Of a DNA stretch of 64,000 nucleotides, positions 1 through 64,000 are shown in pieces. Position numbers and translations under genes: made by a program. Source of the DNA: Gemmatimonadota bacterium (GTDB lineage Bacteria; Gemmatimonadota; Gemmatimonadetes; Longimicrobiales; Gaopeijiaceae). Numbering within the stretch: the first letter of the stretch is position 1; the number at the start of each line of letters is the position of its first letter. The notes under the pieces are model-generated. The model was not told where the DNA came from, searched no databases, and worked only from the letters and a program-made list of their open reading frames with translations. The stretch spans positions 87,165 through 151,164 of the forward strand of contig JAGWBQ010000001.1 of assembly GCA_021295815.1 (NCBI GenBank), in the 5' to 3' direction.

Positions 1-1
1 T

Positions 2-2185
2 CTGGCGGTGGCAGGGGTCGGGGTGATACTCACCTGGAGGGTCGCCGATCTCTCGCCCAGGGTCGAGCCCGAGTTCTTCTTCGCCGAGGACGATCCCCGA
101 GTGCGGGAGTCGCTGGGAAGATCCGGCCCCAGGGACGGCCTGGGCAGCCAGCCGATAATCGTGCGCGTGGAGGATCTCGGTGGCGACGAAGATGCCTACG
201 AAGACCGGGTCGAAGCGCTCGCGGAAACGCTCGCGGAGCTCGAGAGCGTCACCGCCGCCTACAGCATCGCCGACCAGGACGTCAGGCGGAGCCCGATGTT
301 CGCCGCTCTCCTGCTCACGGACGACCCTGCGGCCACGAACGTGGTCCTCGAAACCCGGAACCCCGATCCCGAGTCGTTCGTGGCGGCCCTCGAGGAGGCG
401 ATGGCGGCGTACAGAGGCAACGAACTCGACATCCAGGCCTCGGGCGTGCCGGTGCTGATGGAGCTGATTCGCCGCAACCTGCTTCGGGACCTCATCGTCT
501 TCAGTGCAGCCGCGGCGATCATATTCGGACTCCTGATCACCCTTCTCTATCGCGACTTCGCTATCTCCGTCGGCGCTCTGGTCACCTGCGCACTCTCGGT
601 AAGCGCGACCTTGCTGCTGGTGAACGTCCTCGGGGGAGCGATCGGATTGCTGACCGCCAACATCGTCACCATCACCTTCGTTCTCACGCTCTCCCACGTG
701 GTCTTCATGACGGCGAACTGGCGACGCGCCCGCCGCGAGACCGACGAGGATGCGGACGATGCCCGTCGAAGCGCCCTCGGGCGCGGGATGCGGAGCACCT
801 TCGAGGGTTCGTTTTGGGCGATGGCGACCACGGGCGCGGGCTTCCTTTCGCTCCTGTTCGCCTCGGCCCAGCCGCTTCAGGAGCTCGGTGCCGCCGGGGC
901 GATCGCCGCGGTAACCGCTCTCGCTGTCGCCTACCTCGTCTACCCGGCCTTCCTGGGCAGGTGGGCCGGAGCGGGGCGGACCGACAGGAAGCGGGGTCAG
1001 GCAGGAGCCGGCGGCCCGGCCGGGCGGAGGATGGGCCGGCTTCTAGCCGACCGCGTGCTGGCGAGAGGCGGACGGGCATCACGGCTCCTTCTACCCGCGA
1101 CGGCGGCTGTCACCGTCATCGGTGCGCTCGGACTTCCGAGGCTCGACACCGACCCCGGCCTTCTCGCCTACTTCGACCGCGACGGCCCCATCCGTGCCGG
1201 GCTGGAGCAGATCGACCGCGACGGAGGCAGCAGCACTCTCGACTTCACCGTGAGGAGCGGCGACGGCTCCCGGCTCGACAACGACGAATCCTTCGCGCGG
1301 CTCGGCGCCCTTCAGGAAGCGTTGGAAGCGGACAGCGTGGTAGGAGTCATCCTCTCGCCGGTGACGCTCGTGGGTCACGCGCGCACCTTTCCGCTGGCCG
1401 GCTTCGCTCCTCTCTCCGTCATCATCGATATCTCCCTCGGACCTTTGGCCGGTCGCATCGGCCGGGCCCACTTCAGCGACGACCGCCTGAGCGGCCACTT
1501 CAACCTGCGCATGCGGGAGAGCATGGCGGGGGAGGGTCGCGACCGAGTGATGGAACGGGTGCGCCGCTACGCCGCCGAAACAGGCTTCGACGTCACGCGC
1601 ATGGGCGGCGTCTACCACTTGCAAGCCGAGCTTGGCGGCCTGATACGTGAGAGTCTCGTCAGCGGGATCGCCGCGCTGCTGGCCTTCTTCCTCCTTGTCG
1701 GTGCAGCGGTATCTCGCAACCTTCCGACCATGGTGCGCATGTGGGCCTGCCTCGCGGCGGTGCCGGCGATCGTGCTCGGCGGATTCGGCCATCTGGGCAT
1801 GGCTGTCGACATAATCACCTCGCCCGCAGCCAACGTGGCTCTGGCGATCGGCGTTGACGCCATGATCCACCTGGTGGTGCGCGTGCGCAAGCTCGCTCGC
1901 ACCGAAGAGCTGCCCTGGCGCGAGGCTCTGATCCAGATCGGTCCTCCGGTGATGGGAGCCACCCTGCTGGTGTGCGTCGGCTTCGGCATCTTCGCGCTCT
2001 CGACCTTCCCGCCGACCGCCCGCTTCGGGATTGCGGTCACCTTCGGGACGCTGGTGGCGGCCACGATGGCGCTGGTGGTTCTGCCGAGGTGGGCGGTCGG
2101 TTCGCGGCCGGGTGGGAATCTCCGTGGGACAGGGCTCGACGCTGCGACGGCGACGGTCTCGAATGTGCGAGGCACGGTGCCATGA
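2..2185 (+). CDS. MMPL/RND-superfamily transporter, 5' end outside window
   Basis: This is an inner-membrane RND/MMPL-type exporter, proton-driven in known relatives; the substrate cannot be told. The reading frame is open to the left edge, so the true start and most of the first membrane segment lie upstream; the GTG at 8 is only the first start codon in view. Counting from that GTG, a periplasmic loop (about 15-155) is followed by a membrane block at about 162-182, 185-208, 212-236, 268-288 and 292-315. A second half repeats the pattern: one segment near 360, a loop, then five segments from about 545 to 700. The two-fold repeat is the family hallmark. The stop overlaps the next start (ATGA at 2182), so it is probably translated together with the permease. 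Family certain, function open. Confidence 0.85.
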   Translation: MAVAGVGVILTWRVADLSPRVEPEFFFAEDDPRVRESLGRSGPRDGLGSQPIIVRVEDLGGDEDAYEDRVEALAETLAELESVTAAYSIADQDVRRSPMFAALLLTDDPAATNVVLETRNPDPESFVAALEEAMAAYRGNELDIQASGVPVLMELIRRNLLRDLIVFSAAAAIIFGLLITLLYRDFAISVGALVTCALSVSATLLLVNVLGGAIGLLTANIVTITFVLTLSHVVFMTANWRRARRETDEDADDARRSALGRGMRSTFEGSFWAMATTGAGFLSLLFASAQPLQELGAAGAIAAVTALAVAYLVYPAFLGRWAGAGRTDRKRGQAGAGGPAGRRMGRLLADRVLARGGRASRLLLPATAAVTVIGALGLPRLDTDPGLLAYFDRDGPIRAGLEQIDRDGGSSTLDFTVRSGDGSRLDNDESFARLGALQEALEADSVVGVILSPVTLVGHARTFPLAGFAPLSVIIDISLGPLAGRIGRAHFSDDRLSGHFNLRMRESMAGEGRDRVMERVRRYAAETGFDVTRMGGVYHLQAELGGLIRESLVSGIAALLAFFLLVGAAVSRNLPTMVRMWACLAAVPAIVLGGFGHLGMAVDIITSPAANVALAIGVDAMIHLVVRVRKLARTEELPWREALIQIGPPVMGATLLVCVGFGIFALSTFPPTARFGIAVTFGTLVAATMALVVLPRWAVGSRPGGNLRGTGLDAATATVSNVRGTVP

Positions 2186-3681
2186 GCGCCGGGGACGGCG
2201 GACCGGGAACGCCCCGTCTCTCCCGCGACCTCGGTCTCGCGGCGTTGACCGCGACCGGCGTGTGCGCGATGCTGGGCGCGGGCATCAACATCGTCCCCTT
2301 CATGATCCAGCGCAACGTGCCCGGCATCGGACCGCACGTGCCCACCGCCTTCCTGGCGGCCGCGCTGCCGGCGGTTCTGGCGGCGCTCGCCTACGCCGCG
2401 CTCTCCTCGGCCATGCCCCGGGCCGGCGGCAGCTACGTATTCGCCAGCCGCGGCCTGAACCCCTACCTGGGGTTCGTCGCCTCCTTCTCGCAGTGGTTCG
2501 GCCTATCGGTGGTAATGGGAGTGGTGGCCTACGTGCTCATCCCCTTCGTGCGCGACGTGGCCGCAGAGCTCGGACCCGGGGGTGAGACGGTCGCCGAACT
2601 GCTTGAACGCGGTTGGATTCGGGTCGGGCTCGCGCTCGCGTTCCTCTGGGGCTCGGTGGCACTCAACTTGCGCGGACTCAAAATCTACTCCGGCGTGCTG
2701 GTACCCATGATGATCGTGATGTTCGTTCTGGGCGGCATCGTCATCGTCGCCGGCTTCTCCTTCGATCATGCGGACTTCGCCGACGCCCTGCTCGCAGCCG
2801 AAGGCGTTCCGGTCCCGGCCGGGAGCGCTGCCGGAATCGGAATCGGAGGTTGGCTCGCCGCGACGGCCATCCTTTTCGCGAGCTTCATCGGCTTCGACGC
2901 CATCGCCCAGGCCGGGGGCGAGGCCCGCGATCCGGGACGTTCGCTGCCCAGAGCGATCGGCCTGGCGGTCGCCGCAGTCGGGGCCTTCTACCTCCTCTTC
3001 ACCGCCGCCGTCTATCACGCCGTGCCCTGGCAGTTCATCGCGGAACGCGCTCAGAACACCGACCTGACCGCTCCGGGACTGCTCGGATACCATCTCGATC
3101 CCGTCTGGACGGTGCTGATCGTGGCCGGGGCCGCCATCGCCCTCGTCAACGACCTGCCCGCCATGCTGCTCGCGGTCTCCCGGCTGTGCTTCGCCTGGGC
3201 GGCCGACGGAGTCTTCCCGGCAGCCGTCGCCAAGGTGAGCTCGGGCGGACGGGCTCCTCACGTCGCCATCGTGCTCTCGGCGGGGGTGGCGTCGCTCAGC
3301 GTGATCGGGTGCCATCTCGCCGGCGACTTCTTCCTGGGCGTCGACATTCTCGTCACCTCAATGCTCGTCAACTTCGCGCTCATGTGCGCCACAGCGCTCG
3401 TTATCCCTTGTCGAAATCCCAGGCTCGCCCGCGGAATGAAGCTGCTCGGGACGCCGCGGACCCGCTACGCCGCAGCCGGCCTGGGGCTGATTCTGCTCCT
3501 GGTCCTGCTCGGCGTCCACACTTGGCGCGACCTGGAGGGCGCTGATCCGTGGTACCTCGGCTCGACCTTGCTCTGGATATGGGTTATGCTCGGAGCGTCG
3601 ATCATCTACCTCGTCCATCGGCTGACGATGAGGCGGCGGGGCTTCGACCCGGACCGGGTGTTCGCGGAGCTGCCGGAATGA
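2182..3681 (+). CDS. APC-family amino acid permease
   Basis: The 499-residue product is a polytopic inner-membrane amino acid/polyamine/organocation permease. I chose the ATG at 2182 because it overlaps the previous stop as ATGA and puts the family's first-helix motif (GVCAMLGAGINIVPFM) near residues 17-35. About a dozen hydrophobic segments follow, including the stretch FASFIGFDAIAQAGGEARDPGRS, shortened here to its core FIGFDAIAQAGGEA, which matches the conserved helix 6-loop region of APC carriers. The C-terminus is a short basic cytoplasmic tail. It sits between an MMPL exporter and an AKR-RidA fusion with four-base overlaps on both sides. An amino acid or amine-derived substrate is likely, but the specificity cannot be read from sequence. 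Confidence 0.85.
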   Translation: MSAGDGGPGTPRLSRDLGLAALTATGVCAMLGAGINIVPFMIQRNVPGIGPHVPTAFLAAALPAVLAALAYAALSSAMPRAGGSYVFASRGLNPYLGFVASFSQWFGLSVVMGVVAYVLIPFVRDVAAELGPGGETVAELLERGWIRVGLALAFLWGSVALNLRGLKIYSGVLVPMMIVMFVLGGIVIVAGFSFDHADFADALLAAEGVPVPAGSAAGIGIGGWLAATAILFASFIGFDAIAQAGGEARDPGRSLPRAIGLAVAAVGAFYLLFTAAVYHAVPWQFIAERAQNTDLTAPGLLGYHLDPVWTVLIVAGAAIALVNDLPAMLLAVSRLCFAWAADGVFPAAVAKVSSGGRAPHVAIVLSAGVASLSVIGCHLAGDFFLGVDILVTSMLVNFALMCATALVIPCRNPRLARGMKLLGTPRTRYAAAGLGLILLLVLLGVHTWRDLEGADPWYLGSTLLWIWVMLGASIIYLVHRLTMRRRGFDPDRVFAELPE

Positions 3682-5285
3682 GTTCGCGTGGCTCGGGCGG
3701 CTCGGAAGGGAACCCGGGCCGCCGCGTCTCGCTCGCCCCCGATCTCGAGATCTCCCCGATTGTGACCGGACTCTGGCAGATCGCCGATGCGGAACGGGAC
3801 GGCGAGGCCGGAGGAGAGCGGATCGCCTCCTGGACCCGGGTCCTGGGAGAATACGCCGACCGCGGTCTCACCACCTTCGACATGGCCGATCACTACGGAT
3901 CCGCCGAACTGATCGCCGGTCGCTTCGAGGCGACGGATCCCGGTCGCGCGCAGTTCCTGACCAAGTGGGTGCCGTCCCCGGGAACGACGGTGCCGGGAGC
4001 TGCAAGAGAAGCCGTCGAACGGGCGCTGGAACGGATGGGAGGGCGGATCGACCTCCTTCAATACCACGCCTGGAGCTACGACGACCCGGTCTGGCTCGAT
4101 CACGTCTTCGACCTCGACGAACTCCGAAACGAGGGACTGATCGGCCATCTCGGCGTCACCAATATGGACGCGATCCACCTGCGCATGCTACTGGCCAGCG
4201 GCGTGAAGGTCGCGACCAACCAGGTGTCGCTCTCCCTGCTCGACCGACGCGCCTGCGGCGCTCTGACCGAGCTCTGCCTCGAGAGCGGCGTCGGGCTCCT
4301 CGCCCACGGCACTCTGGCGGGCGGACTGCTGACGAGGCGAGCGCTCGATATGAAGGAGGCGCCGGCATCAGAGATGCCCACCTGGTCGCTGATGAAGTAC
4401 CGCCGGTTCGTGGATGCCGCCGGGGGTTGGAGTCGCTTCAGGAAGGCTCTCGACACACTCGTGGTCGTCGCGGAACGGATTGGTGCCGACCCTGCCCCGG
4501 TCGCGATGCGCTGGGCGCTCGATTCACCGGCCGTGGCCGCCGTCATCGTGGGTTCTCGGCTGAGCGCGAGCGACCCCGACAATCGCGGCGTCTTCGACGT
4601 GGAGCTCGGAAAGGAAGACCGCCGCGAACTGGATGCGGCTTTCGGCGAGCTCGACCCAATCCCCGGAGACTGCGGCGACGAGTACCGGCGTCCGCCCTTC
4701 CTGACCGCCGCCGGCGACCTGAGCCATCACTTCGACCGCCTGCCGAATCCATACGAGGTGCGCAGGGCGGCAGAGCATTTCGAGAACCCCGCCGACATCC
4801 CCTCCGGTGCGGGGGGGAAGCGGACGTGCGACCTCGGGCCAGGCGACTCGAACGGCTCGCGCACGACGGACGCGGAACGGCTCTTCGTATCGAGCGGGAC
4901 CGTCTGGGAGGACATGGCGGGCTACTCACGGGCGATTGGGGAGGGTCGGCGGGTCTGGGTGTCCGGAACGACCGCCACCCATGCGAACCGGCTGATCGGC
5001 GGAAACTGCGCGGCCTCTCAGACCCACTTCTGCATCGATAAGATCGCCGGCGCGCTCCGCTCGCTCGGCGCCTCGCTGGAGGACGTCGTCCGCACCCGGC
5101 TCTTCGTCGCCGACATGTCGCGCTGGGAGGAGGTGGCCCGGGCGCACGGCCGGCGCTTCGGCAAGATCCGACCGGCCAACACGCTGGTCGGCGCCGAGCT
5201 CGTCGGCGAGGGCTACCTCGTGGAGATCGAGGCGGAGGCGGTCGTTCGGTCGACCGAAGCTGAACTGGACGACGCGAAATCGTAG
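3678..5285 (+). CDS. Aldo/keto reductase fused to a RidA (YjgF/YER057c)-like domain
   Basis: The 535-residue cytoplasmic protein joins two domains that are usually separate. Residues about 20-345 form an aldo/keto reductase with a recognisable tetrad: D68 and Y73 in FDMADHYGSAE, K96 in FLTKW, H130 in LLQYH. Residues about 400-525 resemble the RidA/YjgF enamine-imine deaminase fold (RTRLFVADMSRW, then RPANTLVGAELV and EIEAEAVV). In RidA proper the key arginine sits in a PARS-like motif; here the aligned position is N501 in RPANT. By family knowledge this predicts loss of 2-aminoacrylate deaminase activity, as in Rid4-7 groups. The ATG at 3678 overlaps the permease stop. A role in reducing or detoxifying a reactive carbonyl or imine from an imported amine is inference. 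Confidence 0.85.
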   Translation: MSSRGSGGSEGNPGRRVSLAPDLEISPIVTGLWQIADAERDGEAGGERIASWTRVLGEYADRGLTTFDMADHYGSAELIAGRFEATDPGRAQFLTKWVPSPGTTVPGAAREAVERALERMGGRIDLLQYHAWSYDDPVWLDHVFDLDELRNEGLIGHLGVTNMDAIHLRMLLASGVKVATNQVSLSLLDRRACGALTELCLESGVGLLAHGTLAGGLLTRRALDMKEAPASEMPTWSLMKYRRFVDAAGGWSRFRKALDTLVVVAERIGADPAPVAMRWALDSPAVAAVIVGSRLSASDPDNRGVFDVELGKEDRRELDAAFGELDPIPGDCGDEYRRPPFLTAAGDLSHHFDRLPNPYEVRRAAEHFENPADIPSGAGGKRTCDLGPGDSNGSRTTDAERLFVSSGTVWEDMAGYSRAIGEGRRVWVSGTTATHANRLIGGNCAASQTHFCIDKIAGALRSLGASLEDVVRTRLFVADMSRWEEVARAHGRRFGKIRPANTLVGAELVGEGYLVEIEAEAVVRSTEAELDDAKS

Positions 5286-5327
5286 AGGCTTCAACCGGGG
5301 CTGGCGCGACCGATCAGAACAAGCCTC
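5285..5327 (+). terminator. Candidate stem-loop after the AKR-RidA gene
   Basis: The sequence GAGGCTT at 5285-5291 is the exact reverse complement of AAGCCTC at 5321-5327, with a 29-base loop. It begins on the last base of the AKR-RidA stop codon and lies upstream of the propeller gene. There is no T-tract, so a factor-independent terminator is only possible. Confidence 0.3.
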
Positions 5328-5337
5328 CAAGATCCGG

Positions 5338-5371
5338 TATACTGATGTCGCGGAAAACGACCGAACTACCT
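5338..5371 (+). promoter_or_regulatory. Candidate -10 box plus a leader block shared with 21373-21417
   Basis: TATACT at 5338-5343 matches five of six sigma-70 -10 bases; no convincing -35 is seen at 16-18 bases. The following 19-base block at 5353-5371 (gaaaacgaccgaactacct) matches 21399-21417 at 16 of 19 positions. Both blocks lie behind a -10-like hexamer and ahead of an ATG, so this may be a shared leader element. Confidence 0.3.
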
Positions 5372-5402
5372 ACCTGAACCGCCACGGGGGCAGGACCGCA
5401 CC

Positions 5403-6683
5403 ATGAGAAAAGCTCTTTCCTATCTCGTCGACATCTGCTCGGTAGGACACCACCTCACCCGTCGTACCCAGTCTCTCGCCGTCGCCCTGATCGTCGCGCA
5501 GTTCGCGGAGGCTCATGGACAGCTCCTGGTGGACGACGACGCTTGGCAGGTCGGTCCGGAACCTCGCCTCGAAATCGGCACCCCTGTCGACGGCCGCTTC
5601 GCACTCTATCGGGTTGCCGGAGCATCCTTCCTGGCAGACGGACGAATCGTCGTGGCGAACGATTTTTCCGAACTTCTGCTCTTCGGTCCGGACGGGGATT
5701 TCCAAAGGTCGTTCGGCCGGGAAGGCGACGGTCCGGGCGAATTCAAGCGGATCGGCGCCATTGGTGTCGGCAATAGCGACACGCTGCTGGTGTTCGACCG
5801 ATTTCACAGCCGCATCTCGGTTTTCGATTCCGACGGAGAGCTGGCTGGAACGACCGCTTTGGATGCTGGAGCACCGGTTGGGGCGAGGATGCAGGCCGGA
5901 CCTCTCGCCGGCGGTTGGACCGCACAAGGGAGGTTCGTGGCCTCGCGCTCCATCTATGAACTACCTAGACTAGCGGCTAACAGTCCTCGCCAGGTGACGC
6001 CGATGGATACGATCTACACGAGCCGCCCTACCGCTGCTGAGTTGTTCTTCTTCGATGCGGCGGGCACGGTCGTGCGAAAGGTGAGCGATTTGATGGGCAC
6101 GGAGAAAGCACGACTCCTGGAGTGGGAGACGAATGTCAGTTCCATATCGCTTTCCAGCATCCAAGTCGATGTCTCGTTCCTGAAGACTCTTGAGGTGGCG
6201 GTAGCTTCCAATGTCGTCGCCTTCGGCAATACGGCGAAATACGAAATCCGCCTCCTGAACTCCGAAGGTCAGGAGGTGGCCACCATTCGCCGTCCCGGCG
6301 AGCCGTCCGAGGTCACGGAAACCGATCGTGAGCGTTGGATCGAAGACAGGTTAACGGGAATCGGGGATCCCAAAACCCGCAGGAGCAGACGTTCGCTTCT
6401 TGAAACCTTGGAACTTCCCACAACCGTTCCCCAATTTCGGTCGCTGGCCATCCAGGAAGGAGGCAGGATCTGGGTGGAGGAGTTTCGCATACCGGCGGAG
6501 GCGAATGGACCTTCGACCTGGCAGGTCTACGACTCGGCCGGAGCGCACCTCGGCGAGGCCGTCCTGCCCGCCGGTTTTCGCCCGTTCTCGATCACCCGGG
6601 ACGAGGTGATGGGCTTATGGCGGGACGAACTCGACGTCGAGTTCATACGGGTGTACGAGCTGGAGGGCGCGGCCATAGGTTGA
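5403..6683 (+). CDS. Secreted six-bladed beta-propeller protein
   Basis: The 426-residue product has a long N-terminal region with a hydrophobic stretch (SLAVALIVAQFAEAHG, about 24-39) that probably acts as a signal sequence. After it come repeats typical of six-bladed NHL-like propellers: FLADGRIVVAND, LLLFGPDGDFQRSFGREGDGPGEF near 75-105, then VFDRFHSRISVFDSDGEL and a C-terminal blade with WQVYDSAG. The pattern of a hydrophobic strand, a DSDGE-like turn and GREGDGPGEF is common in predicted propeller proteins of Gemmatimonadota and Bacteroidota. No catalytic residues are visible. It stands alone with its own leader and a downstream hairpin, so it is likely monocistronic. Function unknown; ligand or protein binding at the cell surface is a guess. 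Confidence 0.7.
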   Translation: MRKALSYLVDICSVGHHLTRRTQSLAVALIVAQFAEAHGQLLVDDDAWQVGPEPRLEIGTPVDGRFALYRVAGASFLADGRIVVANDFSELLLFGPDGDFQRSFGREGDGPGEFKRIGAIGVGNSDTLLVFDRFHSRISVFDSDGELAGTTALDAGAPVGARMQAGPLAGGWTAQGRFVASRSIYELPRLAANSPRQVTPMDTIYTSRPTAAELFFFDAAGTVVRKVSDLMGTEKARLLEWETNVSSISLSSIQVDVSFLKTLEVAVASNVVAFGNTAKYEIRLLNSEGQEVATIRRPGEPSEVTETDRERWIEDRLTGIGDPKTRRSRRSLLETLELPTTVPQFRSLAIQEGGRIWVEEFRIPAEANGPSTWQVYDSAGAHLGEAVLPAGFRPFSITRDEVMGLWRDELDVEFIRVYELEGAAIG

Positions 6684-6684
6684 A

Positions 6685-6716
6685 GGGGTCTCCCGGCACC
6701 ACAAGCGCCGGACCCC
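6685..6716 (+). terminator. Candidate imperfect terminator hairpin after the propeller gene
   Basis: Two bases after the TGA, ggggtc (6685-6690) and cggc (6694-6697) can pair with gccg (6707-6710) and gacccc (6711-6716), giving a ten-pair GC-rich stem with a three-base bulge. No clear T-run follows, so function is uncertain. Confidence 0.4.
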
Positions 6717-6821
6717 CGCCGAAGGTTATCTTGCGACCATCGGACCGGACCCGGGCCCGAACTTGGTAGTACTGCGCCGGCTCTCCGGTTCGACCGGCGA
6801 ACCTATCTCGAGGCCACCTGA

Positions 6822-8642
6822 ATGACCTTCGACGCGATCTACGTGCTGGCCGTGGTCGCGGCCGCTCTCGTCCTTTTCGCGATGGACCGGATCCGGCTCG
6901 ACCAGTTGTGCATGTCGGTGCCGGTCGTGCTGCTGCTCGGTGGAGTGCTGACGCCGAAGGAGGCCTTCTCGGGGCTGGCGAGCGAAGCCACGGTGACCGT
7001 GGCGGCCATGCTCGTGCTCGGCCTCGGGCTCAAGAAGACCGGCCTCGTCGACGAGATCGGGCATTGGGCGCAAACGGCTCGGCTGGGCGGTCAGCGCACC
7101 AGACTCTTCGTGCTCTGCCTGGTCGTGGCGGCGCTCTCGCCGTTCCTCAACAACACGGCTGTGGTCATCGTCTTCATTCCGGTCTTCATCGCGCTCGCGA
7201 AGCAGGCCGGCGAGCCGCCCTCCGTCTACCTGATGCCTCTCTCGTTCGTCGCGATCATGGGGGGGACGGTCACGCTGATCGGCACCGCCACCAACCTGAT
7301 CGTGGTGGGAACCACCTCGGACATGATGGCCGACGCGGCCGCGAGAGGCGAATCGCTCTTCAATGCGGAATACGAGCCGCTGGGCATGTTTTCCATCGCG
7401 CCGCTCGGACTCATCTGTCTGGGAGTGGGCATGCTCTACATGTTCACTCTCGGCAGGCGGCTCCTTCCCCGGCGCGAACAACCGCCCGACCTTTCGAGCA
7501 AGTACGGCGTGCGTCGCTTCGTCACCGAGCTCTCGGTAACCTCCGATTCCCTCGCCTGCGACAAATCGCTCGCCGACCTCCGCTGGGGAGAACGCTACGG
7601 GGTGAACATCGTGGGCATCCAGCGGGACGGTCGCTCCATCGAGGATCCCTCGGGGCCGCAGGTCGTCGAGGCCGGTGACGTGCTCCTCGCGCAGGGCGGC
7701 GCCTCGGAGCTTCTCGGTCTCGCAGAGAGGGAGCGTCTGGACAACCCGGGAACGGCCGCCCCGACGGCTGCCGCCCCGGTCCGCGAAGGACAGATGGTCG
7801 AGGTCATCGTCGGTCCCGGTTCCGCTCTCGTCGGACGCACCCTGGCCGAACTCTCCTTCGCGCAGAGGTACGACGCCACGGTGCTTGGGGTCCAGCACCA
7901 GGGCGCCAGCGTCACCGACGCTCTGGCCACACGCAGGTTCGAGGTCGGCGACATCCTCCTCCTCAAGGGAGAGTCGTTCGCGCTCCAGCGGATGGCCGAC
8001 GAGCCGGGGCTGATCCCCATGTCGGAGGTGGAATCGGATCAGACCGGACGCCCGGGCGGGAAACTGGCCGGGGCGATAATGCTCGCGGTCGTGGCTGCGG
8101 CGGGCTTCGGTCTGGCGCCCATCTCGACCGCCGCGATGGCGGGGGTGGCGCTCATGATCTTCACCCGCTGCGTGCGCGTAACCGAGATCTACGATGAAAT
8201 GGACTGGCTGGTCGTCTTCGTCATGGCCGGACTGATTCCTCTCGGTCTCGCCATGGAACAGACCGGTGCGGCCGCCTGGATCGCGGGCGGGGTGGTGAAC
8301 GCGACCTCCGGTCTCGGCGAGGCGGGAATGATCGCCGCCTTCTACGTTCTTACCGCCACGATGACCGCAGTGGTGGCCAACACGGCGACGGCGGTCATGC
8401 TGACCCCGGTGGCGATATCGGTCGCCGCGAGCGCAGGCCTCAACCCAAACGCGCTCCTGGTCGCGGTGATGTTCGCGGCGTCGGCCTCCTTCGTCACGCC
8501 CTTCGGGTACAAGACGAACGTGATGATCTACTCGCCGGGCGGTTACAGCTTCTCGGACTTCATCAAGGTGGGCGGCCCGCTCAACCTCTTGCTTGCGGCG
8601 GTAGCCGCGCTGCTGATTCCATTCTTCTGGCCGAGCCCGTGA
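6822..8642 (+). CDS. SLC13/DASS-family carrier with two internal RCK_C (TrkA-C) domains
   Basis: The 606-residue inner-membrane protein has the SLC13-type architecture: an N-terminal membrane half (about 1-215) with NNTAVVIVFIP and the signature GTATNLIVVG, a soluble middle (about 225-400) holding two TrkA-C-like domains (GVNIVGIQRDGR and DATVLGVQHQGA begin them), and a C-terminal membrane half ending with the second signature region (FVTPFGYKTNVMIYSPGGY). Relatives carry sulfate, dicarboxylates or other anions; the TrkA-C insert is frequent in bacterial SAC1-like members. The following epimerase frame overlaps its stop through a GTG at 8639, and the 5-oxoproline genes lie 1.2 kb downstream, so an organic anion substrate is plausible but unproven. 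Confidence 0.85.
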   Translation: MTFDAIYVLAVVAAALVLFAMDRIRLDQLCMSVPVVLLLGGVLTPKEAFSGLASEATVTVAAMLVLGLGLKKTGLVDEIGHWAQTARLGGQRTRLFVLCLVVAALSPFLNNTAVVIVFIPVFIALAKQAGEPPSVYLMPLSFVAIMGGTVTLIGTATNLIVVGTTSDMMADAAARGESLFNAEYEPLGMFSIAPLGLICLGVGMLYMFTLGRRLLPRREQPPDLSSKYGVRRFVTELSVTSDSLACDKSLADLRWGERYGVNIVGIQRDGRSIEDPSGPQVVEAGDVLLAQGGASELLGLAERERLDNPGTAAPTAAAPVREGQMVEVIVGPGSALVGRTLAELSFAQRYDATVLGVQHQGASVTDALATRRFEVGDILLLKGESFALQRMADEPGLIPMSEVESDQTGRPGGKLAGAIMLAVVAAAGFGLAPISTAAMAGVALMIFTRCVRVTEIYDEMDWLVVFVMAGLIPLGLAMEQTGAAAWIAGGVVNATSGLGEAGMIAAFYVLTATMTAVVANTATAVMLTPVAISVAASAGLNPNALLVAVMFAASASFVTPFGYKTNVMIYSPGGYSFSDFIKVGGPLNLLLAAVAALLIPFFWPSP

Positions 8643-8704
8643 ACGGTTCCGGCCTTGAATTCGGGCGACGGCGTCTTGACAATCACCAGATCGACGGAAA
8701 AACG

Positions 8705-9820
8705 ATGCACAAGCTTCGACCGATGACCGGCAGAACCTTCACCCGCCGCGAATTCGCCGCCACCGCAGCGCTCGGAGCGAGCGGATTCGCTCTCCTGGGT
8801 GGCTGCGCCGAGCCGGCTCCCGCCCCGCGACCTCTCCGCATCCTGATTCTGGGGGGGACGGGCTTCGTGGGCCCCAACCAGGTCCGCACGGCGCTCGCGC
8901 ACGGACACGAGATCACCCTCTTCAATCGCGGCCGGACCAACCCGGAACTCTTCCCGGATCTCGAGACCCTCATCGGCGACCGGAACGACGACCTTTCGGC
9001 TCTGGAAGGGGATCGCGAGTGGGACGTGGTGATCGACAACCCGGCCAACCTGCCCAGATGGGTGCGCACCGCGACCGAGGTTCTTGCCGGACGGGTCGGC
9101 AAGTACGCCTACGTCTCCTCCACCGGCGTCTACGTTCCCTACCTCACTACCGACATCACCGAGGATGCCCCGACCGACACCATCGAGGATCCCGAGACCG
9201 AAGTGGTCGACGGGCGCACGTTCGGAGCTCTCAAGGCTCTGTGCGAGGACGCGACCCGGGAGGCCTTCCCCGAAAACCACCTAGTCTTCCGTCCCACCTA
9301 CATTGTCGGCCCCGGCGATCCCACCGACCGCTTCACCTACTGGCCGGTCCGCCTTGGCCGCGGCGGCGAGACGCTTGCGCCCGGGGATCCCGCCGACCCG
9401 ATGCAGCACGTCGACGTCCGCGATCTGTCTGCATTCATGATTGATGCGATCGAGAACGACCTCACCGGCACCCTGAACGTCGTCGGACCGCGTGAGCCTC
9501 TGACCATGGGCGGTCTGCTCGAGCGGACTCGGGCGGCCGTCGAATCCGACGCCACGCTCGTCTGGGTCGACGCCGAGTTCCTCAGGGAGCACGGCCACTT
9601 CGCGGTGACCTACTGGACCAAGCCCGAGGGGGACTACTTGGGGATGATGCAGGTGAACGGCGACCGCTCGTTCGCGGCCGGCTTCGATCCGCGTCCTTTG
9701 GAGGAGACTGCTCGGGACACGCTCGCCTGGTTCTCGCTGGAGGAGCCTAGGGAGCTTCGGTCCGGATTCGCGCCCGAAGAGGAGGCCGAGCTTCTCGCCG
9801 CCTTCCCTTCCGCAGGCTAA
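8705..9820 (+). CDS. Tat-exported lipoprotein of the NAD-dependent epimerase/dehydratase (SDR) family
   Basis: The 371-residue product starts with a combined twin-arginine and lipoprotein signal: TRREF with R14-R15, a hydrophobic stretch, then LLGGC with the lipidated cysteine at 34. The mature part is an extended SDR: the dinucleotide loop GGTGFVG lies at 50-56, and YVSSTGVYVPY follows near 135. The usual YxxxK is not clear, so reductase activity is doubtful. I used the ATG at 8705; a GTG at 8639 overlapping the previous stop would add an unlikely leader, and ATG 8723 also keeps the signal. A paralogue lies at 55437-56582. Such isoflavone-reductase/CSP41-like proteins are usually cytoplasmic, so export already bound to cofactor by Tat is the notable point. 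The substrate is unknown. Confidence 0.8.
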   Translation: MHKLRPMTGRTFTRREFAATAALGASGFALLGGCAEPAPAPRPLRILILGGTGFVGPNQVRTALAHGHEITLFNRGRTNPELFPDLETLIGDRNDDLSALEGDREWDVVIDNPANLPRWVRTATEVLAGRVGKYAYVSSTGVYVPYLTTDITEDAPTDTIEDPETEVVDGRTFGALKALCEDATREAFPENHLVFRPTYIVGPGDPTDRFTYWPVRLGRGGETLAPGDPADPMQHVDVRDLSAFMIDAIENDLTGTLNVVGPREPLTMGGLLERTRAAVESDATLVWVDAEFLREHGHFAVTYWTKPEGDYLGMMQVNGDRSFAAGFDPRPLEETARDTLAWFSLEEPRELRSGFAPEEEAELLAAFPSAG

Positions 9821-9830
9821 CCCGTCCGCC

Positions 9831-10559
9831 ATGTTCATCAACTGCGACATGGGCGAGAGCTACGGCCCTTGGGAGAAGGGAGCCGACGCGACCGTCATGC
9901 CCCTGATCGACTGGGCGAACATCGCCTGCGGCGCGCACGCCGGCGACCCCGACACGATGGCGCGAACCCTGGAGCTCGCGGTGGAGCACCACGTGACTCC
10001 CGGTGCGCACCCCGGATATCCGGACAGGCGCAACTTCGGGCGGCTGCGCCTCGACTGGCCGACCGACTCGATGGTGCGCGAGGTTCAGGCGCAGATCGGC
10101 GGCCTTGCGGCGGTCGCCAGGGCCGTGGGCGTGCCGATCCGCCACGTCAAGCCTCACGGGGCGCTCTATCTTGCGATGATGCTCGACGACAACCTTCTGG
10201 TGGCGTTGGCCGACGGTGTGGCGGCAGTGGACGACTCGCTCGTCTTCGTGCTTCAGGCGACGCCGGACCGGGAGCGACACGCCGAAATGCTCGCCCACAC
10301 CGGCCTCGCGCTCGCCTTCGAAGCCTTCGCCGACCGCGCCTACGGTCATACCGGGCACCTGGTGCCGCGCTCGGTCGAGGGGGCCCTGCTCACCGACCCT
10401 GAGCGGATTGCGTCGCAGGCGCTGGGGCTCGTGGAAGGATGGGTGGAGACGACCGAGGGCGAGCTCGCCGTCGACGCGGACACGACCTGCATCCACGGCG
10501 ACAACCCCGCGGCGCCGGAGGCTCTCCGGCTGATCAGGGAGAAGCTGCCGGCCGGGTGA
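9831..10559 (+). CDS. pxpA: 5-oxoprolinase subunit A (LamB/YcsF family)
   Basis: The 242-residue cytoplasmic protein matches PxpA, part of the ATP-dependent 5-oxoprolinase that turns 5-oxo-L-proline into L-glutamate. Family motifs are in place: NCDMGESYGPW at the N-terminus, ANIACGAHAGDP near 28-40, HPGYPDRRNFGR near 60, and KPHGALY near 105. The length is normal. The start follows the epimerase stop by ten bases. The remaining subunits are encoded next door as one fused gene, so the enzyme is complete here. Confidence 0.93.
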   Translation: MFINCDMGESYGPWEKGADATVMPLIDWANIACGAHAGDPDTMARTLELAVEHHVTPGAHPGYPDRRNFGRLRLDWPTDSMVREVQAQIGGLAAVARAVGVPIRHVKPHGALYLAMMLDDNLLVALADGVAAVDDSLVFVLQATPDRERHAEMLAHTGLALAFEAFADRAYGHTGHLVPRSVEGALLTDPERIASQALGLVEGWVETTEGELAVDADTTCIHGDNPAAPEALRLIREKLPAG

Positions 10560-10607
10560 GATCCGCCGGATGATCGCGGTCGTGTTCAGGACCCACCGGG
10601 CCCCGCA

Positions 10608-12368
10608 ATGAGCATCCGGATCTTCTTCCCGGCTCCGACGAGTGCGCTCATGGTTTTGCCGATTCCCGCCGACAGGGACGGCGTCCTTCGCGTTCTGACG
10701 GCGGAACGCGAACTCCTGGAGCTCCCGGGTGTCCGCTCCACCGTGCCCGTCTACAACAAGCTTCTTGTGGAGGGTTCACCGGAGAGCTGGGATGAGAACG
10801 AGATGCGCGCCAGGCTCATGCGGGCCGGTGAGAATGCGCTCGCGGGAGTCCCGCCCGAGCCCGAGGTCGAGCCGGTGGAGCTGCCGGTGTGCTACGATCC
10901 CGAGCTCGGACCCGATCTGGAGGAGGTCGCGAGGCGGGCCGGGATGACGACGACGGAGGTGATAGAGCTCCACTCGGCCTCGACCTACACCGTGATGGCC
11001 ACCGGTTTCGCGCCCGGATTCGCATACCTCGGGGAGATCGACGCGAGACTGGCCGCGCCGCGGCGGAGTTCACCCAGAATCCGAGTCCCGCAAGGAACGC
11101 TCGGCATCGCCGACCGGCGAACAGGCGTGTATCCCGTCGACGGCCCCGGCGGCTGGCGTCTTCTGGGACGGGTTCCTCCCAGTCTCTTCGCCGACGTCCA
11201 CCGGAGAGTGCGCCGCTTCTCGCCGGGGGGACTGGTTCGCTTTCGCCCCATATCGCGGAAGGCGTATGAGGAGATGGAGAAGTGCGAGGAGAGAGCGGAA
11301 ACCGGTGCCGCCTCGGGCGGCGAGACCTCGGACGCCGCCGGGCGGACGGCGGTGAGCGTCGTCGATCAAGCTCCCCATCTGGTGGTCGAGCGAACCGGCC
11401 CCCTCGCCACCGTTCAGGATCCGGGCCGGATCGGCGGACGCAGACTCGGTTTTGGGCCGGGCGGAGCGATGGACCAGTCCTCCTGTCTCTGGGCGAACCG
11501 CCTTCTCGACAACGCTCCGCACGACGCGCTCATCGAGGTGTCGATCGGAGGCCTCGCGCTCCGCTTCCGGACCGGCATGGTCATAGCGCTCGCCGGCGCC
11601 GACCTCTCGACCACGCTCGACGGGGCGCCGGTCGCGCCCTGGCGCACGACGAAAGTCGAGGCGGGACAGCGGCTTCACTTCGGCTACGCCCCCGACGGGA
11701 TGCGGGCCTACGTCGCCTTTCCGGGCGGGCTCTCCGCCGCACGGGTGTACGGCTCGGCCTCGACGGTCCTCCGAGAAGGCCTGGACGGTCTGCTCGGACA
11801 TCCGCTCAGACCCGGAGACGAACTCCGCTCTCTCGATCCGGCGCGAAAGCTCCCCCGCCGGAGGCTTCCTGCCGCTGCGGTTCCCGACCATCTGAGGCGG
11901 AGCGGAACGGGGGATGCCGTTCAACCGAAGGGGGATGGCGCACGCGCACCGGCGCTCACGCTGCCCTTGGTGACAGGGTTCGAGTGGCACGAATTCGAGG
12001 CCTCGGATCGAGCCCGTTTCCTGGCCTCCGATTGGAAGATCGACCCGGCCAGCGGCCGTACCGCGATACGTCTTGCCGGACCCACGCTCGCATCCGGCCC
12101 CAAGGTCCTCGATTCCACTCCCGTCGTCGACGGCACGGTTCAGGTGACAGGCGACGGACAACCGCTCGTCTTCATGCGGGATCGTCCCACCGCCGGCGGT
12201 TACGCCAAGCTGGGCGCGGTCGTCGCCGACGCCTTGGACGCTCTCGCGCAAGCCCGACCCGGCGCCGTCGCTCGTTTCGTTCTCGCCGACCCGGCGGAAG
12301 CGCGGCGGGCGATGGTCGAGAGGGAAGCGTTCTTCGGAATCGGGGCTGGCAGGGATCGGCTTTCTTGA
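10608..12368 (+). CDS. 5-oxoprolinase subunits B and C fused (PxpB-PxpC, KipI-KipA type)
   Basis: The 586-residue protein fuses the two carboxyltransferase-like subunits of 5-oxoprolinase. Residues about 1-215 are the PxpB/KipI part, with GFAPGFAYLGEID and the stretch VPQGTLGIADRRTGVYP; residues about 245-580 are the PxpC/KipA part, with TVQDPGRIGGRRLGFGPGGA near its start and RPTAGGYAKLGAV near its end. A hydrophilic linker of about 30 residues joins them. Both halves have close to full family length, so the fusion looks functional. Together with pxpA it should recycle 5-oxoproline formed by spontaneous glutamine or glutamate cyclisation. It lies 48 bases after pxpA, so they are probably co-transcribed. 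Confidence 0.92.
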   Translation: MSIRIFFPAPTSALMVLPIPADRDGVLRVLTAERELLELPGVRSTVPVYNKLLVEGSPESWDENEMRARLMRAGENALAGVPPEPEVEPVELPVCYDPELGPDLEEVARRAGMTTTEVIELHSASTYTVMATGFAPGFAYLGEIDARLAAPRRSSPRIRVPQGTLGIADRRTGVYPVDGPGGWRLLGRVPPSLFADVHRRVRRFSPGGLVRFRPISRKAYEEMEKCEERAETGAASGGETSDAAGRTAVSVVDQAPHLVVERTGPLATVQDPGRIGGRRLGFGPGGAMDQSSCLWANRLLDNAPHDALIEVSIGGLALRFRTGMVIALAGADLSTTLDGAPVAPWRTTKVEAGQRLHFGYAPDGMRAYVAFPGGLSAARVYGSASTVLREGLDGLLGHPLRPGDELRSLDPARKLPRRRLPAAAVPDHLRRSGTGDAVQPKGDGARAPALTLPLVTGFEWHEFEASDRARFLASDWKIDPASGRTAIRLAGPTLASGPKVLDSTPVVDGTVQVTGDGQPLVFMRDRPTAGGYAKLGAVVADALDALAQARPGAVARFVLADPAEARRAMVEREAFFGIGAGRDRLS

Positions 12369-12375
12369 ATATTAT
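12346..12375 (+). promoter_or_regulatory. Candidate promoter for cassette 1
   Basis: CTGGCA at 12346-12351 (four of six -35 bases) and TATTAT at 12370-12375 (five of six -10 bases) are 18 bases apart, straddling the end of the pxpB-pxpC gene. This would leave a leader of about 80 bases before the ATG at 12461. It is one of the few AT-rich spots in the region. Confidence 0.35.
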
Positions 12376-12391
12376 GATTGTGCGGCATTGG

Positions 12392-12427
12392 GGGGCGAAT
12401 CGTGCGGTGATGGGGACGCATCGCCCC
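12392..12427 (+). terminator. Inverted repeat between the pxp genes and cassette 1
   Basis: GGGGCGA at 12392-12398 pairs exactly with TCGCCCC at 12421-12427, with a second smaller stem possible inside. It could end the pxp transcript or act in the leader of the cytochrome gene. No T-tract is present. Confidence 0.35.
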
Positions 12428-12460
12428 TGATCGGTACCACCCAGCTTTCGGCACGACAGC

Positions 12461-15082
12461 ATGAAGCAGGCCTTGGCGTTCATCTTCAGCGTGGGAATCG
12501 CGCTGGTCGTATCGGCCGAACGCCGTGCGGAGTCGACCGGCGACGGAGCAACCGGGCAGGTTGCGGTCCTCGTTCCGGCCAGTACGTCCGAGATACCGGG
12601 ATCGGCGGGCGCATCCGGTGGGCGGGATCCGGCGAGCGCCGACGCCGGCGCCAAGGTCGGCGCACCAGATGCCGACATGGCCGAAACCCGTCCCGCCGCT
12701 CGATCCGACGAGCGGACGGGCACCGGCAATCCTCCCACCGAAGACTCCTACCCTGCCGCCTTCTTCCCGCCGGTTGAGCCGGAGATCGATCCGCCGGCGG
12801 TCGTGCAGCGCTACTGCACCCGCTGTCACTCCGAAACCAACCCGCGCGGCAGTCTGAGCCTGGTTGCGTTCGACGACGAGAGCGCACTCGCGGAGCCCGA
12901 GCGAACCGAGCGGATGATCCGCAAGCTCCGAGCGGGCATGATGCCGCCTCCCGGTGCGCGCAGACCTCGCGGAGACACTCTGACCCAGGTCGCGCTCCAG
13001 CTCGAGACCATGCTCGACGGGGCGGCCGAGGGTGCCATCAATCCGGGAACGCGCTCGTTCCAGCGGCTGAACCGCGCCGAATACGAACGGGTCGTCCTCG
13101 ATCTGCTCGATCTCGAGGTTGACGCCGCCGACTGGCTCCCGCTCGATCAGATGAGCGCCAACTTCGACAATCACGCCGACGCCCAGTCGCTCTCGCCCAC
13201 CCTGCTTGAAGCCTACCTGAACGCCGCCGGAGACATCAGCCGCATGGCCGTCGGCGATCCGGGAGCGCCTGCGGTGGCCGCGACCTACAAGAATTCCGAA
13301 TACGTCTCGCAGCATCCGTGGGACCACGTGCCCGGAACCCCCATCGGGACCCGGGGCGGCCTCGCGGCGGATCACGTCTTCCCCGCCGACGCGGATTACG
13401 AGTTCGTGCTCACCTTCTCCGGCGGTTCCAACTCGCGCATGGAGGACGTGGACGTCTCCATCGACGGCCGGAGAGTGGCGCTCGTTCCCTTCACCCGGGT
13501 CGGCGCCGGAGCCGACGGACGAGGCGCGGACGGACTGGCCACGGAGCCGATCTTCGTGCGCGCCGGGCAGCGCCGTGTGGCCGCAGCCTTCGTGCGCAGA
13601 GCCGAGGGACCGTACGAGGACCTGATTCGGCCCCACAACTGGTCGATGGCGGGCGGCGGATCCGGAGGCGCGGGGATCACTACCCTGCCCCACCTTCGCG
13701 ACCTCTTGATTCGGGGACCGATCAACGCCACCGGCATCTCGGAGACCCCGAGCCGGAAGCGGATCTTCACGTGTCGTCCGACGAGCGCCGAGACCGCGCC
13801 GGATTGCGCTCGATCCATCATCGGACGTATCGCCGAGCGAGCCTATCGCCGGCCCCTCCGAACCGGCGAACTGGACGGCCTGCTGCGCTTCTATCGCGAC
13901 GGCGCGGCCGACGGCTTCGAGACCGGCATTCGCAGTGCGCTGGAAGCGATCCTGGCCTCCCCGCACTTCGTGCTTCGGGTCGAACGCGAACCCGCGGACG
14001 CCTCGCCGGGCGAGAGCTACCGCGTCGGACAGCTCGCACTCGCATCCCGACTTTCGTTCTTCCTCTGGGGCACCCTCCCCGACGACGCACTCCGCGACGC
14101 CGCCGTACGCGGAGAGCTGGATCGCGCCGGGCTTTCACGCCAGGCGGAGCGCATGCTCGAGGATCCCCGGGCCGAAGCGCTCGCGACCAGGTTCGCCGCC
14201 CAATGGCTCAGGCTTCAGGATCTGGAGAAGATCCGCCCCGACCCCAACTTCTATCCCAACTTCGACGAAGGTCTCTCCCTCGACATGCGCAGGGAGACCG
14301 AGCTCTTCTTCTCCGACCTGGTTCGGCGCGACGCCTCGGTCCTCGAAGTGCTCAGCGCAGGCCACACCTTCCTGAACGAGCGGCTGGCGGCGCATTACGG
14401 CATCCCCGGAGTCTCGGGCGACCGCTTCCGGCGCGTGGAGTATCCCGAGGGGACTCCACGGGTGGGGCTTCTCGGCCACGGCAGCGTACTGGTCCAGACC
14501 TCGATGGCCAACCGCACCTCGCCGGTTCTGCGCGGCAAGTGGGTCATGGAGGTTCTGATGGGCGCTCCCCCTCCGCCTCCGCCTCCGGACGTTCCCGATC
14601 TCGAAGACACCGAGGCCGCCGTCGACGGCAAGTTCCTGACCACCCGGGAACGCCTGGAAATCCATCGTCGTGACCCGACCTGCAACTCGTGTCACCGCAT
14701 GATGGACCCGATCGGACTCGCGCTCGACGGCTTCGACGTCACCGGCAAGCTCCGCAGGCTGGAACAGGGACGCCCGGTCGACACCCGCGGCGACTTTTAC
14801 GACGGCACGCCCATCGCCAACGCCAACGAACTGGCCGCGGTTCTCGCCAAGCGTCCGATCCCGCTGGTCCGCAACTTCGCCGAGAACCTGATGTCGTACG
14901 CGCTCGGACGACGCGTGCAGTACTTCGATCAACCGACCATCCGCAAGATCACCGGCGAAGCCGAGGCCGACGGCTACCCGATTCGCTCGCTCATACTCGG
15001 CGTCGTCGCCAGCGACGCCTTTCAAATGAAGGTCGCCGGCCCTTCGCGGCAGACCGATACCGAACCCGAGAACGAACGATGA
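12461..15082 (+). CDS. Cassette 1 cytochrome: planctomycete-type PSCyt/PSD protein (DUF1587-1595-1592-1588-1585)
   Basis: The 873-residue exported protein begins with a signal peptide (residues 1-19) and a low-complexity spacer. The first haem c site is CTRCH with C119, C122 and H123. Then come a PSD3/DUF1587 domain (about 205-270), a beta-rich domain (about 300-410), PSD5/DUF1595 (about 437-510), PSD4/DUF1592 (about 525-650), PSCyt3/DUF1588 with a seven-proline run (GAPPPPPPPDVP, near 705) and a second site CNSCH (C741, C744, H745), and PSD2/DUF1585 (about 785-855). A two-haem periplasmic cytochrome is likely; the reaction is unknown for the family. The stop overlaps the HXXSHH gene start as ATGA. 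It is clearly paralogous over its length to 30816-33413. Confidence 0.9.
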   Translation: MKQALAFIFSVGIALVVSAERRAESTGDGATGQVAVLVPASTSEIPGSAGASGGRDPASADAGAKVGAPDADMAETRPAARSDERTGTGNPPTEDSYPAAFFPPVEPEIDPPAVVQRYCTRCHSETNPRGSLSLVAFDDESALAEPERTERMIRKLRAGMMPPPGARRPRGDTLTQVALQLETMLDGAAEGAINPGTRSFQRLNRAEYERVVLDLLDLEVDAADWLPLDQMSANFDNHADAQSLSPTLLEAYLNAAGDISRMAVGDPGAPAVAATYKNSEYVSQHPWDHVPGTPIGTRGGLAADHVFPADADYEFVLTFSGGSNSRMEDVDVSIDGRRVALVPFTRVGAGADGRGADGLATEPIFVRAGQRRVAAAFVRRAEGPYEDLIRPHNWSMAGGGSGGAGITTLPHLRDLLIRGPINATGISETPSRKRIFTCRPTSAETAPDCARSIIGRIAERAYRRPLRTGELDGLLRFYRDGAADGFETGIRSALEAILASPHFVLRVEREPADASPGESYRVGQLALASRLSFFLWGTLPDDALRDAAVRGELDRAGLSRQAERMLEDPRAEALATRFAAQWLRLQDLEKIRPDPNFYPNFDEGLSLDMRRETELFFSDLVRRDASVLEVLSAGHTFLNERLAAHYGIPGVSGDRFRRVEYPEGTPRVGLLGHGSVLVQTSMANRTSPVLRGKWVMEVLMGAPPPPPPPDVPDLEDTEAAVDGKFLTTRERLEIHRRDPTCNSCHRMMDPIGLALDGFDVTGKLRRLEQGRPVDTRGDFYDGTPIANANELAAVLAKRPIPLVRNFAENLMSYALGRRVQYFDQPTIRKITGEAEADGYPIRSLILGVVASDAFQMKVAGPSRQTDTEPENER

Positions 15083-16482
15083 AGCTCATCACCGGAAAAA
15101 GCCTTCCCCGCCGGACCTTCCTGAAGGGCGTGGGCGCCACCGTCGCGCTGCCCTTCCTCGACGCGATGATCCCCGCCGGGGGCGCGTTCGCCAGACGGCG
15201 ACTCAAGGCGCACCCGACCCGCCTCGTCTGCATCGAGGAGGTTCACGGCCTCGCCGGCTGCAACGAGTGGGCCGCCACCCGGCACCTCTTCGCTCCCGAG
15301 ACCACCGGTAGCGGCTTTGAGATCATCGACGAGAGCGCCCTCGCTCCCCTGCGTCCGTTTCAGGACCACCTGACCGTCGTCAGCAACACCGACGTGCGCA
15401 TGGCCGAGGCCTTCACTCCTCCCGAGATCGGAGGGGACCACTTCCGCTCCAGCGCCGTCTTCCTGACCCAGTCGCATCCCAAGCAGACCCAGGGATCGGA
15501 CATCTGGTGCGGAACCTCGATCGACCAGATCTACGCCCAGCACTTCGGCGGCGACTCGCCGATGCCTTCCATGCAGCTCTGCATCGAGAAGCTCGACCAG
15601 GCGGGCGGCTGCACCTACAACTACTCCTGCGCCTACACCGACTCGATCTCGTGGGCCTCCCCCAATGAGCCGCTCCCGATGATCCGCGACCCCAGGGTGG
15701 CGTTCGACATGCTCTTCGGGAGCGGAGGTTCGCCCGAGGAGCGCGACGCCAGACGGCGGGCCCGCGGCAGCGTTCTCGACTGGATCGCCGAGGAGGCGGC
15801 GGCTCTCGGGAAGGAGCTCGGCATGGAGGACCAGAGGCGCATGGACCGCTACCTCCAGCACGTGCGCGAGCTGGAACGGCGCATCCAGCGCATCGAGACT
15901 CGCAACTCCAGCGGCGAGGAGCGGGCTCTGCCCGAAGCTCCGGCAGGGGTCCCGGACTCCTTCACCGAGCACATGCAGGCGATGTTCGATCTCCAGATCC
16001 TCGCCCTCCAGAGCGACATGACCCGGGTCATTTCCTTCAAGACCGGACGCGACGCGCAGAACCGCGTCTTCCCGGAGAGCGGCTCGGATCGTCCCTTCCA
16101 CCCCGCGTCGCACCACGGCGGGCGCGAAGAGAACGTGCTTGAATTCAACAAGATCTGTCAGTACCGGGTCGGGCAGCTTCCGTACTTCCTGAACAAGCTC
16201 AAGGAGACGATGGAGGAGGACGAGAGCCTGCTCGACCGCACGGCCGTCATCTGGGGATCCCCCATGGCCGACGCCAACCTGCACAATCACCGACGCTGCC
16301 CCCTGGTCCTGCTCGGGCGCGGCAACGGCGTGCTCACCGGCGATCGGCACATCAAGGCGCCCGACGGTACGCCCATGGCCAACGCCATGCTCGCGCTGGT
16401 TCGCGAGATGGGCCTTCCGATCGACCAGTTCGGGGACTCGACGGGCGAGCTCTCGCTGACTCAGGCGGGAGTCACGGGTTGA
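15079..16482 (+). CDS. Cassette 1 HXXSHH (DUF1552) protein, Tat-exported
   Basis: The 467-residue product starts with a Tat signal (LPRRTFLKGVGATVALPFLD, RR at 11-12) and belongs to the DUF1552/HXXSHH family. The name-giving motif is H341-P-A-S344-H345-H346 in FHPASHHGG. Other conserved blocks are GGDHFRSSAVFLTQ near 118, CIEKLDQAGGC near 174, RIQRIETRN near 273, and HNHRRCPLVLLG near 410. The family resembles DUF1501 and alkaline-phosphatase-like folds in its His/Asp/Ser pattern, so a metal-dependent hydrolase is possible, but no activity is established. Family members are often encoded next to PSD cytochromes. ATG 15079 overlaps the cytochrome stop, and the stop at 16482 overlaps the start of the ankyrin gene. 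The signal and fold suggest export in folded form. Confidence 0.92.
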   Translation: MKLITGKSLPRRTFLKGVGATVALPFLDAMIPAGGAFARRRLKAHPTRLVCIEEVHGLAGCNEWAATRHLFAPETTGSGFEIIDESALAPLRPFQDHLTVVSNTDVRMAEAFTPPEIGGDHFRSSAVFLTQSHPKQTQGSDIWCGTSIDQIYAQHFGGDSPMPSMQLCIEKLDQAGGCTYNYSCAYTDSISWASPNEPLPMIRDPRVAFDMLFGSGGSPEERDARRRARGSVLDWIAEEAAALGKELGMEDQRRMDRYLQHVRELERRIQRIETRNSSGEERALPEAPAGVPDSFTEHMQAMFDLQILALQSDMTRVISFKTGRDAQNRVFPESGSDRPFHPASHHGGREENVLEFNKICQYRVGQLPYFLNKLKETMEEDESLLDRTAVIWGSPMADANLHNHRRCPLVLLGRGNGVLTGDRHIKAPDGTPMANAMLALVREMGLPIDQFGDSTGELSLTQAGVTG

Positions 16483-18491
16483 CGGGGGTGCGGGACTCGA
16501 TCTCGGCTGGAACGCGGCTGCAGCCGGCCAGGCTGGGCAGCATCTTCGCCGTCTTGGCGGTGGTCGTCGCCGCTCTCGCCGCCACGGGGATCGATACGCC
16601 CGTGGCCGATGCGGCCATGCGGGGAGACATCGAGTCGATTCGCCGGCTTCTGGCCGACGGAGCCGACGTCAACGCGGCTCACGGAGACGGCATGAGCGCG
16701 CTGCACTGGGCCGCTCGGCACGGCGATCCCGATATGGCCGCCATGCTGCTGGCCGCCGGGACGCGGATCGACGCCGACACCCGGGTGGGCGGCTACACCC
16801 CTCTCCACCTCGCGGCGGAAGGCGGCAACGGCGCGGTCGCGCGCCTGCTGGTCGAGGAGGGGGCGGACGTGAGCGCGACCACCACCCCGGGTGGGACCCA
16901 GCCCATCCACTTGGCCGCCGGTGCGGGCGATGTCGCCTCCATCGAAGCGCTGCTCGCAGGCGGGGCCGACCCCGATGCCCGGGAGCTCGCCGCCGGACAG
17001 ACTCCGCTCGTCTTCGCCGCCGCGCACGACCGGGCCGAGGCGATCACGGCCCTGCTCGCCGCCGGCGCCGATCCGGAGCTGAGGACGAACCTGGTCGATC
17101 TCGAAGCGCTCCGGGAGCTCGACCGGGAGGCATCTCAGCGCCAGCGGGAAGCGCTCGAGGCTCTGACCGGAGGCGAACGCTCGCCGACCGCCGGTGAGCT
17201 CCACGCCGCTGTGCGCGCCGGACGCACGGTCTACGCCGCGGCCGCGAAAGCCGATACCGGCAGTTCCGACGACGAGTCCCAGGCGGCCACCCTCGACAGG
17301 CGCGGAGGCCTGACCCCGCTGCTGCACGCGGCCCGCCAGGGCAACACCAGAGCGGCCATCGCCCTTCTCGACGGCGGCGCGGACGTCGACGGGACGAGCG
17401 CGAGCGACGACACCTCGCCTCTGCTCATGGCGACCATCAACGGCCAGTTCGATCTGGCCGTGCTGCTGGCCGAGAGAGGCGCGGACCCCAATCTGGAGTC
17501 GACGCTGAACGGCGTGCGTCCGCTTTGGGCCGCCGTCAACGCCCGCTGGCAACCGCGCACACGGTATCCGCAGCCCCAGGAGATGGGCCTTCAGAAGGCG
17601 ACCTATCTCGACCTGGCCGAGGTCTTGCTCGAAGCCGGGGCCGACCCCGACGCCCGCCTCTCCATGCACCCCTGGTACATGGTCTACAGCGGTTGCGGCA
17701 ATCGGAACTGCGGTCTCGTCGACACCAAGGGCTCGACCGCCTTCTGGCGGGCCGCCTACGCCACCGACGTCGACGCGATGAGGCTGCTCGTCGCCTGGGG
17801 AGCGGACCCCGAAATACCGACCGCCGCACCGCCGACCCGCCGCAGGCGCACACCCGACGAGTTCCTGCGCGAGCAGGCCAAGGAACGCCTGCGCACCGAC
17901 ACCACGTTCGCATCGCTGGGCGATTCGGCGAGAGCATCCCTCATGATCTCGGTCCGAGCGGAGCTCCCGGACTCGCTCCAGGCCGTCTTCCCCGAGGAAG
18001 CTCTTGCGGCCGACCCGGCCGGACAGCGCGACGAGTTCCTACTCGCCGTCGCCTTCGCCGACTCGCTGCGCGCGCTCGAACGCGATCCTTCCGGTCTACC
18101 TCCGGTGCCTGCCGGAGGACCGGGAGTTTTCGCCGTACACGCGGTCAGCGGCGTGGGATACGGCGAAGGATTTGCCGGCAACGCCCATCGCCATGCGCCG
18201 GACGGCTGGATGCCGGCCCTGCGTTACCTGGTCGAGGAGCTCGGGGCCGACGTCAACCGCCGCGATCACAACGGCTACAACGCCGTCCACCACGCTGCGG
18301 CCAGAGGTGACAACGAGATGATCCTCTACCTGCTCGCGGGCGGCGCCGACCTCATGGCGGTGAGCAGACGCGGACAGACCACGGTGGACATGGCGAACGG
18401 GCCCGTTCAGCGGGTATCGCCCCACCCGGTCACGGTCGCCCTGCTCGAGGCCCTCGGAGCGAAGAACAACCACCGCTGCGTGACGTGCTGA
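16479..18491 (+). CDS. Cassette 1 secreted ankyrin-repeat protein with C-terminal NNHxCxxC
   Basis: The 670-residue protein has a short basic N-terminus and a hydrophobic signal (IFAVLAVVVAALAATG), followed by about ten ankyrin repeats in three blocks (roughly 45-205, 270-400 and 585-650). Between the last blocks lie a cysteine-containing insert (CGNRNCG, near 407) and a charged alpha-helical region of about 80 residues. The chain ends in NNHRCVTC, matched by NNHNCMSC at the end of the cassette 2 paralogue. Ankyrin repeats bind proteins, so a scaffold for the cytochrome and the HXXSHH protein is a reasonable inference. The start is TTG 16479, overlapping the previous stop, or GTG 16488. Export of an ankyrin protein is unusual in bacteria. 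Confidence 0.9.
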   Translation: MTGVRDSISAGTRLQPARLGSIFAVLAVVVAALAATGIDTPVADAAMRGDIESIRRLLADGADVNAAHGDGMSALHWAARHGDPDMAAMLLAAGTRIDADTRVGGYTPLHLAAEGGNGAVARLLVEEGADVSATTTPGGTQPIHLAAGAGDVASIEALLAGGADPDARELAAGQTPLVFAAAHDRAEAITALLAAGADPELRTNLVDLEALRELDREASQRQREALEALTGGERSPTAGELHAAVRAGRTVYAAAAKADTGSSDDESQAATLDRRGGLTPLLHAARQGNTRAAIALLDGGADVDGTSASDDTSPLLMATINGQFDLAVLLAERGADPNLESTLNGVRPLWAAVNARWQPRTRYPQPQEMGLQKATYLDLAEVLLEAGADPDARLSMHPWYMVYSGCGNRNCGLVDTKGSTAFWRAAYATDVDAMRLLVAWGADPEIPTAAPPTRRRRTPDEFLREQAKERLRTDTTFASLGDSARASLMISVRAELPDSLQAVFPEEALAADPAGQRDEFLLAVAFADSLRALERDPSGLPPVPAGGPGVFAVHAVSGVGYGEGFAGNAHRHAPDGWMPALRYLVEELGADVNRRDHNGYNAVHHAAARGDNEMILYLLAGGADLMAVSRRGQTTVDMANGPVQRVSPHPVTVALLEALGAKNNHRCVTC

Positions 18492-18508
18492 GCTCCGCCG
18501 CAAACCCG

Positions 18509-21094
18509 TCACCTCCCCGCCTCCCGCCTGAACCCTTGGTAGACCTCGCGCGCCTCGTCGAATTGACCGAAGACGTGCGCCTTCTCGGCGTCCGACCTCC
18601 AACCCGGCCAGATCTCGGCCATCGCCTGCAACCGGTCTATCCACTCCAGCGAGTATTCCGCCGCCTCCACCGAACGGACCGGCTCGTCGTCCACTATCAC
18701 CCAGACCGGGTTGGTGACGGCCTGCGCGTAGTTGATGTCGAGCGGGTAGCGGTCCGCCGGCTCTCCCGCCACGCGCACGTGATACCAGCCTGAGCCGGGC
18801 GGCGTCATTCGACCGCTCCACGCAAGCCGCCGGGAATCTTCTTCGGGCACGACCTCCTCCACCACCTCGCCGTTGAAGACGATCTCGGCGCGGACGAGCG
18901 GGGTTATGGAGCTCACCTCCAGGCTCAGCGAGACCTCTTCACCGCCCCGGAGATCTACAGTCTCGCCGGAGATCCGGCCCTCCACCGTGAAGTCGACGAG
19001 CGGTCCGCTGGTGGCGAAAGCATGGCCCGCCCGCATGGCGTCGAACCATCCCGCCACGGAGAGTTCGCCGTTCGCCGTCTTCACATAGGTGCGATACGAC
19101 CCAACCGTCAACGACGTGTGCAGATCGCTGATCGCGTCTTCACCGCCGACCAGAGTCACTCGCAGTCCGTTGTTCCACGCTGCGTATACCGGCGGAAAGC
19201 CGTCCTGGGCCTGCGACCACTCGATGGCGTCGATGACGCCCAGCGCCGCATCCACCATGAAACCCTTCGCCCCGCCCAGGCCGGTTTCCAGCGGATCGCC
19301 CCGAAAGAACGAATGCACATACCCGGTCCACGCTCCCTGCTCTCTGGCCTTCCTGAACATGTCGGTGTTGGAAGGATAGATCGACTCGATCGCCGTGCCC
19401 TCGTAACCTGTCGCGTAGGGCGAGATGAGGTGATCCCGCATCCCGAACATGAAGACGTGTCCGTAGAAAGGTGGGCGATACTCCTGACCCACCACCAACG
19501 GTAGATCGGGCTCGGAGAGCGGGTGCGCGCCTCCTCCCGGTACGAAGAACCGGTGATCGAGCACCCGGTTGTCCTTGTTGGCGATCTGATTCAGAACGAT
19601 GTCCTGGTCCTCCGCCCGAGACATCGTCATCATGTTCTCAAGGGTGTTGAAGAAGTTGCCTCCGTAGTTCATGTGCAGATGGGTCGAGCCGTTGTACCAG
19701 CCCCTGGCCGTCAAATCGGCTATGCGTTCCAACTCCATCTCGGCCTCCCCCTCCGCTTCCGGCGAAACCGCGACGGTGACCGGCATGTGCTCGAATCCCT
19801 TGCTCGCGGTGATGACCGTCTCGCCTAGAGGAAGATCCATCGCGAATTCCCCCTCCGTGTGGAAGTGCCAGGTTCCGCCCCGCTGGCCGATGCGGGCGTA
19901 GGCGTCCGAGGGAGCGTAGAAGCGCCCGTCGCTCGCGGTGAGGTGGATTCGGGCCGGGGTCGGTCCGCCTTCAGGACCCAGCACGCGCACGCTCAGACGT
20001 TCCGTCGGCCGCGCCCAGCCGAGTTCGGCGATCTCGACATCGACGACCCTGCCCCCGTAGGTGTCCAGCAGCTTCAGCTGCGGAAGGCCGTCGCGGTTGT
20101 CGATGTAGGCGATGCGCTCGCCGTCGGGTGAGAAGCGCGGGTGGAACGCGTCGTGCCTGTAGAAGGTCAGCTTGTACGGTTCGCCGCCTTCGGTGGTGGG
20201 CTGCACGTAGAGATTGTTGAACTCGTCGGCCGAGCCGCGAGTGGACGAGAATACGAACCTGCGGCCGTCGGGTGAGACGTCCGGACGGGTGCGGTAGAGC
20301 GTCTGTTCCCGAAGAACCGTTCTTCGTTCGGCGAAACCGCCCGCGCGTGCCGGCACTCGGAAGACGTTGCCGCTCCCGAGAGCGATGTCGCGATTGGAGA
20401 CCAGGAGCAGTTCGTCACCGTCAGGGAGCCAGGCCGGCTGGGTGTGGAAGTCCCACCGCGAGAAGTAGAGACGGTTTCGACCGAAGTCGTTGTCGGTCGT
20501 GACCGCCTCCGGTTCGCCCGCAAACCCACCGTCCTCGACGCCTCCGACATAGACGTTGAAGTAGCCGCTCGGAGCCGTGGAGACGAATGCGATGCGGGTG
20601 CCGTCCGGAGAAAAGCGGGGATCGGCGTGGACTTCGGTACCGGCGGTCAGGGCGCTCCACGCTTCGGTTTCCAGGTCGAGCAGACCGAGATTGACGGAAC
20701 GTCCGTGGTCGTCGGCGGTGAAGACGAGCCAGCGTCCGTCGGGCGAATAGTCGGGCGAGGAGTAGTAGGCGGGTCCGTGGACGATCTCGCGGGCGCGGCC
20801 GTCGGCAAGGTCGATCTCCCAGATCGAGCCCATCATCGAGACGGCCACGCGTTCGCCGTCCGGGTGCCAGGCGGGATACCAGGGGGTCGAGGACGGCGCC
20901 GGCGGTATGTAGTAGTTGTGCATGTAATTGCCGCCCGCGCGCGCCGACGGGTAGCCGCCGAAGGTCTCGCCGTGGCTGCGGTAGGCCGGGACGACGCCCG
21001 CGAAGTCCCCGTCGGACGGGCCGCTCTCCGAGCATGCTGCGAGGGCGAGGACAAAGGACGCGACGACGGCGGGGGCAAGCGGCGCTCTGAACAC
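18509..21094 (-). CDS. Lipoprotein: TolB-like propeller fused to a CehA/McbA-type PHP metallohydrolase
   Basis: The 861-residue product has a lipobox signal ending in LALAAC. The start is GTG 21094, which sits seven bases behind an AGGAG ribosome site; a longer frame reaching 21307 would bury the signal peptide. The N-terminal half is a propeller of PD40/TolB repeats (WHPDGERVAV, YSPDGRWLVFTAD, FSPDGTRIAFVS, VSPDGRRFVFSSTRG, FSPDGERIAYIDN). The C-terminal part (about 500-860) starts with the metal motif THLHMNYGGN and carries HVFMFGM and GGEDAISD blocks, as in CehA/McbA PHP hydrolases (carbaryl hydrolase relatives). A cell-surface metal-dependent esterase or phosphoesterase is inferred. It is transcribed toward cassette 1; the ends are 17 bases apart. 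Confidence 0.85.
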   Translation of the reverse strand: MFRAPLAPAVVASFVLALAACSESGPSDGDFAGVVPAYRSHGETFGGYPSARAGGNYMHNYYIPPAPSSTPWYPAWHPDGERVAVSMMGSIWEIDLADGRAREIVHGPAYYSSPDYSPDGRWLVFTADDHGRSVNLGLLDLETEAWSALTAGTEVHADPRFSPDGTRIAFVSTAPSGYFNVYVGGVEDGGFAGEPEAVTTDNDFGRNRLYFSRWDFHTQPAWLPDGDELLLVSNRDIALGSGNVFRVPARAGGFAERRTVLREQTLYRTRPDVSPDGRRFVFSSTRGSADEFNNLYVQPTTEGGEPYKLTFYRHDAFHPRFSPDGERIAYIDNRDGLPQLKLLDTYGGRVVDVEIAELGWARPTERLSVRVLGPEGGPTPARIHLTASDGRFYAPSDAYARIGQRGGTWHFHTEGEFAMDLPLGETVITASKGFEHMPVTVAVSPEAEGEAEMELERIADLTARGWYNGSTHLHMNYGGNFFNTLENMMTMSRAEDQDIVLNQIANKDNRVLDHRFFVPGGGAHPLSEPDLPLVVGQEYRPPFYGHVFMFGMRDHLISPYATGYEGTAIESIYPSNTDMFRKAREQGAWTGYVHSFFRGDPLETGLGGAKGFMVDAALGVIDAIEWSQAQDGFPPVYAAWNNGLRVTLVGGEDAISDLHTSLTVGSYRTYVKTANGELSVAGWFDAMRAGHAFATSGPLVDFTVEGRISGETVDLRGGEEVSLSLEVSSITPLVRAEIVFNGEVVEEVVPEEDSRRLAWSGRMTPPGSGWYHVRVAGEPADRYPLDINYAQAVTNPVWVIVDDEPVRSVEAAEYSLEWIDRLQAMAEIWPGWRSDAEKAHVFGQFDEAREVYQGFRREAGR

Positions 21095-21348
21095 GGACGG
21101 ACTCCTGGTCCCAGAGGTGCGTCGGAAGCCCGGCCGAAGCAGACCGGCAGTTGACCGGGCTCGGAATTCGCTGATTCTAGAACCGCGTCCGGCGTCGTGC
21201 CAGTGGACCGCGGTCCCTCGCCTTTCGCCTGGTCCCGCGATCGAATCCCCGCTCCGGGGCGATGCCGGCGGTGCGCTATTCGTAGCTCCAGCGTCCGACG
21301 GAGCCACCTGAACCAGCTAAGGGTATTCGACCTCCGCTTGGAAGGATC

Positions 21349-21417
21349 TTGCCAATCGTCATCGGCTTGTGGTAACATCGTTGATGAGCCGACCACCCGA
21401 GAACGAACGAGCTACCT
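21349..21417 (+). promoter_or_regulatory. Candidate sigma-70 promoter and leader block shared with 5353-5371
   Basis: TTGCCA (21349-21354, five of six -35 bases) and TAACAT (21373-21378, four of six -10 bases) are separated by 18 bases. At 21399-21417 the leader carries gagaacgaacgagctacct, a 16/19 match to the leader of the propeller gene at 5403. It probably drives the DUF5107 gene and the small frame before it. Confidence 0.45.
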
Positions 21418-21429
21418 GCCACAGACCAC

Positions 21430-21549
21430 ATGCGAGAACTTGAGGATCTCGACCGGGGTCTCCAGGAAGTGATCGTCATGCGTCTCGAAGAGCGAACGCC
21501 CGCGCTCGGCATCGATCACGTCACCTTCCGGACCGTCGCCCCGGATTAG
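21430..21549 (+). CDS. Possible 39-residue leader peptide or upstream ORF
   Basis: An ATG at 21430 opens a 39-codon frame starting MRELEDLDRGLQEVIVMRLE and ending in TAG at 21547-21549, six bases before the GTG of the DUF5107 gene. It is not recognised. It lies about 50 bases downstream of the best promoter in the region and has no clear ribosome site. It could be a translated leader, a gene remnant or chance. Confidence 0.2.
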   Translation: MRELEDLDRGLQEVIVMRLEERTPALGIDHVTFRTVAPD

Positions 21550-21555
21550 ATTCGG

Positions 21556-24500
21556 GTGCCGCCGATCCCTCTCCGCAGACCGCGACAGTCGGCGTTCGGC
21601 CAACGCCTGATGAGCTCGTCCATCCTGTGCGTCGCCGCGGCCGCCGCCTGCGCCGGCCCCGAACCTCGCGCGCGCATCTCGGAGGAGACTCGAGTCCTCG
21701 ACACGTATCCGTTCTCGGATCCGAATCCCGTCCCGGTGCTTGCCACCGACCGCCGGCTGTACCCCTACCACACGTTCGAGGGCTACGCCGCGACGTCGGA
21801 GCCCCGGGAGTGGAAGGTCGTGAAAATGGAGAACGACCTCATTGAGGTCTTCGTCCTTCCGGAGGTGGGCGGCAAGGTGTGGGGGGCCGTCGTGAAGGCG
21901 ACCGGCCACGAGTTCATCTATCGGAACGAGGTGATGAAGTTCCGGGATATCGCGCTGCGCGGTCCGTGGACCTCGGGCGGGATCGAGTTCAACTTCGGCG
22001 TCATCGGACACACGCCGGCCACCGCCACCCCCGTCGACTACCTGACAAGAGAGAACGCGGATGGGAGCGTGAGCGCGATCGTCGGCGCCATGGACCTCCC
22101 GTCGCGGACGCCGTGGCGCGTCGAGATCCGCCTTCCGGCGGACCGGGCGGCCTTCGAGACGCGCGTCCTTTGGCACAACCCGACCCCGCTGGAGCAGCCC
22201 TACTACAACTGGATGACGGCTGCGGCCTTCGCCCGGGACGATCTGGAACTCTTCGTGCCGGGCAACGCCTATCTGGAGCACTCCGGGCGCGCGCGCCCGT
22301 GGCCCGAGGACGAGCAGGGACGCTTCCTTCCCCTCTACCGCAACAACGCGTTCGGGGGACACAAGTCCTACCACGTCGTGGGCGCGTTGAACGACTTCTT
22401 CGGCGGCTACTACCACGACGACGGCTACGGCTGGGGGCACTGGGCCCGCCACGAGGAGATGCCCGGGCGCAAGATGTGGCTGTGGGCGCTCTCCCGGGCG
22501 GGCGGCATCTGGGAGGAGCTGCTCACGGACACGGACGGACAGTACGTGGAGTTCCAGGCGGGGCGGCTGCACGTGCAGTATTCGCCGGGAACGGATCGCA
22601 ACCCCATATCGCAGGGCGGGTTCGATCCCCTCTCGGCCAGCCGCTGGACGGAAACCTGGTTCCCGCTGGAAGGGACGGGCGGCCTCACCGACGCTTCTCC
22701 CCACGGTGCCATGCATGTTGAACGGGAAGGCGGTCGACTGCGGGTTGTGGTACAGGCGTTCGGGACTGCGGCCGACACCGTGATGGCGTGGTCCGGCGGC
22801 GAGCGGGTCGCTACGCGGCCGGTGGCGCTGGAAGCGCTCGAACCGGTGACCGTCGATTTCGACGTCGCACCCGAGCGTCCTTGGCGGGTCGCGCTCCCCG
22901 GACTCGGGCTGGAAGGCTGCTCGAACACGGACCCCGGTCTTGATGGCGTGTGCGGGTTCGGCGGGGAGCCATCGGTGTCCCGGCCGTTCGCGATCGATCC
23001 GGAGGCGTGGGACGCCCTCCCGGAGACGGACCGCCTCGTGTTCGAGGCACGGGAGCTGGCGCGGGGCCGCCGCTACGCGGAAGCGCGGACGCTCTACGAA
23101 CGGGCGCTGGCGGCCGAACCGTGGAACCGGGAGGCCCTGCTGGGCTTGGGCGGGCTGGCGCTCAGGTCGGCCCGCTACGAAGAGGGCGTCGCCCACGCGC
23201 GGCGCGCACTCCAGCTCGACACCTACGATCCGGAGGCCAACTTTCTCGCCGGCAACTTGTATTCGGCCTTGCGGCGGCGCACCGACGCGTTCGACTCGTT
23301 CGGCTGGGCCGCTCGGTCGGTGGCCTTCCGGGCTGCGGCGCGCATCCGGATGGCGGAGCTGGCGTTCGAAGACGGGGCTCCGGCCGAGGCCCGCCGCCAC
23401 GCCGGGCTGGCGCTCGACCACGACGCGGGGAGCATCCCGGCCCGCGAGGCGCTTGCGGTCACGGCGCGCCTGGCCGGGGACGAGACGGGCTGGGCGCGGG
23501 TCCTGGCGGAAGTGCTCGAACTCGACCCGCTGAACCATTTCGTGCTCGCCGAGCGGTACCTGGCGGCACGGTCCGTAGGCTCTGCGGGCGAGGAGGACAC
23601 GGGTGAAGACACCCCCGCCGGAGAAGCAGCGGAGCGTCTCGTCGCGTCAATGCGGAGCGAGTTTCCGGGGCAGACGCTGCTGGAACTGGCCATCGGCTAT
23701 GCCAACCGGGGGCGGACCGGCGATGCCGCCCGCCTGCTGGAACTGGCGGACGACGTGGGCGGCGGCCCCGTGGCCTCGGCGTGGCTCGCCTTCCTGGCGG
23801 ATGACGCGGACGCCCTGGGGACGGAGGCCGATCCCCACCTCGCCTTCCCCTACCGCCCCGAGACCCTGCCGGTCCTGCGCTGGGCCTCCGGCGAACACGT
23901 ACACTGGAGTTGGCGCTATCTGCTCGGCCTCAACCTGTGGGCGCTCGACCGCGACGCCGAGGCGGCCCAAGTGTTCGCTACCCTCGGCGACGAGCCCGAC
24001 TACGGACCCGCCTACGCGGCGCGGGCGCACCTCGCGGAGGCGATGGGCGGCGACCCGGGGCCCGATTTCCGGCGCGCCGTCGCGGTGGACCCCGACAGCC
24101 GTCTCCTCCGCGTATCGCTTCTCCGGCACCTGCAGGGAGCGGGACGATGGGAAGAGGCGCTCGAGGTGTCGGACCGAGGCCGGGAACTCTTCCCGGACGA
24201 CTTCAACCTCGTTCTCCTCCACGTGCGGGGGCTTATCCAAGCGGATGCCCACCGCGAGGCTGTCCGGATCCTCGAGAACACCCAAGTCCTTCCCTCGGAG
24301 AACTCCGGCGAGGCCCACCGCCTGTACGAGTTCGCGCATGTCGGCGCCGCCATGGACGAACTCGACGCCGGGAACCGCACCGCCGCGCGCGCTCACCTGG
24401 AGACCGCCCTGCTGTGGCCGGAATCGCTCGGACAGGGCCGCCCGTTCGATCCCGACGAGCGGCTCGTGCGGTTCCTGCTCGGAGTTGTGGGCGGCACCGG

Positions 24501-24654
24501 GGAGGGGGCCGCGTCGGGGACCGCCGAGGCCGACACCATCGCCGCGCTGCGCGTCCGAGTCGACTCGCTCACCGACGCGGCGTCCCCGACCGCGGTCATC
24601 GAGCGGGCGCTCCTGCGCCGGGTCCTCGCCGCGGCCGCTGGCCTCGAACGCTAG
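21556..24654 (+). CDS. DUF5107 lipoprotein with C-terminal TPR region
   Basis: The 1032-residue product has an arginine-rich N-terminus and a lipobox-like stretch (LCVAAAAACAG). GTG 21556 is used here; ATG 21610 (MSSSILCV) also gives a full signal and may be the true start, since neither has a clear ribosome site. Residues about 75-410 are the DUF5107 domain (DLIEVFVLPEVGGKVWGAV, GGIEFNFGVIGHTP, YYNWMTAA, FGGYYHDDGYGWGHWA), a galactose-mutarotase-like beta-sandwich. From about 490 to 950 come many TPR-like helices (ARELARGRRYAEARTLYERAL and similar). In related bacteria DUF5107-TPR proteins lie in carbohydrate loci, so glycan binding or processing at the surface is inferred. Confidence 0.8.
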   Translation: MPPIPLRRPRQSAFGQRLMSSSILCVAAAAACAGPEPRARISEETRVLDTYPFSDPNPVPVLATDRRLYPYHTFEGYAATSEPREWKVVKMENDLIEVFVLPEVGGKVWGAVVKATGHEFIYRNEVMKFRDIALRGPWTSGGIEFNFGVIGHTPATATPVDYLTRENADGSVSAIVGAMDLPSRTPWRVEIRLPADRAAFETRVLWHNPTPLEQPYYNWMTAAAFARDDLELFVPGNAYLEHSGRARPWPEDEQGRFLPLYRNNAFGGHKSYHVVGALNDFFGGYYHDDGYGWGHWARHEEMPGRKMWLWALSRAGGIWEELLTDTDGQYVEFQAGRLHVQYSPGTDRNPISQGGFDPLSASRWTETWFPLEGTGGLTDASPHGAMHVEREGGRLRVVVQAFGTAADTVMAWSGGERVATRPVALEALEPVTVDFDVAPERPWRVALPGLGLEGCSNTDPGLDGVCGFGGEPSVSRPFAIDPEAWDALPETDRLVFEARELARGRRYAEARTLYERALAAEPWNREALLGLGGLALRSARYEEGVAHARRALQLDTYDPEANFLAGNLYSALRRRTDAFDSFGWAARSVAFRAAARIRMAELAFEDGAPAEARRHAGLALDHDAGSIPAREALAVTARLAGDETGWARVLAEVLELDPLNHFVLAERYLAARSVGSAGEEDTGEDTPAGEAAERLVASMRSEFPGQTLLELAIGYANRGRTGDAARLLELADDVGGGPVASAWLAFLADDADALGTEADPHLAFPYRPETLPVLRWASGEHVHWSWRYLLGLNLWALDRDAEAAQVFATLGDEPDYGPAYAARAHLAEAMGGDPGPDFRRAVAVDPDSRLLRVSLLRHLQGAGRWEEALEVSDRGRELFPDDFNLVLLHVRGLIQADAHREAVRILENTQVLPSENSGEAHRLYEFAHVGAAMDELDAGNRTAARAHLETALLWPESLGQGRPFDPDERLVRFLLGVVGGTGEGAASGTAEADTIAALRVRVDSLTDAASPTAVIERALLRRVLAAAAGLER

Positions 24655-24999
24655 CCCGGCGGGCGGCGGCAACACCGCGGGACGAGATCGAGTCGTCCTG
24701 TTTTCGCGGTGACCTTTCCATATACACGACGACCTCGCCGCCTGGGCGGGGTTCGTTGGCATCGGTCATGGGGTCGGCTCCGCTCTCGGTTTTCGCGGTT
24801 GGCATCGTGTCACCCCCGTTCCTCGCGGTCATTCGCCCCGGTCCGCTCGAAGCCCTGCGGCGCCCCCGGCGTACCGTCTCCCGGCCACCGCTCACCCTGT
24901 GATCCGGTCGCAACTTCCCCCGCATGCCCTTCTCCCGGTTGCGTCCCGCTCGACGGCTCGCCAAGTTTACGGAAGCTTCCACTCCCACACCGTCCCGCC
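24655..24999. other. 345-base intergenic region with nothing recognised
   Basis: This GC-rich stretch lies between the DUF5107 and S9 peptidase genes. The only non-shadow frame is on the minus strand inside 24596-24988 (up to 130 codons) and shows no family, signal or ribosome site. An AT-richer spot (tttccatatacac, 24715-24727) could hold a promoter. Confidence 0.4.
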
Positions 25000-27666
25000 A
25001 TGCCCGACACTATCCGCGCTCTTCGCTTCACGCTCATCCGCGCCACGCTTGCGGTTCTTCTCGCCGCCGTCGCGGCTCCCGTCGCGCTCCATGCCCAGGA
25101 CGCCGACGTCCAAGACGCGACCGACGGCCCCCAGGCGGTGCTCGCGGCGAAGGACTGGGTCGCGCCCCCCGACGTGATCGCCGACGCCGTGCTCGCTCCG
25201 CGTCACCTGAACGTGACCCTCTCCAACATCTCGCCCGACAAGACGCGCTTCCTGGTCCAGCTGTCCGACGGTCCGGTGACCATGGACCGTTTCTCGCTCC
25301 CGTTCGACGAGCTCGGCGGCCAGTTCTTCGACTTCCGTGCGAATCGCAACCGCAACCTCACGATTCGGAATTCGGTCGGGATCAGACTCATAGCCGCGGA
25401 CGACGGCTCGACGACCGAGGTGGAAGTTCCGAACGGCGCGCGGGTCTCGAACGCAAGCTGGTCTCCGGACGGCTCGCAGGTGGCCTTCTTCGTGCACGAG
25501 CCGGACGCGACCCACATTCACGTCGCCGACGCCGAAAGCGGCGACTCTCGGCGCGTCACCCGGACTCCGGTGCTCGCGACCTTCGTGACCTCCTTCGAGT
25601 GGACCGGCTCGGGCGGCGAGATCGCGACCGTTCTCATCCCGGAGGACCGTTCGCCACGCCCCCTGGCCCCGCAGGTGCCCGCCGGACCACAGGTAAAGCA
25701 GACCGAGGAGGGCGACAACGTGCTGCGCACCTACGCTTCGCTCATGGCGACGCCGCACGACGAGCAGCTCCTCGAATGGCACGTCACCGGCCAGCTTGCG
25801 GTGATAGACGTCGAGAGCCGGACCGCGACGACCGTCGGCGAACCGGCGATGATCCGCTCCTTCGACTTCTCGCCCGACGGGAGGCACGCCAGGGTGACGA
25901 CCATGCGGCGTCCGTTCAGCTACATCGTTCCGGTCACGTCGTTCGGACGAGTGGAAGAGGTGTGGGACCGCAACGGCGCCGTACTTGTCGAACTGGACGT
26001 CACCGAGCTGAACACCGGGCTCAGGGGCGCGCCCGCCGCGCCCGGAGTGGCCGGCGAAGAGGAAGAGCCCGACCGTCGCCAGCTTGCGTGGCGGGCGGAC
26101 GGGGCCGGCCTGACCTTCCTGCAAATGGAGCCCGCTCCCGACGAGGAAGACGACGCGGACGACACGGCCGCCGACACCGAGGACGACGAGGAGGACTCGG
26201 GTCCGAACCGCCGAATGGATCGGGTCATGCTCTGGAGCCCTCCCTTCGACGACGCGAGCATGAGCACGGTCTTCGAGTCCAGCAACCGGATCTCCAGCCA
26301 TCGCTTCTCTCCCGACCACGACTGGCTCTTCCTCACCCAGCGTCCCGGCGGTGGCGGCGGCGGCTTCGGAGGTGGAGCCGCCCGAGGCGGCAAGGTGCGC
26401 GAATACGCGGTCGATCTGGCCGACCCGGACACCGAACACACCCTCGTCGAATACGATTCCGACGACTTCTACGCCAACCCGGGCTCGCTCGTCATGGAGA
26501 CGGGAAGAGTCGCGGCTTTCGCCAGATTCGGCGGCGGCGGCGGCTCGGCCAACGTCCTGCTCTCCTCGGACGGCGGCTCGGTCTTCTTCGCCGGCACCCA
26601 GTACCACGAAGATCCGCTGGAGGAGGGACCGAAGGCCTTCCTCGACCGCGTGGTCATCGCCACCGGCGACAAGGAGCGCATCTACGAAGGAAGCAACGAG
26701 GACGTGTCCGAGCGGCTGAGCGTGGTGCTCGACGCCGACATGCCGACCATGATCGTCAACCGTTCATCGCCCACCGAGATCGGGCAGTCTTTCCTGGTCG
26801 GAGCGGACGGGGATGCGGTCCGGCTCACGAACAACGTCGATTACACGCCCGACGTCACCATGGCGCCCCGCGAACGTTTCACGGTAGAGAGGCCAGATGG
26901 ATTCCGCTTCCTGGTCAACGTCACCCTGCCCCCGGATTACCGCGAGGGCGAGCGCAGACCCGCCATGTTCTGGTTCTATCCTCGCGAGTACGAGGATCAG
27001 GAGAGCTACGACGAGCGCGGACGCACCTTCGACAAGAACAGCTTCCCGGGCTTCGGGACCCGTTCGATGGAGTACCTGGTGCGGCTGGGATACGTCGTGG
27101 TCGAGCCCGACGCTCCCATCGTGGGAGAGGCGGGTCGGATGAACAACAACTACGAGCACGACCTGCGCAACAACCTCGCCGCAGTGATCGACGAGTTGGA
27201 CCGGCGCGGCTATATCGACAGGCAGCGCCTGGGGCTCGGCGGCCACTCCTACGGCGCCTTCGGCACCGTCAACGCCATGGTGCATACGCCCTTCTTCAAG
27301 GCCGGGATCGCAGGGGACGGCAACTACAACCGCACCTTCACCCCCTTGGGCTTTCAGAGCGAACGCAGACATTTCTGGGATGCGCGCGAGGTCTACCTCG
27401 GCATGTCGCCTTTCGTCTACGCGAACAACCTGACCGGCGCCCTGCTCATGTACCACGGCCTGAACGACCAGAACGTGGGCACGGCTCCCGACCACTCGCC
27501 GAGGCTCTTCCACGCTCTCAACGGTCTGGGCAAGGACGCCGCGATGTACCTCTACCCGTTCGAGGGCCACGGACCAGCCACCCGCGAGACCATTCTCGAT
27601 CTCTGGGCGCGCTGGACCGCCTGGCTCGATGTGCACCTCGGGGAGCCTACGCAGCCGATCACCTGA
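25000..27666 (+). CDS. Secreted S9-family (prolyl oligopeptidase-type) peptidase
   Basis: The 888-residue product starts at ATG 25000, which gives a clean signal peptide (LAVLLAAVAAPVALHAQ). The N-terminal two thirds are a TolB-like propeller (WSPDGSQVAFFVHEP, FSPDGRHARVTTM, RFSPDHDWLFLTQ) interrupted by acidic and glycine-rich loops near 385 and 450. The C-terminal alpha/beta-hydrolase domain has the triad S750 in GGHSYGAFG, D823 in HGLNDQN and H857 in FEGHG. Length and layout fit the large periplasmic S9 group related to glutamyl peptidases. It should cut short peptides in the periplasm. A second S9 gene lies at 58203-60329. The neighbours are not obviously part of one pathway. Confidence 0.9.
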   Translation: MPDTIRALRFTLIRATLAVLLAAVAAPVALHAQDADVQDATDGPQAVLAAKDWVAPPDVIADAVLAPRHLNVTLSNISPDKTRFLVQLSDGPVTMDRFSLPFDELGGQFFDFRANRNRNLTIRNSVGIRLIAADDGSTTEVEVPNGARVSNASWSPDGSQVAFFVHEPDATHIHVADAESGDSRRVTRTPVLATFVTSFEWTGSGGEIATVLIPEDRSPRPLAPQVPAGPQVKQTEEGDNVLRTYASLMATPHDEQLLEWHVTGQLAVIDVESRTATTVGEPAMIRSFDFSPDGRHARVTTMRRPFSYIVPVTSFGRVEEVWDRNGAVLVELDVTELNTGLRGAPAAPGVAGEEEEPDRRQLAWRADGAGLTFLQMEPAPDEEDDADDTAADTEDDEEDSGPNRRMDRVMLWSPPFDDASMSTVFESSNRISSHRFSPDHDWLFLTQRPGGGGGGFGGGAARGGKVREYAVDLADPDTEHTLVEYDSDDFYANPGSLVMETGRVAAFARFGGGGGSANVLLSSDGGSVFFAGTQYHEDPLEEGPKAFLDRVVIATGDKERIYEGSNEDVSERLSVVLDADMPTMIVNRSSPTEIGQSFLVGADGDAVRLTNNVDYTPDVTMAPRERFTVERPDGFRFLVNVTLPPDYREGERRPAMFWFYPREYEDQESYDERGRTFDKNSFPGFGTRSMEYLVRLGYVVVEPDAPIVGEAGRMNNNYEHDLRNNLAAVIDELDRRGYIDRQRLGLGGHSYGAFGTVNAMVHTPFFKAGIAGDGNYNRTFTPLGFQSERRHFWDAREVYLGMSPFVYANNLTGALLMYHGLNDQNVGTAPDHSPRLFHALNGLGKDAAMYLYPFEGHGPATRETILDLWARWTAWLDVHLGEPTQPIT

Positions 27667-27799
27667 CCGGAGCGCCACACACGTTCGACTCCGCTTGGCG
27701 AGCCCGTCCGACGCGACGCGCCCGGAACGATCAAACGCTGCGCGCGTATGAACAGGAAAGATCCCACGTGTCGAACAACGTTTCCCGGGAGGATGTGAA

Positions 27800-28294
27800 A
27801 TGAGAAGGTTCAGACAGCGAATCGAAGACCAGCGCACCCTCGCGGTTGTCGGGGCTTCCGCCCTGGGAGGGATCGTGATGCTCGTGGCGATCCCGACGCT
27901 GATCATGGGGTTCGCGGAGGGCGAGGCGGACTACGTGCAGTTGGTCGAGCTGCGGCCCGAGCCCGATGCTCTCGAGATCGAACCTCTCGCAATCGCCGAG
28001 GCCCGCGAGATCGCAATCGCCGAGGCCCGCGAGATGATCGACCGAAAGAACGTCGGCTCGGTGAGTATGGCGTTCGCCGAGGACGGTTCAACCATTACGG
28101 TATCCGGTACGGTATCCGGTCCGTCTCATCGAGCACGGGTGACGCGCGAGTTTCTGGTCAAGGACCTGACGGAGATCCTCGCCGCCGAGTCCGTCGAAGT
28201 CACCGTCGACTCCGAGACGGGTTCCCTGTCATTCGACCTTGGGGACAGAAAGAAGGTCATCGTGTACAGGCCGCAAGCCGAAGGCAACAGGTAG
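27800..28294 (+). CDS. Small single-pass membrane protein with in-frame tandem repeats
   Basis: The 164-residue product is not recognised. ATG 27800 lies seven bases behind GGGAGG, a good ribosome site. A basic cytoplasmic tip (about 14 residues) is followed by one membrane segment (about 15-37) and a periplasmic part of about 125 residues. The periplasmic part contains a duplicated octapeptide (IAEAREIA IAEARE-) from a perfect 24-base tandem repeat, and TVSGTVSG from a perfect 12-base tandem repeat. The rest is alternating strand and helix with many Glu, Asp and Val. The stop is one base before the probable TTG start of the serine hydrolase, so the two are likely co-translated. Confidence 0.7.
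   Translation: MRRFRQRIEDQRTLAVVGASALGGIVMLVAIPTLIMGFAEGEADYVQLVELRPEPDALEIEPLAIAEAREIAIAEAREMIDRKNVGSVSMAFAEDGSTITVSGTVSGPSHRARVTREFLVKDLTEILAAESVEVTVDSETGSLSFDLGDRKKVIVYRPQAEGNR
27987..28034 (+). repeat. Perfect tandem duplication of 24 bases
   Basis: The unit at 27987-28010 (tcgcaatcgccg then aggcccgcgaga) is repeated exactly at 28011-28034. Being a multiple of three, it duplicates eight residues in the periplasmic stalk of the small membrane protein. Confidence 0.95.
28096..28119 (+). repeat. Perfect tandem duplication of 12 bases
   Basis: tacggtatccgg occurs twice in direct succession and encodes TVSGTVSG. It lies 61 bases after the 24-base duplication in the same gene and also keeps the frame. 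Confidence 0.95.
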
Positions 28295-28295
28295 C

Positions 28296-29978
28296 TTGCG
28301 GAGCCGACCGCTCGCCTCCGCTTGGACGGGCTGTCTTCTCCTACTCGTATCCGCCGACGCGTCAGCCCTTCAGGAAGGCGGCCCGTCCCTTGAGCTCGAT
28401 GACTCCCAAACCGCCGCGATAGACTCGATCTTCTCGCGCTGGGACAACACCTCGGGCGCGGGCTGTGCGGTCGGTGTCGGCACCATCGGAATCGGCAGCG
28501 GTCCGCTAAGCGTCTTCGAGCGCGCCTACGGCATGGCGAATCTGGAATACGCCATCGCCAACACCCCCTCCACCGTCTTCGAGGGCGGATCGGTATCCAA
28601 GCAGTTCACAGCAGCGGCCATCGTGCTGCTCGCTCTCGAGGGAGAGCTCTCGCTGGACGGCGACGTGCGCGATCACGTGCCCGAGCTCCCGGACTACGGC
28701 GAGACCGTCACCATCCGTCACCTCCTCACACACACCAGCGGGCTGCGCGACTGGGGGTCGGTCGCGGCGATCTCGGGCTGGGGTCGGGAGCGGCGCAGCC
28801 ACGATCACGACTGGGCGCTCGACATCATGTCCCGCCAGACCGCCCTCAATTTCTCGCCGGGGACCCAGTACTCCTACTCGAACTCCGGCTACAACCTGGC
28901 TGCCGTCATCGTCGCCCGCGTTTCGGGTCGGTCGTTCGCCGATTTCTCCCGAGAGAGGATCTTCGAGCCCCTCGGCCTCGGCAGCACCCAGTGGCGGGAC
29001 GACTATCGGAGGCCGGTTCCCGGAAGAAGCACGGGCTACAGGCCCGCCGGCGGCGGGTGGCTCATCAACCATCCCATCGAGCATGTGCACGGCAACGGCG
29101 GCATCCTCACCACGGTCGGCGATCTCATCGCCTGGACCCACGCGCTCGCAACTGGGGAAGGGCTGGGCGGAGCACCCTTCGTCGAGGCCATGCACGAGCG
29201 CGGGACTCTGACGGACGGCTCGCGGATCCCCTACGCCAGCGGGATCGTGCACGGCGAGCTGGGCGGCGCGGCTTCCGTGACCCACACGGGTTCCACGGCC
29301 GGTTACCGAGCCTTCCTCGGTCGCTATCCCGACCACGACCTGACCGTGGCCATGCTCTGCAACGCCGCCAACGCTCCCACCGGAGGAACCGGCAGCGCGG
29401 TGGCGAGAGTCGTTCTGGGCGGGACCGCGGCGAACGCGCAGCGGGCGACGGCGATCGACATGAGCCAGGAATCTCTCGCCGAATACTCGGGACTCTACCG
29501 CAACCCGAACACCGGCACGCCCAAGAGGCTGAGGGTATCGGCCGGCGTCCTGCGGGAAGGGCCCGTGGAGCTGGTTCCGGTCGCGGAAGGACGGTTCAGC
29601 GTGGGAGGCGGGGCGCGCCACTACGTCTTCATGCCTGCGGATTCCGGCAGACCGACCCTCGTGGTCGACTCCTGGGAGTATACCGACGAGCGGTTCGAGC
29701 CGGTCGATGAGTGGCTTCCGAGCGCCGAAGAGCTGGCCGGATTCGCCGGCGTCCACGAAAGCGACGAGGCCGAGACGGTCTTCACGTTCTCGGTCGAGGA
29801 CGGACGACTCGTTCTCACGCGACGACCCGGCAACGTAACGGCGCTCAATCCGGTCTATGAGGACGCCTTCCAAATGCCCGGGGGGACGCTGCGCTTTCGT
29901 CGGGACGCGGACGGCGAGGTCTCGGGTCTCCGTCTGAGCGTCAGCCGCGTCTTCGACATGCGCTTCGAGAGGCGGTAG
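28296..29978 (+). CDS. Serine beta-lactamase-like hydrolase (class C / family S12 type)
   Basis: The 560-residue product has a signal peptide (SAWTGCLLLLVSADASA). I placed the start at TTG 28296, directly after the previous stop; a GTG at 28239 would give a 579-residue form whose extra residues only read through the neighbour in another frame. The beta-lactamase domain (about 40-370) has S99-V-S-K102 (SxxK), YSYSNSGYN (YxN) and HTGSTAGYR in place of KTG, as in esterase EstB and D-aminopeptidase-like members. The C-terminal 170 residues form a beta-rich lipocalin-like extension. A periplasmic esterase or peptidase is more likely than antibiotic resistance. Confidence 0.88.
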   Translation: MRSRPLASAWTGCLLLLVSADASALQEGGPSLELDDSQTAAIDSIFSRWDNTSGAGCAVGVGTIGIGSGPLSVFERAYGMANLEYAIANTPSTVFEGGSVSKQFTAAAIVLLALEGELSLDGDVRDHVPELPDYGETVTIRHLLTHTSGLRDWGSVAAISGWGRERRSHDHDWALDIMSRQTALNFSPGTQYSYSNSGYNLAAVIVARVSGRSFADFSRERIFEPLGLGSTQWRDDYRRPVPGRSTGYRPAGGGWLINHPIEHVHGNGGILTTVGDLIAWTHALATGEGLGGAPFVEAMHERGTLTDGSRIPYASGIVHGELGGAASVTHTGSTAGYRAFLGRYPDHDLTVAMLCNAANAPTGGTGSAVARVVLGGTAANAQRATAIDMSQESLAEYSGLYRNPNTGTPKRLRVSAGVLREGPVELVPVAEGRFSVGGGARHYVFMPADSGRPTLVVDSWEYTDERFEPVDEWLPSAEELAGFAGVHESDEAETVFTFSVEDGRLVLTRRPGNVTALNPVYEDAFQMPGGTLRFRRDADGEVSGLRLSVSRVFDMRFERR

Positions 29979-30161
29979 CGACTGCGATCATCGAGTGCGA
30001 GACGGGCGACGAGCTGCTCGCGCAGGTAAGGGAAGTGTCGTAAGTTTTCGTGGGCCCAATATCCCGAGGCCGAGGCGCAGCCGCGGTCTCCGGCGGCGAC
30101 TGCGGCATCTTATCCGCCGAACGCATCCTCGGCCCCTGACCCGATCAACATCGACCTCACC

Positions 30162-30674
30162 ATGATGAACCAAGCCCCCAGCCCCTTCCCGGCCCTCGCC
30201 GCCCTCGTGTTCTTCGCCGCCGCCTGCGCATCCGACGCCGACGAGGGGGAGCCGATGGGCGACGTCGTGGAGGAATCGGCGCCTGCCACCGTGACCATCA
30301 CCTCGCCCGCCGAGGGCGACACGGTCGATCCCGGACCGTTGACGGTTACCATGACCGTCACCGGCGTCTCGATCGTTCCGGCCGGCGACACCACCTCGGG
30401 AACCGGCCATCACCATCTCTATCTCGACGCCGATGTCGATGACGTCACCGTGCCGGTGCCCACCGTGCCGGGAAGCATCGTCCACATGGGCGACGCCAGC
30501 TCGCAGTTCACCTTCGAGGAGGTCGGCCCGGGCGAGCACAGGCTGATCGCCATAGTCGCCGACGGTGTCCACGTCCCGCTCCGGCCGCTGGTGGTGGACA
30601 CGGTGCATTTCGTGGTCACGAACGCCGTCGACGTTCAAATCGCTCCCTTCGGGGTCGACTCGGTTGTGAGGTGA
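30162..30674 (+). CDS. DUF4399 lipoprotein
   Basis: The 170-residue product has a lipobox signal (LVFFAAACAS). The mature part contains one DUF4399 domain: VTITSPAEGDTV, then GTGHHHLYLD with three adjacent histidines, and FEEVGPGEHRLIAIVADG. The fold is a small immunoglobulin-like beta-sandwich, and the HHH run suggests metal binding, but no function is established. ATG 30162 and ATG 30165 are adjacent and equivalent. It stands alone between the serine hydrolase and cassette 2, followed by an inverted repeat that may end its transcript. Confidence 0.85.
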   Translation: MMNQAPSPFPALAALVFFAAACASDADEGEPMGDVVEESAPATVTITSPAEGDTVDPGPLTVTMTVTGVSIVPAGDTTSGTGHHHLYLDADVDDVTVPVPTVPGSIVHMGDASSQFTFEEVGPGEHRLIAIVADGVHVPLRPLVVDTVHFVVTNAVDVQIAPFGVDSVVR

Positions 30675-30709
30675 TCGCCCACGGTCGTCGCTTGCGCTTC
30701 CAGCGATCA
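30672..30709 (+). terminator. Inverted repeat after the DUF4399 gene
   Basis: TGATCGC at 30672-30678 (including the TGA stop) is the exact complement of GCGATCA at 30703-30709, with a 24-base loop. It is followed by tatcctatcgtt, the nearest thing to a T-rich tail here. Function uncertain. Confidence 0.4.
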
Positions 30710-30815
30710 TATCCTATCGTTGCTTGGGGCGTTCAGGGCTGAACTCAGCACTAACCAGCCCCGCAGGTGTCTCTCCTGAAACGCCTTTAATTACAGCCTC
30801 GGGCCTTGACCGTAC

Positions 30816-33413
30816 ATGAAAAGATACCTCCCGCTCGCCTTGGCGCTGGGGATTTTCCTGGTTCTCCTCGGGCAGTCGAGCCACCTCGGTAGCGGCGCGA
30901 GCCTGCGAGACTCTCTCGATCCGACCGTGGTGGCGGCCACCCCGGACGGTGCGCCGCAGACCGGGGCAGTCGTCCGCGGCGTGTCCGACGAGCCGGGCCT
31001 CGGTCCGCAGGGTTCGGCCGGCGTCGTGACGACGCCCGCTGAAGCCGTTCCGACCGGGTCGTCGTCCCCGGCGGCGCATTTCTCGACGCCGCCTTCCGTC
31101 GACGAGGCTCTGAACGAGGTCGTTCGGTCGTACTGCGTTCGCTGCCACAGCGATCGAAGGCTTCTCGGCAACATGTCGCTCGAGGAGTTCGACGTCGCGC
31201 GCCCCGAACTCGCCGGCGAGCTGGCTGAGAAGATGATCCACAAGCTCCGTGCCGGAATGATGCCCCCGCGGAGTGCGCGCCAGCCGAGCGAAGACACCCT
31301 GGTCCTGCTCGCCGACCAACTCGAGAACACCCTCGACGCGATCGCCCGCAGCAACCCCAACCCGGGACGTCGGACCTTCCAACGTCTGGTTCGCGCCGAG
31401 TACGAAGCTGCGGTGAACGAGCTCTTCGGACTCGATATCGACGCCTCCGCCTTCCTCCCCACCGAGACCCTCTCGGAGAACTTCGACAACATCGCCGACA
31501 TGCAGTTGCTCTCGGCGACGCTGATGGAGGGCTACCTGAGGGCGGCGGCCTTCGTGGCCAGGGCGGCGGTCGGAGACCCGGACGCCACCCCGGCCTCGTC
31601 GGTCTACAAGGTGGCGAAAACCCTCTCCCAGGTCGGCCACGTCGAAGGCGCGCCGCTCGGCACCAGAGGCGGCACCTCGGTCGTGCACAACTTCCCCGCC
31701 GACGGCGACTACGTATTCGAGCTCGACCTGCATCCCGAGCCCACGGGCAATCTCTACGGCCTGACCGCCGGCGACGGCGAACAGCTCGAGGTCTCGATCA
31801 ACGGCGAACGGGTCGCCCTCTTCGATCTCGATCGCTGGATGTCCGAAGCCGATCCCACCGGTCTGCGCCTGGAGACCCCGCCGATTCACGTGCGCGCCGG
31901 TCCCCATAGGGTGTCGGCGGCGTTCGTGCAGCGCTTCGAAGGGCCGGTCGTCGATCTTCTGACGCCGGTCGACTACACCCTCGCGGACTCGCAGATCGGC
32001 ACCGCCTACGGCATCACCACCGTTCCGCACCTCCGCGACCTCACCATCTCCGGTCCTTTCCGGGTCACGGGCGTCTCGGAGACGCCGGCCCGCCGTCGCA
32101 TCTTCACCTGTCGCCCCACCTCGCTGGAGGAGGAGCGTCCCTGCGCCGAACGCATAATCGGGAACCTGGCCCGTCGCGCCTACCGCAGACCTCTGGAAGA
32201 CGGGGAGACGTCCGCTCTGATGGTCTTCTACGATCAGGGCCGGGAGGAAGGCGGTTTCGAGGTCGGCGTTCGCACCGCCCTCCAGGCGATTCTGGCTTCG
32301 CCCCACTTCACTTTCCGCATCGAAGAGGTGCCTGCGGGAGTGGCTCCCGGCGAAAAGTACCCGATCGCACCTTACGACATCGCGTCCCGACTCTCGTTCT
32401 TCCTCTGGGGTTCGCCTCCCGACGACGTGCTCATCGACGCGGCCGCGAGAGGGAAGCTTTCGGAACCCGACGAACTCGAGGCGCAGGCTCGGCGCATGCT
32501 GGCCGACCCCAGGGCCGAAGCGCTGGCCACACGCTTCGCGGCTCAGTGGTTCCGGCTCCAGGACCTTGAGAAGATCCACCCCGACGCCCAGCTCTACCCG
32601 TACTACGATCACACCCTCGCGGAGGCGATGGAGCGCGAGACCGAGCTCCTCTTCCACCACATCGTGACCGAGGACCGGAGCATATTCGACGTGATCACGG
32701 CGGACTACACCTTCGTGAACGAGCGGCTCGCCGATCACTACGGCTTCCCCGATGTCGTCGGATCGCACTTCCGCCGGGTGCCGGTCGAAGACCCGAACCG
32801 ACACGGCGTCACGGGTCACGGCTCGGTGCTCATGATGACCTCGCACGCGGACCGAACCTCGCCCGTCCTGCGTGGCAAGTGGGTGCTGGAGGTCCTCCTC
32901 GGGAGCCCGCCTCCGCCGCCTCCGCCCGACGTTCCCGCATTCGAGGAGACCGACGCCGCCACCGACGGTCAGGAGCTCTCCACCCGGCTGCGCATGGAGC
33001 AGCACCGCGCCAACCCGTCGTGCACGTCGTGCCACAACGTCATCGACCCCATCGGACTCGCCCTCGACAACTTCGACGTGACCGGAGCCTGGCGCATCAA
33101 GGAGCACGGAATGCCGATCGACGCGACCGGCATGCTCTACGACGGGACTCCCCTCGCCTCGCCCGTCGATCTGCGGAACGCGATCCTCGCTCGCCCTTCG
33201 GTCTACGTGCGCACCTTCACCCGCAACCTCATGGCCTATGCGCTCGGACGACGGGTCGAATACTTCGACATGCCTACCGTCCGGCAGATAGAGCGGGCCG
33301 CGAAAGCCAACGACCACCGGGTCACCGACTACATCATCGGCATCATCCGCAGTCCGGCGTTCAGGCTGGCCGTGGCCGAAGACCATACCGACGATCACGA
33401 AGACGAATACTGA
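30816..33413 (+). CDS. Cassette 2 cytochrome: planctomycete-type PSCyt/PSD protein
   Basis: The 865-residue paralogue of 12461-15082 has a signal anchor (LPLALALGIFLVLLG), a low-complexity spacer, and the haem c site CVRCH with C107, C110 and H111. The domain order is the same: DUF1587 (about 180-245), a beta-rich domain, DUF1595 from RIFTCRPTS (about 425), DUF1592 from ASRLSFFLWG (about 523), DUF1588 with the GSPPPPPPPDVP linker and the second site CTSCH (C736, C739, H740), and DUF1585. The C-terminus is rich in His and Asp (EDHTDDHEDEY), which copy 1 lacks, and might bind a metal. The DUF1595-1585 part is highly similar to copy 1, while the spacer and beta-rich domain have diverged. Confidence 0.9.
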   Translation: MKRYLPLALALGIFLVLLGQSSHLGSGASLRDSLDPTVVAATPDGAPQTGAVVRGVSDEPGLGPQGSAGVVTTPAEAVPTGSSSPAAHFSTPPSVDEALNEVVRSYCVRCHSDRRLLGNMSLEEFDVARPELAGELAEKMIHKLRAGMMPPRSARQPSEDTLVLLADQLENTLDAIARSNPNPGRRTFQRLVRAEYEAAVNELFGLDIDASAFLPTETLSENFDNIADMQLLSATLMEGYLRAAAFVARAAVGDPDATPASSVYKVAKTLSQVGHVEGAPLGTRGGTSVVHNFPADGDYVFELDLHPEPTGNLYGLTAGDGEQLEVSINGERVALFDLDRWMSEADPTGLRLETPPIHVRAGPHRVSAAFVQRFEGPVVDLLTPVDYTLADSQIGTAYGITTVPHLRDLTISGPFRVTGVSETPARRRIFTCRPTSLEEERPCAERIIGNLARRAYRRPLEDGETSALMVFYDQGREEGGFEVGVRTALQAILASPHFTFRIEEVPAGVAPGEKYPIAPYDIASRLSFFLWGSPPDDVLIDAAARGKLSEPDELEAQARRMLADPRAEALATRFAAQWFRLQDLEKIHPDAQLYPYYDHTLAEAMERETELLFHHIVTEDRSIFDVITADYTFVNERLADHYGFPDVVGSHFRRVPVEDPNRHGVTGHGSVLMMTSHADRTSPVLRGKWVLEVLLGSPPPPPPPDVPAFEETDAATDGQELSTRLRMEQHRANPSCTSCHNVIDPIGLALDNFDVTGAWRIKEHGMPIDATGMLYDGTPLASPVDLRNAILARPSVYVRTFTRNLMAYALGRRVEYFDMPTVRQIERAAKANDHRVTDYIIGIIRSPAFRLAVAEDHTDDHEDEY

Positions 33414-33459
33414 ACGAAGACCGGATCGGGACCCACGCATCCTCACTCTCGAAAATGAC

Positions 33460-34851
33460 ATGAAGCACCTCTCCAACATCCACATCCCGCGCCGCACCTT
33501 CCTGCGGGGCGTGGGAGCCTCGGTTGCCCTCCCCCTCCTCGACGCCATGGTGCCCGCCCGGGGCGCATGGGCCAGCTTGAGCGGCGAGCTCGGCAAGACC
33601 CGGTTCGTCGGCATCGAGATGGTGCACGGCGCTGCGGGCGTCAACGAGTGGGGGGCCACCCGGAACCTCTGGAATCCGGCCGCAACCGGTCGGAATTTCG
33701 ATCTCGGTCCGACGAGCCTCCAGCCGCTCGAAGGTTTCAGGGACTACCTGACCGTCATCTCCAACACCGATGTGGAGAACGCCGAGGCGAAGACGCCGCG
33801 CGAGATCGGCGGCGACCACTTCCGCTCCAGCGCCGTCTTCCTGACACAGGAGCACCCGCGCCAGACCGAGGGCTCCGATGTTCAGGTGGGAACGTCGATG
33901 GACCAGCTCTACGCGCAGCGGCTCGGAGACCAGACCCCCATCCCGTCCATGCAGCTCTGTATCGAGAACGTCGATCAGGCGGGCGGATGCGCCTACGGCT
34001 ACGCGTGCGTCTATACCGACACCATAAGCTGGGCGTCTCCCACCGAACCTCTGCCCATGATCCGCGACCCCCGCATCGCCTTCGACCAGCTCTTCGGCGC
34101 GGGCACCACCCCCGAGGACCGGGCTCTGCGCAGGCGGACGGATCGCAGCATCCTCGACTGGATCGCGACCGAAGCGACATCGCTCAAGAGGCAGCTCGGG
34201 CCAGAGGATCGGCGGCGCATCGACCGCTATCTCGACAACATTCGCGAGATCGAGGGGCGCATCCAGAGGATCGAGACCCGCAACCGGAGCGGCGAGACCC
34301 GGCAGTTGGCCGGAGCCCCCGCCGGCGTGCCCGACGACTTCGAGGAGCACGTCAAGCTTATGTTCGACATTCAGGTGCTCGCCTTCGAGTCGGACATGAC
34401 CAGGGTCTTCACCTTCAAGATGGGACGGGACGCCTCGGGCCGCGTCTACCCGGGCAGCGGGATCGACGTCGGCTTCCACAACGCGTCGCACCACGGAGGG
34501 CAGCCCGAGCGGGTTACCCAGTTCGCCGAGATCAACAGGTACCACGTCTCGCTGCTGCCGTACTTCCTTCAGAAGCTCAAGGACACACCCGTCGGCGACT
34601 CGAACCTCCTCGAGCAGACTCTGATCGCCTACGGCTCGCCGATGGGCGACTCCAACCTCCACAACCACAAGCGCTGCCCGCTCTTCCTGATCGGCGGCGC
34701 CAACGGTCAGCTTCCGATGGGCGGAGCGCACCTGAAGGCGGCGGACGGCACCCCGATGGCCAACGTCATGCTTTCGATGCTGCACATGTTGGGAGCGGAA
34801 GACATCGACAGCTTCGGCAACAGCGACGGTCACTTCTCCTTCAGCGTCTGA
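33460..34851 (+). CDS. Cassette 2 HXXSHH (DUF1552) protein, Tat-exported
   Basis: The 463-residue paralogue of 15079-16482 has the Tat signal IPRRTFLRGVGASVALPLLD and the motif H340-N-A-S343-H344-H345 in FHNASHHGG. Shared blocks include GGDHFRSSAVFLTQ, CIENVDQAGGC, SWASPTEPLPMIRDPR and HNHKRCPLFLIGG. Unlike cassette 1, it is separated from the cytochrome gene by 46 bases and has no clear ribosome site. The function is unknown for the family; a metal-dependent hydrolase working with the cytochrome is inferred from the conserved pairing. Confidence 0.92.
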   Translation: MKHLSNIHIPRRTFLRGVGASVALPLLDAMVPARGAWASLSGELGKTRFVGIEMVHGAAGVNEWGATRNLWNPAATGRNFDLGPTSLQPLEGFRDYLTVISNTDVENAEAKTPREIGGDHFRSSAVFLTQEHPRQTEGSDVQVGTSMDQLYAQRLGDQTPIPSMQLCIENVDQAGGCAYGYACVYTDTISWASPTEPLPMIRDPRIAFDQLFGAGTTPEDRALRRRTDRSILDWIATEATSLKRQLGPEDRRRIDRYLDNIREIEGRIQRIETRNRSGETRQLAGAPAGVPDDFEEHVKLMFDIQVLAFESDMTRVFTFKMGRDASGRVYPGSGIDVGFHNASHHGGQPERVTQFAEINRYHVSLLPYFLQKLKDTPVGDSNLLEQTLIAYGSPMGDSNLHNHKRCPLFLIGGANGQLPMGGAHLKAADGTPMANVMLSMLHMLGAEDIDSFGNSDGHFSFSV

Positions 34852-34867
34852 TCCGGGAGGGCAGCTC

Positions 34868-36844
34868 GTGAACAAGCGTCTTCACATCGTCATGGCGGCC
34901 GTGCTCACCATGACCGCAACAACCGCGTGGGTGGATTCCCCTGTCGCCGACGCCGCCTCCAAGGGAGATCTCTCCGAGGTCAGGGAACTGCTTCGCCGGG
35001 GAGCGGACGTCAACGCCGCGCAGGGAGACGGGATGACCGCGCTCCACTGGGCCTCTATGCGAGGTGACGTGGAGATGACCGAGGTGCTGCTCTACGCCGG
35101 GGCCGTCACTGGGGTGGCCACCCGGCTGGGGGACAACACCCCGCTTCATCTCGCCGCCCGGAACGGAAACGCGGCCGTTACCCAAATCCTGCTCGAAGCC
35201 GGGGCGGATCCTGCAGCGCGAACCTCGACCGGAGTGACCCCGCTGCACCTGGCAGCACGGGCCGGGAACGCGGACGGCGTGGCGCACATTCTCGCCGCCG
35301 GGGTGGAAGTGGACGCGGTCGAGAACGGTTTCGGCCAGTCTCCGCTCCACTGGGCCGCCGCCGCCAACCGGGTAGGTGCGATGCGTCACCTCATCGCTGC
35401 GGGAGCCGATGTCGAGCTCGCCACCGAGATGATCGACTACCAGCTCATCTCATCTCTCGACGGCGCCGACCGCCGGAGCCGGCAGGAGCTCGCGGTGGCC
35501 TCGCGCGAAGCGGCCAAGGCGGCCGAAGAGCGCAGGCGACAGCTCACCGGCGAGACCCCGGCGGAGGATGAGGTCGAACCCGAGCCCGAAGCGACCGGGT
35601 CGGGCGAAGCGGACGGCGAGCCGGAGGAGCCGGCCGAGGAGGAGGATGCGGCCGACGAGGATGGAGACGACGAGGACGACCCGGCGGAGGAGGCGGCGGA
35701 CGATGAGGAGGAAGACGAGGACCAGCCCAACGAGGACGAAGACGACGAGGATTCCCGGAATCAGCAGGGATCGGACCGCATTCCCGGCGGCGCCACCCAG
35801 AGCACCGGTGGAACGACCGGAGGCTCGAGGACGGGCACCGCTCAGACGGAACGTCCGCTCTCCTACAACGACCTGGTCGGACGAGAGGGCGGTCTGACCG
35901 CGCTCCACTTCGCGGCTCGCGAGGGCCACGTGGAGGCCTCGCAGGCCCTGCTCGAGGCGGGAGCCGACGTCGACCACCCTTCCGGCGACGGCACCACGCC
36001 GATTCTGACGGCGATCGTGAACGGAAATTACGATCTGGCCGCCCGTTTCCTCGAATCCGGGGCCGACCCCAACCTGGTGAGCGAGGACGGAGTCGCTCCT
36101 CTATTCGCGGCCTTGAACAACCGCTGGGCTCCGAAGGCGTTCTATCCGCAGCCCACCGCCTTCAAGCAGCAGGTCACGTCCTATCTGGATCTGATGGAGC
36201 TTCTGCTCGAAGCCGGCGCCGACGTGAATCAGCGGACAGGCCGCCACGTCTGGTACACCTCCTACAACTTCGACATCCTGGGTGTGAAGTTCGATGGCGC
36301 GACGGCCTTCTGGCGCGCGGCCTACGCCACCGACATTCCGGCGATGGAGCTCCTGGCGGCGTGGGGAGCCGATCCGCACATTCCCACACGCAAGACTCCT
36401 AGCCGGCGCAGGTACGGAGGTGGAGGCGAGCAGGTCGATCCTTCCGGGCTGCCCCCGACGCCCAACGGCGGACCGGCGGTCCATCCCATCCACGCGGCCA
36501 GCGGCGTGGGCTACGGGGTTGCCCGCGCGGGCAATTCCCATCGCCACGTCCCCGACGGCTGGCTTCCCGCAGTGCGCTACCTGGTCGAAGTGCACGGCTC
36601 CGACGTAAACGTACGCGACCAGGACGGATACTCCGCCGTTCACCACGCCGCGGCGCGGGGCCACAACGAGCTCATCCGCTATTTGGTCGAGAAGGGAGCC
36701 GACGTCTCCTTCGTCAGCCGACGCGGGCAGACCTCGGTGGACATGGCTAACGGCCCTCAGCAGCGCGTACAGCCGTTCCCCGAGACGATCGCGCTTCTCG
36801 AAGGGCTCGGAGCCCGCAACAACCACAACTGCATGAGCTGCTGA
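34868..36844 (+). CDS. Cassette 2 secreted ankyrin-repeat protein with acidic insert and NNHxCxxC end
   Basis: The 658-residue product starts at GTG 34868, seven bases behind GGGAGG. A signal peptide (HIVMAAVLTMTATTAW) is followed by five ankyrin repeats (about 25-190), a very acidic, repeat-like insert of about 85 residues (about 230-315, mostly Glu/Asp), three more repeats (about 335-420), and a C-terminal block of about three repeats. The protein ends in NNHNCMSC, like the copy 1 protein, and shares HWASMRGD/HWAARHGD, TAFWRAAYATD and the SGVGYG...GNSHRHVPDGW segment with it. The acidic insert replaces nothing similar in copy 1. A scaffold role is inferred. The stop overlaps the next gene by one base. 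Confidence 0.9.
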   Translation: MNKRLHIVMAAVLTMTATTAWVDSPVADAASKGDLSEVRELLRRGADVNAAQGDGMTALHWASMRGDVEMTEVLLYAGAVTGVATRLGDNTPLHLAARNGNAAVTQILLEAGADPAARTSTGVTPLHLAARAGNADGVAHILAAGVEVDAVENGFGQSPLHWAAAANRVGAMRHLIAAGADVELATEMIDYQLISSLDGADRRSRQELAVASREAAKAAEERRRQLTGETPAEDEVEPEPEATGSGEADGEPEEPAEEEDAADEDGDDEDDPAEEAADDEEEDEDQPNEDEDDEDSRNQQGSDRIPGGATQSTGGTTGGSRTGTAQTERPLSYNDLVGREGGLTALHFAAREGHVEASQALLEAGADVDHPSGDGTTPILTAIVNGNYDLAARFLESGADPNLVSEDGVAPLFAALNNRWAPKAFYPQPTAFKQQVTSYLDLMELLLEAGADVNQRTGRHVWYTSYNFDILGVKFDGATAFWRAAYATDIPAMELLAAWGADPHIPTRKTPSRRRYGGGGEQVDPSGLPPTPNGGPAVHPIHAASGVGYGVARAGNSHRHVPDGWLPAVRYLVEVHGSDVNVRDQDGYSAVHHAAARGHNELIRYLVEKGADVSFVSRRGQTSVDMANGPQQRVQPFPETIALLEGLGARNNHNCMSC

Positions 36845-37758
36845 TGGCGGTAGTTCGGACCTGCGCCGGAAACGGGGGCGCGTGCCGGTCGCCTCGGGCG
36901 ATTCGGAAGATGCGCCGTGCTCTCGGAGAGCGTCTCGCCTCGGCGGCGCTCGTCCTCTGCGCCGTCCTCCTCACGCCTGGGACGCTCGCGGCGACCTGGT
37001 CGGTCATCGCCATCGACGCCGCGACCGGCAGAGTCGTGGTCGCCTCGGCCACGTGCGTGCCCCAAGGCCGTTTCGCCGGATTCCCCGCGCTTGGACTCAT
37101 GGATGTCCAGGCCATCGTGGTCCCCGGCATCGGCGTGGCCGCCGCGCAAGCCGGAGTCGACAACACCCGCCGCAACCAATGGCTCATCTTCCGCCAAATG
37201 CAGGCGGGCACGCCGCCCTCCGAGATCATCGACCTGCTCAGGGCGGACCCCGGCCTGGAACGTCGCCAGTTCGGCATCGTCGACATGAGGGGCAGATCGG
37301 CGGGCTTCAGCGGAAGTCGCAACGGCGCCGCCTCGCTCGACGTGCAGGGCCAGGTGCCCGGCACCGCCGTCCACTACTCCGTCCAAGGCAACATCCTCGC
37401 CGCCGACAGCGTGGTACACGACGCCGCGCGGGCGCTGATCGAGGGCGGGCCGACCCTCGCCGACCGGGTCATGGCGGCGATGGAGGCTGCTGATCGGGCC
37501 GGTGGAGACAGCCGCTGCACCTGCGAGAGCGAACCCGTCGTTCCGGACGTACCCTGCACGGGGAAGACGTCCCACGTAGCCTACATTCTAGAAGCTCTTC
37601 CGTCCGATCCGAACGGGGTTTCGTTCAACGACGGCGACTACCACATGTACATATCCGCCACCGACCAGGACATCGTTCCGGGCGAAGACGCCAACCCCGT
37701 CATCACCCTCAGACGTCGGTACGAGACGTGGAAGTCGGATCAGGAGGCCGGAGGCTAA
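36844..37758 (+). CDS. DUF1028 (Ntn-hydrolase-like) protein, exported
   Basis: The 304-residue product begins either at ATG 36844, overlapping the ankyrin stop, or at ATG 36910, which gives a typical signal peptide (LASAALVLCAVLLTPGTLAATWS). The DUF1028 domain (about 55-235) has the usual pattern TWSVIAIDAATGRVVVASATC, ALGLMDVQAIVVPGIGVAAAQAGVD cut here to its core IVVPGIGVAAAQA, and VQGNILA. The family is related to Ntn hydrolases and is proposed to be peptidase-like; activity is not established. A C-terminal extension of about 65 residues contains three cysteines (CTCESE, PCTGK). Close spacing ties it to cassette 2. Confidence 0.88.
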   Translation: MAVVRTCAGNGGACRSPRAIRKMRRALGERLASAALVLCAVLLTPGTLAATWSVIAIDAATGRVVVASATCVPQGRFAGFPALGLMDVQAIVVPGIGVAAAQAGVDNTRRNQWLIFRQMQAGTPPSEIIDLLRADPGLERRQFGIVDMRGRSAGFSGSRNGAASLDVQGQVPGTAVHYSVQGNILAADSVVHDAARALIEGGPTLADRVMAAMEAADRAGGDSRCTCESEPVVPDVPCTGKTSHVAYILEALPSDPNGVSFNDGDYHMYISATDQDIVPGEDANPVITLRRRYETWKSDQEAGG

Positions 37759-37768
37759 GGCGGCAACC

Positions 37769-38728
37769 ATGACGTCATTCATCGAAATTCCCAACCGAAG
37801 AAGGTTCAGGTTCGGGGTCGATGGAAGACTGGACAGGTGGGATCCTGACCGCAGATCGGTGGTCGCGCAGGGCGGACTGGTCAGTTCGCGATCCCTCGTT
37901 ACGGGCGTTCTTCTCCTGGCGGGGATCTTGCTTCCTGGAACTGTCGTGGCCGGTCTCCTTCACGCCCAGAACCCGCTCGGCATCATCAGCGATCGTGGAC
38001 TGACGGCGACTCCGGTTTACGAGGGCTGGTATCCGAACCCGGACGGTACGGTGACCCTGTCTTTCGGCTACTACAATCGGAACCGCGCCGAGACGCTCGA
38101 CATCGAACACGGCCCCGACAACTTCATGGAGCCGGCGGAACTCGACGGCGGCCAGCCAACTCACCTGCGGCCCGGCCGGCACTGGGGCGTGTTCGGCGTG
38201 CGGGTGCCTGCGGACTACGAGGGCAAGGTCATCTGGACCATCAAGGTCAGAGGGGACACCTTCTCCATTCCCGGGCATCTCCATGACGACTGGAAGATCG
38301 ACGCCCTCGAGGGCGAAGCAACTACCGGCAATCGACCGCCGATGCTCGGATTCGGCGGCGAGCGAGGCGCCGGACCCGGCGGCATCTTCGGACCGGAGTT
38401 GAGCGGAACCGTGGGCGACCCCCTGACGATGCGGGTCTGGACGAGCGACGACGGGTTGCAGTCGGGCAGCGTGGGAGGGCTCGGCAGGTCCGACGTCCCG
38501 GTCACCCTCACCTGGTTCGAACACTCGGGGCCGGGAAACGTCACCTTCGACCCGGTTTCGGCGGAGATCCCCGTCGAGGGGGGCTGGATGGAGACGATGG
38601 CGGAATTCGACGCACCCGGAGTCTACGTGCTTCGAGTGCGCGCAAACGACGTGTCCGGCGTCAGAAGCGCAGGTCACGCACAATGTTGTTGGAGCAACGG
38701 CTTCGTGAGAGTAACGATCGGCCGTTGA
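37769..38728 (+). CDS. Exported conserved hypothetical with C-terminal vicinal cysteines
   Basis: The 319-residue product has a long basic N-terminus and a signal-anchor segment (about 43-66, LVTGVLLLAGILLPGTVVAG). The mature part is beta-rich (YEGWYPNPDGTVTLSFGYYNRN, LRPGRHWGVFGVRVP, KVIWTIKVRGDT, then VTLTWFEHSGPG), which suggests immunoglobulin-like or cupredoxin-like sandwiches, and it ends with GHAQCCWSNGFVRVTIG. The vicinal CC pair near 306-307 is its most marked feature. I do not recognise a named family. It lies 22 bases before the cytochrome c/PHM-like gene and such proteins are probably functional partners; redox or metal handling is a guess. Confidence 0.65.
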   Translation: MTSFIEIPNRRRFRFGVDGRLDRWDPDRRSVVAQGGLVSSRSLVTGVLLLAGILLPGTVVAGLLHAQNPLGIISDRGLTATPVYEGWYPNPDGTVTLSFGYYNRNRAETLDIEHGPDNFMEPAELDGGQPTHLRPGRHWGVFGVRVPADYEGKVIWTIKVRGDTFSIPGHLHDDWKIDALEGEATTGNRPPMLGFGGERGAGPGGIFGPELSGTVGDPLTMRVWTSDDGLQSGSVGGLGRSDVPVTLTWFEHSGPGNVTFDPVSAEIPVEGGWMETMAEFDAPGVYVLRVRANDVSGVRSAGHAQCCWSNGFVRVTIGR

Positions 38729-38750
38729 TCGCCGGAACCAAGGAGCGAAC

Positions 38751-40109
38751 ATGTACCGTACCATAACGACGGCAGCGCTGGCCATTCTGACGCTGGCCGG
38801 CGGCGCCGACGCCCAGATCGGAGGACCTACCAACGACGACGCAGACGAAATCACCTACGCCCGCGACGTCGCTCCCATCGTCAACGAGAAGTGCGCGGCC
38901 TGCCACCAGGAAGGTTCGATAGCTCCGTTCTCGCTGCTCACCTACGAGGACGCGAAAAGGTACTCCCGCCAGATCAGGCAGCGGGTCGCCGAGCGCATCA
39001 TGCCGCCGTGGCACATCGACCGGACCGTGGGCATCCAGGAGTTCAAGAACGACCGCGGTCTCACCGACGAGCAGATCGAGACCGTCGTCGGTTGGATCGA
39101 CAACGGCATGCCTTTCGGCGACGAGGCCGACCTGCCGGAGCCGCCGACGCTGCCGGACCCGGACGCCTGGCAGATGGCGAGCGATTTCGGAGGAGAACCC
39201 GACCTGGTAATTCCGAGCGCGAAGTACACCCTCGAAGCCGTCACGCAGGACAAGTGGTACCGGCCCGCCACACCCACCGGACTCACCGAGGCGCGCTGGG
39301 CCAAGGCCATCGAGATCCGTCCGGTCGGCAAGCAGGCTCGCCAGGTGATGCACCACGTGCTCACCTACCTGCGCCAGGACGAGGCGAACGACCCCATGGC
39401 CGAGGCCCGCACCACCTCGCGCAGAGCCATGGGCGGCCCAGGCCTCTTCATGGAATGGGCGGTCGGAAAGCGCGGCGAGGTTTTCCCGGAGGGTGCGGGC
39501 AAGCTCATGCTGCCGGGCTCGACGATCACCTGGGAGCTCCACATGCACGCCATCGGCGAGATCGTGGAGGACGTCCAGGTCGAGCTGGGAGTCTGGTTCT
39601 ACGACAAGGGGGACGAGCCCCGCAACCGCACGCGGCTGCGCATGTTCGACGGCAGGGGCCGCAACAGCCTGGACATCCCGCCCGGCGAGATCGCGGTCAC
39701 GCAGCAATACCACACCCTGCGCTGGCCGGCGCGTCTGGAGAATTTCCAGCCCCACATGCACATGCGCGGCAAGGCCATGCGCATGGAAGCGGTCCTGCCA
39801 AACGGTCGCACCGAGATCCTAAGCCAGGTGAACGACTTCCAGTGGCAGTGGCACGTCAACTACATCTACGCGGACCACGCCGCGCCGCTCCTGCCCGCCG
39901 GAACCATGGTCGTCATCACCGCATGGCACGACAACACTCCCGATAACCCCAACAATCCGGATCCCACCCAGTGGGTCGGCTGGGGTGATCGCACGGTCGA
40001 CGAGATGGCTCACGCCTGGGTGGACGTGACCTACCTCAGCGAAGAGGAGTTCCAGGCCGAGGTGGCCAAGCGTCAGGCCGAGACCGAGAAGGCTTCCGAG
40101 AGGAGGTGA
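38751..40109 (+). CDS. Cytochrome c / copper type II monooxygenase-like (PHM fold) protein
   Basis: The 452-residue product starts five bases behind AAGGAG and has a signal peptide (residues 1-21). The haem c site CAACH (C48, C51, H52) lies in a small cytochrome domain (about 35-115; MPPWH near 83-87 is a likely axial-ligand region). Residues about 170-420 resemble the PHM/dopamine-beta-hydroxylase-like copper fold: QVMHHVL near 202, ELHMHAIGE near 263 and FQPHMHMRGKAMRME near 335 are the candidate copper-ligand blocks. A periplasmic copper-haem oxidase or oxygenase is a reasonable inference, and the neighbouring PSD cytochromes would fit a shared electron-transfer chain. Its substrate is unknown. 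Confidence 0.82.
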   Translation: MYRTITTAALAILTLAGGADAQIGGPTNDDADEITYARDVAPIVNEKCAACHQEGSIAPFSLLTYEDAKRYSRQIRQRVAERIMPPWHIDRTVGIQEFKNDRGLTDEQIETVVGWIDNGMPFGDEADLPEPPTLPDPDAWQMASDFGGEPDLVIPSAKYTLEAVTQDKWYRPATPTGLTEARWAKAIEIRPVGKQARQVMHHVLTYLRQDEANDPMAEARTTSRRAMGGPGLFMEWAVGKRGEVFPEGAGKLMLPGSTITWELHMHAIGEIVEDVQVELGVWFYDKGDEPRNRTRLRMFDGRGRNSLDIPPGEIAVTQQYHTLRWPARLENFQPHMHMRGKAMRMEAVLPNGRTEILSQVNDFQWQWHVNYIYADHAAPLLPAGTMVVITAWHDNTPDNPNNPDPTQWVGWGDRTVDEMAHAWVDVTYLSEEEFQAEVAKRQAETEKASERR

Positions 40110-40168
40110 AGGACCGGTACCGGAAGGTCGGAGAGTCTCGACGCGCTCTCGGATCCGGGGCGGAAGCC

Positions 40169-41170
40169 ATGCACTCCGCACTTCGGAAGCCGGTCCTGGC
40201 GCTCGCCGCCTTCCCTCTCGCATGCGGAGCCCCCGGCGACGAAGCCCTCCCGGAGGCCGTGACCGATCCGGCGGCGACGTACGCCGAACGCCATTCGGCC
40301 GATCCGACGGCGCGCGGCTACACCGAGGCGGATTTTCCGCGCGTCCAGGAGCTTGCCTCGGGAGTCTATTCCTACGAGGCTCTTCGTTCCGCCGGAGAGG
40401 AACGGTTCACCACCGTCAGCTTCTTCGTGGTTACCGATGAAGGCGTGCTGGTGGCCGACGGGCAGGGTAGCGTGGACGAGACCGCCCGGCTCGTGGATCG
40501 CATCGCCGAAGTCACCAACAAGCCGATCACCCATGTGGTCGTCTGCTCCGACCACGGCGACCACACCGCCGGCAACGCCGCCTTTCCCGAGGGCGTCGAG
40601 TTCATCGCCCATTCCTACTCGGCGGGAATGCTCGAGCGCAGGGCGAACGACCCTCTCCGCCCCGACGAAACGCCCCCGATTCCGCTCGCGACTCGGCTCG
40701 TGGAGGAGGCGACAACACTGACATTGGGTGGCCGAACCATCGAGATCCTCCACCTCGGACGCGCCCACACGGGCGGCGACCTCGTCGTGCACCTTCCCGT
40801 CGAGAGAATTCTCTTCATGAGCGAGGCCTATCTGCACGGAGTCTTTCCCGCGATGCGTTCGGCCTATCCGAGCGAGTGGGTGGCGATGATCGAACGGGCA
40901 CAGGCTCTGGGAGCGGAGATGATCGTGCCGGGCCACGGATTCGTGGACGACGCCGCGATCCTGGCCGAGGGACTGGAGCAGTTCCGAGGCGCGGTGGCGC
41001 AGGTGATCGCCGAGGTCTCTCGCCTCTACCACGACGGATTCAGTCTGGAGAACGCGCAGGCGACGGTCGATTTCGGGGATCTCGCCGAGTGGTCGCTGTA
41101 CGACAGCCAGGCCGACAGGGCCGTGGCGCAGGTTTATCGGGAGCTGGACGGGGAGCTGGGAAGCGATTAG
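40169..41170 (+). CDS. MBL-fold metallo-hydrolase lipoprotein with altered HxHxDH motif
   Basis: The 333-residue product starts at ATG 40169, which gives a lipobox signal (LALAAFPLACG, Cys19). An upstream GTG at 40106 is less likely because a strong GAGGAGG site directly abuts it. The metallo-beta-lactamase fold shows SDHGDH at 127-132, with Ser in place of the first His of HxHxDH; later ligands look intact (RAHTGGD near 214, VPGHGF near 274). The change may alter the Zn1 site, as Asn or Gln does in some MBL classes. SoxH/quinoprotein-relay-like MBL proteins are common near cytochrome clusters. It closes the possible seven-gene unit begun by cassette 2. Confidence 0.85.
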   Translation: MHSALRKPVLALAAFPLACGAPGDEALPEAVTDPAATYAERHSADPTARGYTEADFPRVQELASGVYSYEALRSAGEERFTTVSFFVVTDEGVLVADGQGSVDETARLVDRIAEVTNKPITHVVVCSDHGDHTAGNAAFPEGVEFIAHSYSAGMLERRANDPLRPDETPPIPLATRLVEEATTLTLGGRTIEILHLGRAHTGGDLVVHLPVERILFMSEAYLHGVFPAMRSAYPSEWVAMIERAQALGAEMIVPGHGFVDDAAILAEGLEQFRGAVAQVIAEVSRLYHDGFSLENAQATVDFGDLAEWSLYDSQADRAVAQVYRELDGELGSD

Positions 41171-41380
41171 GAGATGTCAGTGGGTGGTCGGGACTACGAC
41201 ACGGAGTTCTTCCGCGGTCTCCCGTAACGACCGACCTTCCCAGAAGACGGGGCCGGTTCGGAAGCGCATGTCCGGGGTATCCCCGCCCCACACCGCGCCC
41301 GGTCGGGCCGACGTGCCCGTGGGCCGGACGCGCTTCGCTTCCTCCCGGTGTCTCGCGCACCCACCCGCAGACGACTAGCC

Positions 41381-42634
41381 ATGCGAGCCGTCACCTTCAA
41401 CATCACCGTTCCCTCCTTCCTGGTGAGCAAGGCGCTTGGGCGCCTCACCAATTCCGCAGTCTTCGGGGCTCTGAGCGGGCTGCGCTACTGCGAGGTCGAC
41501 GCCCCCGCGCCACCGGCGGACGACTGGGCGCGCATCGACGTGACCCGTGCGGGCATCTGCGGAACCGATCTTGGCAATCTCGCCCTCAAGGCCAGCCCCA
41601 TTCTCGAGCCCTTCGGCTCGTTCCCCGCGGTTCTGGGCCACGAGGTGGTCGGCAGGGTGGCGGAGGCCGGGCCCGCTTCAGGGCTCGACCCGGGCGAGCG
41701 CGTTGTCGTGGACCCGATGATCTCTTGCGCGGTTCGAGGATTCGAAGAAGCGGAGCGGTGTCCGTCATGCCGGAAGGGATTCCACTGCACCTGCGAACGC
41801 GCCGGAGACCCAGGGGCTCTGGAGATCGGGGGCGCACCCATGCGACCCGGTACCACGATCGGATATCACGCCTCGCTGCCCGGGGGCTGGAGCGAGTCCA
41901 TGGTCGCTCATGCGAGCCAGCTGTTCCGGCTCCCGGACTCGATCGACGACGATGCCGCAGTCATGATCGAACCTCTCGCGGTAGGCATGCACGCAGTCCT
42001 CGCTTCCAGACCCCTGGGTGCCGGACCGGTCTTGGTCATCGGCGGCGGTCCCATAGGACTCGGCGTGGTCTGGGCGCTCAGGGGCGCGGGCTACGAGGGC
42101 GAGCTGGTGGCACAAGTGAAGCGCGGTCCCGAAGCCGATCTCGCCCGCCGTCTCGGCGCGTCCGACACGGTGACTCCGGGCGATGAGGCGCGCTCGGCCT
42201 TGGTCGGCACCGGATCCAGCGCGTACATGCCGCTCGTCGGGGCCGAGGTCTTCGCAGGGGGCGGATTCCCGCTCATCTTCGACTGCGTAGGAAGTCGCCA
42301 GACCCTCGACCAGTCGCTTCGCTTCGCGAGTCCCCGCGGGCGGGTCGCGGTTCTGGGTTGCGCGGCCGCGATGCGCAAGATAGACCTGACGCTGGTGTGG
42401 GCCCGCGAGATCCGGGTCCGCGGTTTCGTCGGGTACGGCGCCGAGGAGTGGAAGGGAGGAAGGGTGCACACCTTCGACGTCGTCATCGAGATCCTGCAGG
42501 CCACCGATTCACCGGTGAGCGATCTCGTGACCCACGTGCTGCCTCTGGCCCGCTACAAGGAGGCGCTCGGTCACGCGTTCGACCGCCGCAGGAGCGGGGC
42601 GATCAAGGTCTGCTTCGATCCCAGGGCCGCTTAG
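41381..42634 (+). CDS. Zinc-binding alcohol dehydrogenase (MDR family)
   Basis: The 417-residue cytoplasmic protein is a medium-chain dehydrogenase. Catalytic zinc residues are C60 in GICGTD and GHE in LGHEVVG; a cysteine-rich loop (CPSCRKGFHCTC, about 127-138) is in the structural-zinc position, with an unusually long spacing. The nucleotide-binding motif is GGGPIGLG, near 213. The extended N-terminus (about 30 residues before the usual start of the domain) and the loop resemble threonine/sorbitol dehydrogenase relatives, but the substrate is not clear. The stop codon shares four bases with the stop of the convergent ogt gene. Confidence 0.85.
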   Translation: MRAVTFNITVPSFLVSKALGRLTNSAVFGALSGLRYCEVDAPAPPADDWARIDVTRAGICGTDLGNLALKASPILEPFGSFPAVLGHEVVGRVAEAGPASGLDPGERVVVDPMISCAVRGFEEAERCPSCRKGFHCTCERAGDPGALEIGGAPMRPGTTIGYHASLPGGWSESMVAHASQLFRLPDSIDDDAAVMIEPLAVGMHAVLASRPLGAGPVLVIGGGPIGLGVVWALRGAGYEGELVAQVKRGPEADLARRLGASDTVTPGDEARSALVGTGSSAYMPLVGAEVFAGGGFPLIFDCVGSRQTLDQSLRFASPRGRVAVLGCAAAMRKIDLTLVWAREIRVRGFVGYGAEEWKGGRVHTFDVVIEILQATDSPVSDLVTHVLPLARYKEALGHAFDRRRSGAIKVCFDPRAA

Positions 42635-43197
42635 CCGGCTTCGTTCCGGCTCTCCATACGGACCGTGCTCCCGGCGGTGTCTCCGCTGGCGCGTCGTCCC
42701 TCCAGCTCGAGCAGCCTCACCTTGCTGGGCACGCCGCTCCCGAAACCTGTCAGCCGCCCCCCGGAGCCCACCACCCTGTGGCAGGGCAGCACCAGCGGTA
42801 GAGGGTTGGCGCCCATGGCCTGTCCCACCGCCCGCGCCGAACCGGGTCGGTCCACCGCGTTCGCGATCTCGCCATAGGTGGTGAGTTCACCGAATTCCAC
42901 GTTCGCGAGCCGTTCGTAGACGGCCTGCTGGAAATCCGTAAGCCTGGAGGGGAGTCGCCAGGCGAAACCGAAACGCGTCCGGCGACCCTCGGCGTACTCG
43001 GCGATCTGCCTGAGGGCGGCTTCAAGCACCGGAGGGCGCTCCGCAGGCGGTGTATGCTCCACGTCCGGTCGCGCCCGCAGTTCGATGCGGGTCACGCACT
43101 CGTCCGTCGACCAGACGGTGACCGGGATGCCCAGCGCTTCGTCAAGCTGGGCGGAATAGGTCGCGAAGGGCATGGCGGAAGGGTGTTTCGTCGGCAT
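42631..43197 (-). CDS. ogt: Methylated-DNA-protein cysteine methyltransferase
   Basis: The 188-residue suicide enzyme removes alkyl groups from O6-guanine. The acceptor is C139 in LPCHRVVGSGG; GQAMGANPLPLV and TTYGEIANAV (helix-turn-helix region) are conserved. ATG 43197 is chosen because AGGAG lies four bases upstream and the length then matches Ogt/MGMT. An N-terminal domain of about 85 residues is present, so it is not the short atl-like form; there is no AraC/Ada domain. It lies 105 bases after sufU and might be at the end of the suf transcript. Confidence 0.93.
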   Translation of the reverse strand: MPTKHPSAMPFATYSAQLDEALGIPVTVWSTDECVTRIELRARPDVEHTPPAERPPVLEAALRQIAEYAEGRRTRFGFAWRLPSRLTDFQQAVYERLANVEFGELTTYGEIANAVDRPGSARAVGQAMGANPLPLVLPCHRVVGSGGRLTGFGSGVPSKVRLLELEGRRASGDTAGSTVRMESRNEAG

Positions 43198-43301
43198 GTG
43201 GCTCCTGCTAGTCGGTTGCCGGCTCGTGGACATTTCGCGCGAGCGACGACGCGACGCCCCGGTAAGGGCGATGAGGGGTGAATGGTCCGGCTGTTCGGGC
43301 G

Positions 43302-43799
43302 TCAGGGTTTGGTATCCGATCCGATCTCGGCGGCGGGCATCCGGTCGAGCAGCCGCTGCAGCGCCTCGAACGCCAGAAGCGCGCATTTGATCCGGACCGG
43401 GAACTTGCTGACTCCCTTCAGGGCTCGCAGGTCTCCCAAGGATCGGTCCTTGGCAGCGGACGAATCGCCGTGCATCATCTCGGTGAAGCGGCCTGCGATC
43501 CGGAGCGCATCGTCGAAGGGCAGTCCCGTGACCAATCCGGTCATCATGCTCGCGGACGCCTGCGAGATGGAGCAGCCCTGCCCGGTGAAGCCGGCTTCGC
43601 TCACGATGCCGTCGACGAGGCGCAACTGGAGGCTGATCTCGTCTCCGCAGCTCGGGTTGGTGAGGTGTATCTCGACGCAGGGTTCGGCGAGCTTGCGCTT
43701 GTTCCGCGGTCGACGGTAGTGATCGAGGATGACCGCCTGGTACAGCGAAGAGAGTCTCGGCTCGGGATGAGAGGCGGACCGGCCGCCGGGAGGGCTCAT
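43302..43799 (-). CDS. sufU: SufU-type Fe-S assembly / sulfur-transfer protein
   Basis: The 165-residue protein matches SufU: C51-G-D53 in NPSCGDE, C76 in GQGCSIS and C139 in VRIKCALL are the four zinc ligands. In Gram-positive systems SufU accepts persulfide from SufS by zinc-ligand exchange. The start overlaps the sufS stop as ATGA. The SufU-type motif, with the usual GQGC and insertion before the last Cys, and the absence of SufE nearby indicate the SufSU sulfur-transfer route. Confidence 0.95.
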   Translation of the reverse strand: MSPPGGRSASHPEPRLSSLYQAVILDHYRRPRNKRKLAEPCVEIHLTNPSCGDEISLQLRLVDGIVSEAGFTGQGCSISQASASMMTGLVTGLPFDDALRIAGRFTEMMHGDSSAAKDRSLGDLRALKGVSKFPVRIKCALLAFEALQRLLDRMPAAEIGSDTKP

Positions 43800-45034
43800 C
43801 CGAAGATCTCCTTGACCTCGTGGAGTCCTTCGACGAGTCGGTCTACGTCTTCGCGGTCGTTGTAGAGGTAGAAGGAGGCCCGGGCCGTGGCGGCGACGCC
43901 GAAGTGCTTCATGGCGAGCTGGGCGCAGTGGTGGCCCGCCCGGATCGCCACTCCCCTGAGGTCGAGGATGGTCGAGATGTCGTGCGGGTGCGCGTCCCCG
44001 AGCGTGAAGGACACGATGGCCGAGTGGTCGTCGCCTTGCGGACCGTAGATGGTGACGCCGTCGATCTCGCCCACCCTATCGAGGGCGTAGGCCAGGAGCT
44101 CGAGTTCATGCTCGATCACCGCCTTACGTCCGATCGCCTCCAGGAAGTCGACCGCCGCACCCATGCCGACCGCGCCGGCGATGTTGGGGGTCCCGGCTTC
44201 GAACTTGTGAGGAAGGTCGGCCCAGGTGCTCGCATCGCGCCTCACCACGGCGATCATCTCGCCGCCCCCCTTGTACGGATCCATCGTGTCGAGCAGTTCG
44301 CGGCGCGCCCACAGACAACCTATTCCGGTCGGACCGCACATCTTGTGGCCGCTGAAGGCGTAGCAGTCCACGCCCGCGTCCGCCAGCGTTCCCACATCCA
44401 GCTCGGCGTGGACCGCTCCTTGCGCTCCGTCGACCACGACGAGCGCACCTACCCCCCTGGCCGCCGCGGCGATCTCCCTCACCGGGTTGATCGTGCCCAA
44501 GGCGTTCGAGACGTGGCCGAACGCGACCACCTTGGTTCGCTCGGTCAGCAGGTCGGACAGGCCGTCGAGGGCGAGCCGACCCGCTCCGTCCATCTCGATG
44601 TAGCGGATCCGAGCCCCGGTCCGCCTGGCGAGCAGCTGCCAGGGGACGATGTTGGAGTGATGCTCGAGCGTGGTCAGGAGGATCTCGTCGCCCGGTCCGA
44701 CGTTGTCGAGCCCCCACGCGGTCGCCACCAGGTTGATGGCCTCGGTCGTGCCGCTCGTCCACACCAGTTCGGCGGGTTCGGCGGCGCCAATCCAGCGTGC
44801 GACCTTGATCCGCGCGCCTTCGTAGGCGTCGGTCGCGCGTCGGGAGAGCTCGTGGATGCCGCGGTGCACGTTGGCGTTGTCGAGCGCCCAGTATCGGGCC
44901 AGCGCCTCCGTGACCGCCGTCGGCTTCTGAGAGGTCGCGGCGCTGTCCAGATAGGTCAACGGATAGCCGTTGATCTCCTGATCGAGCGCGGGGAACTCCC
45001 GTCTTGCGTCGACGAGGTCCAAGGGCACACGCAC
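43796..45034 (-). CDS. sufS: Cysteine desulfurase SufS
   Basis: The 412-residue PLP enzyme takes sulfur from cysteine for the Suf scaffold. PLP lysine is K231 in FSGHKMCGPTG; the catalytic cysteine is C370 in RAGHHCAQ, in the short group II loop; TLEHHSNIVPW near 122-132 is the usual substrate-site block. The start is GTG 45034, four bases after the ferredoxin stop, or GTG 45028. It is of normal length and group II (SufS/CsdA) type. Confidence 0.96.
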   Translation of the reverse strand: MRVPLDLVDARREFPALDQEINGYPLTYLDSAATSQKPTAVTEALARYWALDNANVHRGIHELSRRATDAYEGARIKVARWIGAAEPAELVWTSGTTEAINLVATAWGLDNVGPGDEILLTTLEHHSNIVPWQLLARRTGARIRYIEMDGAGRLALDGLSDLLTERTKVVAFGHVSNALGTINPVREIAAAARGVGALVVVDGAQGAVHAELDVGTLADAGVDCYAFSGHKMCGPTGIGCLWARRELLDTMDPYKGGGEMIAVVRRDASTWADLPHKFEAGTPNIAGAVGMGAAVDFLEAIGRKAVIEHELELLAYALDRVGEIDGVTIYGPQGDDHSAIVSFTLGDAHPHDISTILDLRGVAIRAGHHCAQLAMKHFGVAATARASFYLYNDREDVDRLVEGLHEVKEIFG

Positions 45035-45038
45035 CGCC

Positions 45039-45350
45039 TCAGCCGACGTCGACGAAGATCTCTCCGTCTCGCACCTCGACGGGATAGGAGGTCACCGGAC
45101 GCACCGCCGGCAGCGCGGTGTTCTTGCCGGTCGCGCACTCGAAGGCCGCGCCGTGGTAGAGGCAGACGATCTCGTCGCCTTCGATTTCACCGTCGGAGAG
45201 CGGGTAGTCCTCGTGAGAGCATTCGTCCCGCAGCGCATAAATGCTACCCTCGACGTTCGCCAGCACGACGGGCACCTTCTCGACGCTCACGCCGCGCAGC
45301 TCTCCCTGCTTGACTTTGCGCGCTTCAATCACTCTGACCCAGTTGGCCAT
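45039..45350 (-). CDS. Rieske-type [2Fe-2S] ferredoxin of the suf operon
   Basis: The 103-residue protein has a single Rieske domain with C44-x-H46 (CSHEDYPL) and C63-xx-H66 (CLYHGAAF). Such small NirD/BphF-like ferredoxins are often found inside sufCBDSU operons of Actinobacteria and related lineages, and could supply electrons for cluster building or persulfide reduction; this role is not proven. It is three bases after sufD and four before sufS, so it belongs to the operon. Confidence 0.93.
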   Translation of the reverse strand: MANWVRVIEARKVKQGELRGVSVEKVPVVLANVEGSIYALRDECSHEDYPLSDGEIEGDEIVCLYHGAAFECATGKNTALPAVRPVTSYPVEVRDGEIFVDVG

Positions 45351-45353
45351 GAG

Positions 45354-46685
45354 CTAATGGTCTCCTTGCCGCAGCTTGGTCGTTATGGCTCGGGTGACCT
45401 TCTCGGTGACGCCTCCAAGGGGAAGGCGGGAGAGGACCTCGCCCAGGAAGCCGAGAACCACGAGTCGTTCCGCCCGTCTCTGGGGCAGGCCACGGCTCAT
45501 CAGATAGAATTTGGCTTCGGAATCCAGCTCGCCCACCGTCGCACCGTGCGAGCAGCGCACGTCGTCCGCCTCGATCTCCAGGTTGGGAAGCGAGTCGGCA
45601 CGAGCGTCGGGCGAGAGCAGCAGATTGCGGTTGGTCTGGTAGGCGTCGGTGCGCTGAGCCTTCGGGTGGACACGGATGATGCCCCGGAAGACCGAGCGCG
45701 AGGCCCCGTCCAACGCCCCCTTGTAGAGCAGATCGCTCGCGGTGTGGGCTACCTCGTGGTCCTGGCTGGTGTTGAAGTCGAAGTGCTGGTCGGCGTCTCC
45801 GAAGTAGAGTCCGAGCATGTCCGAGTTGGCGCCTGAGCCGAGCAGCCGGGCGTTGAGGTCGACCCGGGTCACCGAACCGCCGAGCGCGACGTTCAGGGTG
45901 TCGAGGGTCGAGTCCCTTTCGGCCAGAGTGCGCTGCGCCGCCTGATAGAAGACCCCCTTGCCGAGCTGTTGAATGGAGACGTATTGGACCCTTGCGTCCT
46001 GTTCGGCGAAGAGCTCGATGGCGTCGGATATGAACGTCTGCGAGGAAAAGTTTTCGGAGAGGAGCTCGTCCACCAGGGAGACCTGACTGCCGGGCCGGGC
46101 CACGATGAGCGTCCGGCCGAAGCTGGCGGCACCCTCCCGGCTGAACCAGCGGGTGACCCGTACTGGGTCCTCCAACTCCACTCCCCGGGGCACGTGCAGA
46201 AAGACCCCGTCGCTCCAAAGCGCGGCGTTCAAGGCCGGAAACTTGCCGTCGCCGGGCGCGACCGCGCGCACCGCCAGGTGTTCGGCGACGAGGTCCGCGT
46301 GCTCGGTGGCCGCCTCCCTGAGCGAGCTCAGCACGACGCCCCGGTCGGCGAGTTCGCTGCGCAGCTCGACGTGCGTGACTCGCCCGTCGACGATCACGAC
46401 CCTGCCCGAGGCGTCCTCCTCCCGAATCGCACGGCGCAGGGCCTCGGGCCAGGCGGTCGTTTCTCCGTCGGCCGGGCCGACGCCGTTGGCGCCGTAGCTC
46501 AAAGCGTCGAGATCGAGCTTGGTCTTCAGGTTCGTGTAACGCCACTCCTCGAGCCTGGTAGTAGGCATGGGAGTGCCCTGGAAGACGTCCCAGGCGTCTC
46601 GGCGACGCTCACGCAACCAGTCGGGCTCGGCCTCGGCGAACTGCGTCAGGGCGCCCGCATGCGCAAGGGTAGTAATGTCGCTCAT
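45354..46685 (-). CDS. sufD: SufD, Fe-S scaffold component
   Basis: The 443-residue protein matches SufD, partner of SufB in the SufBC2D scaffold. The C-terminal beta-helix has SDMLGLYFGDADQHFDFNT shortened to GDADQHFDF, then RTDAYQTNRNLLLSP and CSHGATVGELD near 375-390, which are the usual SufD blocks. The N-terminal helical domain is present, with full length. It begins seven bases after the sufB stop. Confidence 0.95.
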   Translation of the reverse strand: MSDITTLAHAGALTQFAEAEPDWLRERRRDAWDVFQGTPMPTTRLEEWRYTNLKTKLDLDALSYGANGVGPADGETTAWPEALRRAIREEDASGRVVIVDGRVTHVELRSELADRGVVLSSLREAATEHADLVAEHLAVRAVAPGDGKFPALNAALWSDGVFLHVPRGVELEDPVRVTRWFSREGAASFGRTLIVARPGSQVSLVDELLSENFSSQTFISDAIELFAEQDARVQYVSIQQLGKGVFYQAAQRTLAERDSTLDTLNVALGGSVTRVDLNARLLGSGANSDMLGLYFGDADQHFDFNTSQDHEVAHTASDLLYKGALDGASRSVFRGIIRVHPKAQRTDAYQTNRNLLLSPDARADSLPNLEIEADDVRCSHGATVGELDSEAKFYLMSRGLPQRRAERLVVLGFLGEVLSRLPLGGVTEKVTRAITTKLRQGDH

Positions 46686-46692
46686 ATGCGGG

Positions 46693-48108
46693 TCAGCCGA
46701 CCGAGCCCTCCATCTCCAGCTCGATCAGACGGTTGAGTTCGACCGCGTATTCGAGAGGCAGCTCCTTCGCCACCGGCTCTATGAAGCCGCGCACGATCAT
46801 CGCCATGGCCTCCTCCTCGGAGATGCCGCGGCTGGTCAGATAGAAGAGCTGCTCTTCGCCGATCTTCGAAACCGAAGCCTCGTGGCCGATATTGGCGTCG
46901 CTCTCCTCGATCTCGATGTAGGGATAGGTGTCGGTGCGGGAGGTGTCGTTGATGAGCAGGGCGTCGCACTCCACGTTGGACCGGGCCCGGTTCGCGCCCT
47001 CGTGCACCTTGAGCAGCCCGCGGTAGGACGAGCGTCCCAGTCCCTTCGAGATCGACTTGGACACGATCGACGACGTGGTGCGCGGAGCGGCGTGCACCAC
47101 CTTGCCGCCGGTGTCCTGATGCTGCCCGTCCCCGGCGTAGGCGATGGAAAGGATCTCGCCGTGCGCCCCCTCGCCCATGAGGTAGCATGACGGATACTTC
47201 ATGGTCAGTTTGGAGCCGAGATTGCCGTCGAGCCACTCCATGTTGCCGCCCTCCCGAACCAGGGCGCGCTGGGTGACCAGGTTGTACATGTTGTTCGACC
47301 AGTTCTGGATGGTCGTGTATCGGAAGCGGGCGTTGCGCGCCACCACGATCTCGATCACCCCCGAGTGGAAGGACTCGGTGGAGTACACCGGCGCGGTACA
47401 GCCCTCTATGTAATGCGCGCTCGCGCCCTCGTCGCAGATGATGAGCGTGCGTTCGAACTGGCCCATCCGCTCCTGGTTGACTCGGAAGTAGGCCTGGAGC
47501 GGCGTCCCGAGCTTGACATCGGGCGGGATGTAGACGAAGGAGCCGCCGGACCACACCGCCGAGTTCATGGCGGCGAACTTGTTGTCGTGCGAGGGAACCA
47601 CCGTCGCGAAGTGCTTGCGGAAGAGCTCGGGATGGTTCTTCAGACCGTCTTCGATGGAGTCGAAGATCACCCCCTGCGCCTCCCACTCCTCCTTGAGCGA
47701 GTGATAGACCATCTCGGACTCGTACTGGGCGCCCACCCCGGCCAGGATCTTACGCTCCGCCTCCGGAATGCCGAGCTTCTCGAAGGTCTCCTTGATCTGC
47801 TCCGGCACGTCGTCCCACGAATGCTCCATCCTATCCTGCGGGCGCACGTAGAAGTGGATGTCGTCGAGCACGCGCTCGAGGTCGCTCAGGTCTCCGCCCC
47901 AATCGGGCATCGGCTTGCGTTCGTAGATGCGCAGGGCCTTTAGTCGGAAGTCGAGCATCCACTCCGGCTCCTCCTTGTGAGCGGATATGCGACGAACGAT
48001 ATCCTCGCTCAGACCGGTGGGCGAGCGGTATACCGGGTCCCCCCCGGTGACGAAGTCGTACTGGTACTCATCCAGATTAAGGGCCTGGACGGTCTCGTTA
48101 CTAGGCAT
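46693..48108 (-). CDS. sufB: SufB, Fe-S scaffold component
   Basis: The 471-residue protein matches SufB, the cluster-assembly scaffold of SufBC2D. The conserved C381 in [12 protein letters not shown] corresponds to the essential C-terminal cysteine of SufB, and C237 lies in [10 protein letters not shown]. The sequence is highly conserved with no insertion; there is no intein. The ATG overlaps the end of sufC by eight bases. Confidence 0.97.
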
Positions 48109-48880
48109 GGCGCTTTCCGTTTTCCCGCCAGCTCGCGTAACCCTCTTTCTCGAGCGCGAGCGCGATTTCCGGGCCTCCCGAGCGCACGATGCGGCCGTTC
48201 ACCATGACGTGCACGAAGTCCGGCTCGATATAGTTTAGGAGCCGCTGGTAGTGGGTGATAAGCAGGACCGACATCTCCGGGTCCTCGTCGATGAGCGTCC
48301 TCACGCCGCCCGCCACAACCTTGAGAGCGTCGATGTCGAGGCCGGAGTCGGTCTCGTCCATGACGGCCAGTTTCGGCTTGAGCACGGCCATCTGGAGGAT
48401 CTCGTTACGCTTCTTCTCGCCCCCGCTGAAGCCGTCGTTGACGTGGCGCTCGGCGAAGGCCGGATCCATGTCGAGCAGCTCCATGGCCTCGGTGAGTTCG
48501 TCGTGGAAGTCGAAAAGATCGAGCTCTTCGCCGTCGGGAAGGTGCGACTGCCGGGCGGTGCGCAGGAAGTTCGCGATGGAGACGCCCGGGATCTCGACGG
48601 GATACTGGAAGGCCAGGAAGATCCCGAAGCGGGCACGCTCGTCGGGCTCGAGTTCGAGAATGTCCTCGCCCTGGAATCCGACCGCGCCGCTCGTGGCCTC
48701 GTAGCCTGGGTGCCCGGCGAGCACCTTGGCGAGAGTGCTCTTGCCCGAGCCGTTCGGCCCCATGATGGCATGCACCTCGCCCTTGCCGACGGCAAGGTCG
48801 ACTCCGGTGAGTATGGAGACATCCTCGTCGGCGACCTTGGCTTGAAGGCCGCGCACGTCAAGGACCGGATTTTCTGGCAT
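48101..48880 (-). CDS. sufC: SufC, ATPase of the Suf scaffold
   Basis: The 259-residue ABC-type ATPase has Walker [10 protein letters not shown] at 41-49, the signature SGGEKKRNE and Walker [13 protein letters not shown]. It energises cluster assembly on SufBD. It is the first gene of the operon; its leader contains direct and inverted repeats. No clear ribosome site precedes ATG 48880. Confidence 0.97.
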
Positions 48881-48893
48881 TTAGCGGAGATTC

Positions 48894-48972
48894 GAAGGGA
48901 AGAACGACCCGGAAGGGAAGATCCGAAAGACAGGTCGGGCTCGTTCCGGGTAGACCGTGAATCTACCGATTC
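48894..48972 (-). promoter_or_regulatory. suf operon leader with direct and inverted repeats
   Basis: Two exact 10-base direct repeats (gaagggaaga on the plus strand) at 48894-48903 and 48912-48921 are spaced by 18 bases. A 14-base inverted repeat, GAATCtaccGATTC, lies at 48959-48972. They lie in the 104 bases between the PepSY gene and sufC and could be operator sites. No regulator gene (SufR or IscR-like) is in the window. Confidence 0.3.
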
Positions 48973-48984
48973 GGGTGGATGCGG

Positions 48985-50304
48985 TCAAGACTGGATCCGG
49001 GCGGATGCCGGATCGGGATTCGCCGCTGTCACCCGACCGCGCCACCGGCGCAACCGTCTGAAGGCCATCGAGAGCCCCGTCCACACCATGAAGCAGGCGC
49101 CGAGGCTGAAGATACCGGCGGCGAGCTGTCCGGCCGCACCGAAGTACTCTCCGGTATGCGCATGCTGAAAAATCTCCCGGGCGCGGCGCGCGGGCGCGAC
49201 GGCCGAGAACGGCGTCCACTCGCGAGGGACGCCGGACGCGGCATCGACAACCAGGACGCCGGTCATCTGCGGCCGGCCACGCCCACCGCCCGCGATCAGC
49301 GCCTCGACCGTGCCGTCCCTGCGGACCGGCAGCGCCAGGGTCAGGGTCTGCCAACCGTCCACCCACTCCTCGGCCGACCGCAGGACCGCACCGAGGTCGG
49401 GATCGTCCTCGTCCGACGCCGAAGGCGGCGCCTCCGAGGCGCCCTCCGGTCTTTCCACCCTTGCAGGTTCGCTCGCAGTTCCCGGCTCGGCCGGGACCTC
49501 GAGCGCCGTTCCCGGCCACCCACCAGCCGGAAGCGCCTGGCCTGCCGCCGGATAAACGCGGTCCGCCAGCTCCGGGTAAGACACGAGAGATCCCGTCAGA
49601 ACGATCACGCTCAGCGGAAGGATCGACCATACGCCCACCACGCGATGTCGGTTGTTGTCTCTGGCAGCCCTGCCTTCGCAACTTCTGAAAAGGAACCCGG
49701 CAAGGAACGCCCGCCGGCCGCCCTGCTTCGGCCACCAGAGTATGGGCCCGGTTACGAGGAGAAGGAAGAAGAGGATGTTCGCCGCGCCGCTCACGGCCCG
49801 TCCGTCGCGCACCATTCGGCCGGGTACGTTGAACCAGCGGTGCCACTCCCGGACCTCCTCGTAGAACGCCGTCGGGTTGGCGGTGCCGACCACTTCGCCG
49901 CGGTAGGGATCGACGAACACGTGACGGTACCTTCCCGAGCTCACCCTTGCCGGGGCCTGAGGATCGGAGCGGTACCGGAGGTCGGTCGCGACGAATGGGG
50001 ATTCGAGCTCCGCCGACCACTCCCGGACCACGTTCAGCAGGAATGCGGGAGCGATTTTCCGAGCGGGCGGATCGGACGTGACGGGAGGCGCGACCTGGTG
50101 GCGGCGCTCGGCGATGGCGGTGACCATGCCCTCGGTCGAGAGGATCGCTCCGGTCGCCGCCATGACGAGCACGGGCACCCCGGCCGCCGCGCCCACCGTC
50201 AGATGGAGGACGAAGACGAAATCGCGGAGAATGCGGCTGCGGCGCACCCTGCCGGTCGAGGTCATTCGAGATGGGTCAGGGTCGAGGGCGGGCGAGTTCG
50301 GCAA
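48985..50304 (-). CDS. PepSY-associated membrane protein
   Basis: The 439-residue product is a PepSY_TM protein: a helix near 30-55 (VFVLHLTVGAAAGVPVLVMAATGAIL), a periplasmic PepSY-like region with RHVFVDPYRGEVVGT, a motif HRWFNVPGR before a second segment, two central segments (SGAANILFFLLLVTGPILWW; VVGVWSILPLSVIVLTG) and a last one near 395-420. The layout matches FoxB/PiuB-like proteins linked with siderophore iron release or ferric reduction. Its place directly upstream of suf, in the same orientation, fits an iron theme. ATG 50265 is a plausible alternative start. The acidic, Ala/Pro-rich loop of about 60 residues near 270-330 is probably disordered. Confidence 0.82.
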   Translation of the reverse strand: MPNSPALDPDPSRMTSTGRVRRSRILRDFVFVLHLTVGAAAGVPVLVMAATGAILSTEGMVTAIAERRHQVAPPVTSDPPARKIAPAFLLNVVREWSAELESPFVATDLRYRSDPQAPARVSSGRYRHVFVDPYRGEVVGTANPTAFYEEVREWHRWFNVPGRMVRDGRAVSGAANILFFLLLVTGPILWWPKQGGRRAFLAGFLFRSCEGRAARDNNRHRVVGVWSILPLSVIVLTGSLVSYPELADRVYPAAGQALPAGGWPGTALEVPAEPGTASEPARVERPEGASEAPPSASDEDDPDLGAVLRSAEEWVDGWQTLTLALPVRRDGTVEALIAGGGRGRPQMTGVLVVDAASGVPREWTPFSAVAPARRAREIFQHAHTGEYFGAAGQLAAGIFSLGACFMVWTGLSMAFRRLRRWRGRVTAANPDPASARIQS

Positions 50305-50437
50305 AAGGGATTCGTTCTCGGGGCTTCCGGGGGCGGTCTCCTCGTTCTAGCTTGACTGAGGCTGGCTGCATCGGCAAGCCCCCGGCCCGAATACCGTCAG
50401 ACCGCCTCGCTCGGCGGGCACTTCAACACAGACCGTC

Positions 50438-52534
50438 ATGCTCCGCAACCCGACTCGACCGCATCGCGCCGCCACCGCGCTGATCCTCCCCACGGTTCTG
50501 CTCACCCAAGCGGTTCCCGGACCGGAGCTGGCGGCCCAGACCCCGTCCACCGACTCGATCCCGCGGCTCACGGTCGAGCCGACTTCGGCGACGATCGAGA
50601 TCGGCGAGAGCTTCAACCTGACGGTCAACGTCATCGACAGCGACGGCGAGACGACCACCTCCTTCCCGCCGCTGATCCTTCCCAGCGCGAGGGACGCCCT
50701 GTCGATCGACGGCATGGAAGTGACGGGACTCAGGGTGGGCGAGTACGCAATTTACGTCACTACGGCCGAGTACACCATTTACGCCGCCGACTTTCTCCGT
50801 GACACCGGCGAGGGGCACGTCGTCGAGGTTCCGGTCACCGTAACTCTGCCCCCGGTGGTCTCGGTCGAGGTGAGGCCGGAGCTCGAAACCGTGATCGTCG
50901 GTCACACGGTCCCGCACGAGGCGGACGCCTTCCATGAACGCGAAATCATCCGGACGGACGTGACGGCGGTGTGGGTCTCCTCGAATCCCGAGATCGCGAC
51001 GGTCGATCCCTTCGGAAACGTGCGCGGGTTCGGGATCGGCGAGGCCACGATAACGGCCACGGTCGCGGGAATCTCGGGCAGCGTCACCCACGAGGTCGGG
51101 GCTTCGCCGGCCGCTTCGCTGGCGATCGAAGGAGGAGCGCGCGAAGTCAGAACCGGAGACGTCCAGAATTTCACCGTCCTCGCGCTTACGACGGAGGGCC
51201 GACCCGTCCCGGAGGTTCCCGTCAGTTGGGCCTACGCTTACCAGCCCGACGACTCGGTGCGGGCCCCCGCCGGTACCGCCCAGATCGAGCACGGCCGCAT
51301 GGTGGCCGACGTTCCCGGCCTCTTCACCGCCATCGCCACCTCGGGAAACCTCAGGGCCGAATACTCCTTCCGAGTGGTCTCCCGCAACGCGGTGCGCAAG
51401 CTCGAGGTGATCGGCCAGGGCCGCGAGAGCCGGGTCTTCACGACCGACATCTGGGTGTGGGAAGGGCTCGACGGGCGCGACTACGCGATGACGGGCTCGA
51501 AGATGGGCGACGGCGTCACCTTCGTCTGGGACGTGACCGACCCCGCCGGCATCTTCATGACCGACTCGGTGATGATCGACGCGCGCACGACCAACGACGT
51601 CAAGGTCTCGCCCGACGGTCGCTACGGCGCGATCTCGCGGGAGGGGGCGTCGAACCGCCGCAACGGAGTCGTCATCCTCGACCTCGCCGACCCGGCCCAT
51701 CCCCGCATCGCCTCCACCTACGACGAGGGGCTGACCGGCGGCGTACACAACATGTTCGCCACCGACACGCACCTCTTCGCGCTCTCCGGCGGCGACAAGT
51801 ACGTCATCCTCGACATGAGCGATCTCGGCGCACCGCGCTACGTTAGCGAGTACAATCATCCGGACTCGCGCGTACACGACGTGTGGGTTCACGACGGACT
51901 CGCCTACTCCGCCGAATGGCGCACCGGGGTCGTTGTCGTCGACGTGGGGAACGGGCGCTGGGGCGGGTCGATCGAGGCGCCCAGACTGGTCACCACCTTC
52001 TCCACCACGACGGGATCGACTCACGCCGTCTTTCCCTACTACCAGGAGTCCACCGGACGATTTCTGCTGATAGTGGGAGACGAGCGGGTGCAGAGGCGCG
52101 GGCTCGCCTGGGAAGGCACCGGGCCGGACCACAGGACGCGGTACGATCCCGAGACCGGAAAGGGCGGATATCCGCGAGCGACCTCCGGCTACACTCAGAT
52201 CTTCGACTTCACCGACCCGGAAAATCCTGTCCAACTGGCTCGCTACGAGGTGAGCGAGTACGGCACGCACAACATGTGGGTCGAGGACGACATCCTCTAC
52301 CAGGCCTACTACGAAGGCGGGGTGCGCATGGTGGACATCTCGGGCGATCTCATGGGTAACCTTTACACCCAGGGACGCGAGATCGCCGTGATGAAGGCGC
52401 ACGATCCGCTGGGATACATCCCGAACTCGCCGGCGGCCTGGAGCGTCATGCCGTGGAAGGGAAACATCCTCTTCAGCGACATCAACTCCGGGGTATGGGC
52501 GGTGCGTCTCAGGCCGGTCACGCCGATCTCGTGA
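50438..52534 (+). CDS. Secreted BIG2-like / LVIVD-repeat protein
   Basis: The 698-residue product has a signal peptide (ATALILPTVLLTQAV...AAQ). Two immunoglobulin-like domains follow (about 40-130 and 140-230; the second has AVWVSSNPEIATVDPFGNVRG shortened to WVSSNPEIATVD, a typical BIG2 pattern), then a third bacterial Ig-like region to about 310. From about 320 to the end is a propeller of LVIVD repeats (VILDLADPAHPRIASTYDEG, VILDMSDLGAPRYVSEYNHP, IFDFTDPENPVQLARYEV, VRMVDISGD). The layout fits an outer-surface or extracellular binding protein. No catalytic site is seen. It diverges from the PepSY gene across 133 bases. Confidence 0.82.
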   Translation: MLRNPTRPHRAATALILPTVLLTQAVPGPELAAQTPSTDSIPRLTVEPTSATIEIGESFNLTVNVIDSDGETTTSFPPLILPSARDALSIDGMEVTGLRVGEYAIYVTTAEYTIYAADFLRDTGEGHVVEVPVTVTLPPVVSVEVRPELETVIVGHTVPHEADAFHEREIIRTDVTAVWVSSNPEIATVDPFGNVRGFGIGEATITATVAGISGSVTHEVGASPAASLAIEGGAREVRTGDVQNFTVLALTTEGRPVPEVPVSWAYAYQPDDSVRAPAGTAQIEHGRMVADVPGLFTAIATSGNLRAEYSFRVVSRNAVRKLEVIGQGRESRVFTTDIWVWEGLDGRDYAMTGSKMGDGVTFVWDVTDPAGIFMTDSVMIDARTTNDVKVSPDGRYGAISREGASNRRNGVVILDLADPAHPRIASTYDEGLTGGVHNMFATDTHLFALSGGDKYVILDMSDLGAPRYVSEYNHPDSRVHDVWVHDGLAYSAEWRTGVVVVDVGNGRWGGSIEAPRLVTTFSTTTGSTHAVFPYYQESTGRFLLIVGDERVQRRGLAWEGTGPDHRTRYDPETGKGGYPRATSGYTQIFDFTDPENPVQLARYEVSEYGTHNMWVEDDILYQAYYEGGVRMVDISGDLMGNLYTQGREIAVMKAHDPLGYIPNSPAAWSVMPWKGNILFSDINSGVWAVRLRPVTPIS

Positions 52535-52667
52535 GGTGCGCGCATCGACGTACCGCAGTTCAGCGTGCGAGCGGTCTTCGAGGCCGTAGTGAACCAGTTT
52601 GGAGTCCGCTCCGAACTGGCGCAAGCTTGCCTCCGCATTCGAGGGAAGGGCCGAGGGTTCGTTCTTC

Positions 52668-53288
52668 TCACCCCCTCACTCCCCTACCCCGCCAGCGGTC
52701 CGCTCTGCCGGCTGCCCGAGCGTGGCCGCGTCCGACGGCCGCTCGACTCGCACCCGCTCGATCTCGGAGCATCGGGCTCGCCATTTCCATCTGTTCTTCG
52801 GTGAGGATTTCGCCGATCCGTTCGCGCAGCTCGGCTCCGCCTCCGGCGAGGAGACGTGCCGCCAATCGCTCGCGCACTGCCGTGCCCGCCTGGCTTCTCT
52901 CCATTTGACCGGATGCGAGCAAGGACCGCATCTCCGCCATTTCGGTTGCCGCTTCGATGCGCTCGGCGAGCTTCTCCTGTCGAATGGCGTCGAGCGCACC
53001 GAACTGCTCGTCGGTAAGGCCGAGGCGCTCGCGAGCCCGCATGACGGCTTCCACGCCGCCGGGGGTCCTGTCCGCTCTCCCCATCCACGCCGTTCCAACA
53101 CGAGGGGCGGCTCGGCGCGCGCGGTCCATCCCGGCGCCGCGGGCCCGAAGAGCCATGCGGGCGCGAGCTTCGCGGCGGTCGACCTGGGCGGAGAGCTCGG
53201 TGTAGGAGCCGACAGGCGCCGGAAGCTCCGGGGCGGTCGCCAAGGCGGCGAAGGTGAGGAGGGCGCGGGAGGTGACTCTTAGGGTCAT
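52668..53288 (-). CDS. Spy/CpxP-like periplasmic protein with LTxxQ motifs
   Basis: The 206-residue product has a signal-like start (ALLTFAALATAPELPAP). It is helical and rich in Arg, Ala and Glu, with two LTxxQ motifs: LTDEQ near 91 and LTEEQ near 165, typical of Spy/CpxP chaperone or metal-sensing proteins. The basic tail (about 30 residues) is unusual. It is not in an evident operon. Assignment rests on the motifs and composition, so it is moderate. A role in envelope stress or metal resistance is inference. Confidence 0.6.
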   Translation of the reverse strand: MTLRVTSRALLTFAALATAPELPAPVGSYTELSAQVDRREARARMALRARGAGMDRARRAAPRVGTAWMGRADRTPGGVEAVMRARERLGLTDEQFGALDAIRQEKLAERIEAATEMAEMRSLLASGQMERSQAGTAVRERLAARLLAGGGAELRERIGEILTEEQMEMASPMLRDRAGASRAAVGRGHARAAGRADRWRGRGVRG

Positions 53289-53414
53289 GTGAAAAAGCTC
53301 CGGTGGAGTGTGTGGTGCCGTTCGTTAAGCGAGCCGGAGATCGACCGGCTCTCGGCGGTTCGTTCTCAAGACTGGAAGGGGGTGGGGTTCGTTAGGTGAA
53401 GGAGGTTAGGTTCA

Positions 53415-54800
53415 GTGATGGCGAACGACCTGACCCCGACCGGCGGGACGAACGGATCACCTTCCCGCTACCGCTCGAACGCGGCGAAGCTCGCGGCGAA
53501 CCCGCAGGTCAGAGAGTCCGTCACCTCGGCGACTCTGAGCTTCGAGGCCCGCCGCGCGTTCGCCTTCGACGAGATCGACGCCGAACGCTGGAGGGACTGG
53601 GCTGCAGCGGTGCGGAGCCATGCCATCACGCACCTCGACCGATACCTGGAGCAGGCGGAAGCCGCTCTCACCACCAACGGCGTACAGGTGCACTGGGCGG
53701 CCGACGCCCGAGACGCGCTTGCCGTTCTGGGTGACGTCATCGAGGCTCGCGGCGTCCGGTCGGCGGTGAAGGCCAAGAGCATGGTGAGCGAAGAGCTCGG
53801 CATGAACGAGTTCCTCGAAGCCGAGGGAATAAGGGTCAGGGAGACCGATCTGGGCGAATACGTGATCCAGCTTCTCGGGGAGCCGCCATCTCACATCGTC
53901 GGTCCCGCCATCCACCGGAGCCTCGACGACTGCCGGGCTCTCTTCCACGAGCGGTTGGGAACGCCGGCGGACGCTTCGCCCGACGCGCTCGCGGCGGCCG
54001 CGCGCGACACTCTCAGGCGGGAGTTTCTGGAGGCCGATCTCGGCATATCGGGGGGCAATTTCATCGCCGCCGACACCGGCACCGTCGCGCTCATCGAAAA
54101 CGAAGGCAACATCCGACTGTGCACCTCTCTGCCGAAAACCCACGTCGCCTTTGTGGGCATCGAAAAGGTGGTCCCGCGCTTCGCCGACCTCGCCGGCCTC
54201 CTCCAGCTCACCGCTCGAGCCGCGACCGGCCAGCCCATCGGCAACTACGTCTCGCTCCTCCAAGGGCCGCGACGCGATGACGAACCCGACGGACCCGAGG
54301 AGCTGCACGTCGTGCTGGTCGACAACGGACGCACCGACGCGCTCGCCGATCGCGAGGCCTGGGAGGCGCTCCGCTGTGTGAGATGCGGAGCCTGCCTGAA
54401 CTCCTGCCCGGTCTACCGGCAGACCGGCGGCCACGCCTACGGCTGGGTCTACTCCGGTCCCATCGGCGCGATACTGGCGCCCGCCATGCTCGGCCTCGAA
54501 GAGGCGATGCCGCTTCCGTTCGCCTCGACCCTCTGCGGCGCGTGCGAAGAGGTCTGTCCGGTACGCATTCCGATCCCGTCTCTTCTCAGATACTGGCGAC
54601 GCCGGGCTGTGGAGGCGGGCCTGGTGCCCATGAGCGAGAGCCTGGGAATGGCGGCGTTCTCTCGTCTCGCCGAGCATCCTCGGATGTTCAAGGGGGCGGG
54701 AGCGGTTCTCACCGGCACCGTCGAAAGGCGGGCACGCGTGCTGAGACAGCTTCCCGTGATCGGCCATTGGCTGGGTGAACGCGAGCTCCCGGAGCGATGA
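53415..54800 (+). CDS. lutB: LutB-type lactate utilisation iron-sulfur protein
   Basis: The 461-residue protein matches LutB/YkgF of the L-lactate oxidation complex LutABC. The N-terminal LUD domain (about 60-300) is followed by a ferredoxin domain with two 4Fe-4S sites: C321-VRCGACLNSCPVY and C374-GACEEVCPV. The start is GTG 53415 or ATG 53418, behind AAGGAGG at 53398-53404. Its stop overlaps lutC as ATGA. LutA, the cysteine-rich partner, is not encoded next to it, which is not the usual arrangement. Confidence 0.93.
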   Translation: MMANDLTPTGGTNGSPSRYRSNAAKLAANPQVRESVTSATLSFEARRAFAFDEIDAERWRDWAAAVRSHAITHLDRYLEQAEAALTTNGVQVHWAADARDALAVLGDVIEARGVRSAVKAKSMVSEELGMNEFLEAEGIRVRETDLGEYVIQLLGEPPSHIVGPAIHRSLDDCRALFHERLGTPADASPDALAAAARDTLRREFLEADLGISGGNFIAADTGTVALIENEGNIRLCTSLPKTHVAFVGIEKVVPRFADLAGLLQLTARAATGQPIGNYVSLLQGPRRDDEPDGPEELHVVLVDNGRTDALADREAWEALRCVRCGACLNSCPVYRQTGGHAYGWVYSGPIGAILAPAMLGLEEAMPLPFASTLCGACEEVCPVRIPIPSLLRYWRRRAVEAGLVPMSESLGMAAFSRLAEHPRMFKGAGAVLTGTVERRARVLRQLPVIGHWLGERELPER

Positions 54801-55426
54801 GTACGGCGCGCGATCTCATCCTCGGGCGCGTGCGGGCCGCAGTGGCGGCGCTGGAGCGCGTTGCCCACCCCGGCGACTTCGTGAACGCGCACCCGCACAC
54901 GGACGCTTCCGTCGATCTCCATCCCAGGCGCTCCAGGGCGGCGCTCTTCCGGAAAAAACTGAAACAGGCTGGTGGCGAAACGGTTTCGATGGCGGACTGG
55001 GACGAAACCAGGGACTGGATCGCCGAGCTCGCCGCCGCGCACGCACCGGTGGTTGCGGGAGCCGCGGTTCCGGCCGGGCTGGTGGAGCCGACGCCCGGTT
55101 CGACACCGAGTCAGGCGGGTCTCGCGGTGTCGATGGCGGCCTGCGCCGTCGCCGAGACCGGGAGCGTTCTGCTCGACGCCCGCGACGGTCGCCGCACGCA
55201 GTTGCTCGCGCCGATCCACGTGGTGCTCGTGCGCGACGACGCCATCTTCGAGACGCTCGCCGAGGCTCTGGCCTGCGCGAGCGCGGACCTGCCCTCCGCG
55301 CTGGGGCTCCACTCCGGTCCTTCCAAGTCGGCCGACATCGGCCAGGTCGTGGTCAAAGGCGTTCACGGTCCGGGCCGGCTGATCGTGGGAGTGGTCGCGA
55401 TTGCCCCCGCATCGAACCCGTCATAA
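54797..55426 (+). CDS. lutC: LutC-type LUD-domain protein
   Basis: The 209-residue protein matches LutC/YkgG, one subunit of the lactate oxidation complex, with blocks ACAVAETGSVLLDA (near 117) and PSKSADIGQVVVKGVHGPG (near 175). The length and overlap with lutB are as expected. In known systems LutC works with LutA and LutB in the cytoplasm. Confidence 0.93.
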   Translation: MSTARDLILGRVRAAVAALERVAHPGDFVNAHPHTDASVDLHPRRSRAALFRKKLKQAGGETVSMADWDETRDWIAELAAAHAPVVAGAAVPAGLVEPTPGSTPSQAGLAVSMAACAVAETGSVLLDARDGRRTQLLAPIHVVLVRDDAIFETLAEALACASADLPSALGLHSGPSKSADIGQVVVKGVHGPGRLIVGVVAIAPASNPS

Positions 55427-55436
55427 GATCATCTTC

Positions 55437-56582
55437 ATGAACCATCGACCAGACAGACGCGAATTCGTCGGGGCCTCCCTCAAGGCCGGAGCCGTCATCG
55501 GGTTGACCGGCGGCCTGGGCCAGATGGGTTGCGCCCCGGCCCCCGAGCCTCTCCGCATACTCATCCTCGGAGGGACGAGCTTTCTCGGTCCTCACCAGGT
55601 GAAGTACGCGCTGGACCGCGGTCACGAGGTCTCCATCTTCACCCGCGGCCGGACCGAACCGCCCTTCTTCCACGACTACTTCGAGCGGACCGAACAGCTC
55701 GTCGGAGACCGAAACGAAGACCTGGCAGCGCTGGAGGGGCGCGAATGGGACGCGGTGCTCGACAATTCCGCCACTCTTCCCCGCTGGGTGAGAATGACTG
55801 CTGAGCTGCTGCGCGACCGGGTCGACCGCTACCTATTCGTGTCGTCGATCTCGGCGTATCGGGACTTCGGAGAGGCCGGCATCGACGAGAACTACCCGGT
55901 GGCCGAGCTCTCCGCTCCGGATGTGGAGGAGATGCGCGAGTACGGGGCCCTGAAAGCGGCGGCGGAGGCCGTCGCCAGTTCGGTGTTCGGCGCATCGGCC
56001 ATCAACGTGCGTCCCGGCCTGATCGTCGGGCCGGGCGACAACACCGATCGCTGGACCTACTGGCCGGTCCGTCTCGATCGCGGAGGCGAGACGCTCGCCC
56101 CCAACGTTCCGGAGGATCCGGTACAGAACATCGACGTTCGCGACCTGGCGAGATGGACCGTGGATCTGGTCGAGACGCCGGGCAACGGCGGTACCTACAA
56201 CGCCGTCGGCGATCCCGGGGCGTTTGGAACGATGCTCGACGAGATCCGCGCGGCGATCAGCTCCGAAGCGACCTTCATCTGGGTCCCGACGGAGTTCATG
56301 GCGGAACACGGCGTCCGTCCGTGGGGCCACCTGACCAATTGGGTTCCGGTGGAAGGGGAGACCCTCGGGATGAACCAGGTGGCCAACGACGCCGCAGTGG
56401 CCGCCGGACTCGCCTTCCGTCCGATCGGCGAGACCGCGCTGGACACGCTGGAGTGGTGGAAGACCCTATCGGAGGAACGCCGAGCCGCTCCCCGAGCCGG
56501 ACTTCCCGACGCTCTGGAAGAAGAGGTGCTCGCGGCCTGGGCGGACCGGTCGGCGGGCCTCCAGCCGGGAGAGGATTTCTAG
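55437..56582 (+). CDS. Second Tat-exported lipoprotein of the epimerase/SDR family
   Basis: The 381-residue paralogue of 8705-9820 has a short Tat-like signal (DRREFVGASLKAG, R7-R8) and a lipobox ending at C32 (GLGQMGCAPA). The NAD-binding loop GGTSFLG lies at 45-51, with the shared blocks GDRNEDLAALEGREWDAV shortened to GDRNEDLAALE, TYWPVRLDRGGETLAP and NIDVRDLARW. ATG 55437 is the start; it lies ten bases after lutC. The hydrophobic stretch is weak for a Tat signal, but the paralogue supports export. Substrate unknown. Confidence 0.8.
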   Translation: MNHRPDRREFVGASLKAGAVIGLTGGLGQMGCAPAPEPLRILILGGTSFLGPHQVKYALDRGHEVSIFTRGRTEPPFFHDYFERTEQLVGDRNEDLAALEGREWDAVLDNSATLPRWVRMTAELLRDRVDRYLFVSSISAYRDFGEAGIDENYPVAELSAPDVEEMREYGALKAAAEAVASSVFGASAINVRPGLIVGPGDNTDRWTYWPVRLDRGGETLAPNVPEDPVQNIDVRDLARWTVDLVETPGNGGTYNAVGDPGAFGTMLDEIRAAISSEATFIWVPTEFMAEHGVRPWGHLTNWVPVEGETLGMNQVANDAAVAAGLAFRPIGETALDTLEWWKTLSEERRAAPRAGLPDALEEEVLAAWADRSAGLQPGEDF

Positions 56583-56611
56583 CTGGACGACCAGCGCTCC
56601 CGTAGATCCGG

Positions 56612-57319
56612 TCAGCCGGAACCCGGGTCCAGCCGAAACGCGAGCGCTGCGGCGAAGCGGGTCGTGCCCAGGTCTTCCAGCCTGTACTCGTCGTCCGGAA
56701 GGTGCGGGAAACGGAAGCTCGCCGACCGTTCGCCGTCCAGTATCGAGCGCGGCACCTCGAATCGGGCCGGAGAGAGGGCGAATCCGGTGCCGAGAGCCTT
56801 GATGAGGGCCTCCTTCAGGCTCCAGAGCCGGTAGAAGACATCCGCCTTCCGGCTGGAGGCGGCCTCTAGCGAACGGCGTTCAGTCGGGCCGTAGACCCTG
56901 CTCCCGATTCCGTCGAAATCCCTGGCCGGAGCACGCACCTCGAGGTCCACGCCGAGCCCGTCGTGTTCCGAGAACGCGATCAGACCGTGCTGCCCGGAAT
57001 GGCTCACATTGAAGCTCACCCGTGACGGGACGCCGTCGACGACGGCGTAAGGCTTGCCGTGCTCTCCGTATCCGAAGGCCAGCTCCCGATTTTCGCACCC
57101 GAGCCTCGCGCAAAGGTTAATCCTCAGCGCCGCCCGGCAAAGCGCGAACCTCCGGCCGGACCCATCGACCACGAACCCGCGCCACCGCACTCGCTCCGCT
57201 TCGTCCAGGAGCTCCAGGGCGTACTCTTCCCGTTCCGGGTCGGGCCGGAGATCGACGTGGAGGATGGGCGAGCCCCTGGCCGTGCGCCAACCGCTCCACC
57301 AGGTCGGTTCGGATGTCAT
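56612..57319 (-). CDS. 4'-phosphopantetheinyl transferase (Sfp type)
   Basis: The 235-residue enzyme transfers phosphopantetheine from CoA to carrier-protein serines. GVDLE (123-127) and WSLKEALIKA (166-175) are the two Mg/CoA-binding motifs, and NVSHS is at 104-108. ATG 57319 is chosen since the domain begins right after it and GGAGGAGG lies about 11 bases upstream; longer frames run on to 57676 without support. No polyketide or peptide synthetase is in the window, so it probably serves targets elsewhere. Confidence 0.92.
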   Translation of the reverse strand: MTSEPTWWSGWRTARGSPILHVDLRPDPEREEYALELLDEAERVRWRGFVVDGSGRRFALCRAALRINLCARLGCENRELAFGYGEHGKPYAVVDGVPSRVSFNVSHSGQHGLIAFSEHDGLGVDLEVRAPARDFDGIGSRVYGPTERRSLEAASSRKADVFYRLWSLKEALIKALGTGFALSPARFEVPRSILDGERSASFRFPHLPDDEYRLEDLGTTRFAAALAFRLDPGSG

Positions 57320-57584
57320 TTTTCGCCAGACCTCCTCCGTGGGCGCGATGGCGATGCAGTCGGTGTTCTCATCTGCCGCGGAATATATCAGGTGCGTCGA
57401 AGGTTGGAACCGAGCAGGCGCTTGACGGATGCCGCCCGCAGCCGCCACACCGCTCGCGGTGCTCGTGCGAGTTTCGTCAAGGGCCGCTAGGTTGCGATTC
57501 CGGCGCGGCAAATCGAGTTCCGACGCCTGGATCGCCGGGGATGCCCACGAAACCACCGTCCATGAGACACCGACCAGCCCCATC

Positions 57585-58196
57585 ATGCCCGACCTCCGCC
57601 ACCTGCTCGCCGGCAACCGAGCCTGGGCCGCCCGCATCGCCGAGACCGACCCCGACATCTTTCGCCGCATGGCCAAGGGTCAGAATCCGGAGATCCTGTG
57701 GATCGGCTGCTCGGACAGCCGCGTCTCGGCGACGCAGGTGCTCGACCTGCCGCCGGGAAGGGTCTTCGTACACCGGAACATCGCCAACCTGGTCGTTCCC
57801 GACGACGAGAACTGCCTCTCGGTCCTGCAGTACGCGGTCGAGGCGCTCGACGTGCGGCACATGGTCGTGTGCGGCCACTACGGCTGCGGCGGCATACGGG
57901 CTTCGCTGGGGAACTCGGCTCAGGGACCCATCCGGCAGCGGATCGAACATGTCCGGCGGGTGCGTCGGCTGCACCGCGAAGAACTTGCCGATCTGGAAGG
58001 CGTGGCGCTGGAACGCCGTCTCGTCGAACTGAACGTCGTCGAGCAGGTGCGCAACCTGGCCGCCACCCGGGTCCTGCGAGACCGATGGCGGGAAGGAACG
58101 GGGCCTGACCTGCACGGATGGGTTTACGAGATCGCGGAAGGGTTGCTCAAACCTCTCTGCCGGCAGTCCGGCGGCGGCGCTCTGGTGCCGGCCTGA
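57585..58196 (+). CDS. Beta-class carbonic anhydrase
   Basis: The 203-residue enzyme interconverts CO2 and bicarbonate. Zinc ligands and active-site residues are C42-SD44-SR46, H98 and C101 (CGHYGCGG); RNIAN and VEALDVRHMVVCGH are typical. The ATG at 57585 gives the usual length; an upstream frame from 57429 has no family similarity. A cytoplasmic enzyme with no signal peptide. Stand-alone gene, convergent with the S9 peptidase across six bases. Confidence 0.95.
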   Translation: MPDLRHLLAGNRAWAARIAETDPDIFRRMAKGQNPEILWIGCSDSRVSATQVLDLPPGRVFVHRNIANLVVPDDENCLSVLQYAVEALDVRHMVVCGHYGCGGIRASLGNSAQGPIRQRIEHVRRVRRLHREELADLEGVALERRLVELNVVEQVRNLAATRVLRDRWREGTGPDLHGWVYEIAEGLLKPLCRQSGGGALVPA

Positions 58197-58202
58197 GACT
58201 CC

Positions 58203-60329
58203 TTACGACACCACCTTCTTCTCCTTCTTGGGCCGCTCCCACGGCGTCCAGTCGATGCCGAGCGCGTACTTCTGTATCCAGCGGATCTCCTCCACGTCGC
58301 GCGTGCGCTGGTGCCGGGGCTCGCGGAAGCCGTGCGGCTCGCGCGGGAAGCGCAGGTAGCGCACGTCCTTGCCCTGATCCTTCAGGGCCTGGAAGAACAT
58401 CATGCTCTGCTGCTCGGTATCGGTGCGATCCGCCATCCCGTGCAGAATAAGGGTGGGCGTGGTGACGTTGGCGACGTGGGTCAGTGGCGAGCGCTCCCGC
58501 CATGCTTCCGGGTTGTCCCAGGGCGTGCCGCCGATGTACCAGAGCCGGACGTCGTGGTTGAAGCCGGGTCCGTACTCCGAGGTCCAGTCCGACACCATGG
58601 CGCCCACCGAAGCGGCCTTGAACCGATCGGTCTGCGTTATGGTCCATCCCCCGAGGATGCCCCCGTAGCTCCAGCCTCTCAGCGCGAGACGGTCCGGATC
58701 GGCGATGCCTTGCGCCACGAGATCGTCGACGCCGGTCATCAGATCCTGGTAGTCGCCGCCGCCGATATCGTACATGTTGCCGCGCAGCAGCTCGTCGTCG
58801 TAGCCCGAGCTCCCGCGCACGTTGGGCGAGAGCTGCGCGTAGCCGAGCCCGGCCCACACCTGGTTGCGTCCTGAAAAGGTGTTGGAGAAGGAGCCCGCCG
58901 GACCGCCGTGGATGTGGAGCAGCAGAGGATGGTCGCCGTTCCGCTCCTCGGCATCGAGCGGCAGCATGAGGATCCCCTCGATCTCGGTCCCGTCCGAGCT
59001 CGTCCAGGTCACCGTTTCGCCGTCGGCGAGCGAGAAACTCTCCGTCTGCGGATTGGCCCGAGTCAGCCTGACCGCGCCTTCGCCGTCGGTGTCCGAGACC
59101 CAGAGGTCCGGCGGAGTGTCGAAGTCCTGGTAGGTGTAGACCATGCGCTCGCGATCGCGAGAGAACGAAGCAGGCGAGAGCGACCCCACGACGCTCGTGA
59201 GCTGTTCCACGTTCCCGTTCCGGACTTCGAGACGGTAGAGATTGCGGTTGGTGCGTCGCTGAGCTCCAAAGAGGATCGAGCCGCCGTCGGGCGTCCAGAC
59301 GAAGCCGCCGATATTCCCGCTGAAGGCGTCGGAGACCGACCTCCTCGTCCCGTCGTCGACATCCGCCACCCAGATCCTCGCCAGGCGCAGCTCCCACTCG
59401 TCGTCGCTGACGGCGGTGTAGGCCAGACGTTCGCCGTCGGGCGACCACCGTATGCGCGACTCCGGCACCCGGTTGTCGGTGAGCCGGCGCACCTCGCCGT
59501 CCGCGATGCGGAGCAGGTGGATCTCCGAGAGATTGCTCTGGTTGCGCCTGTTCTCGTCGCGAGCGGTGAACGCGACCCGAGAACCGTCGGGCGATACCGC
59601 GATCTGGCCGATCCTGTGGTCCTGCTCGGTCAGCCGGGTCGCCTCCCAGGTCGTGTCGGAGTCGGGGAACGCGGCGTCGACGATCCAGAGGTTGGACCAG
59701 GAGCCCTCGCCTTGGCCGTTCGGGCCCTCGTCGACCCAGATGGCGTCGGCGCCCTTTTCATGCTCCGCTTCTTCCTCCTCGCTGCGAGGCTCGTTCGCAA
59801 TGAAAACGATGCGGACGCCGTCCTCGCCCGCCCAGGCGAAGCTGCCGACCGAACTTTCGTGATCGGTGAGCCGGACCGCCTCTCCGCCGTCGGTCCGCAT
59901 TACGAAGAGCTGCTGCTTGCCGTCGACGTTCCTGCGGAAGGCGATGCGATCGCCGGTCGGGGAGAAGGTGAACGCCGAGCCGCCGTCCTCGCCTATGAAG
60001 CGGAAGGGCCGGCCGCCCTCGGCCGGTACCTTCCACCAGGTCGTCTTGCGCTCGTTCTCGTCCCAGGCCAGATCGGAGCGCGAGTAGAGCACCCATTCTC
60101 CGTCGGGAGAGATGGTCGCGCCGCCCACCGAAACCATGTCGAGCACGTCGTCCGTGGTCATGGGGCGCTGTTGCTGAAGCCCTGCCGTCGCATCCTGGGC
60201 TCCGGGCACGCCGGCTGCCGAGAGCACGCGCGGTTCGTGAACCGGGGCCGCCGAAGCGGAGACCGCGAGCTGCAAGAACACCACGACGGTCGCGGCAGCC
60301 GAAAACACCTGGGTTGGGTTGGAACCCAT
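58203..60329 (-). CDS. Secreted S9-family peptidase (dipeptidyl/acylaminoacyl peptidase type)
   Basis: The 708-residue product has a signal peptide (AAATVVVFLQLAVSASAAP). A TolB/PD40-like propeller (about 60-420; ISPDGEWVLYSRSD, FSPTGDRIAFRR, VSPDGSRVAFTARD, WTPDGGSILFGAQ) precedes an alpha/beta-hydrolase with S554 in RGWSYGG, D634 in HGMADRTD and H666 in EPHGF. HIHGGPAGSF forms the oxyanion region. Exopeptidase action on short peptides in the periplasm is expected. It starts one base before the end of the threonine aldolase gene (stop 60331), so the two are probably co-transcribed. Confidence 0.93.
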   Translation of the reverse strand: MGSNPTQVFSAAATVVVFLQLAVSASAAPVHEPRVLSAAGVPGAQDATAGLQQQRPMTTDDVLDMVSVGGATISPDGEWVLYSRSDLAWDENERKTTWWKVPAEGGRPFRFIGEDGGSAFTFSPTGDRIAFRRNVDGKQQLFVMRTDGGEAVRLTDHESSVGSFAWAGEDGVRIVFIANEPRSEEEEAEHEKGADAIWVDEGPNGQGEGSWSNLWIVDAAFPDSDTTWEATRLTEQDHRIGQIAVSPDGSRVAFTARDENRRNQSNLSEIHLLRIADGEVRRLTDNRVPESRIRWSPDGERLAYTAVSDDEWELRLARIWVADVDDGTRRSVSDAFSGNIGGFVWTPDGGSILFGAQRRTNRNLYRLEVRNGNVEQLTSVVGSLSPASFSRDRERMVYTYQDFDTPPDLWVSDTDGEGAVRLTRANPQTESFSLADGETVTWTSSDGTEIEGILMLPLDAEERNGDHPLLLHIHGGPAGSFSNTFSGRNQVWAGLGYAQLSPNVRGSSGYDDELLRGNMYDIGGGDYQDLMTGVDDLVAQGIADPDRLALRGWSYGGILGGWTITQTDRFKAASVGAMVSDWTSEYGPGFNHDVRLWYIGGTPWDNPEAWRERSPLTHVANVTTPTLILHGMADRTDTEQQSMMFFQALKDQGKDVRYLRFPREPHGFREPRHQRTRDVEEIRWIQKYALGIDWTPWERPKKEKKVVS

Positions 60330-60330
60330 G

Positions 60331-61422
60331 TCAGTTTCTCCTCTCTTGATGACCGGCCGAGCCGGAAACGGCCGAACCGGCGACGCCCGCGATCACCTCG
60401 CAGGCCTTCTCGATACACTCGTCCGAAATGTCTCGGTGCACGACCGCCCGCACCGCGCTTCCCCCGACCGGGAGCATGTGAACCCCGGCCTCGCGGCATC
60501 TCCTCACGAACACGGCCGTCGGCATGTCGGTCACGTCGAAGCGCACGATGTTCGACTCGACCGTCTCCAGGTCGATCACCAGCCCGGGACGGACGGCCAG
60601 GTCTTCCGCGAGCGTTCGGGCCCGGCGGACGTCTTCTCCGAGCTCCTGCCGATGATGTTCGAGCGCGTGGAGAGCGGCTGCGGCGATCACCCCGGCCTGG
60701 CGCATCCCGCCCCCGAACTGCTGCTTGAAACGGCGCGCTCGAGCGATCAGTGGGGCCGAACCCGCGAGAGCCGAACCCACCGGTGCTCCCAGTCCCTTGC
60801 TGAAGCAGACGTTCACCGTGTCGAACGGCTCGGCGAAGACCCGCTCGGACACCCCGCTGGCTGCGGAGGCGTGCCAGAGCCGAGCTCCGTCCAGATGGAG
60901 GGCCAGGTCGCAGCGCCGGCCCGCGGCGCAGACCTCGCGGAGCCGCTCCAGAGGCCACACCGCTCCGCCGGCCGCGTTGTGGGTGTTCTCCAAGCTGAGC
61001 GCGGCGCGAGGAGATGAGAGATGCGGAGGCACGTACTCGTGCAGGACCGGCATGGCGTTCAAGACGTCGTCGGGCGAGAAGACGCCGCGCAACCCGGGGA
61101 GCGGCTTGACCGTGGTTCCCGAGAGCGCCGCCGCGCCTCCCGCCTCGTTGTTGACGATGTGGCTGTTTCCGTCGATGAGCAGGAGATCGCCGGGCTCGCA
61201 GTGAACCCGCACCGCGATCTGGTTGGACATGGTGCCGGTGGGCACGTAGACGGCGTCCTCCTTGCCCAGCAGCTCCGCCGTCCTGGCCTCGAGCGCGAGA
61301 ACGCCGGGGTCGTCGCGATACACGTCGTCCCCGACCGGGGCGGCGGCCATTGCGGTGCGCATCGCCTCCGACGGGCGGGTCACGGTGTCCGAACGCAGAT
61401 CGATCGTTTCCACCTGTTCCAT
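60331..61422 (-). CDS. Low-specificity L-threonine aldolase family
   Basis: The 363-residue PLP enzyme splits threonine or allo-threonine into glycine and acetaldehyde. RSDTVTRP is at the N-terminus, D178 in HLDGAR contacts the cofactor ring, and K209 in FSKGLGAPVGS is the PLP lysine; LENTHN near 145 is typical. ATG 61422 is chosen (AGGA two to three bases before it, domain start right after); ATG 61437 and 61455 are alternatives. Co-located with an S9 peptidase, it may feed on released amino acids. Confidence 0.92.
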   Translation of the reverse strand: MEQVETIDLRSDTVTRPSEAMRTAMAAAPVGDDVYRDDPGVLALEARTAELLGKEDAVYVPTGTMSNQIAVRVHCEPGDLLLIDGNSHIVNNEAGGAAALSGTTVKPLPGLRGVFSPDDVLNAMPVLHEYVPPHLSSPRAALSLENTHNAAGGAVWPLERLREVCAAGRRCDLALHLDGARLWHASAASGVSERVFAEPFDTVNVCFSKGLGAPVGSALAGSAPLIARARRFKQQFGGGMRQAGVIAAAALHALEHHRQELGEDVRRARTLAEDLAVRPGLVIDLETVESNIVRFDVTDMPTAVFVRRCREAGVHMLPVGGSAVRAVVHRDISDECIEKACEVIAGVAGSAVSGSAGHQERRN

Positions 61423-61570
61423 GGTCCTCGCTCTCATGCGCTGCTCGTCCGACATCCGGTTACCAGGCGCCGACTCCTCACCCGCCATGTCTTCGTCTAG
61501 ACCTCGGGACCCGGAACCGGGCAGGAGGGGTCTCATAAGCTAAACGCTCCACCCACTTCCGACGACACCC

Positions 61571-62254
61571 ATGAACCTTCACCGCCTCGTGCTCACCGGA
61601 CTCCTCTGCACGCTCTTCGCCCCCGCCGCCTGCTCGCCCGCCGAGGAGGAGAGCGCCGACGAAGCGACCTCCGACCGCAACCCGCTCCTCTTCGCTCGGA
61701 CCATCCAGCGCTCCGGCCCGGCACCGGACCGATTCCGGGTCCGCTTCGAGACCACCGCAGGCGAGTTCGTCGTCGAGGCTCATCGCGAGTGGTCGCCGCT
61801 CGGAGTCGACCGGTTTCACCAATTGGTGCGGGCCGGCTTCTACGACGACACCCGCTTCTACCGGGTCGTGGACGGCTTCATGGCGCAATTCGGGCTCAAC
61901 GGCGACTGGCAGGTCAACTACGTGTGGAAGGACGAGAATCTCCAGGACGAGCCCGTAGTGGGGTCGAACACCCGGGGACGGCTCGCCTTCGCCAAGGGAG
62001 GTCCGCACACGCGCACCACCGAGCTCTACGTGAACTTCGCCGACAACTCCCGGCTCGACGTTCTGGGTTTCTCACCCTTCGCCGAGGTCGTCGAAGGGAT
62101 GGAGGCGGTCGATCGGATCTATTCGGGCTACGGGGAAGGGCCGCCCGCCGGAGACGGCCCCTACGCAGCCATGATCCACGCCCGGGGGAACGCCTACCTC
62201 GACGAGGAGTTCCCCGAGCTGACCAGGATCATCCGAGCTACCGTGATCGAGTGA
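61571..62254 (+). CDS. Cyclophilin-type peptidyl-prolyl isomerase, lipoprotein
   Basis: The 227-residue product has a lipobox (LLCTLFAPAACS, C21). The cyclophilin domain (about 55-220) shows FETTAGEFVVEAHREWSP shortened to TTAGEFVVEA, FYDDTRFYRVVDGFMAQFG (active-site region with R and F), LAFAKGGPHTRTTELYVN and FSPFAEVVEGMEAVD. It probably helps fold periplasmic proteins. In place of the usual GMAR/ANSQFFI, GPHTRTTELYVNF is used, so some active-site variation is present. Its 3' end overlaps the convergent TPR gene by 17 bases. Confidence 0.88.
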   Translation: MNLHRLVLTGLLCTLFAPAACSPAEEESADEATSDRNPLLFARTIQRSGPAPDRFRVRFETTAGEFVVEAHREWSPLGVDRFHQLVRAGFYDDTRFYRVVDGFMAQFGLNGDWQVNYVWKDENLQDEPVVGSNTRGRLAFAKGGPHTRTTELYVNFADNSRLDVLGFSPFAEVVEGMEAVDRIYSGYGEGPPAGDGPYAAMIHARGNAYLDEEFPELTRIIRATVIE

Positions 62255-63875
62255 CCGCCCCCGAGCCGGCCGCGTCGGTCCACCGGTCCATGAAGGCGCG
62301 GGCTTCGTCGAGTCCGCCGATCCCCTCGCGTCCTTTCCAGATCTCCAGGACTTCGGCGTAAGCCTCAGCCGCCTTGGCATCGTCTCCGACACGAACGTGA
62401 GCGCGGGCCAGCCCGAGCAGCGACCGGGGCCTTCTGGGCATGCGCATGAGCGAGGTCTCGAACTTCTCCACAGCCTCCTCGAACATCTCGAGCTCGATCA
62501 TCATCTCGCCGGCGAGCTCGTGCACCGGCTTTACCGGGTTCGCGGCGCCGCGTGGCGGAGCCATGGCTTCGACCGTCTCTTCGGCATCCTTCATCAGGGC
62601 CACGGCACCCTCGTCACCCGTGCTCGCCTTGAGCAAGGCCCCAACCTGACGATGCGCCGCATGTGAGTAGCCCGTGCCACGTGAACGCTCCGCCAGGGCG
62701 GCCTCGGCGGCGGCAAGCGCCCCCGTGTCTCCAAGGCGCCATGCGCTGATGCCGATAGCCAGGAGTTCGTTCATGCCCGAGTCTTCCGTGATCCGGCTTC
62801 CAGGATCTTCCATCCAGCTCTCGGTCTCGACCACATAACGCGCCTTGAGCAGCGGCAGGGCTCCCATCGCCCGCGCCGTTCCCGCCGATCCGCGAGCTCC
62901 CCCGGCGGCGAAGCCTTCGTTGTCCACCATCTCGGTCAGGCGTTCGATCCACAGACGCGCCTTCGCGTAGTCACCCCGCTGGAGGTCGCCGTACTGACCC
63001 CAGTCGAGCGAGTGTACGGCATCGCCCAAGGCGTCACCCGGCTCCCAGAGTTCGACCGCCACGTCGTAGGCCGCCTGATTGTGGCCCGAAACCAGCTCCC
63101 ACATTCCGTGCTGGATGAAGATGTGGGTGGGCATGTGGCGAGCGTGCGATACCGCCGGAGCGATGTCGGCGAACTTGTGGGCCGCCTCGAGCGCGATCGG
63201 CGCCATCAGGGGGTTGTCGAAGGCATGGATGGTGTAGTGGGCGGCGCCCGGATGGAGCGGGTTGTCGGCGTGCAGTCCGATGGCGATCGCCCCGGCCCGG
63301 ACATTCAGCCTCTCGCTCAGATCGCCGGTCGCGCGGGCAGCCCCCAGCAGGGCCAGCGAGTAGAACGCCGCCACCTCTGGATCGTCGGGGTACGCCTCGT
63401 GGAGAGCGGCCATCGCTTCCATGTAGCCGACGCGCCGATCAACGTGGTCGCCCTCTCCCCAGAGGATCTCGACCGCGTTCAGAAAGCCCTTCTCGCGCTC
63501 GGTGGGCGCCTTGGCCATGCGTTCCGCCCTCGTGGCTCCCAGCCGCAGGAGGGTCTCCCGGGGCTCGGTCGGGTCCATCTGGGTGACCAGCGGGTGGTTG
63601 TACGAGAGCGACTCTCCCCAATACGCCATCGTGAAATCGGGATCGACGGCCTGCGCGGCGTGGAACTGCTCGCGCGCCTGCTTCCAGCCAAAGCTGTGCA
63701 GGATCGCGACACCCCGAAGGAAATGCTCCTGCGCCTCGCTTGCGGCGGAGGTCGGGAAGGTGATGGCTCCCACGTCCTCGAACTGAGCCCTGCCGGACCC
63801 GGGTGCGAGCAGAAGTGCGACGAGGGCGATGGCGAGGGGGGGGCCGAGCCTGAGGGCACGAACGAAATTCTGCAT
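62238..63875 (-). CDS. Secreted TPR-repeat protein
   Basis: The 545-residue product starts at ATG 63875, with GGAG eight bases upstream, and has a signal peptide (LAIALVALLLAPGSGRAQ). It is built from TPR-like helical pairs: HFLRGVAILHSFGWKQAREQF near 50, WGESLSYNHPL near 88, AAFYSLALLGAARATGD near 177, and clear C-terminal repeats from about 455 (VEKFETSLMRMPRRPRSLLGLARAHV and AAEAYAEVLEIW). The central part has the HYTIHAFDNP and HARHMPTHIF blocks seen in a widespread group of uncharacterised exported TPR proteins. His-rich blocks might bind metal. No enzyme function is known. Confidence 0.8.
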   Translation of the reverse strand: MQNFVRALRLGPPLAIALVALLLAPGSGRAQFEDVGAITFPTSAASEAQEHFLRGVAILHSFGWKQAREQFHAAQAVDPDFTMAYWGESLSYNHPLVTQMDPTEPRETLLRLGATRAERMAKAPTEREKGFLNAVEILWGEGDHVDRRVGYMEAMAALHEAYPDDPEVAAFYSLALLGAARATGDLSERLNVRAGAIAIGLHADNPLHPGAAHYTIHAFDNPLMAPIALEAAHKFADIAPAVSHARHMPTHIFIQHGMWELVSGHNQAAYDVAVELWEPGDALGDAVHSLDWGQYGDLQRGDYAKARLWIERLTEMVDNEGFAAGGARGSAGTARAMGALPLLKARYVVETESWMEDPGSRITEDSGMNELLAIGISAWRLGDTGALAAAEAALAERSRGTGYSHAAHRQVGALLKASTGDEGAVALMKDAEETVEAMAPPRGAANPVKPVHELAGEMMIELEMFEEAVEKFETSLMRMPRRPRSLLGLARAHVRVGDDAKAAEAYAEVLEIWKGREGIGGLDEARAFMDRWTDAAGSGAVTRSR

Positions 63876-63958
63876 TGGGTTTTCTCCAGATGGTCTCACG
63901 ATCTTGCTGTTTGCGGTCGTGTCGGGGGATACGAGGTAGGGCGCTGGGCGGCAACGGG

Positions 63959-63981
63959 CTCCGTCACAGCTCCGTCACAGC
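63959..63981 (+). repeat. Short tandem repeat in the upstream region of the TPR gene
   Basis: The unit ctccgtcacag occurs twice in direct succession near the right edge, about 85 bases upstream of the TPR gene. It may be chance or part of a regulator site. Nothing else is seen in 63876-64000. Confidence 0.5.
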
Positions 63982-64000
63982 GTCGAGACGGCTTCGGCCA

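Follow-up and report, generated by a model that had tools for sequence, protein, structure and literature searches.

Two exact in-frame tandem duplications in a small predicted membrane protein gene at an S9 peptidase/beta-lactamase-fold locus of a Gemmatimonadota bacterium

Short variable segments that lie within genes and leave the reading frame intact occur in other bacteria, and in the sections of the published account drawn on here membrane-protein genes are singled out among their carriers (PMC2884548); slippage between repeats, mostly shorter than 30 bp, is one of the causes proposed there. The two tandem duplications described below resemble those segments in being short and intragenic, in keeping the frame, in lying in a membrane-protein gene and in suggesting slippage between short repeats, but they differ from them in one respect: according to the same sections, the segments of PMC2884548 were found by comparing strains, whereas the duplications here are known from one genome. 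A second point of comparison is a family of membrane-anchored proteins, called P0001 here and represented by the gene at positions 738–2036 of locus L124, which has relatives in 68 of the 121 genomes from the taxonomic family. By our reading its members carry about three outer repeats (NRLYGTV...RWDRNEGSW), and P0001 has no Pfam match above cut-off (NifT reaches 21.4 bits against 22.6). The protein studied here is like this family in its N-terminal anchor motif and, as far as the genus g6 is concerned, in its place between S9 peptidase and beta-lactamase genes; it differs in that the outer repeats are missing, and that tandem units comparable to its own are not seen in the stalks of 20 relatives.

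The window, by which we mean the whole 64-kb stretch of DNA analysed, belongs to a 2.47-Mb assembly in 35 contigs that is 96% complete and is the single genome representing its genus. On the forward strand, a small membrane protein gene at 27800–28294 (495 bases, 164 amino acids) was recognized from the list of open reading frames, the GC content by codon position and hydropathy. Its GC content at the three codon positions is 0.65, 0.44 and 0.79, resembling that of neighboring genes, and direct reading of the same strand gives a likely ribosome-binding site, GGGAGG, at 27787–27792, 7 bases 5' of the ATG; the open reading frame behaves as coding. A consensus scan found no promoter or terminator around the gene.

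Two stretches of this gene are doubled exactly. Tandem Repeats Finder reports a period of 24 bases at 27987–28035 (two copies, 100% identity) and a period of 12 bases at 28096–28120 (again 100% identity), and an exact-repeat script, which gives runs of 25 and 13 bases, agrees on both intervals; the original prediction of two exact in-frame doublings in one 495-base gene is thus borne out by both programs, except that its end coordinate, 28119, was one base short of the position that the doubling reaches. Both periods are divisible by three and both duplications lie inside the open reading frame; the longer adds eight residues (IAIAEARE) to a juxtamembrane stretch predicted to be helical, the shorter four (TVSG) in the C-terminal part and not in the stalk. 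Doubled units can be created by an assembler, and the assembly is indeed fragmented, with its 35 contigs; ordinary sequencing reads are, however, far longer than 49 or 25 bases, the lengths of the two doublings, and both doublings keep the frame, so that we regard an assembly error as extremely unlikely.

The encoded protein begins with a short arginine-rich N-terminus, followed by one transmembrane helix predicted at about residues 13–38 (hydropathy peak at 13–31), a juxtamembrane segment and an 86-residue orphan C-terminal part; hydropathy reveals no second hydrophobic stretch starting past residue 50. By the positive-inside rule, arginines ahead of a helix place the N-terminus inside, and because five arginines precede the helix here, the N-terminus is predicted to be inside. 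With this topology both duplications should sit outside the membrane, and the earlier suggestion that they lengthen the extramembrane part of the protein is upheld, as a prediction, by the single N-terminal hydropathy peak and the five arginines before it. A structure prediction with AlphaFold2, made from the single sequence, yielded a poor model (mean pLDDT 46.8, pTM 0.31), which for that reason is taken as a hint only: beyond the membrane it suggests the order helix, strand, strand, helix, strand, strand, with the 24-base duplication possibly falling within a helix at residues 62–82 and the 12-base duplication at the end of a strand at residues 99–105.

Exact identity of the copies had been read as a sign that the duplications are recent. 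The identity itself stands, while recency is less well secured by it: because none of the 36 site pairs differ, the divergence of the copies lies below about 8% (95% limit), and with third positions alone, of which 12 could be compared, the bound is as loose as about 22% (95% limit). A recent origin of both duplications is plausible.

When the window was simulated 30 times with an order-3 Markov model, exact doublings with a period above 12 never appeared (0/30), and those with a period of 12 appeared at 0.03 per 64 kb; both doublings are far above chance. Exact doublings with a period of at least 10 number three in the 64-kb window, the third being an 11-base unit at its very edge (63958–63981). 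The rest of the genome provides a second scale. Among twenty 20-kb stretches, 400 kb in all, in which exact tandem units of at least 12 bases were counted, there are four further places with such units, about one per 100 kb: a 21-base unit at 9255–9296 of L147 and an 18-base unit at 12642–12678 of L164, both in frame in coding-like open reading frames (494 and 500 codons, respectively); a 14-base unit in three tandem copies at 4234–4276 of L158; and, in L148, an array of a 39-base repeat, taken as one place. With the window included, five of these six own-genome units have a period divisible by three. In relatives, 320 kb spread over 34 loci contains one exact tandem unit of at least 12 bases (20 bases, in L100). 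In-frame duplications are therefore ordinary for this genome, since tandem duplications arise about once per 100 kb and others are in frame too. At that rate about 0.005 such duplications are expected per 495-base gene against the two observed here; this is above expectation, but as it was noticed post hoc we call it mildly notable.

These numbers also bear on the earlier suggestion that the gene may differ in length among strains through slippage, and on whether it is a length-variable contingency locus, in which frequent copy-number change by slippage would adjust, from strain to strain, how far the outer part reaches. Exact copies, two of them in one gene and both in the outer portion of a membrane protein, are what such a locus might display. 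However, each unit is present in merely two copies, which is no classical hypermutable array, and in the sampled remainder of the genome such exact duplications number about one per 100 kb. Gain or loss of a unit at 27987–28035 or 28096–28120 leaves the reading frame unaltered, in contrast to what defines a phase-variable gene; with both unit lengths divisible by three, frame switching is excluded for whole-unit changes and there is no on/off switching of the gene. As judged from the sequence, there is no sign of phase variation, and we consider a contingency locus very unlikely.

Relatives of the protein were sought widely. A whole-protein search of 58 genomes gave weak matches in nine, one of them the genome itself. 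Three of the eight non-self matches were inspected, and all three are due to chance, each being antisense to a larger gene (names read from the translations): a DnaE-like gene in L004, a peptidyl-prolyl isomerase-like gene in L005 and a glycosidase-like gene in L009. Within the taxonomic family, the remaining 120 genomes yielded two matches, with E-values of 0.002 (also among the matches from the 58 genomes) and 0.008. We have no reliable homologue of the small protein in the 58 genomes or in the 121 genomes of the taxonomic family; peptide patterns found no relatives in GTDB contigs, and none turned up in viral contigs or plasmids. The last 86 residues have no homologue in 394 genomes of the class (own genome excluded), and no relative carrying the repeated segment was found in the genomes, the GTDB contigs, the viral contigs or the class search. 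Pfam, NCBIfam and PHROGs return nothing reliable for the 164-residue protein, the best PHROG, phrog_3585 ('immunity protein', residues 64–144), having an E-value of 0.011 that we do not regard as reliable; in a sequence search of the PDB the best E-value is 0.29.

The gene's neighbors are easier to place. Upstream, at 24709–27666 on the forward strand, lies a gene for a prolyl oligopeptidase (S9) family protein (PF00326, 85.3 bits against a cut-off of 22.6) that is conserved in relatives, its nearest named relatives being Gemmatimonadota and some of them Longimicrobiales. Downstream on the same strand, in a frame listed as 28239–29978, is a gene for a serine beta-lactamase-fold protein (PF00144, 188.2 bits against a cut-off of 27), the real start of which is probably inside the listed frame. 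A beta-lactamase relative lies downstream in 13 of the 34 loci with an S9 relative. In 11 of these 13 the two matches are separated by at most 456 bases, so that there is no room for a gene of the type found at 27800–28294. L106 has another open reading frame of 287 codons between the two matches, and L124 has P0001 itself, a membrane-anchored protein of 433 residues. In a different arrangement, seen in L093 and L073, the S9 gene is followed by two adjacent lipoprotein-like genes in place of the beta-lactamase gene, and these two have similar N-termini (ACASGGGG...).

Twenty loci of the P0001 family were fetched, L125 being the same contig as L124, to judge from its length and a 100% match. 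An S9 relative stands beside the P0001-type gene in four of them (L125–L128, all of genus g6), and in three of the 20 (L125, L126 and L127) a beta-lactamase relative stands on its other side; in genus g6, a P0001 protein of about 430 residues thus occupies the S9/beta-lactamase position, in the same order as in the window. The window's own genome has no P0001 match. The full-length P0001 profile gives only 11.6 bits with the small protein, and it is at residues 1–78 (27800–28033 on the forward strand), the anchor and stalk, that profile matches point to a P0001-like N-terminus. When these residues are aligned with L124, 2 of 1000 segment-preserving shuffles reach the score, while the L091 fragment alone gives 511 of 1000, i.e. 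chance. A profile built from the N-termini of the 20 members together with the L091 fragment scores 18.5 bits, which 0 of 2000 segment-preserving shuffles reach; with L091 left out, the profile puts the small protein in first place among 3994 frames that come from 464 kb of its own genome (E 6e-5, the next being 1.7). The protein also has the anchor motif E-D-x-K/R-N...G-S-A-L, with T in place of the motif's N. The C-terminal part, by comparison, gives -1.3 bits with the P0001 profile, a score that 285 of 1000 shuffles equal or better, and the outer repeats of the family are absent from it. Given the N-terminal profile match and the lack of similarity in the C-terminal part, the small protein and the P0001 family probably have the anchor in common but not the outer part.

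The spacing between the anchor motif and the first of the outer repeats ranges from 54 to 77 residues across the 20 members and from 64 to 77 within genus g6 alone. On these lengths, the stretch beyond the anchor, where the 24-base duplication lies, would fit a length-tolerant stalk. The differences in length between stalks need not stem from tandem duplication, because tandem DNA units of at least 12 bases, whether exact or nearly so, are absent from this stretch in the 20 members except for one 15-base pair with 3 differences in L127; Tandem Repeats Finder gives weak rows with 6- and 9-base units in the stalks of L129, L131, L135 and L142.

An orphan C-terminal part, a length far below the 430 residues of the protein at this locus in genus g6, and two duplications within one gene might also be expected if constraint on the gene were relaxed or the gene were decaying, so that duplications would accumulate in the course of functional loss without being selected against. 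Against this view, the frame is intact through both duplications, codon-position GC is normal and a ribosome-binding site is present; we therefore consider decay unlikely, though less so than a contingency locus.

We believe it likely instead that these are slippage duplications tolerated in the indel-tolerant outer part of a remodelled, lineage-specific membrane protein of the S9/beta-lactamase locus. According to this explanation, two short tandem duplications would have arisen independently, each from ordinary slippage during replication or from template switching, and both would have been kept as the frame was preserved and the outer segment tolerates insertions. The carrier would be a lineage-specific single-pass membrane protein with a fast-evolving, indel-tolerant outer part; as an occupant of the S9 peptidase/beta-lactamase-fold locus it would be a remodelled one, having the anchor of a related genus's protein but an orphan outer part of its own. 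The 24-base duplication would lengthen the membrane-adjacent stretch, which is variable in length across the P0001 family too, and the 12-base duplication would extend one of the outer strands or loops. Slippage as the mechanism, and tolerance rather than a selected function, are both most likely. A role of DNA hairpins in causing the duplications is unsupported, as folding of the single-stranded DNA gave z-scores of -0.13 to -1.54 and no strong slippage hairpin. We also raise, as a more tentative and rather unlikely idea, that the anchor has been kept at this locus while the outer part was swapped or remade between genera, and that in this lineage in-frame tandem duplication is still enlarging the outer part.

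Striking as the exact repeats look, the genome of this organism produces one of their kind in roughly every 100 kb. It is the probable anchor together with the neighboring genes that places an otherwise orphan gene. If the outer part were shown to be newly built on an old anchor, the locus would illustrate on a small scale how the outer domains of bacterial proteins arise.

What the first reader, a model, noticed from the sequence alone, without database searches (positions are those of the whole stretch)
30816..41170. Cassette 2 may extend into a 7-gene, 10-kb periplasmic redox operon
After the cassette 2 ankyrin gene come DUF1028 (one-base overlap), a vicinal-Cys exported protein (10-base gap), a cytochrome c/PHM-like copper protein (22-base gap) and an MBL lipoprotein (59 bases with the chosen start). 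All seven are exported, three CXXCH sites and likely copper ligands are present. Cassette 1 has no such tail, which would separate the roles of the two copies.
Basis: partly seen in the sequence, partly recalled or inferred. Interest (0 to 1): 0.65.

Follow-up and report, generated by a model that had tools for sequence, protein, structure and literature searches.

The report
Conserved periplasmic heme–copper gene cluster
In this Gemmatimonadota genome one of three copies of an uncharacterised cytochrome/DUF1552/ankyrin gene trio continues into four more export genes, including a heme-tethered relative of animal peptide-hydroxylating copper enzymes, and relatives keep the same genes together, so the cluster is a real unit whose chemistry is unknown.

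Summary
The genes are real and collinear as described. The tail is two modules. DUF1028 and the MBL lipoprotein follow the trio in relatives: PSD-DUF1552-ankyrin-DUF1028-(creatininase)-MBL in several genera, with a 4-base DUF1028/MBL overlap in one. The vicinal-Cys and PHM-like genes form a near-obligate pair found widely in Gemmatimonadota, often in many copies. In one other genus the pair sits exactly between DUF1028 and MBL; in Palauibacter-type genomes it lies beside the trio in opposite orientation. The full 7-gene collinear run was seen only here. In a DUF1552 tree, cassette 2 falls in the clade holding nearly all tail-linked copies; cassette 1 and a third cassette fall outside. So the tail marks a distinct cassette type. 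The PHM-like protein folds like PHM/DBH (Foldseek E 5e-13) and keeps all six copper-ligand positions plus a His/Met c-type heme site. DUF1028 keeps a Thr at the predicted mature N-terminus, as in an Ntn hydrolase. Most likely role: periplasmic O2-dependent hydroxylation by a cytochrome-fed copper monooxygenase, with exported hydrolases. Substrate and transcription are unproven. 'Redox operon' is only partly apt, and two quoted gaps depend on doubtful start codons.

The parts
30162..30674 (+). DUF4399 exported-type protein, possible first gene of the unit (141 bases before PSD)
   Evidence: Pfam PF14347 E=1e-15; a homologue lies directly upstream of PSD in G040/L074
30816..33413 (+). PSD/PSCyt3 protein (DUF1587-1595-1592-1588-1585) with two CXXCH sites, exported
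   Evidence: Pfam; sequence
33460..34851 (+). DUF1552 protein with Tat-type signal and an H-N-A-S-H-H (HXXSHH) motif
   Evidence: Pfam PF07586 E=3e-90; sequence
34868..36844 (+). Exported ankyrin-repeat protein ending in CxxC
   Evidence: Pfam; a CxxC near the C-terminus is seen in all homologues read
36844..37758 (+). Exported DUF1028 protein (likely start 36910), predicted Ntn-hydrolase fold with Thr51 at the mature N-terminus
   Evidence: Pfam E=9e-26; 2imh E=4e-10; invariant Thr-Trp-Ser after the signal peptide in 17 of 17
37769..38728 (+). Vicinal-Cys (QCCW) exported protein, predicted Ig-like beta sandwiches; partner of the PHM-like gene
   Evidence: Invariant QCCW in 22 sequences; PHM-like homologue next to it in 28 of 30 loci; model, fold search
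38751..40109 (+). c-type cytochrome fused to a PHM/DBH-fold copper monooxygenase domain
   Evidence: C48-C51-H52 and M84, H201 H202 H264 H335 H337 M419 invariant in 24; Foldseek to PHM E=5e-13
40106..41170 (+). Metallo-beta-lactamase-fold lipoprotein (likely start 40169)
   Evidence: Pfam PF00753; invariant lipobox Cys40, SxHxDH, H221, H277
12461..18491 (+). Cassette 1 (PSD, DUF1552, ankyrin), tail-less paralogue for comparison
   Evidence: Pfam; outside the tail-linked DUF1552 clade

Best explanation
The stretch from 30816 (perhaps 30162) to 41170 is the fully collinear form of a modular periplasmic gene cluster of Gemmatimonadota. Module A is the PSD cytochrome, DUF1552 and CxxC-ended ankyrin trio together with DUF1028 and an MBL lipoprotein (an exported creatininase often joins in relatives). 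Module B is an autonomous vicinal-Cys/PHM-like pair lodged between DUF1028 and MBL. Shown by computation: co-localisation across genera, a distinct cassette-2 DUF1552 clade, the PHM fold with all six copper-ligand positions, and a heme c site. Inferred: the cluster is one transcript here; c-type cytochrome electrons (from the fused heme, possibly fed by PSD) replace ascorbate in reducing the two coppers; the copper domain hydroxylates a C-H bond of an amide- or peptide-like substrate in the periplasm using O2; DUF1028 and MBL (and creatininase in relatives) hydrolyse the products; the Ig-like vicinal-Cys protein binds substrate or the monooxygenase.
For:: trio+DUF1028+MBL in g13 and g6 and several named MAGs; DUF1028+pair+MBL in g20 (G019, G049); trio next to inverted pair, creatininase and MBL in L165, L173, L176 (L171 similar). 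By a simple estimate the MBL-DUF1552 linkage in 7 of 15 genera has a chance probability near 1e-7, with phylogeny not fully corrected; cassette 2 lies in a supported 28-row clade (99/88) with nearly all tail-linked DUF1552, cassettes 1 and 3 outside. PHM-like gene beside the vicinal-Cys gene in 28 of 30 loci; copper and heme ligand positions invariant, PHM and DBH are the top 31 structural matches; conserved Thr at the predicted mature N-terminus of DUF1028; 4-base DUF1028/MBL overlap in G045 and G012.
Against: The exact 7-gene order occurs only in this genome. In many genomes the pair or the MBL lies away from the trio: 47 of 80 MBL loci show no trio, DUF1028 or pair gene in the DNA held, although some of these contigs are short. 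No expression data. Pfam PHM models do not detect the protein. No biochemical evidence for PSD, DUF1552 or DUF1028 function was found; the substrate is guessed from fold and neighbours. MBL lacks the first His of the classical HxHxDH motif.
Confidence: 0.55

Rival explanations
1. Two independent transcription units happen to abut: trio+DUF1028 (and ancestrally MBL) as one, and a mobile vicinal-Cys/PHM pair that inserted and works on its own.
For: The pair is found alone and in many copies in other genomes. DUF1028 to MBL is directly adjacent in G045 and G012 without the pair.
Against: The same position between DUF1028 and MBL is used in another genus, and the pair clusters with trio, creatininase and MBL in Palauibacter-type genomes, so the association recurs. 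Gaps are small and no promoter-like site was found.
Confidence: 0.3
2. The PHM-fold protein is not a monooxygenase but a heme-copper electron carrier, sensor or copper-storage protein, and the cluster serves metal or redox homeostasis.
For: It is fused to a cytochrome c; its partner has an invariant vicinal Cys pair and the ankyrin proteins end in CxxC, which could bind metal or sense redox.
Against: Both copper sites are kept in full, including the Met of the catalytic site, and the fold matches hydroxylases.
Confidence: 0.2
3. Chance neighbourhood of unrelated secreted-protein genes.
For: These genomes carry many such families, some in multiple copies.
Against: Recurrent linkage across genera and two families, tree concordance, overlapping stop/start codons in relatives.
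Confidence: 0.05

Closest known systems
Planctomycete-specific cytochrome (PSCyt3/PSD) genes with a neighbouring unknown-family gene, noted in Verrucomicrobia and Planctomycetes (PMC5615132)
   Same: Same PSCyt/PSD domain set next to an unknown-family gene; predicted periplasmic or cytoplasmic; function unknown
   Different: Here an exported ankyrin gene, DUF1028, MBL and a PHM-type pair are added, and the relatives are Gemmatimonadota
Peptidylglycine alpha-hydroxylating monooxygenase / dopamine beta-hydroxylase
   Same: Two-domain copper monooxygenase fold and all six copper-ligand positions conserved
   Different: Fused to an N-terminal c-type cytochrome, only 12-17% identity in the structural alignments, not recognised by Pfam at E 0.01, partnered by a vicinal-Cys protein; activity untested
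DUF1028 (PDB 2imh) Ntn-hydrolase-like family
   Same: Pfam match and conserved core; Thr at the mature N-terminus
   Different: Exported, with the Thr predicted to be exposed by signal-peptide cleavage; three further invariant Cys (225, 227, 238)
Quinoprotein relay system zinc metallohydrolase (TIGR04559)
   Same: Closest NCBIfam profile to the MBL (E=6.5e-36)
   Different: Score 124 against a cut-off of 280, so not a member; SxHxDH instead of HxHxDH

Membership tests
PHM/DBH copper monooxygenases | Fold of the catalytic core | tested here: met
   Top 31 PDB matches are PHM or DBH, best E=5e-13; model pLDDT 78
PHM/DBH copper monooxygenases | Six copper ligands (rat PHM H107, H108, H172, H242, H244, M314) | tested here: met
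   H201 H202 H264 H335 H337 M419 invariant in 24 sequences with similar spacing; correspondence judged by motif and spacing, not by superposed coordinates
PHM/DBH copper monooxygenases | Recognition by the family's Pfam models (Cu2_monooxygen, Cu2_monoox_C) | tested here: not met
   Only a weak cytochrome match at E up to 0.01
PHM/DBH copper monooxygenases | O2- and reductant-dependent hydroxylase activity | not testable with these tools
   Needs biochemistry
DUF1028 | Pfam PF06267 above the curated cut-off | tested here: met
   91 bits against 26
Ntn hydrolases | Nucleophile at the mature N-terminus | tested here: inconclusive
   Invariant Thr directly after a predicted signal-peptide site; cleavage and catalysis not shown
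PSCyt3/PSD proteins | DUF1587/1595/1592/1588/1585 with CXXCH | tested here: met
   and sequence
DUF1552 (HXXSHH) | Pfam match and HXXSHH motif | tested here: met
   HNASHH in the sequence
Classical metallo-beta-lactamase-fold hydrolase | HxHxDH zinc motif | tested here: not met
   SxHxDH, Ser148 invariant in 21 sequences
One conserved 7-gene operon | Same gene order in relatives | tested here: not met
   Sub-orders are conserved, the full order was seen only here
One conserved 7-gene operon | Single transcript | not testable with these tools
   No RNA data

The most novel reading that the evidence does not exclude
The vicinal-Cys/PHM-like pair is an undescribed bacterial class of two-component copper monooxygenases whose electrons come from a fused c-type heme instead of ascorbate. 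It has expanded to a dozen or more paralogous pairs per genome in some Gemmatimonadota, and one ortholog has been built into a conserved PSD-DUF1552 cluster.
Probability: 0.4. Interest if true: 0.72.

Novelty: new variant of a known kind. Interest (0 to 1): 0.52.

Why it matters
PSD/PSCyt and DUF1552 genes are abundant in uncultured aquatic and soil bacteria and have no known function. A conserved cluster that ties one type of them to a recognisable copper-monooxygenase fold and to hydrolase folds gives a testable hypothesis for their chemistry, and it points to a large set of bacterial heme-fused PHM-type enzymes that Pfam does not see.

Tried and rejected
Promoter/terminator scan found nothing above chance and is uninformative here. 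Sequence search of the PDB with the PHM-like profile found only cytochrome fragments and chance matches; only the fold search showed PHM. Fold search of the vicinal-Cys model gave only generic Ig-like matches. Creatininase is not in the window; the own genome has its best homologues as two tandem copies on another contig. The downstream zinc dehydrogenase (41348-42634) was found near relatives' clusters only as one weak distant match (L053), so it was left out. Vicinal-Cys and PHM-like profiles are unrelated. No plasmid relatives of the PHM-like protein. Literature searches gave no paper naming DUF1028, and none on bacterial heme-PHM fusions among those returned. Misassembly was considered and rejected: most junctions of the run are seen independently in other genera.

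Full report
What is there. Seven co-directional genes run from 30816 to 41170. They encode a PSD/PSCyt3 cytochrome with two CXXCH sites, a DUF1552 protein with a Tat-type signal, an exported ankyrin protein, an exported DUF1028 protein, an exported protein without Pfam match bearing vicinal cysteines, an exported protein with a CAACH heme site, and an MBL-fold lipoprotein. A DUF4399 gene lies 141 bases upstream. The quoted gaps are partly start-codon choices: the N-terminal extensions that give the 1-base and 10-base spacings are not conserved in relatives.

The tail belongs with cassette 2, as two modules. In 98 relatives and 80 MBL loci of named genomes the gene order was mapped. Trio, DUF1028 and MBL run together in G045 and G012, where DUF1028 and MBL overlap by 4 bases. 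In G005, G040 and several named MAGs the same order holds, mostly with an exported creatininase gene (PF02633) on the opposite strand between DUF1028 and MBL. Trio and MBL without DUF1028 occur in G036, G039 and G020. DUF1028, vicinal-Cys, PHM-like and MBL run together in G019 and G049. In Palauibacter-type genomes and L165 the trio is followed by inverted PHM-like, vicinal-Cys and creatininase genes and then MBL (L165, L173, L176; L171 similar). The full collinear 7-gene order was seen only in the window's genome.

The cassette types differ. A tree of 66 DUF1552 proteins places cassette 2 in a 28-row clade (support 99/88) that holds all tail-linked copies except L093 and L133. Cassette 1 and the third cassette of this genome (contig C5, L054) lie outside it. 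The own genome gives one match each for DUF1028, vicinal-Cys, PHM-like and MBL at the thresholds used. Caveat: most tail-linked loci were found through MBL, and the comparison paralogues were a chosen sample.

The PHM-like gene and its partner. The vicinal-Cys gene has a PHM-like homologue beside it in 28 of 30 loci; one exception is a short contig. The family occurs in 54 of 200 Gemmatimonadota genomes, with up to 27 vicinal-Cys matches in one. The vicinal-Cys protein keeps QCCW in all 22 sequences, down to about 40% identity, and is predicted as Ig-like beta sandwiches. The PHM-like protein shows no PHM match in Pfam or PDB sequence searches, but its model matches PHM and DBH as the top 31 PDB hits. 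Residues H201, H202, H264, H335, H337 and M419 are invariant in 24 sequences with spacings close to rat PHM H107, H108, H172, H242, H244 and M314 (rat numbering from general knowledge). C48, C51, H52 and M84 form a plausible His/Met c-heme site.

The other tail proteins. DUF1028 matches the Ntn-like structure 2imh (the fold assignment of that entry is from general knowledge) and has an invariant Thr directly after the predicted signal peptide, as expected if signal cleavage exposes the nucleophile. The MBL has invariant SxHxDH, His221, Glu240 and His277, so the first zinc site is altered. Its nearest NCBIfam profile is the quinoprotein relay metallohydrolase 2, well below that family's cut-off.

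Mechanism. The best-supported reading is a periplasmic oxidation cluster: a copper monooxygenase reduced through its fused heme hydroxylates an amide- or peptide-like compound, and exported hydrolase-fold proteins process the product. Fold, ligands and neighbours are shown; electron source, substrate, complex formation and single transcription are inferred. An earlier survey of Verrucomicrobia noted PSCyt genes beside unknown-family genes and said nothing is known of their functions (PMC5615132). A Palauibacterales genome survey does not mention copper, monooxygenase, creatininase or ankyrin genes in its main text (PMC10469786).

Limits. No expression data; promoter scans are weak evidence; chance estimates ignore most phylogenetic dependence; structural models are of medium confidence (mean pLDDT 77-78); start codons are uncertain for three genes.

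Noticed in passing
   Followed up: yes
36830-36844 and ankyrin genes of other loci: Exported ankyrin proteins beside DUF1552 end in a conserved CxxC (NNHNCxSC), in all homologues read and in cassettes 1 and 3; a possible metal-binding or redox tail.
   Followed up: partly
30162-30674: DUF4399 lipoprotein-like gene just upstream of PSD; homologues lie directly upstream of PSD in G040 (L074) and a few kb upstream of DUF1028 in other relatives (L043, L109, L111, L113, L119).
   Followed up: partly
L073, L074, L109, L119, L134, L140, L165, L173 and others: An exported creatininase-family protein recurs on the opposite strand next to MBL, DUF1028 or the vicinal-Cys gene; in this genome its best homologues are two tandem copies on contig C8.
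   Followed up: partly
G003, G031, G038, G049, G056: Some relatives carry 14 to 27 vicinal-Cys matches, most of those examined with an adjacent PHM-like gene: a large paralogous expansion of unknown purpose.
   Followed up: partly
L043 reverse complement 945-8364: In G049 a DUF4399 gene, a large exported protein and a membrane-dipeptidase-like gene precede DUF1028-pair-MBL, hinting at peptide substrates.
   Followed up: no
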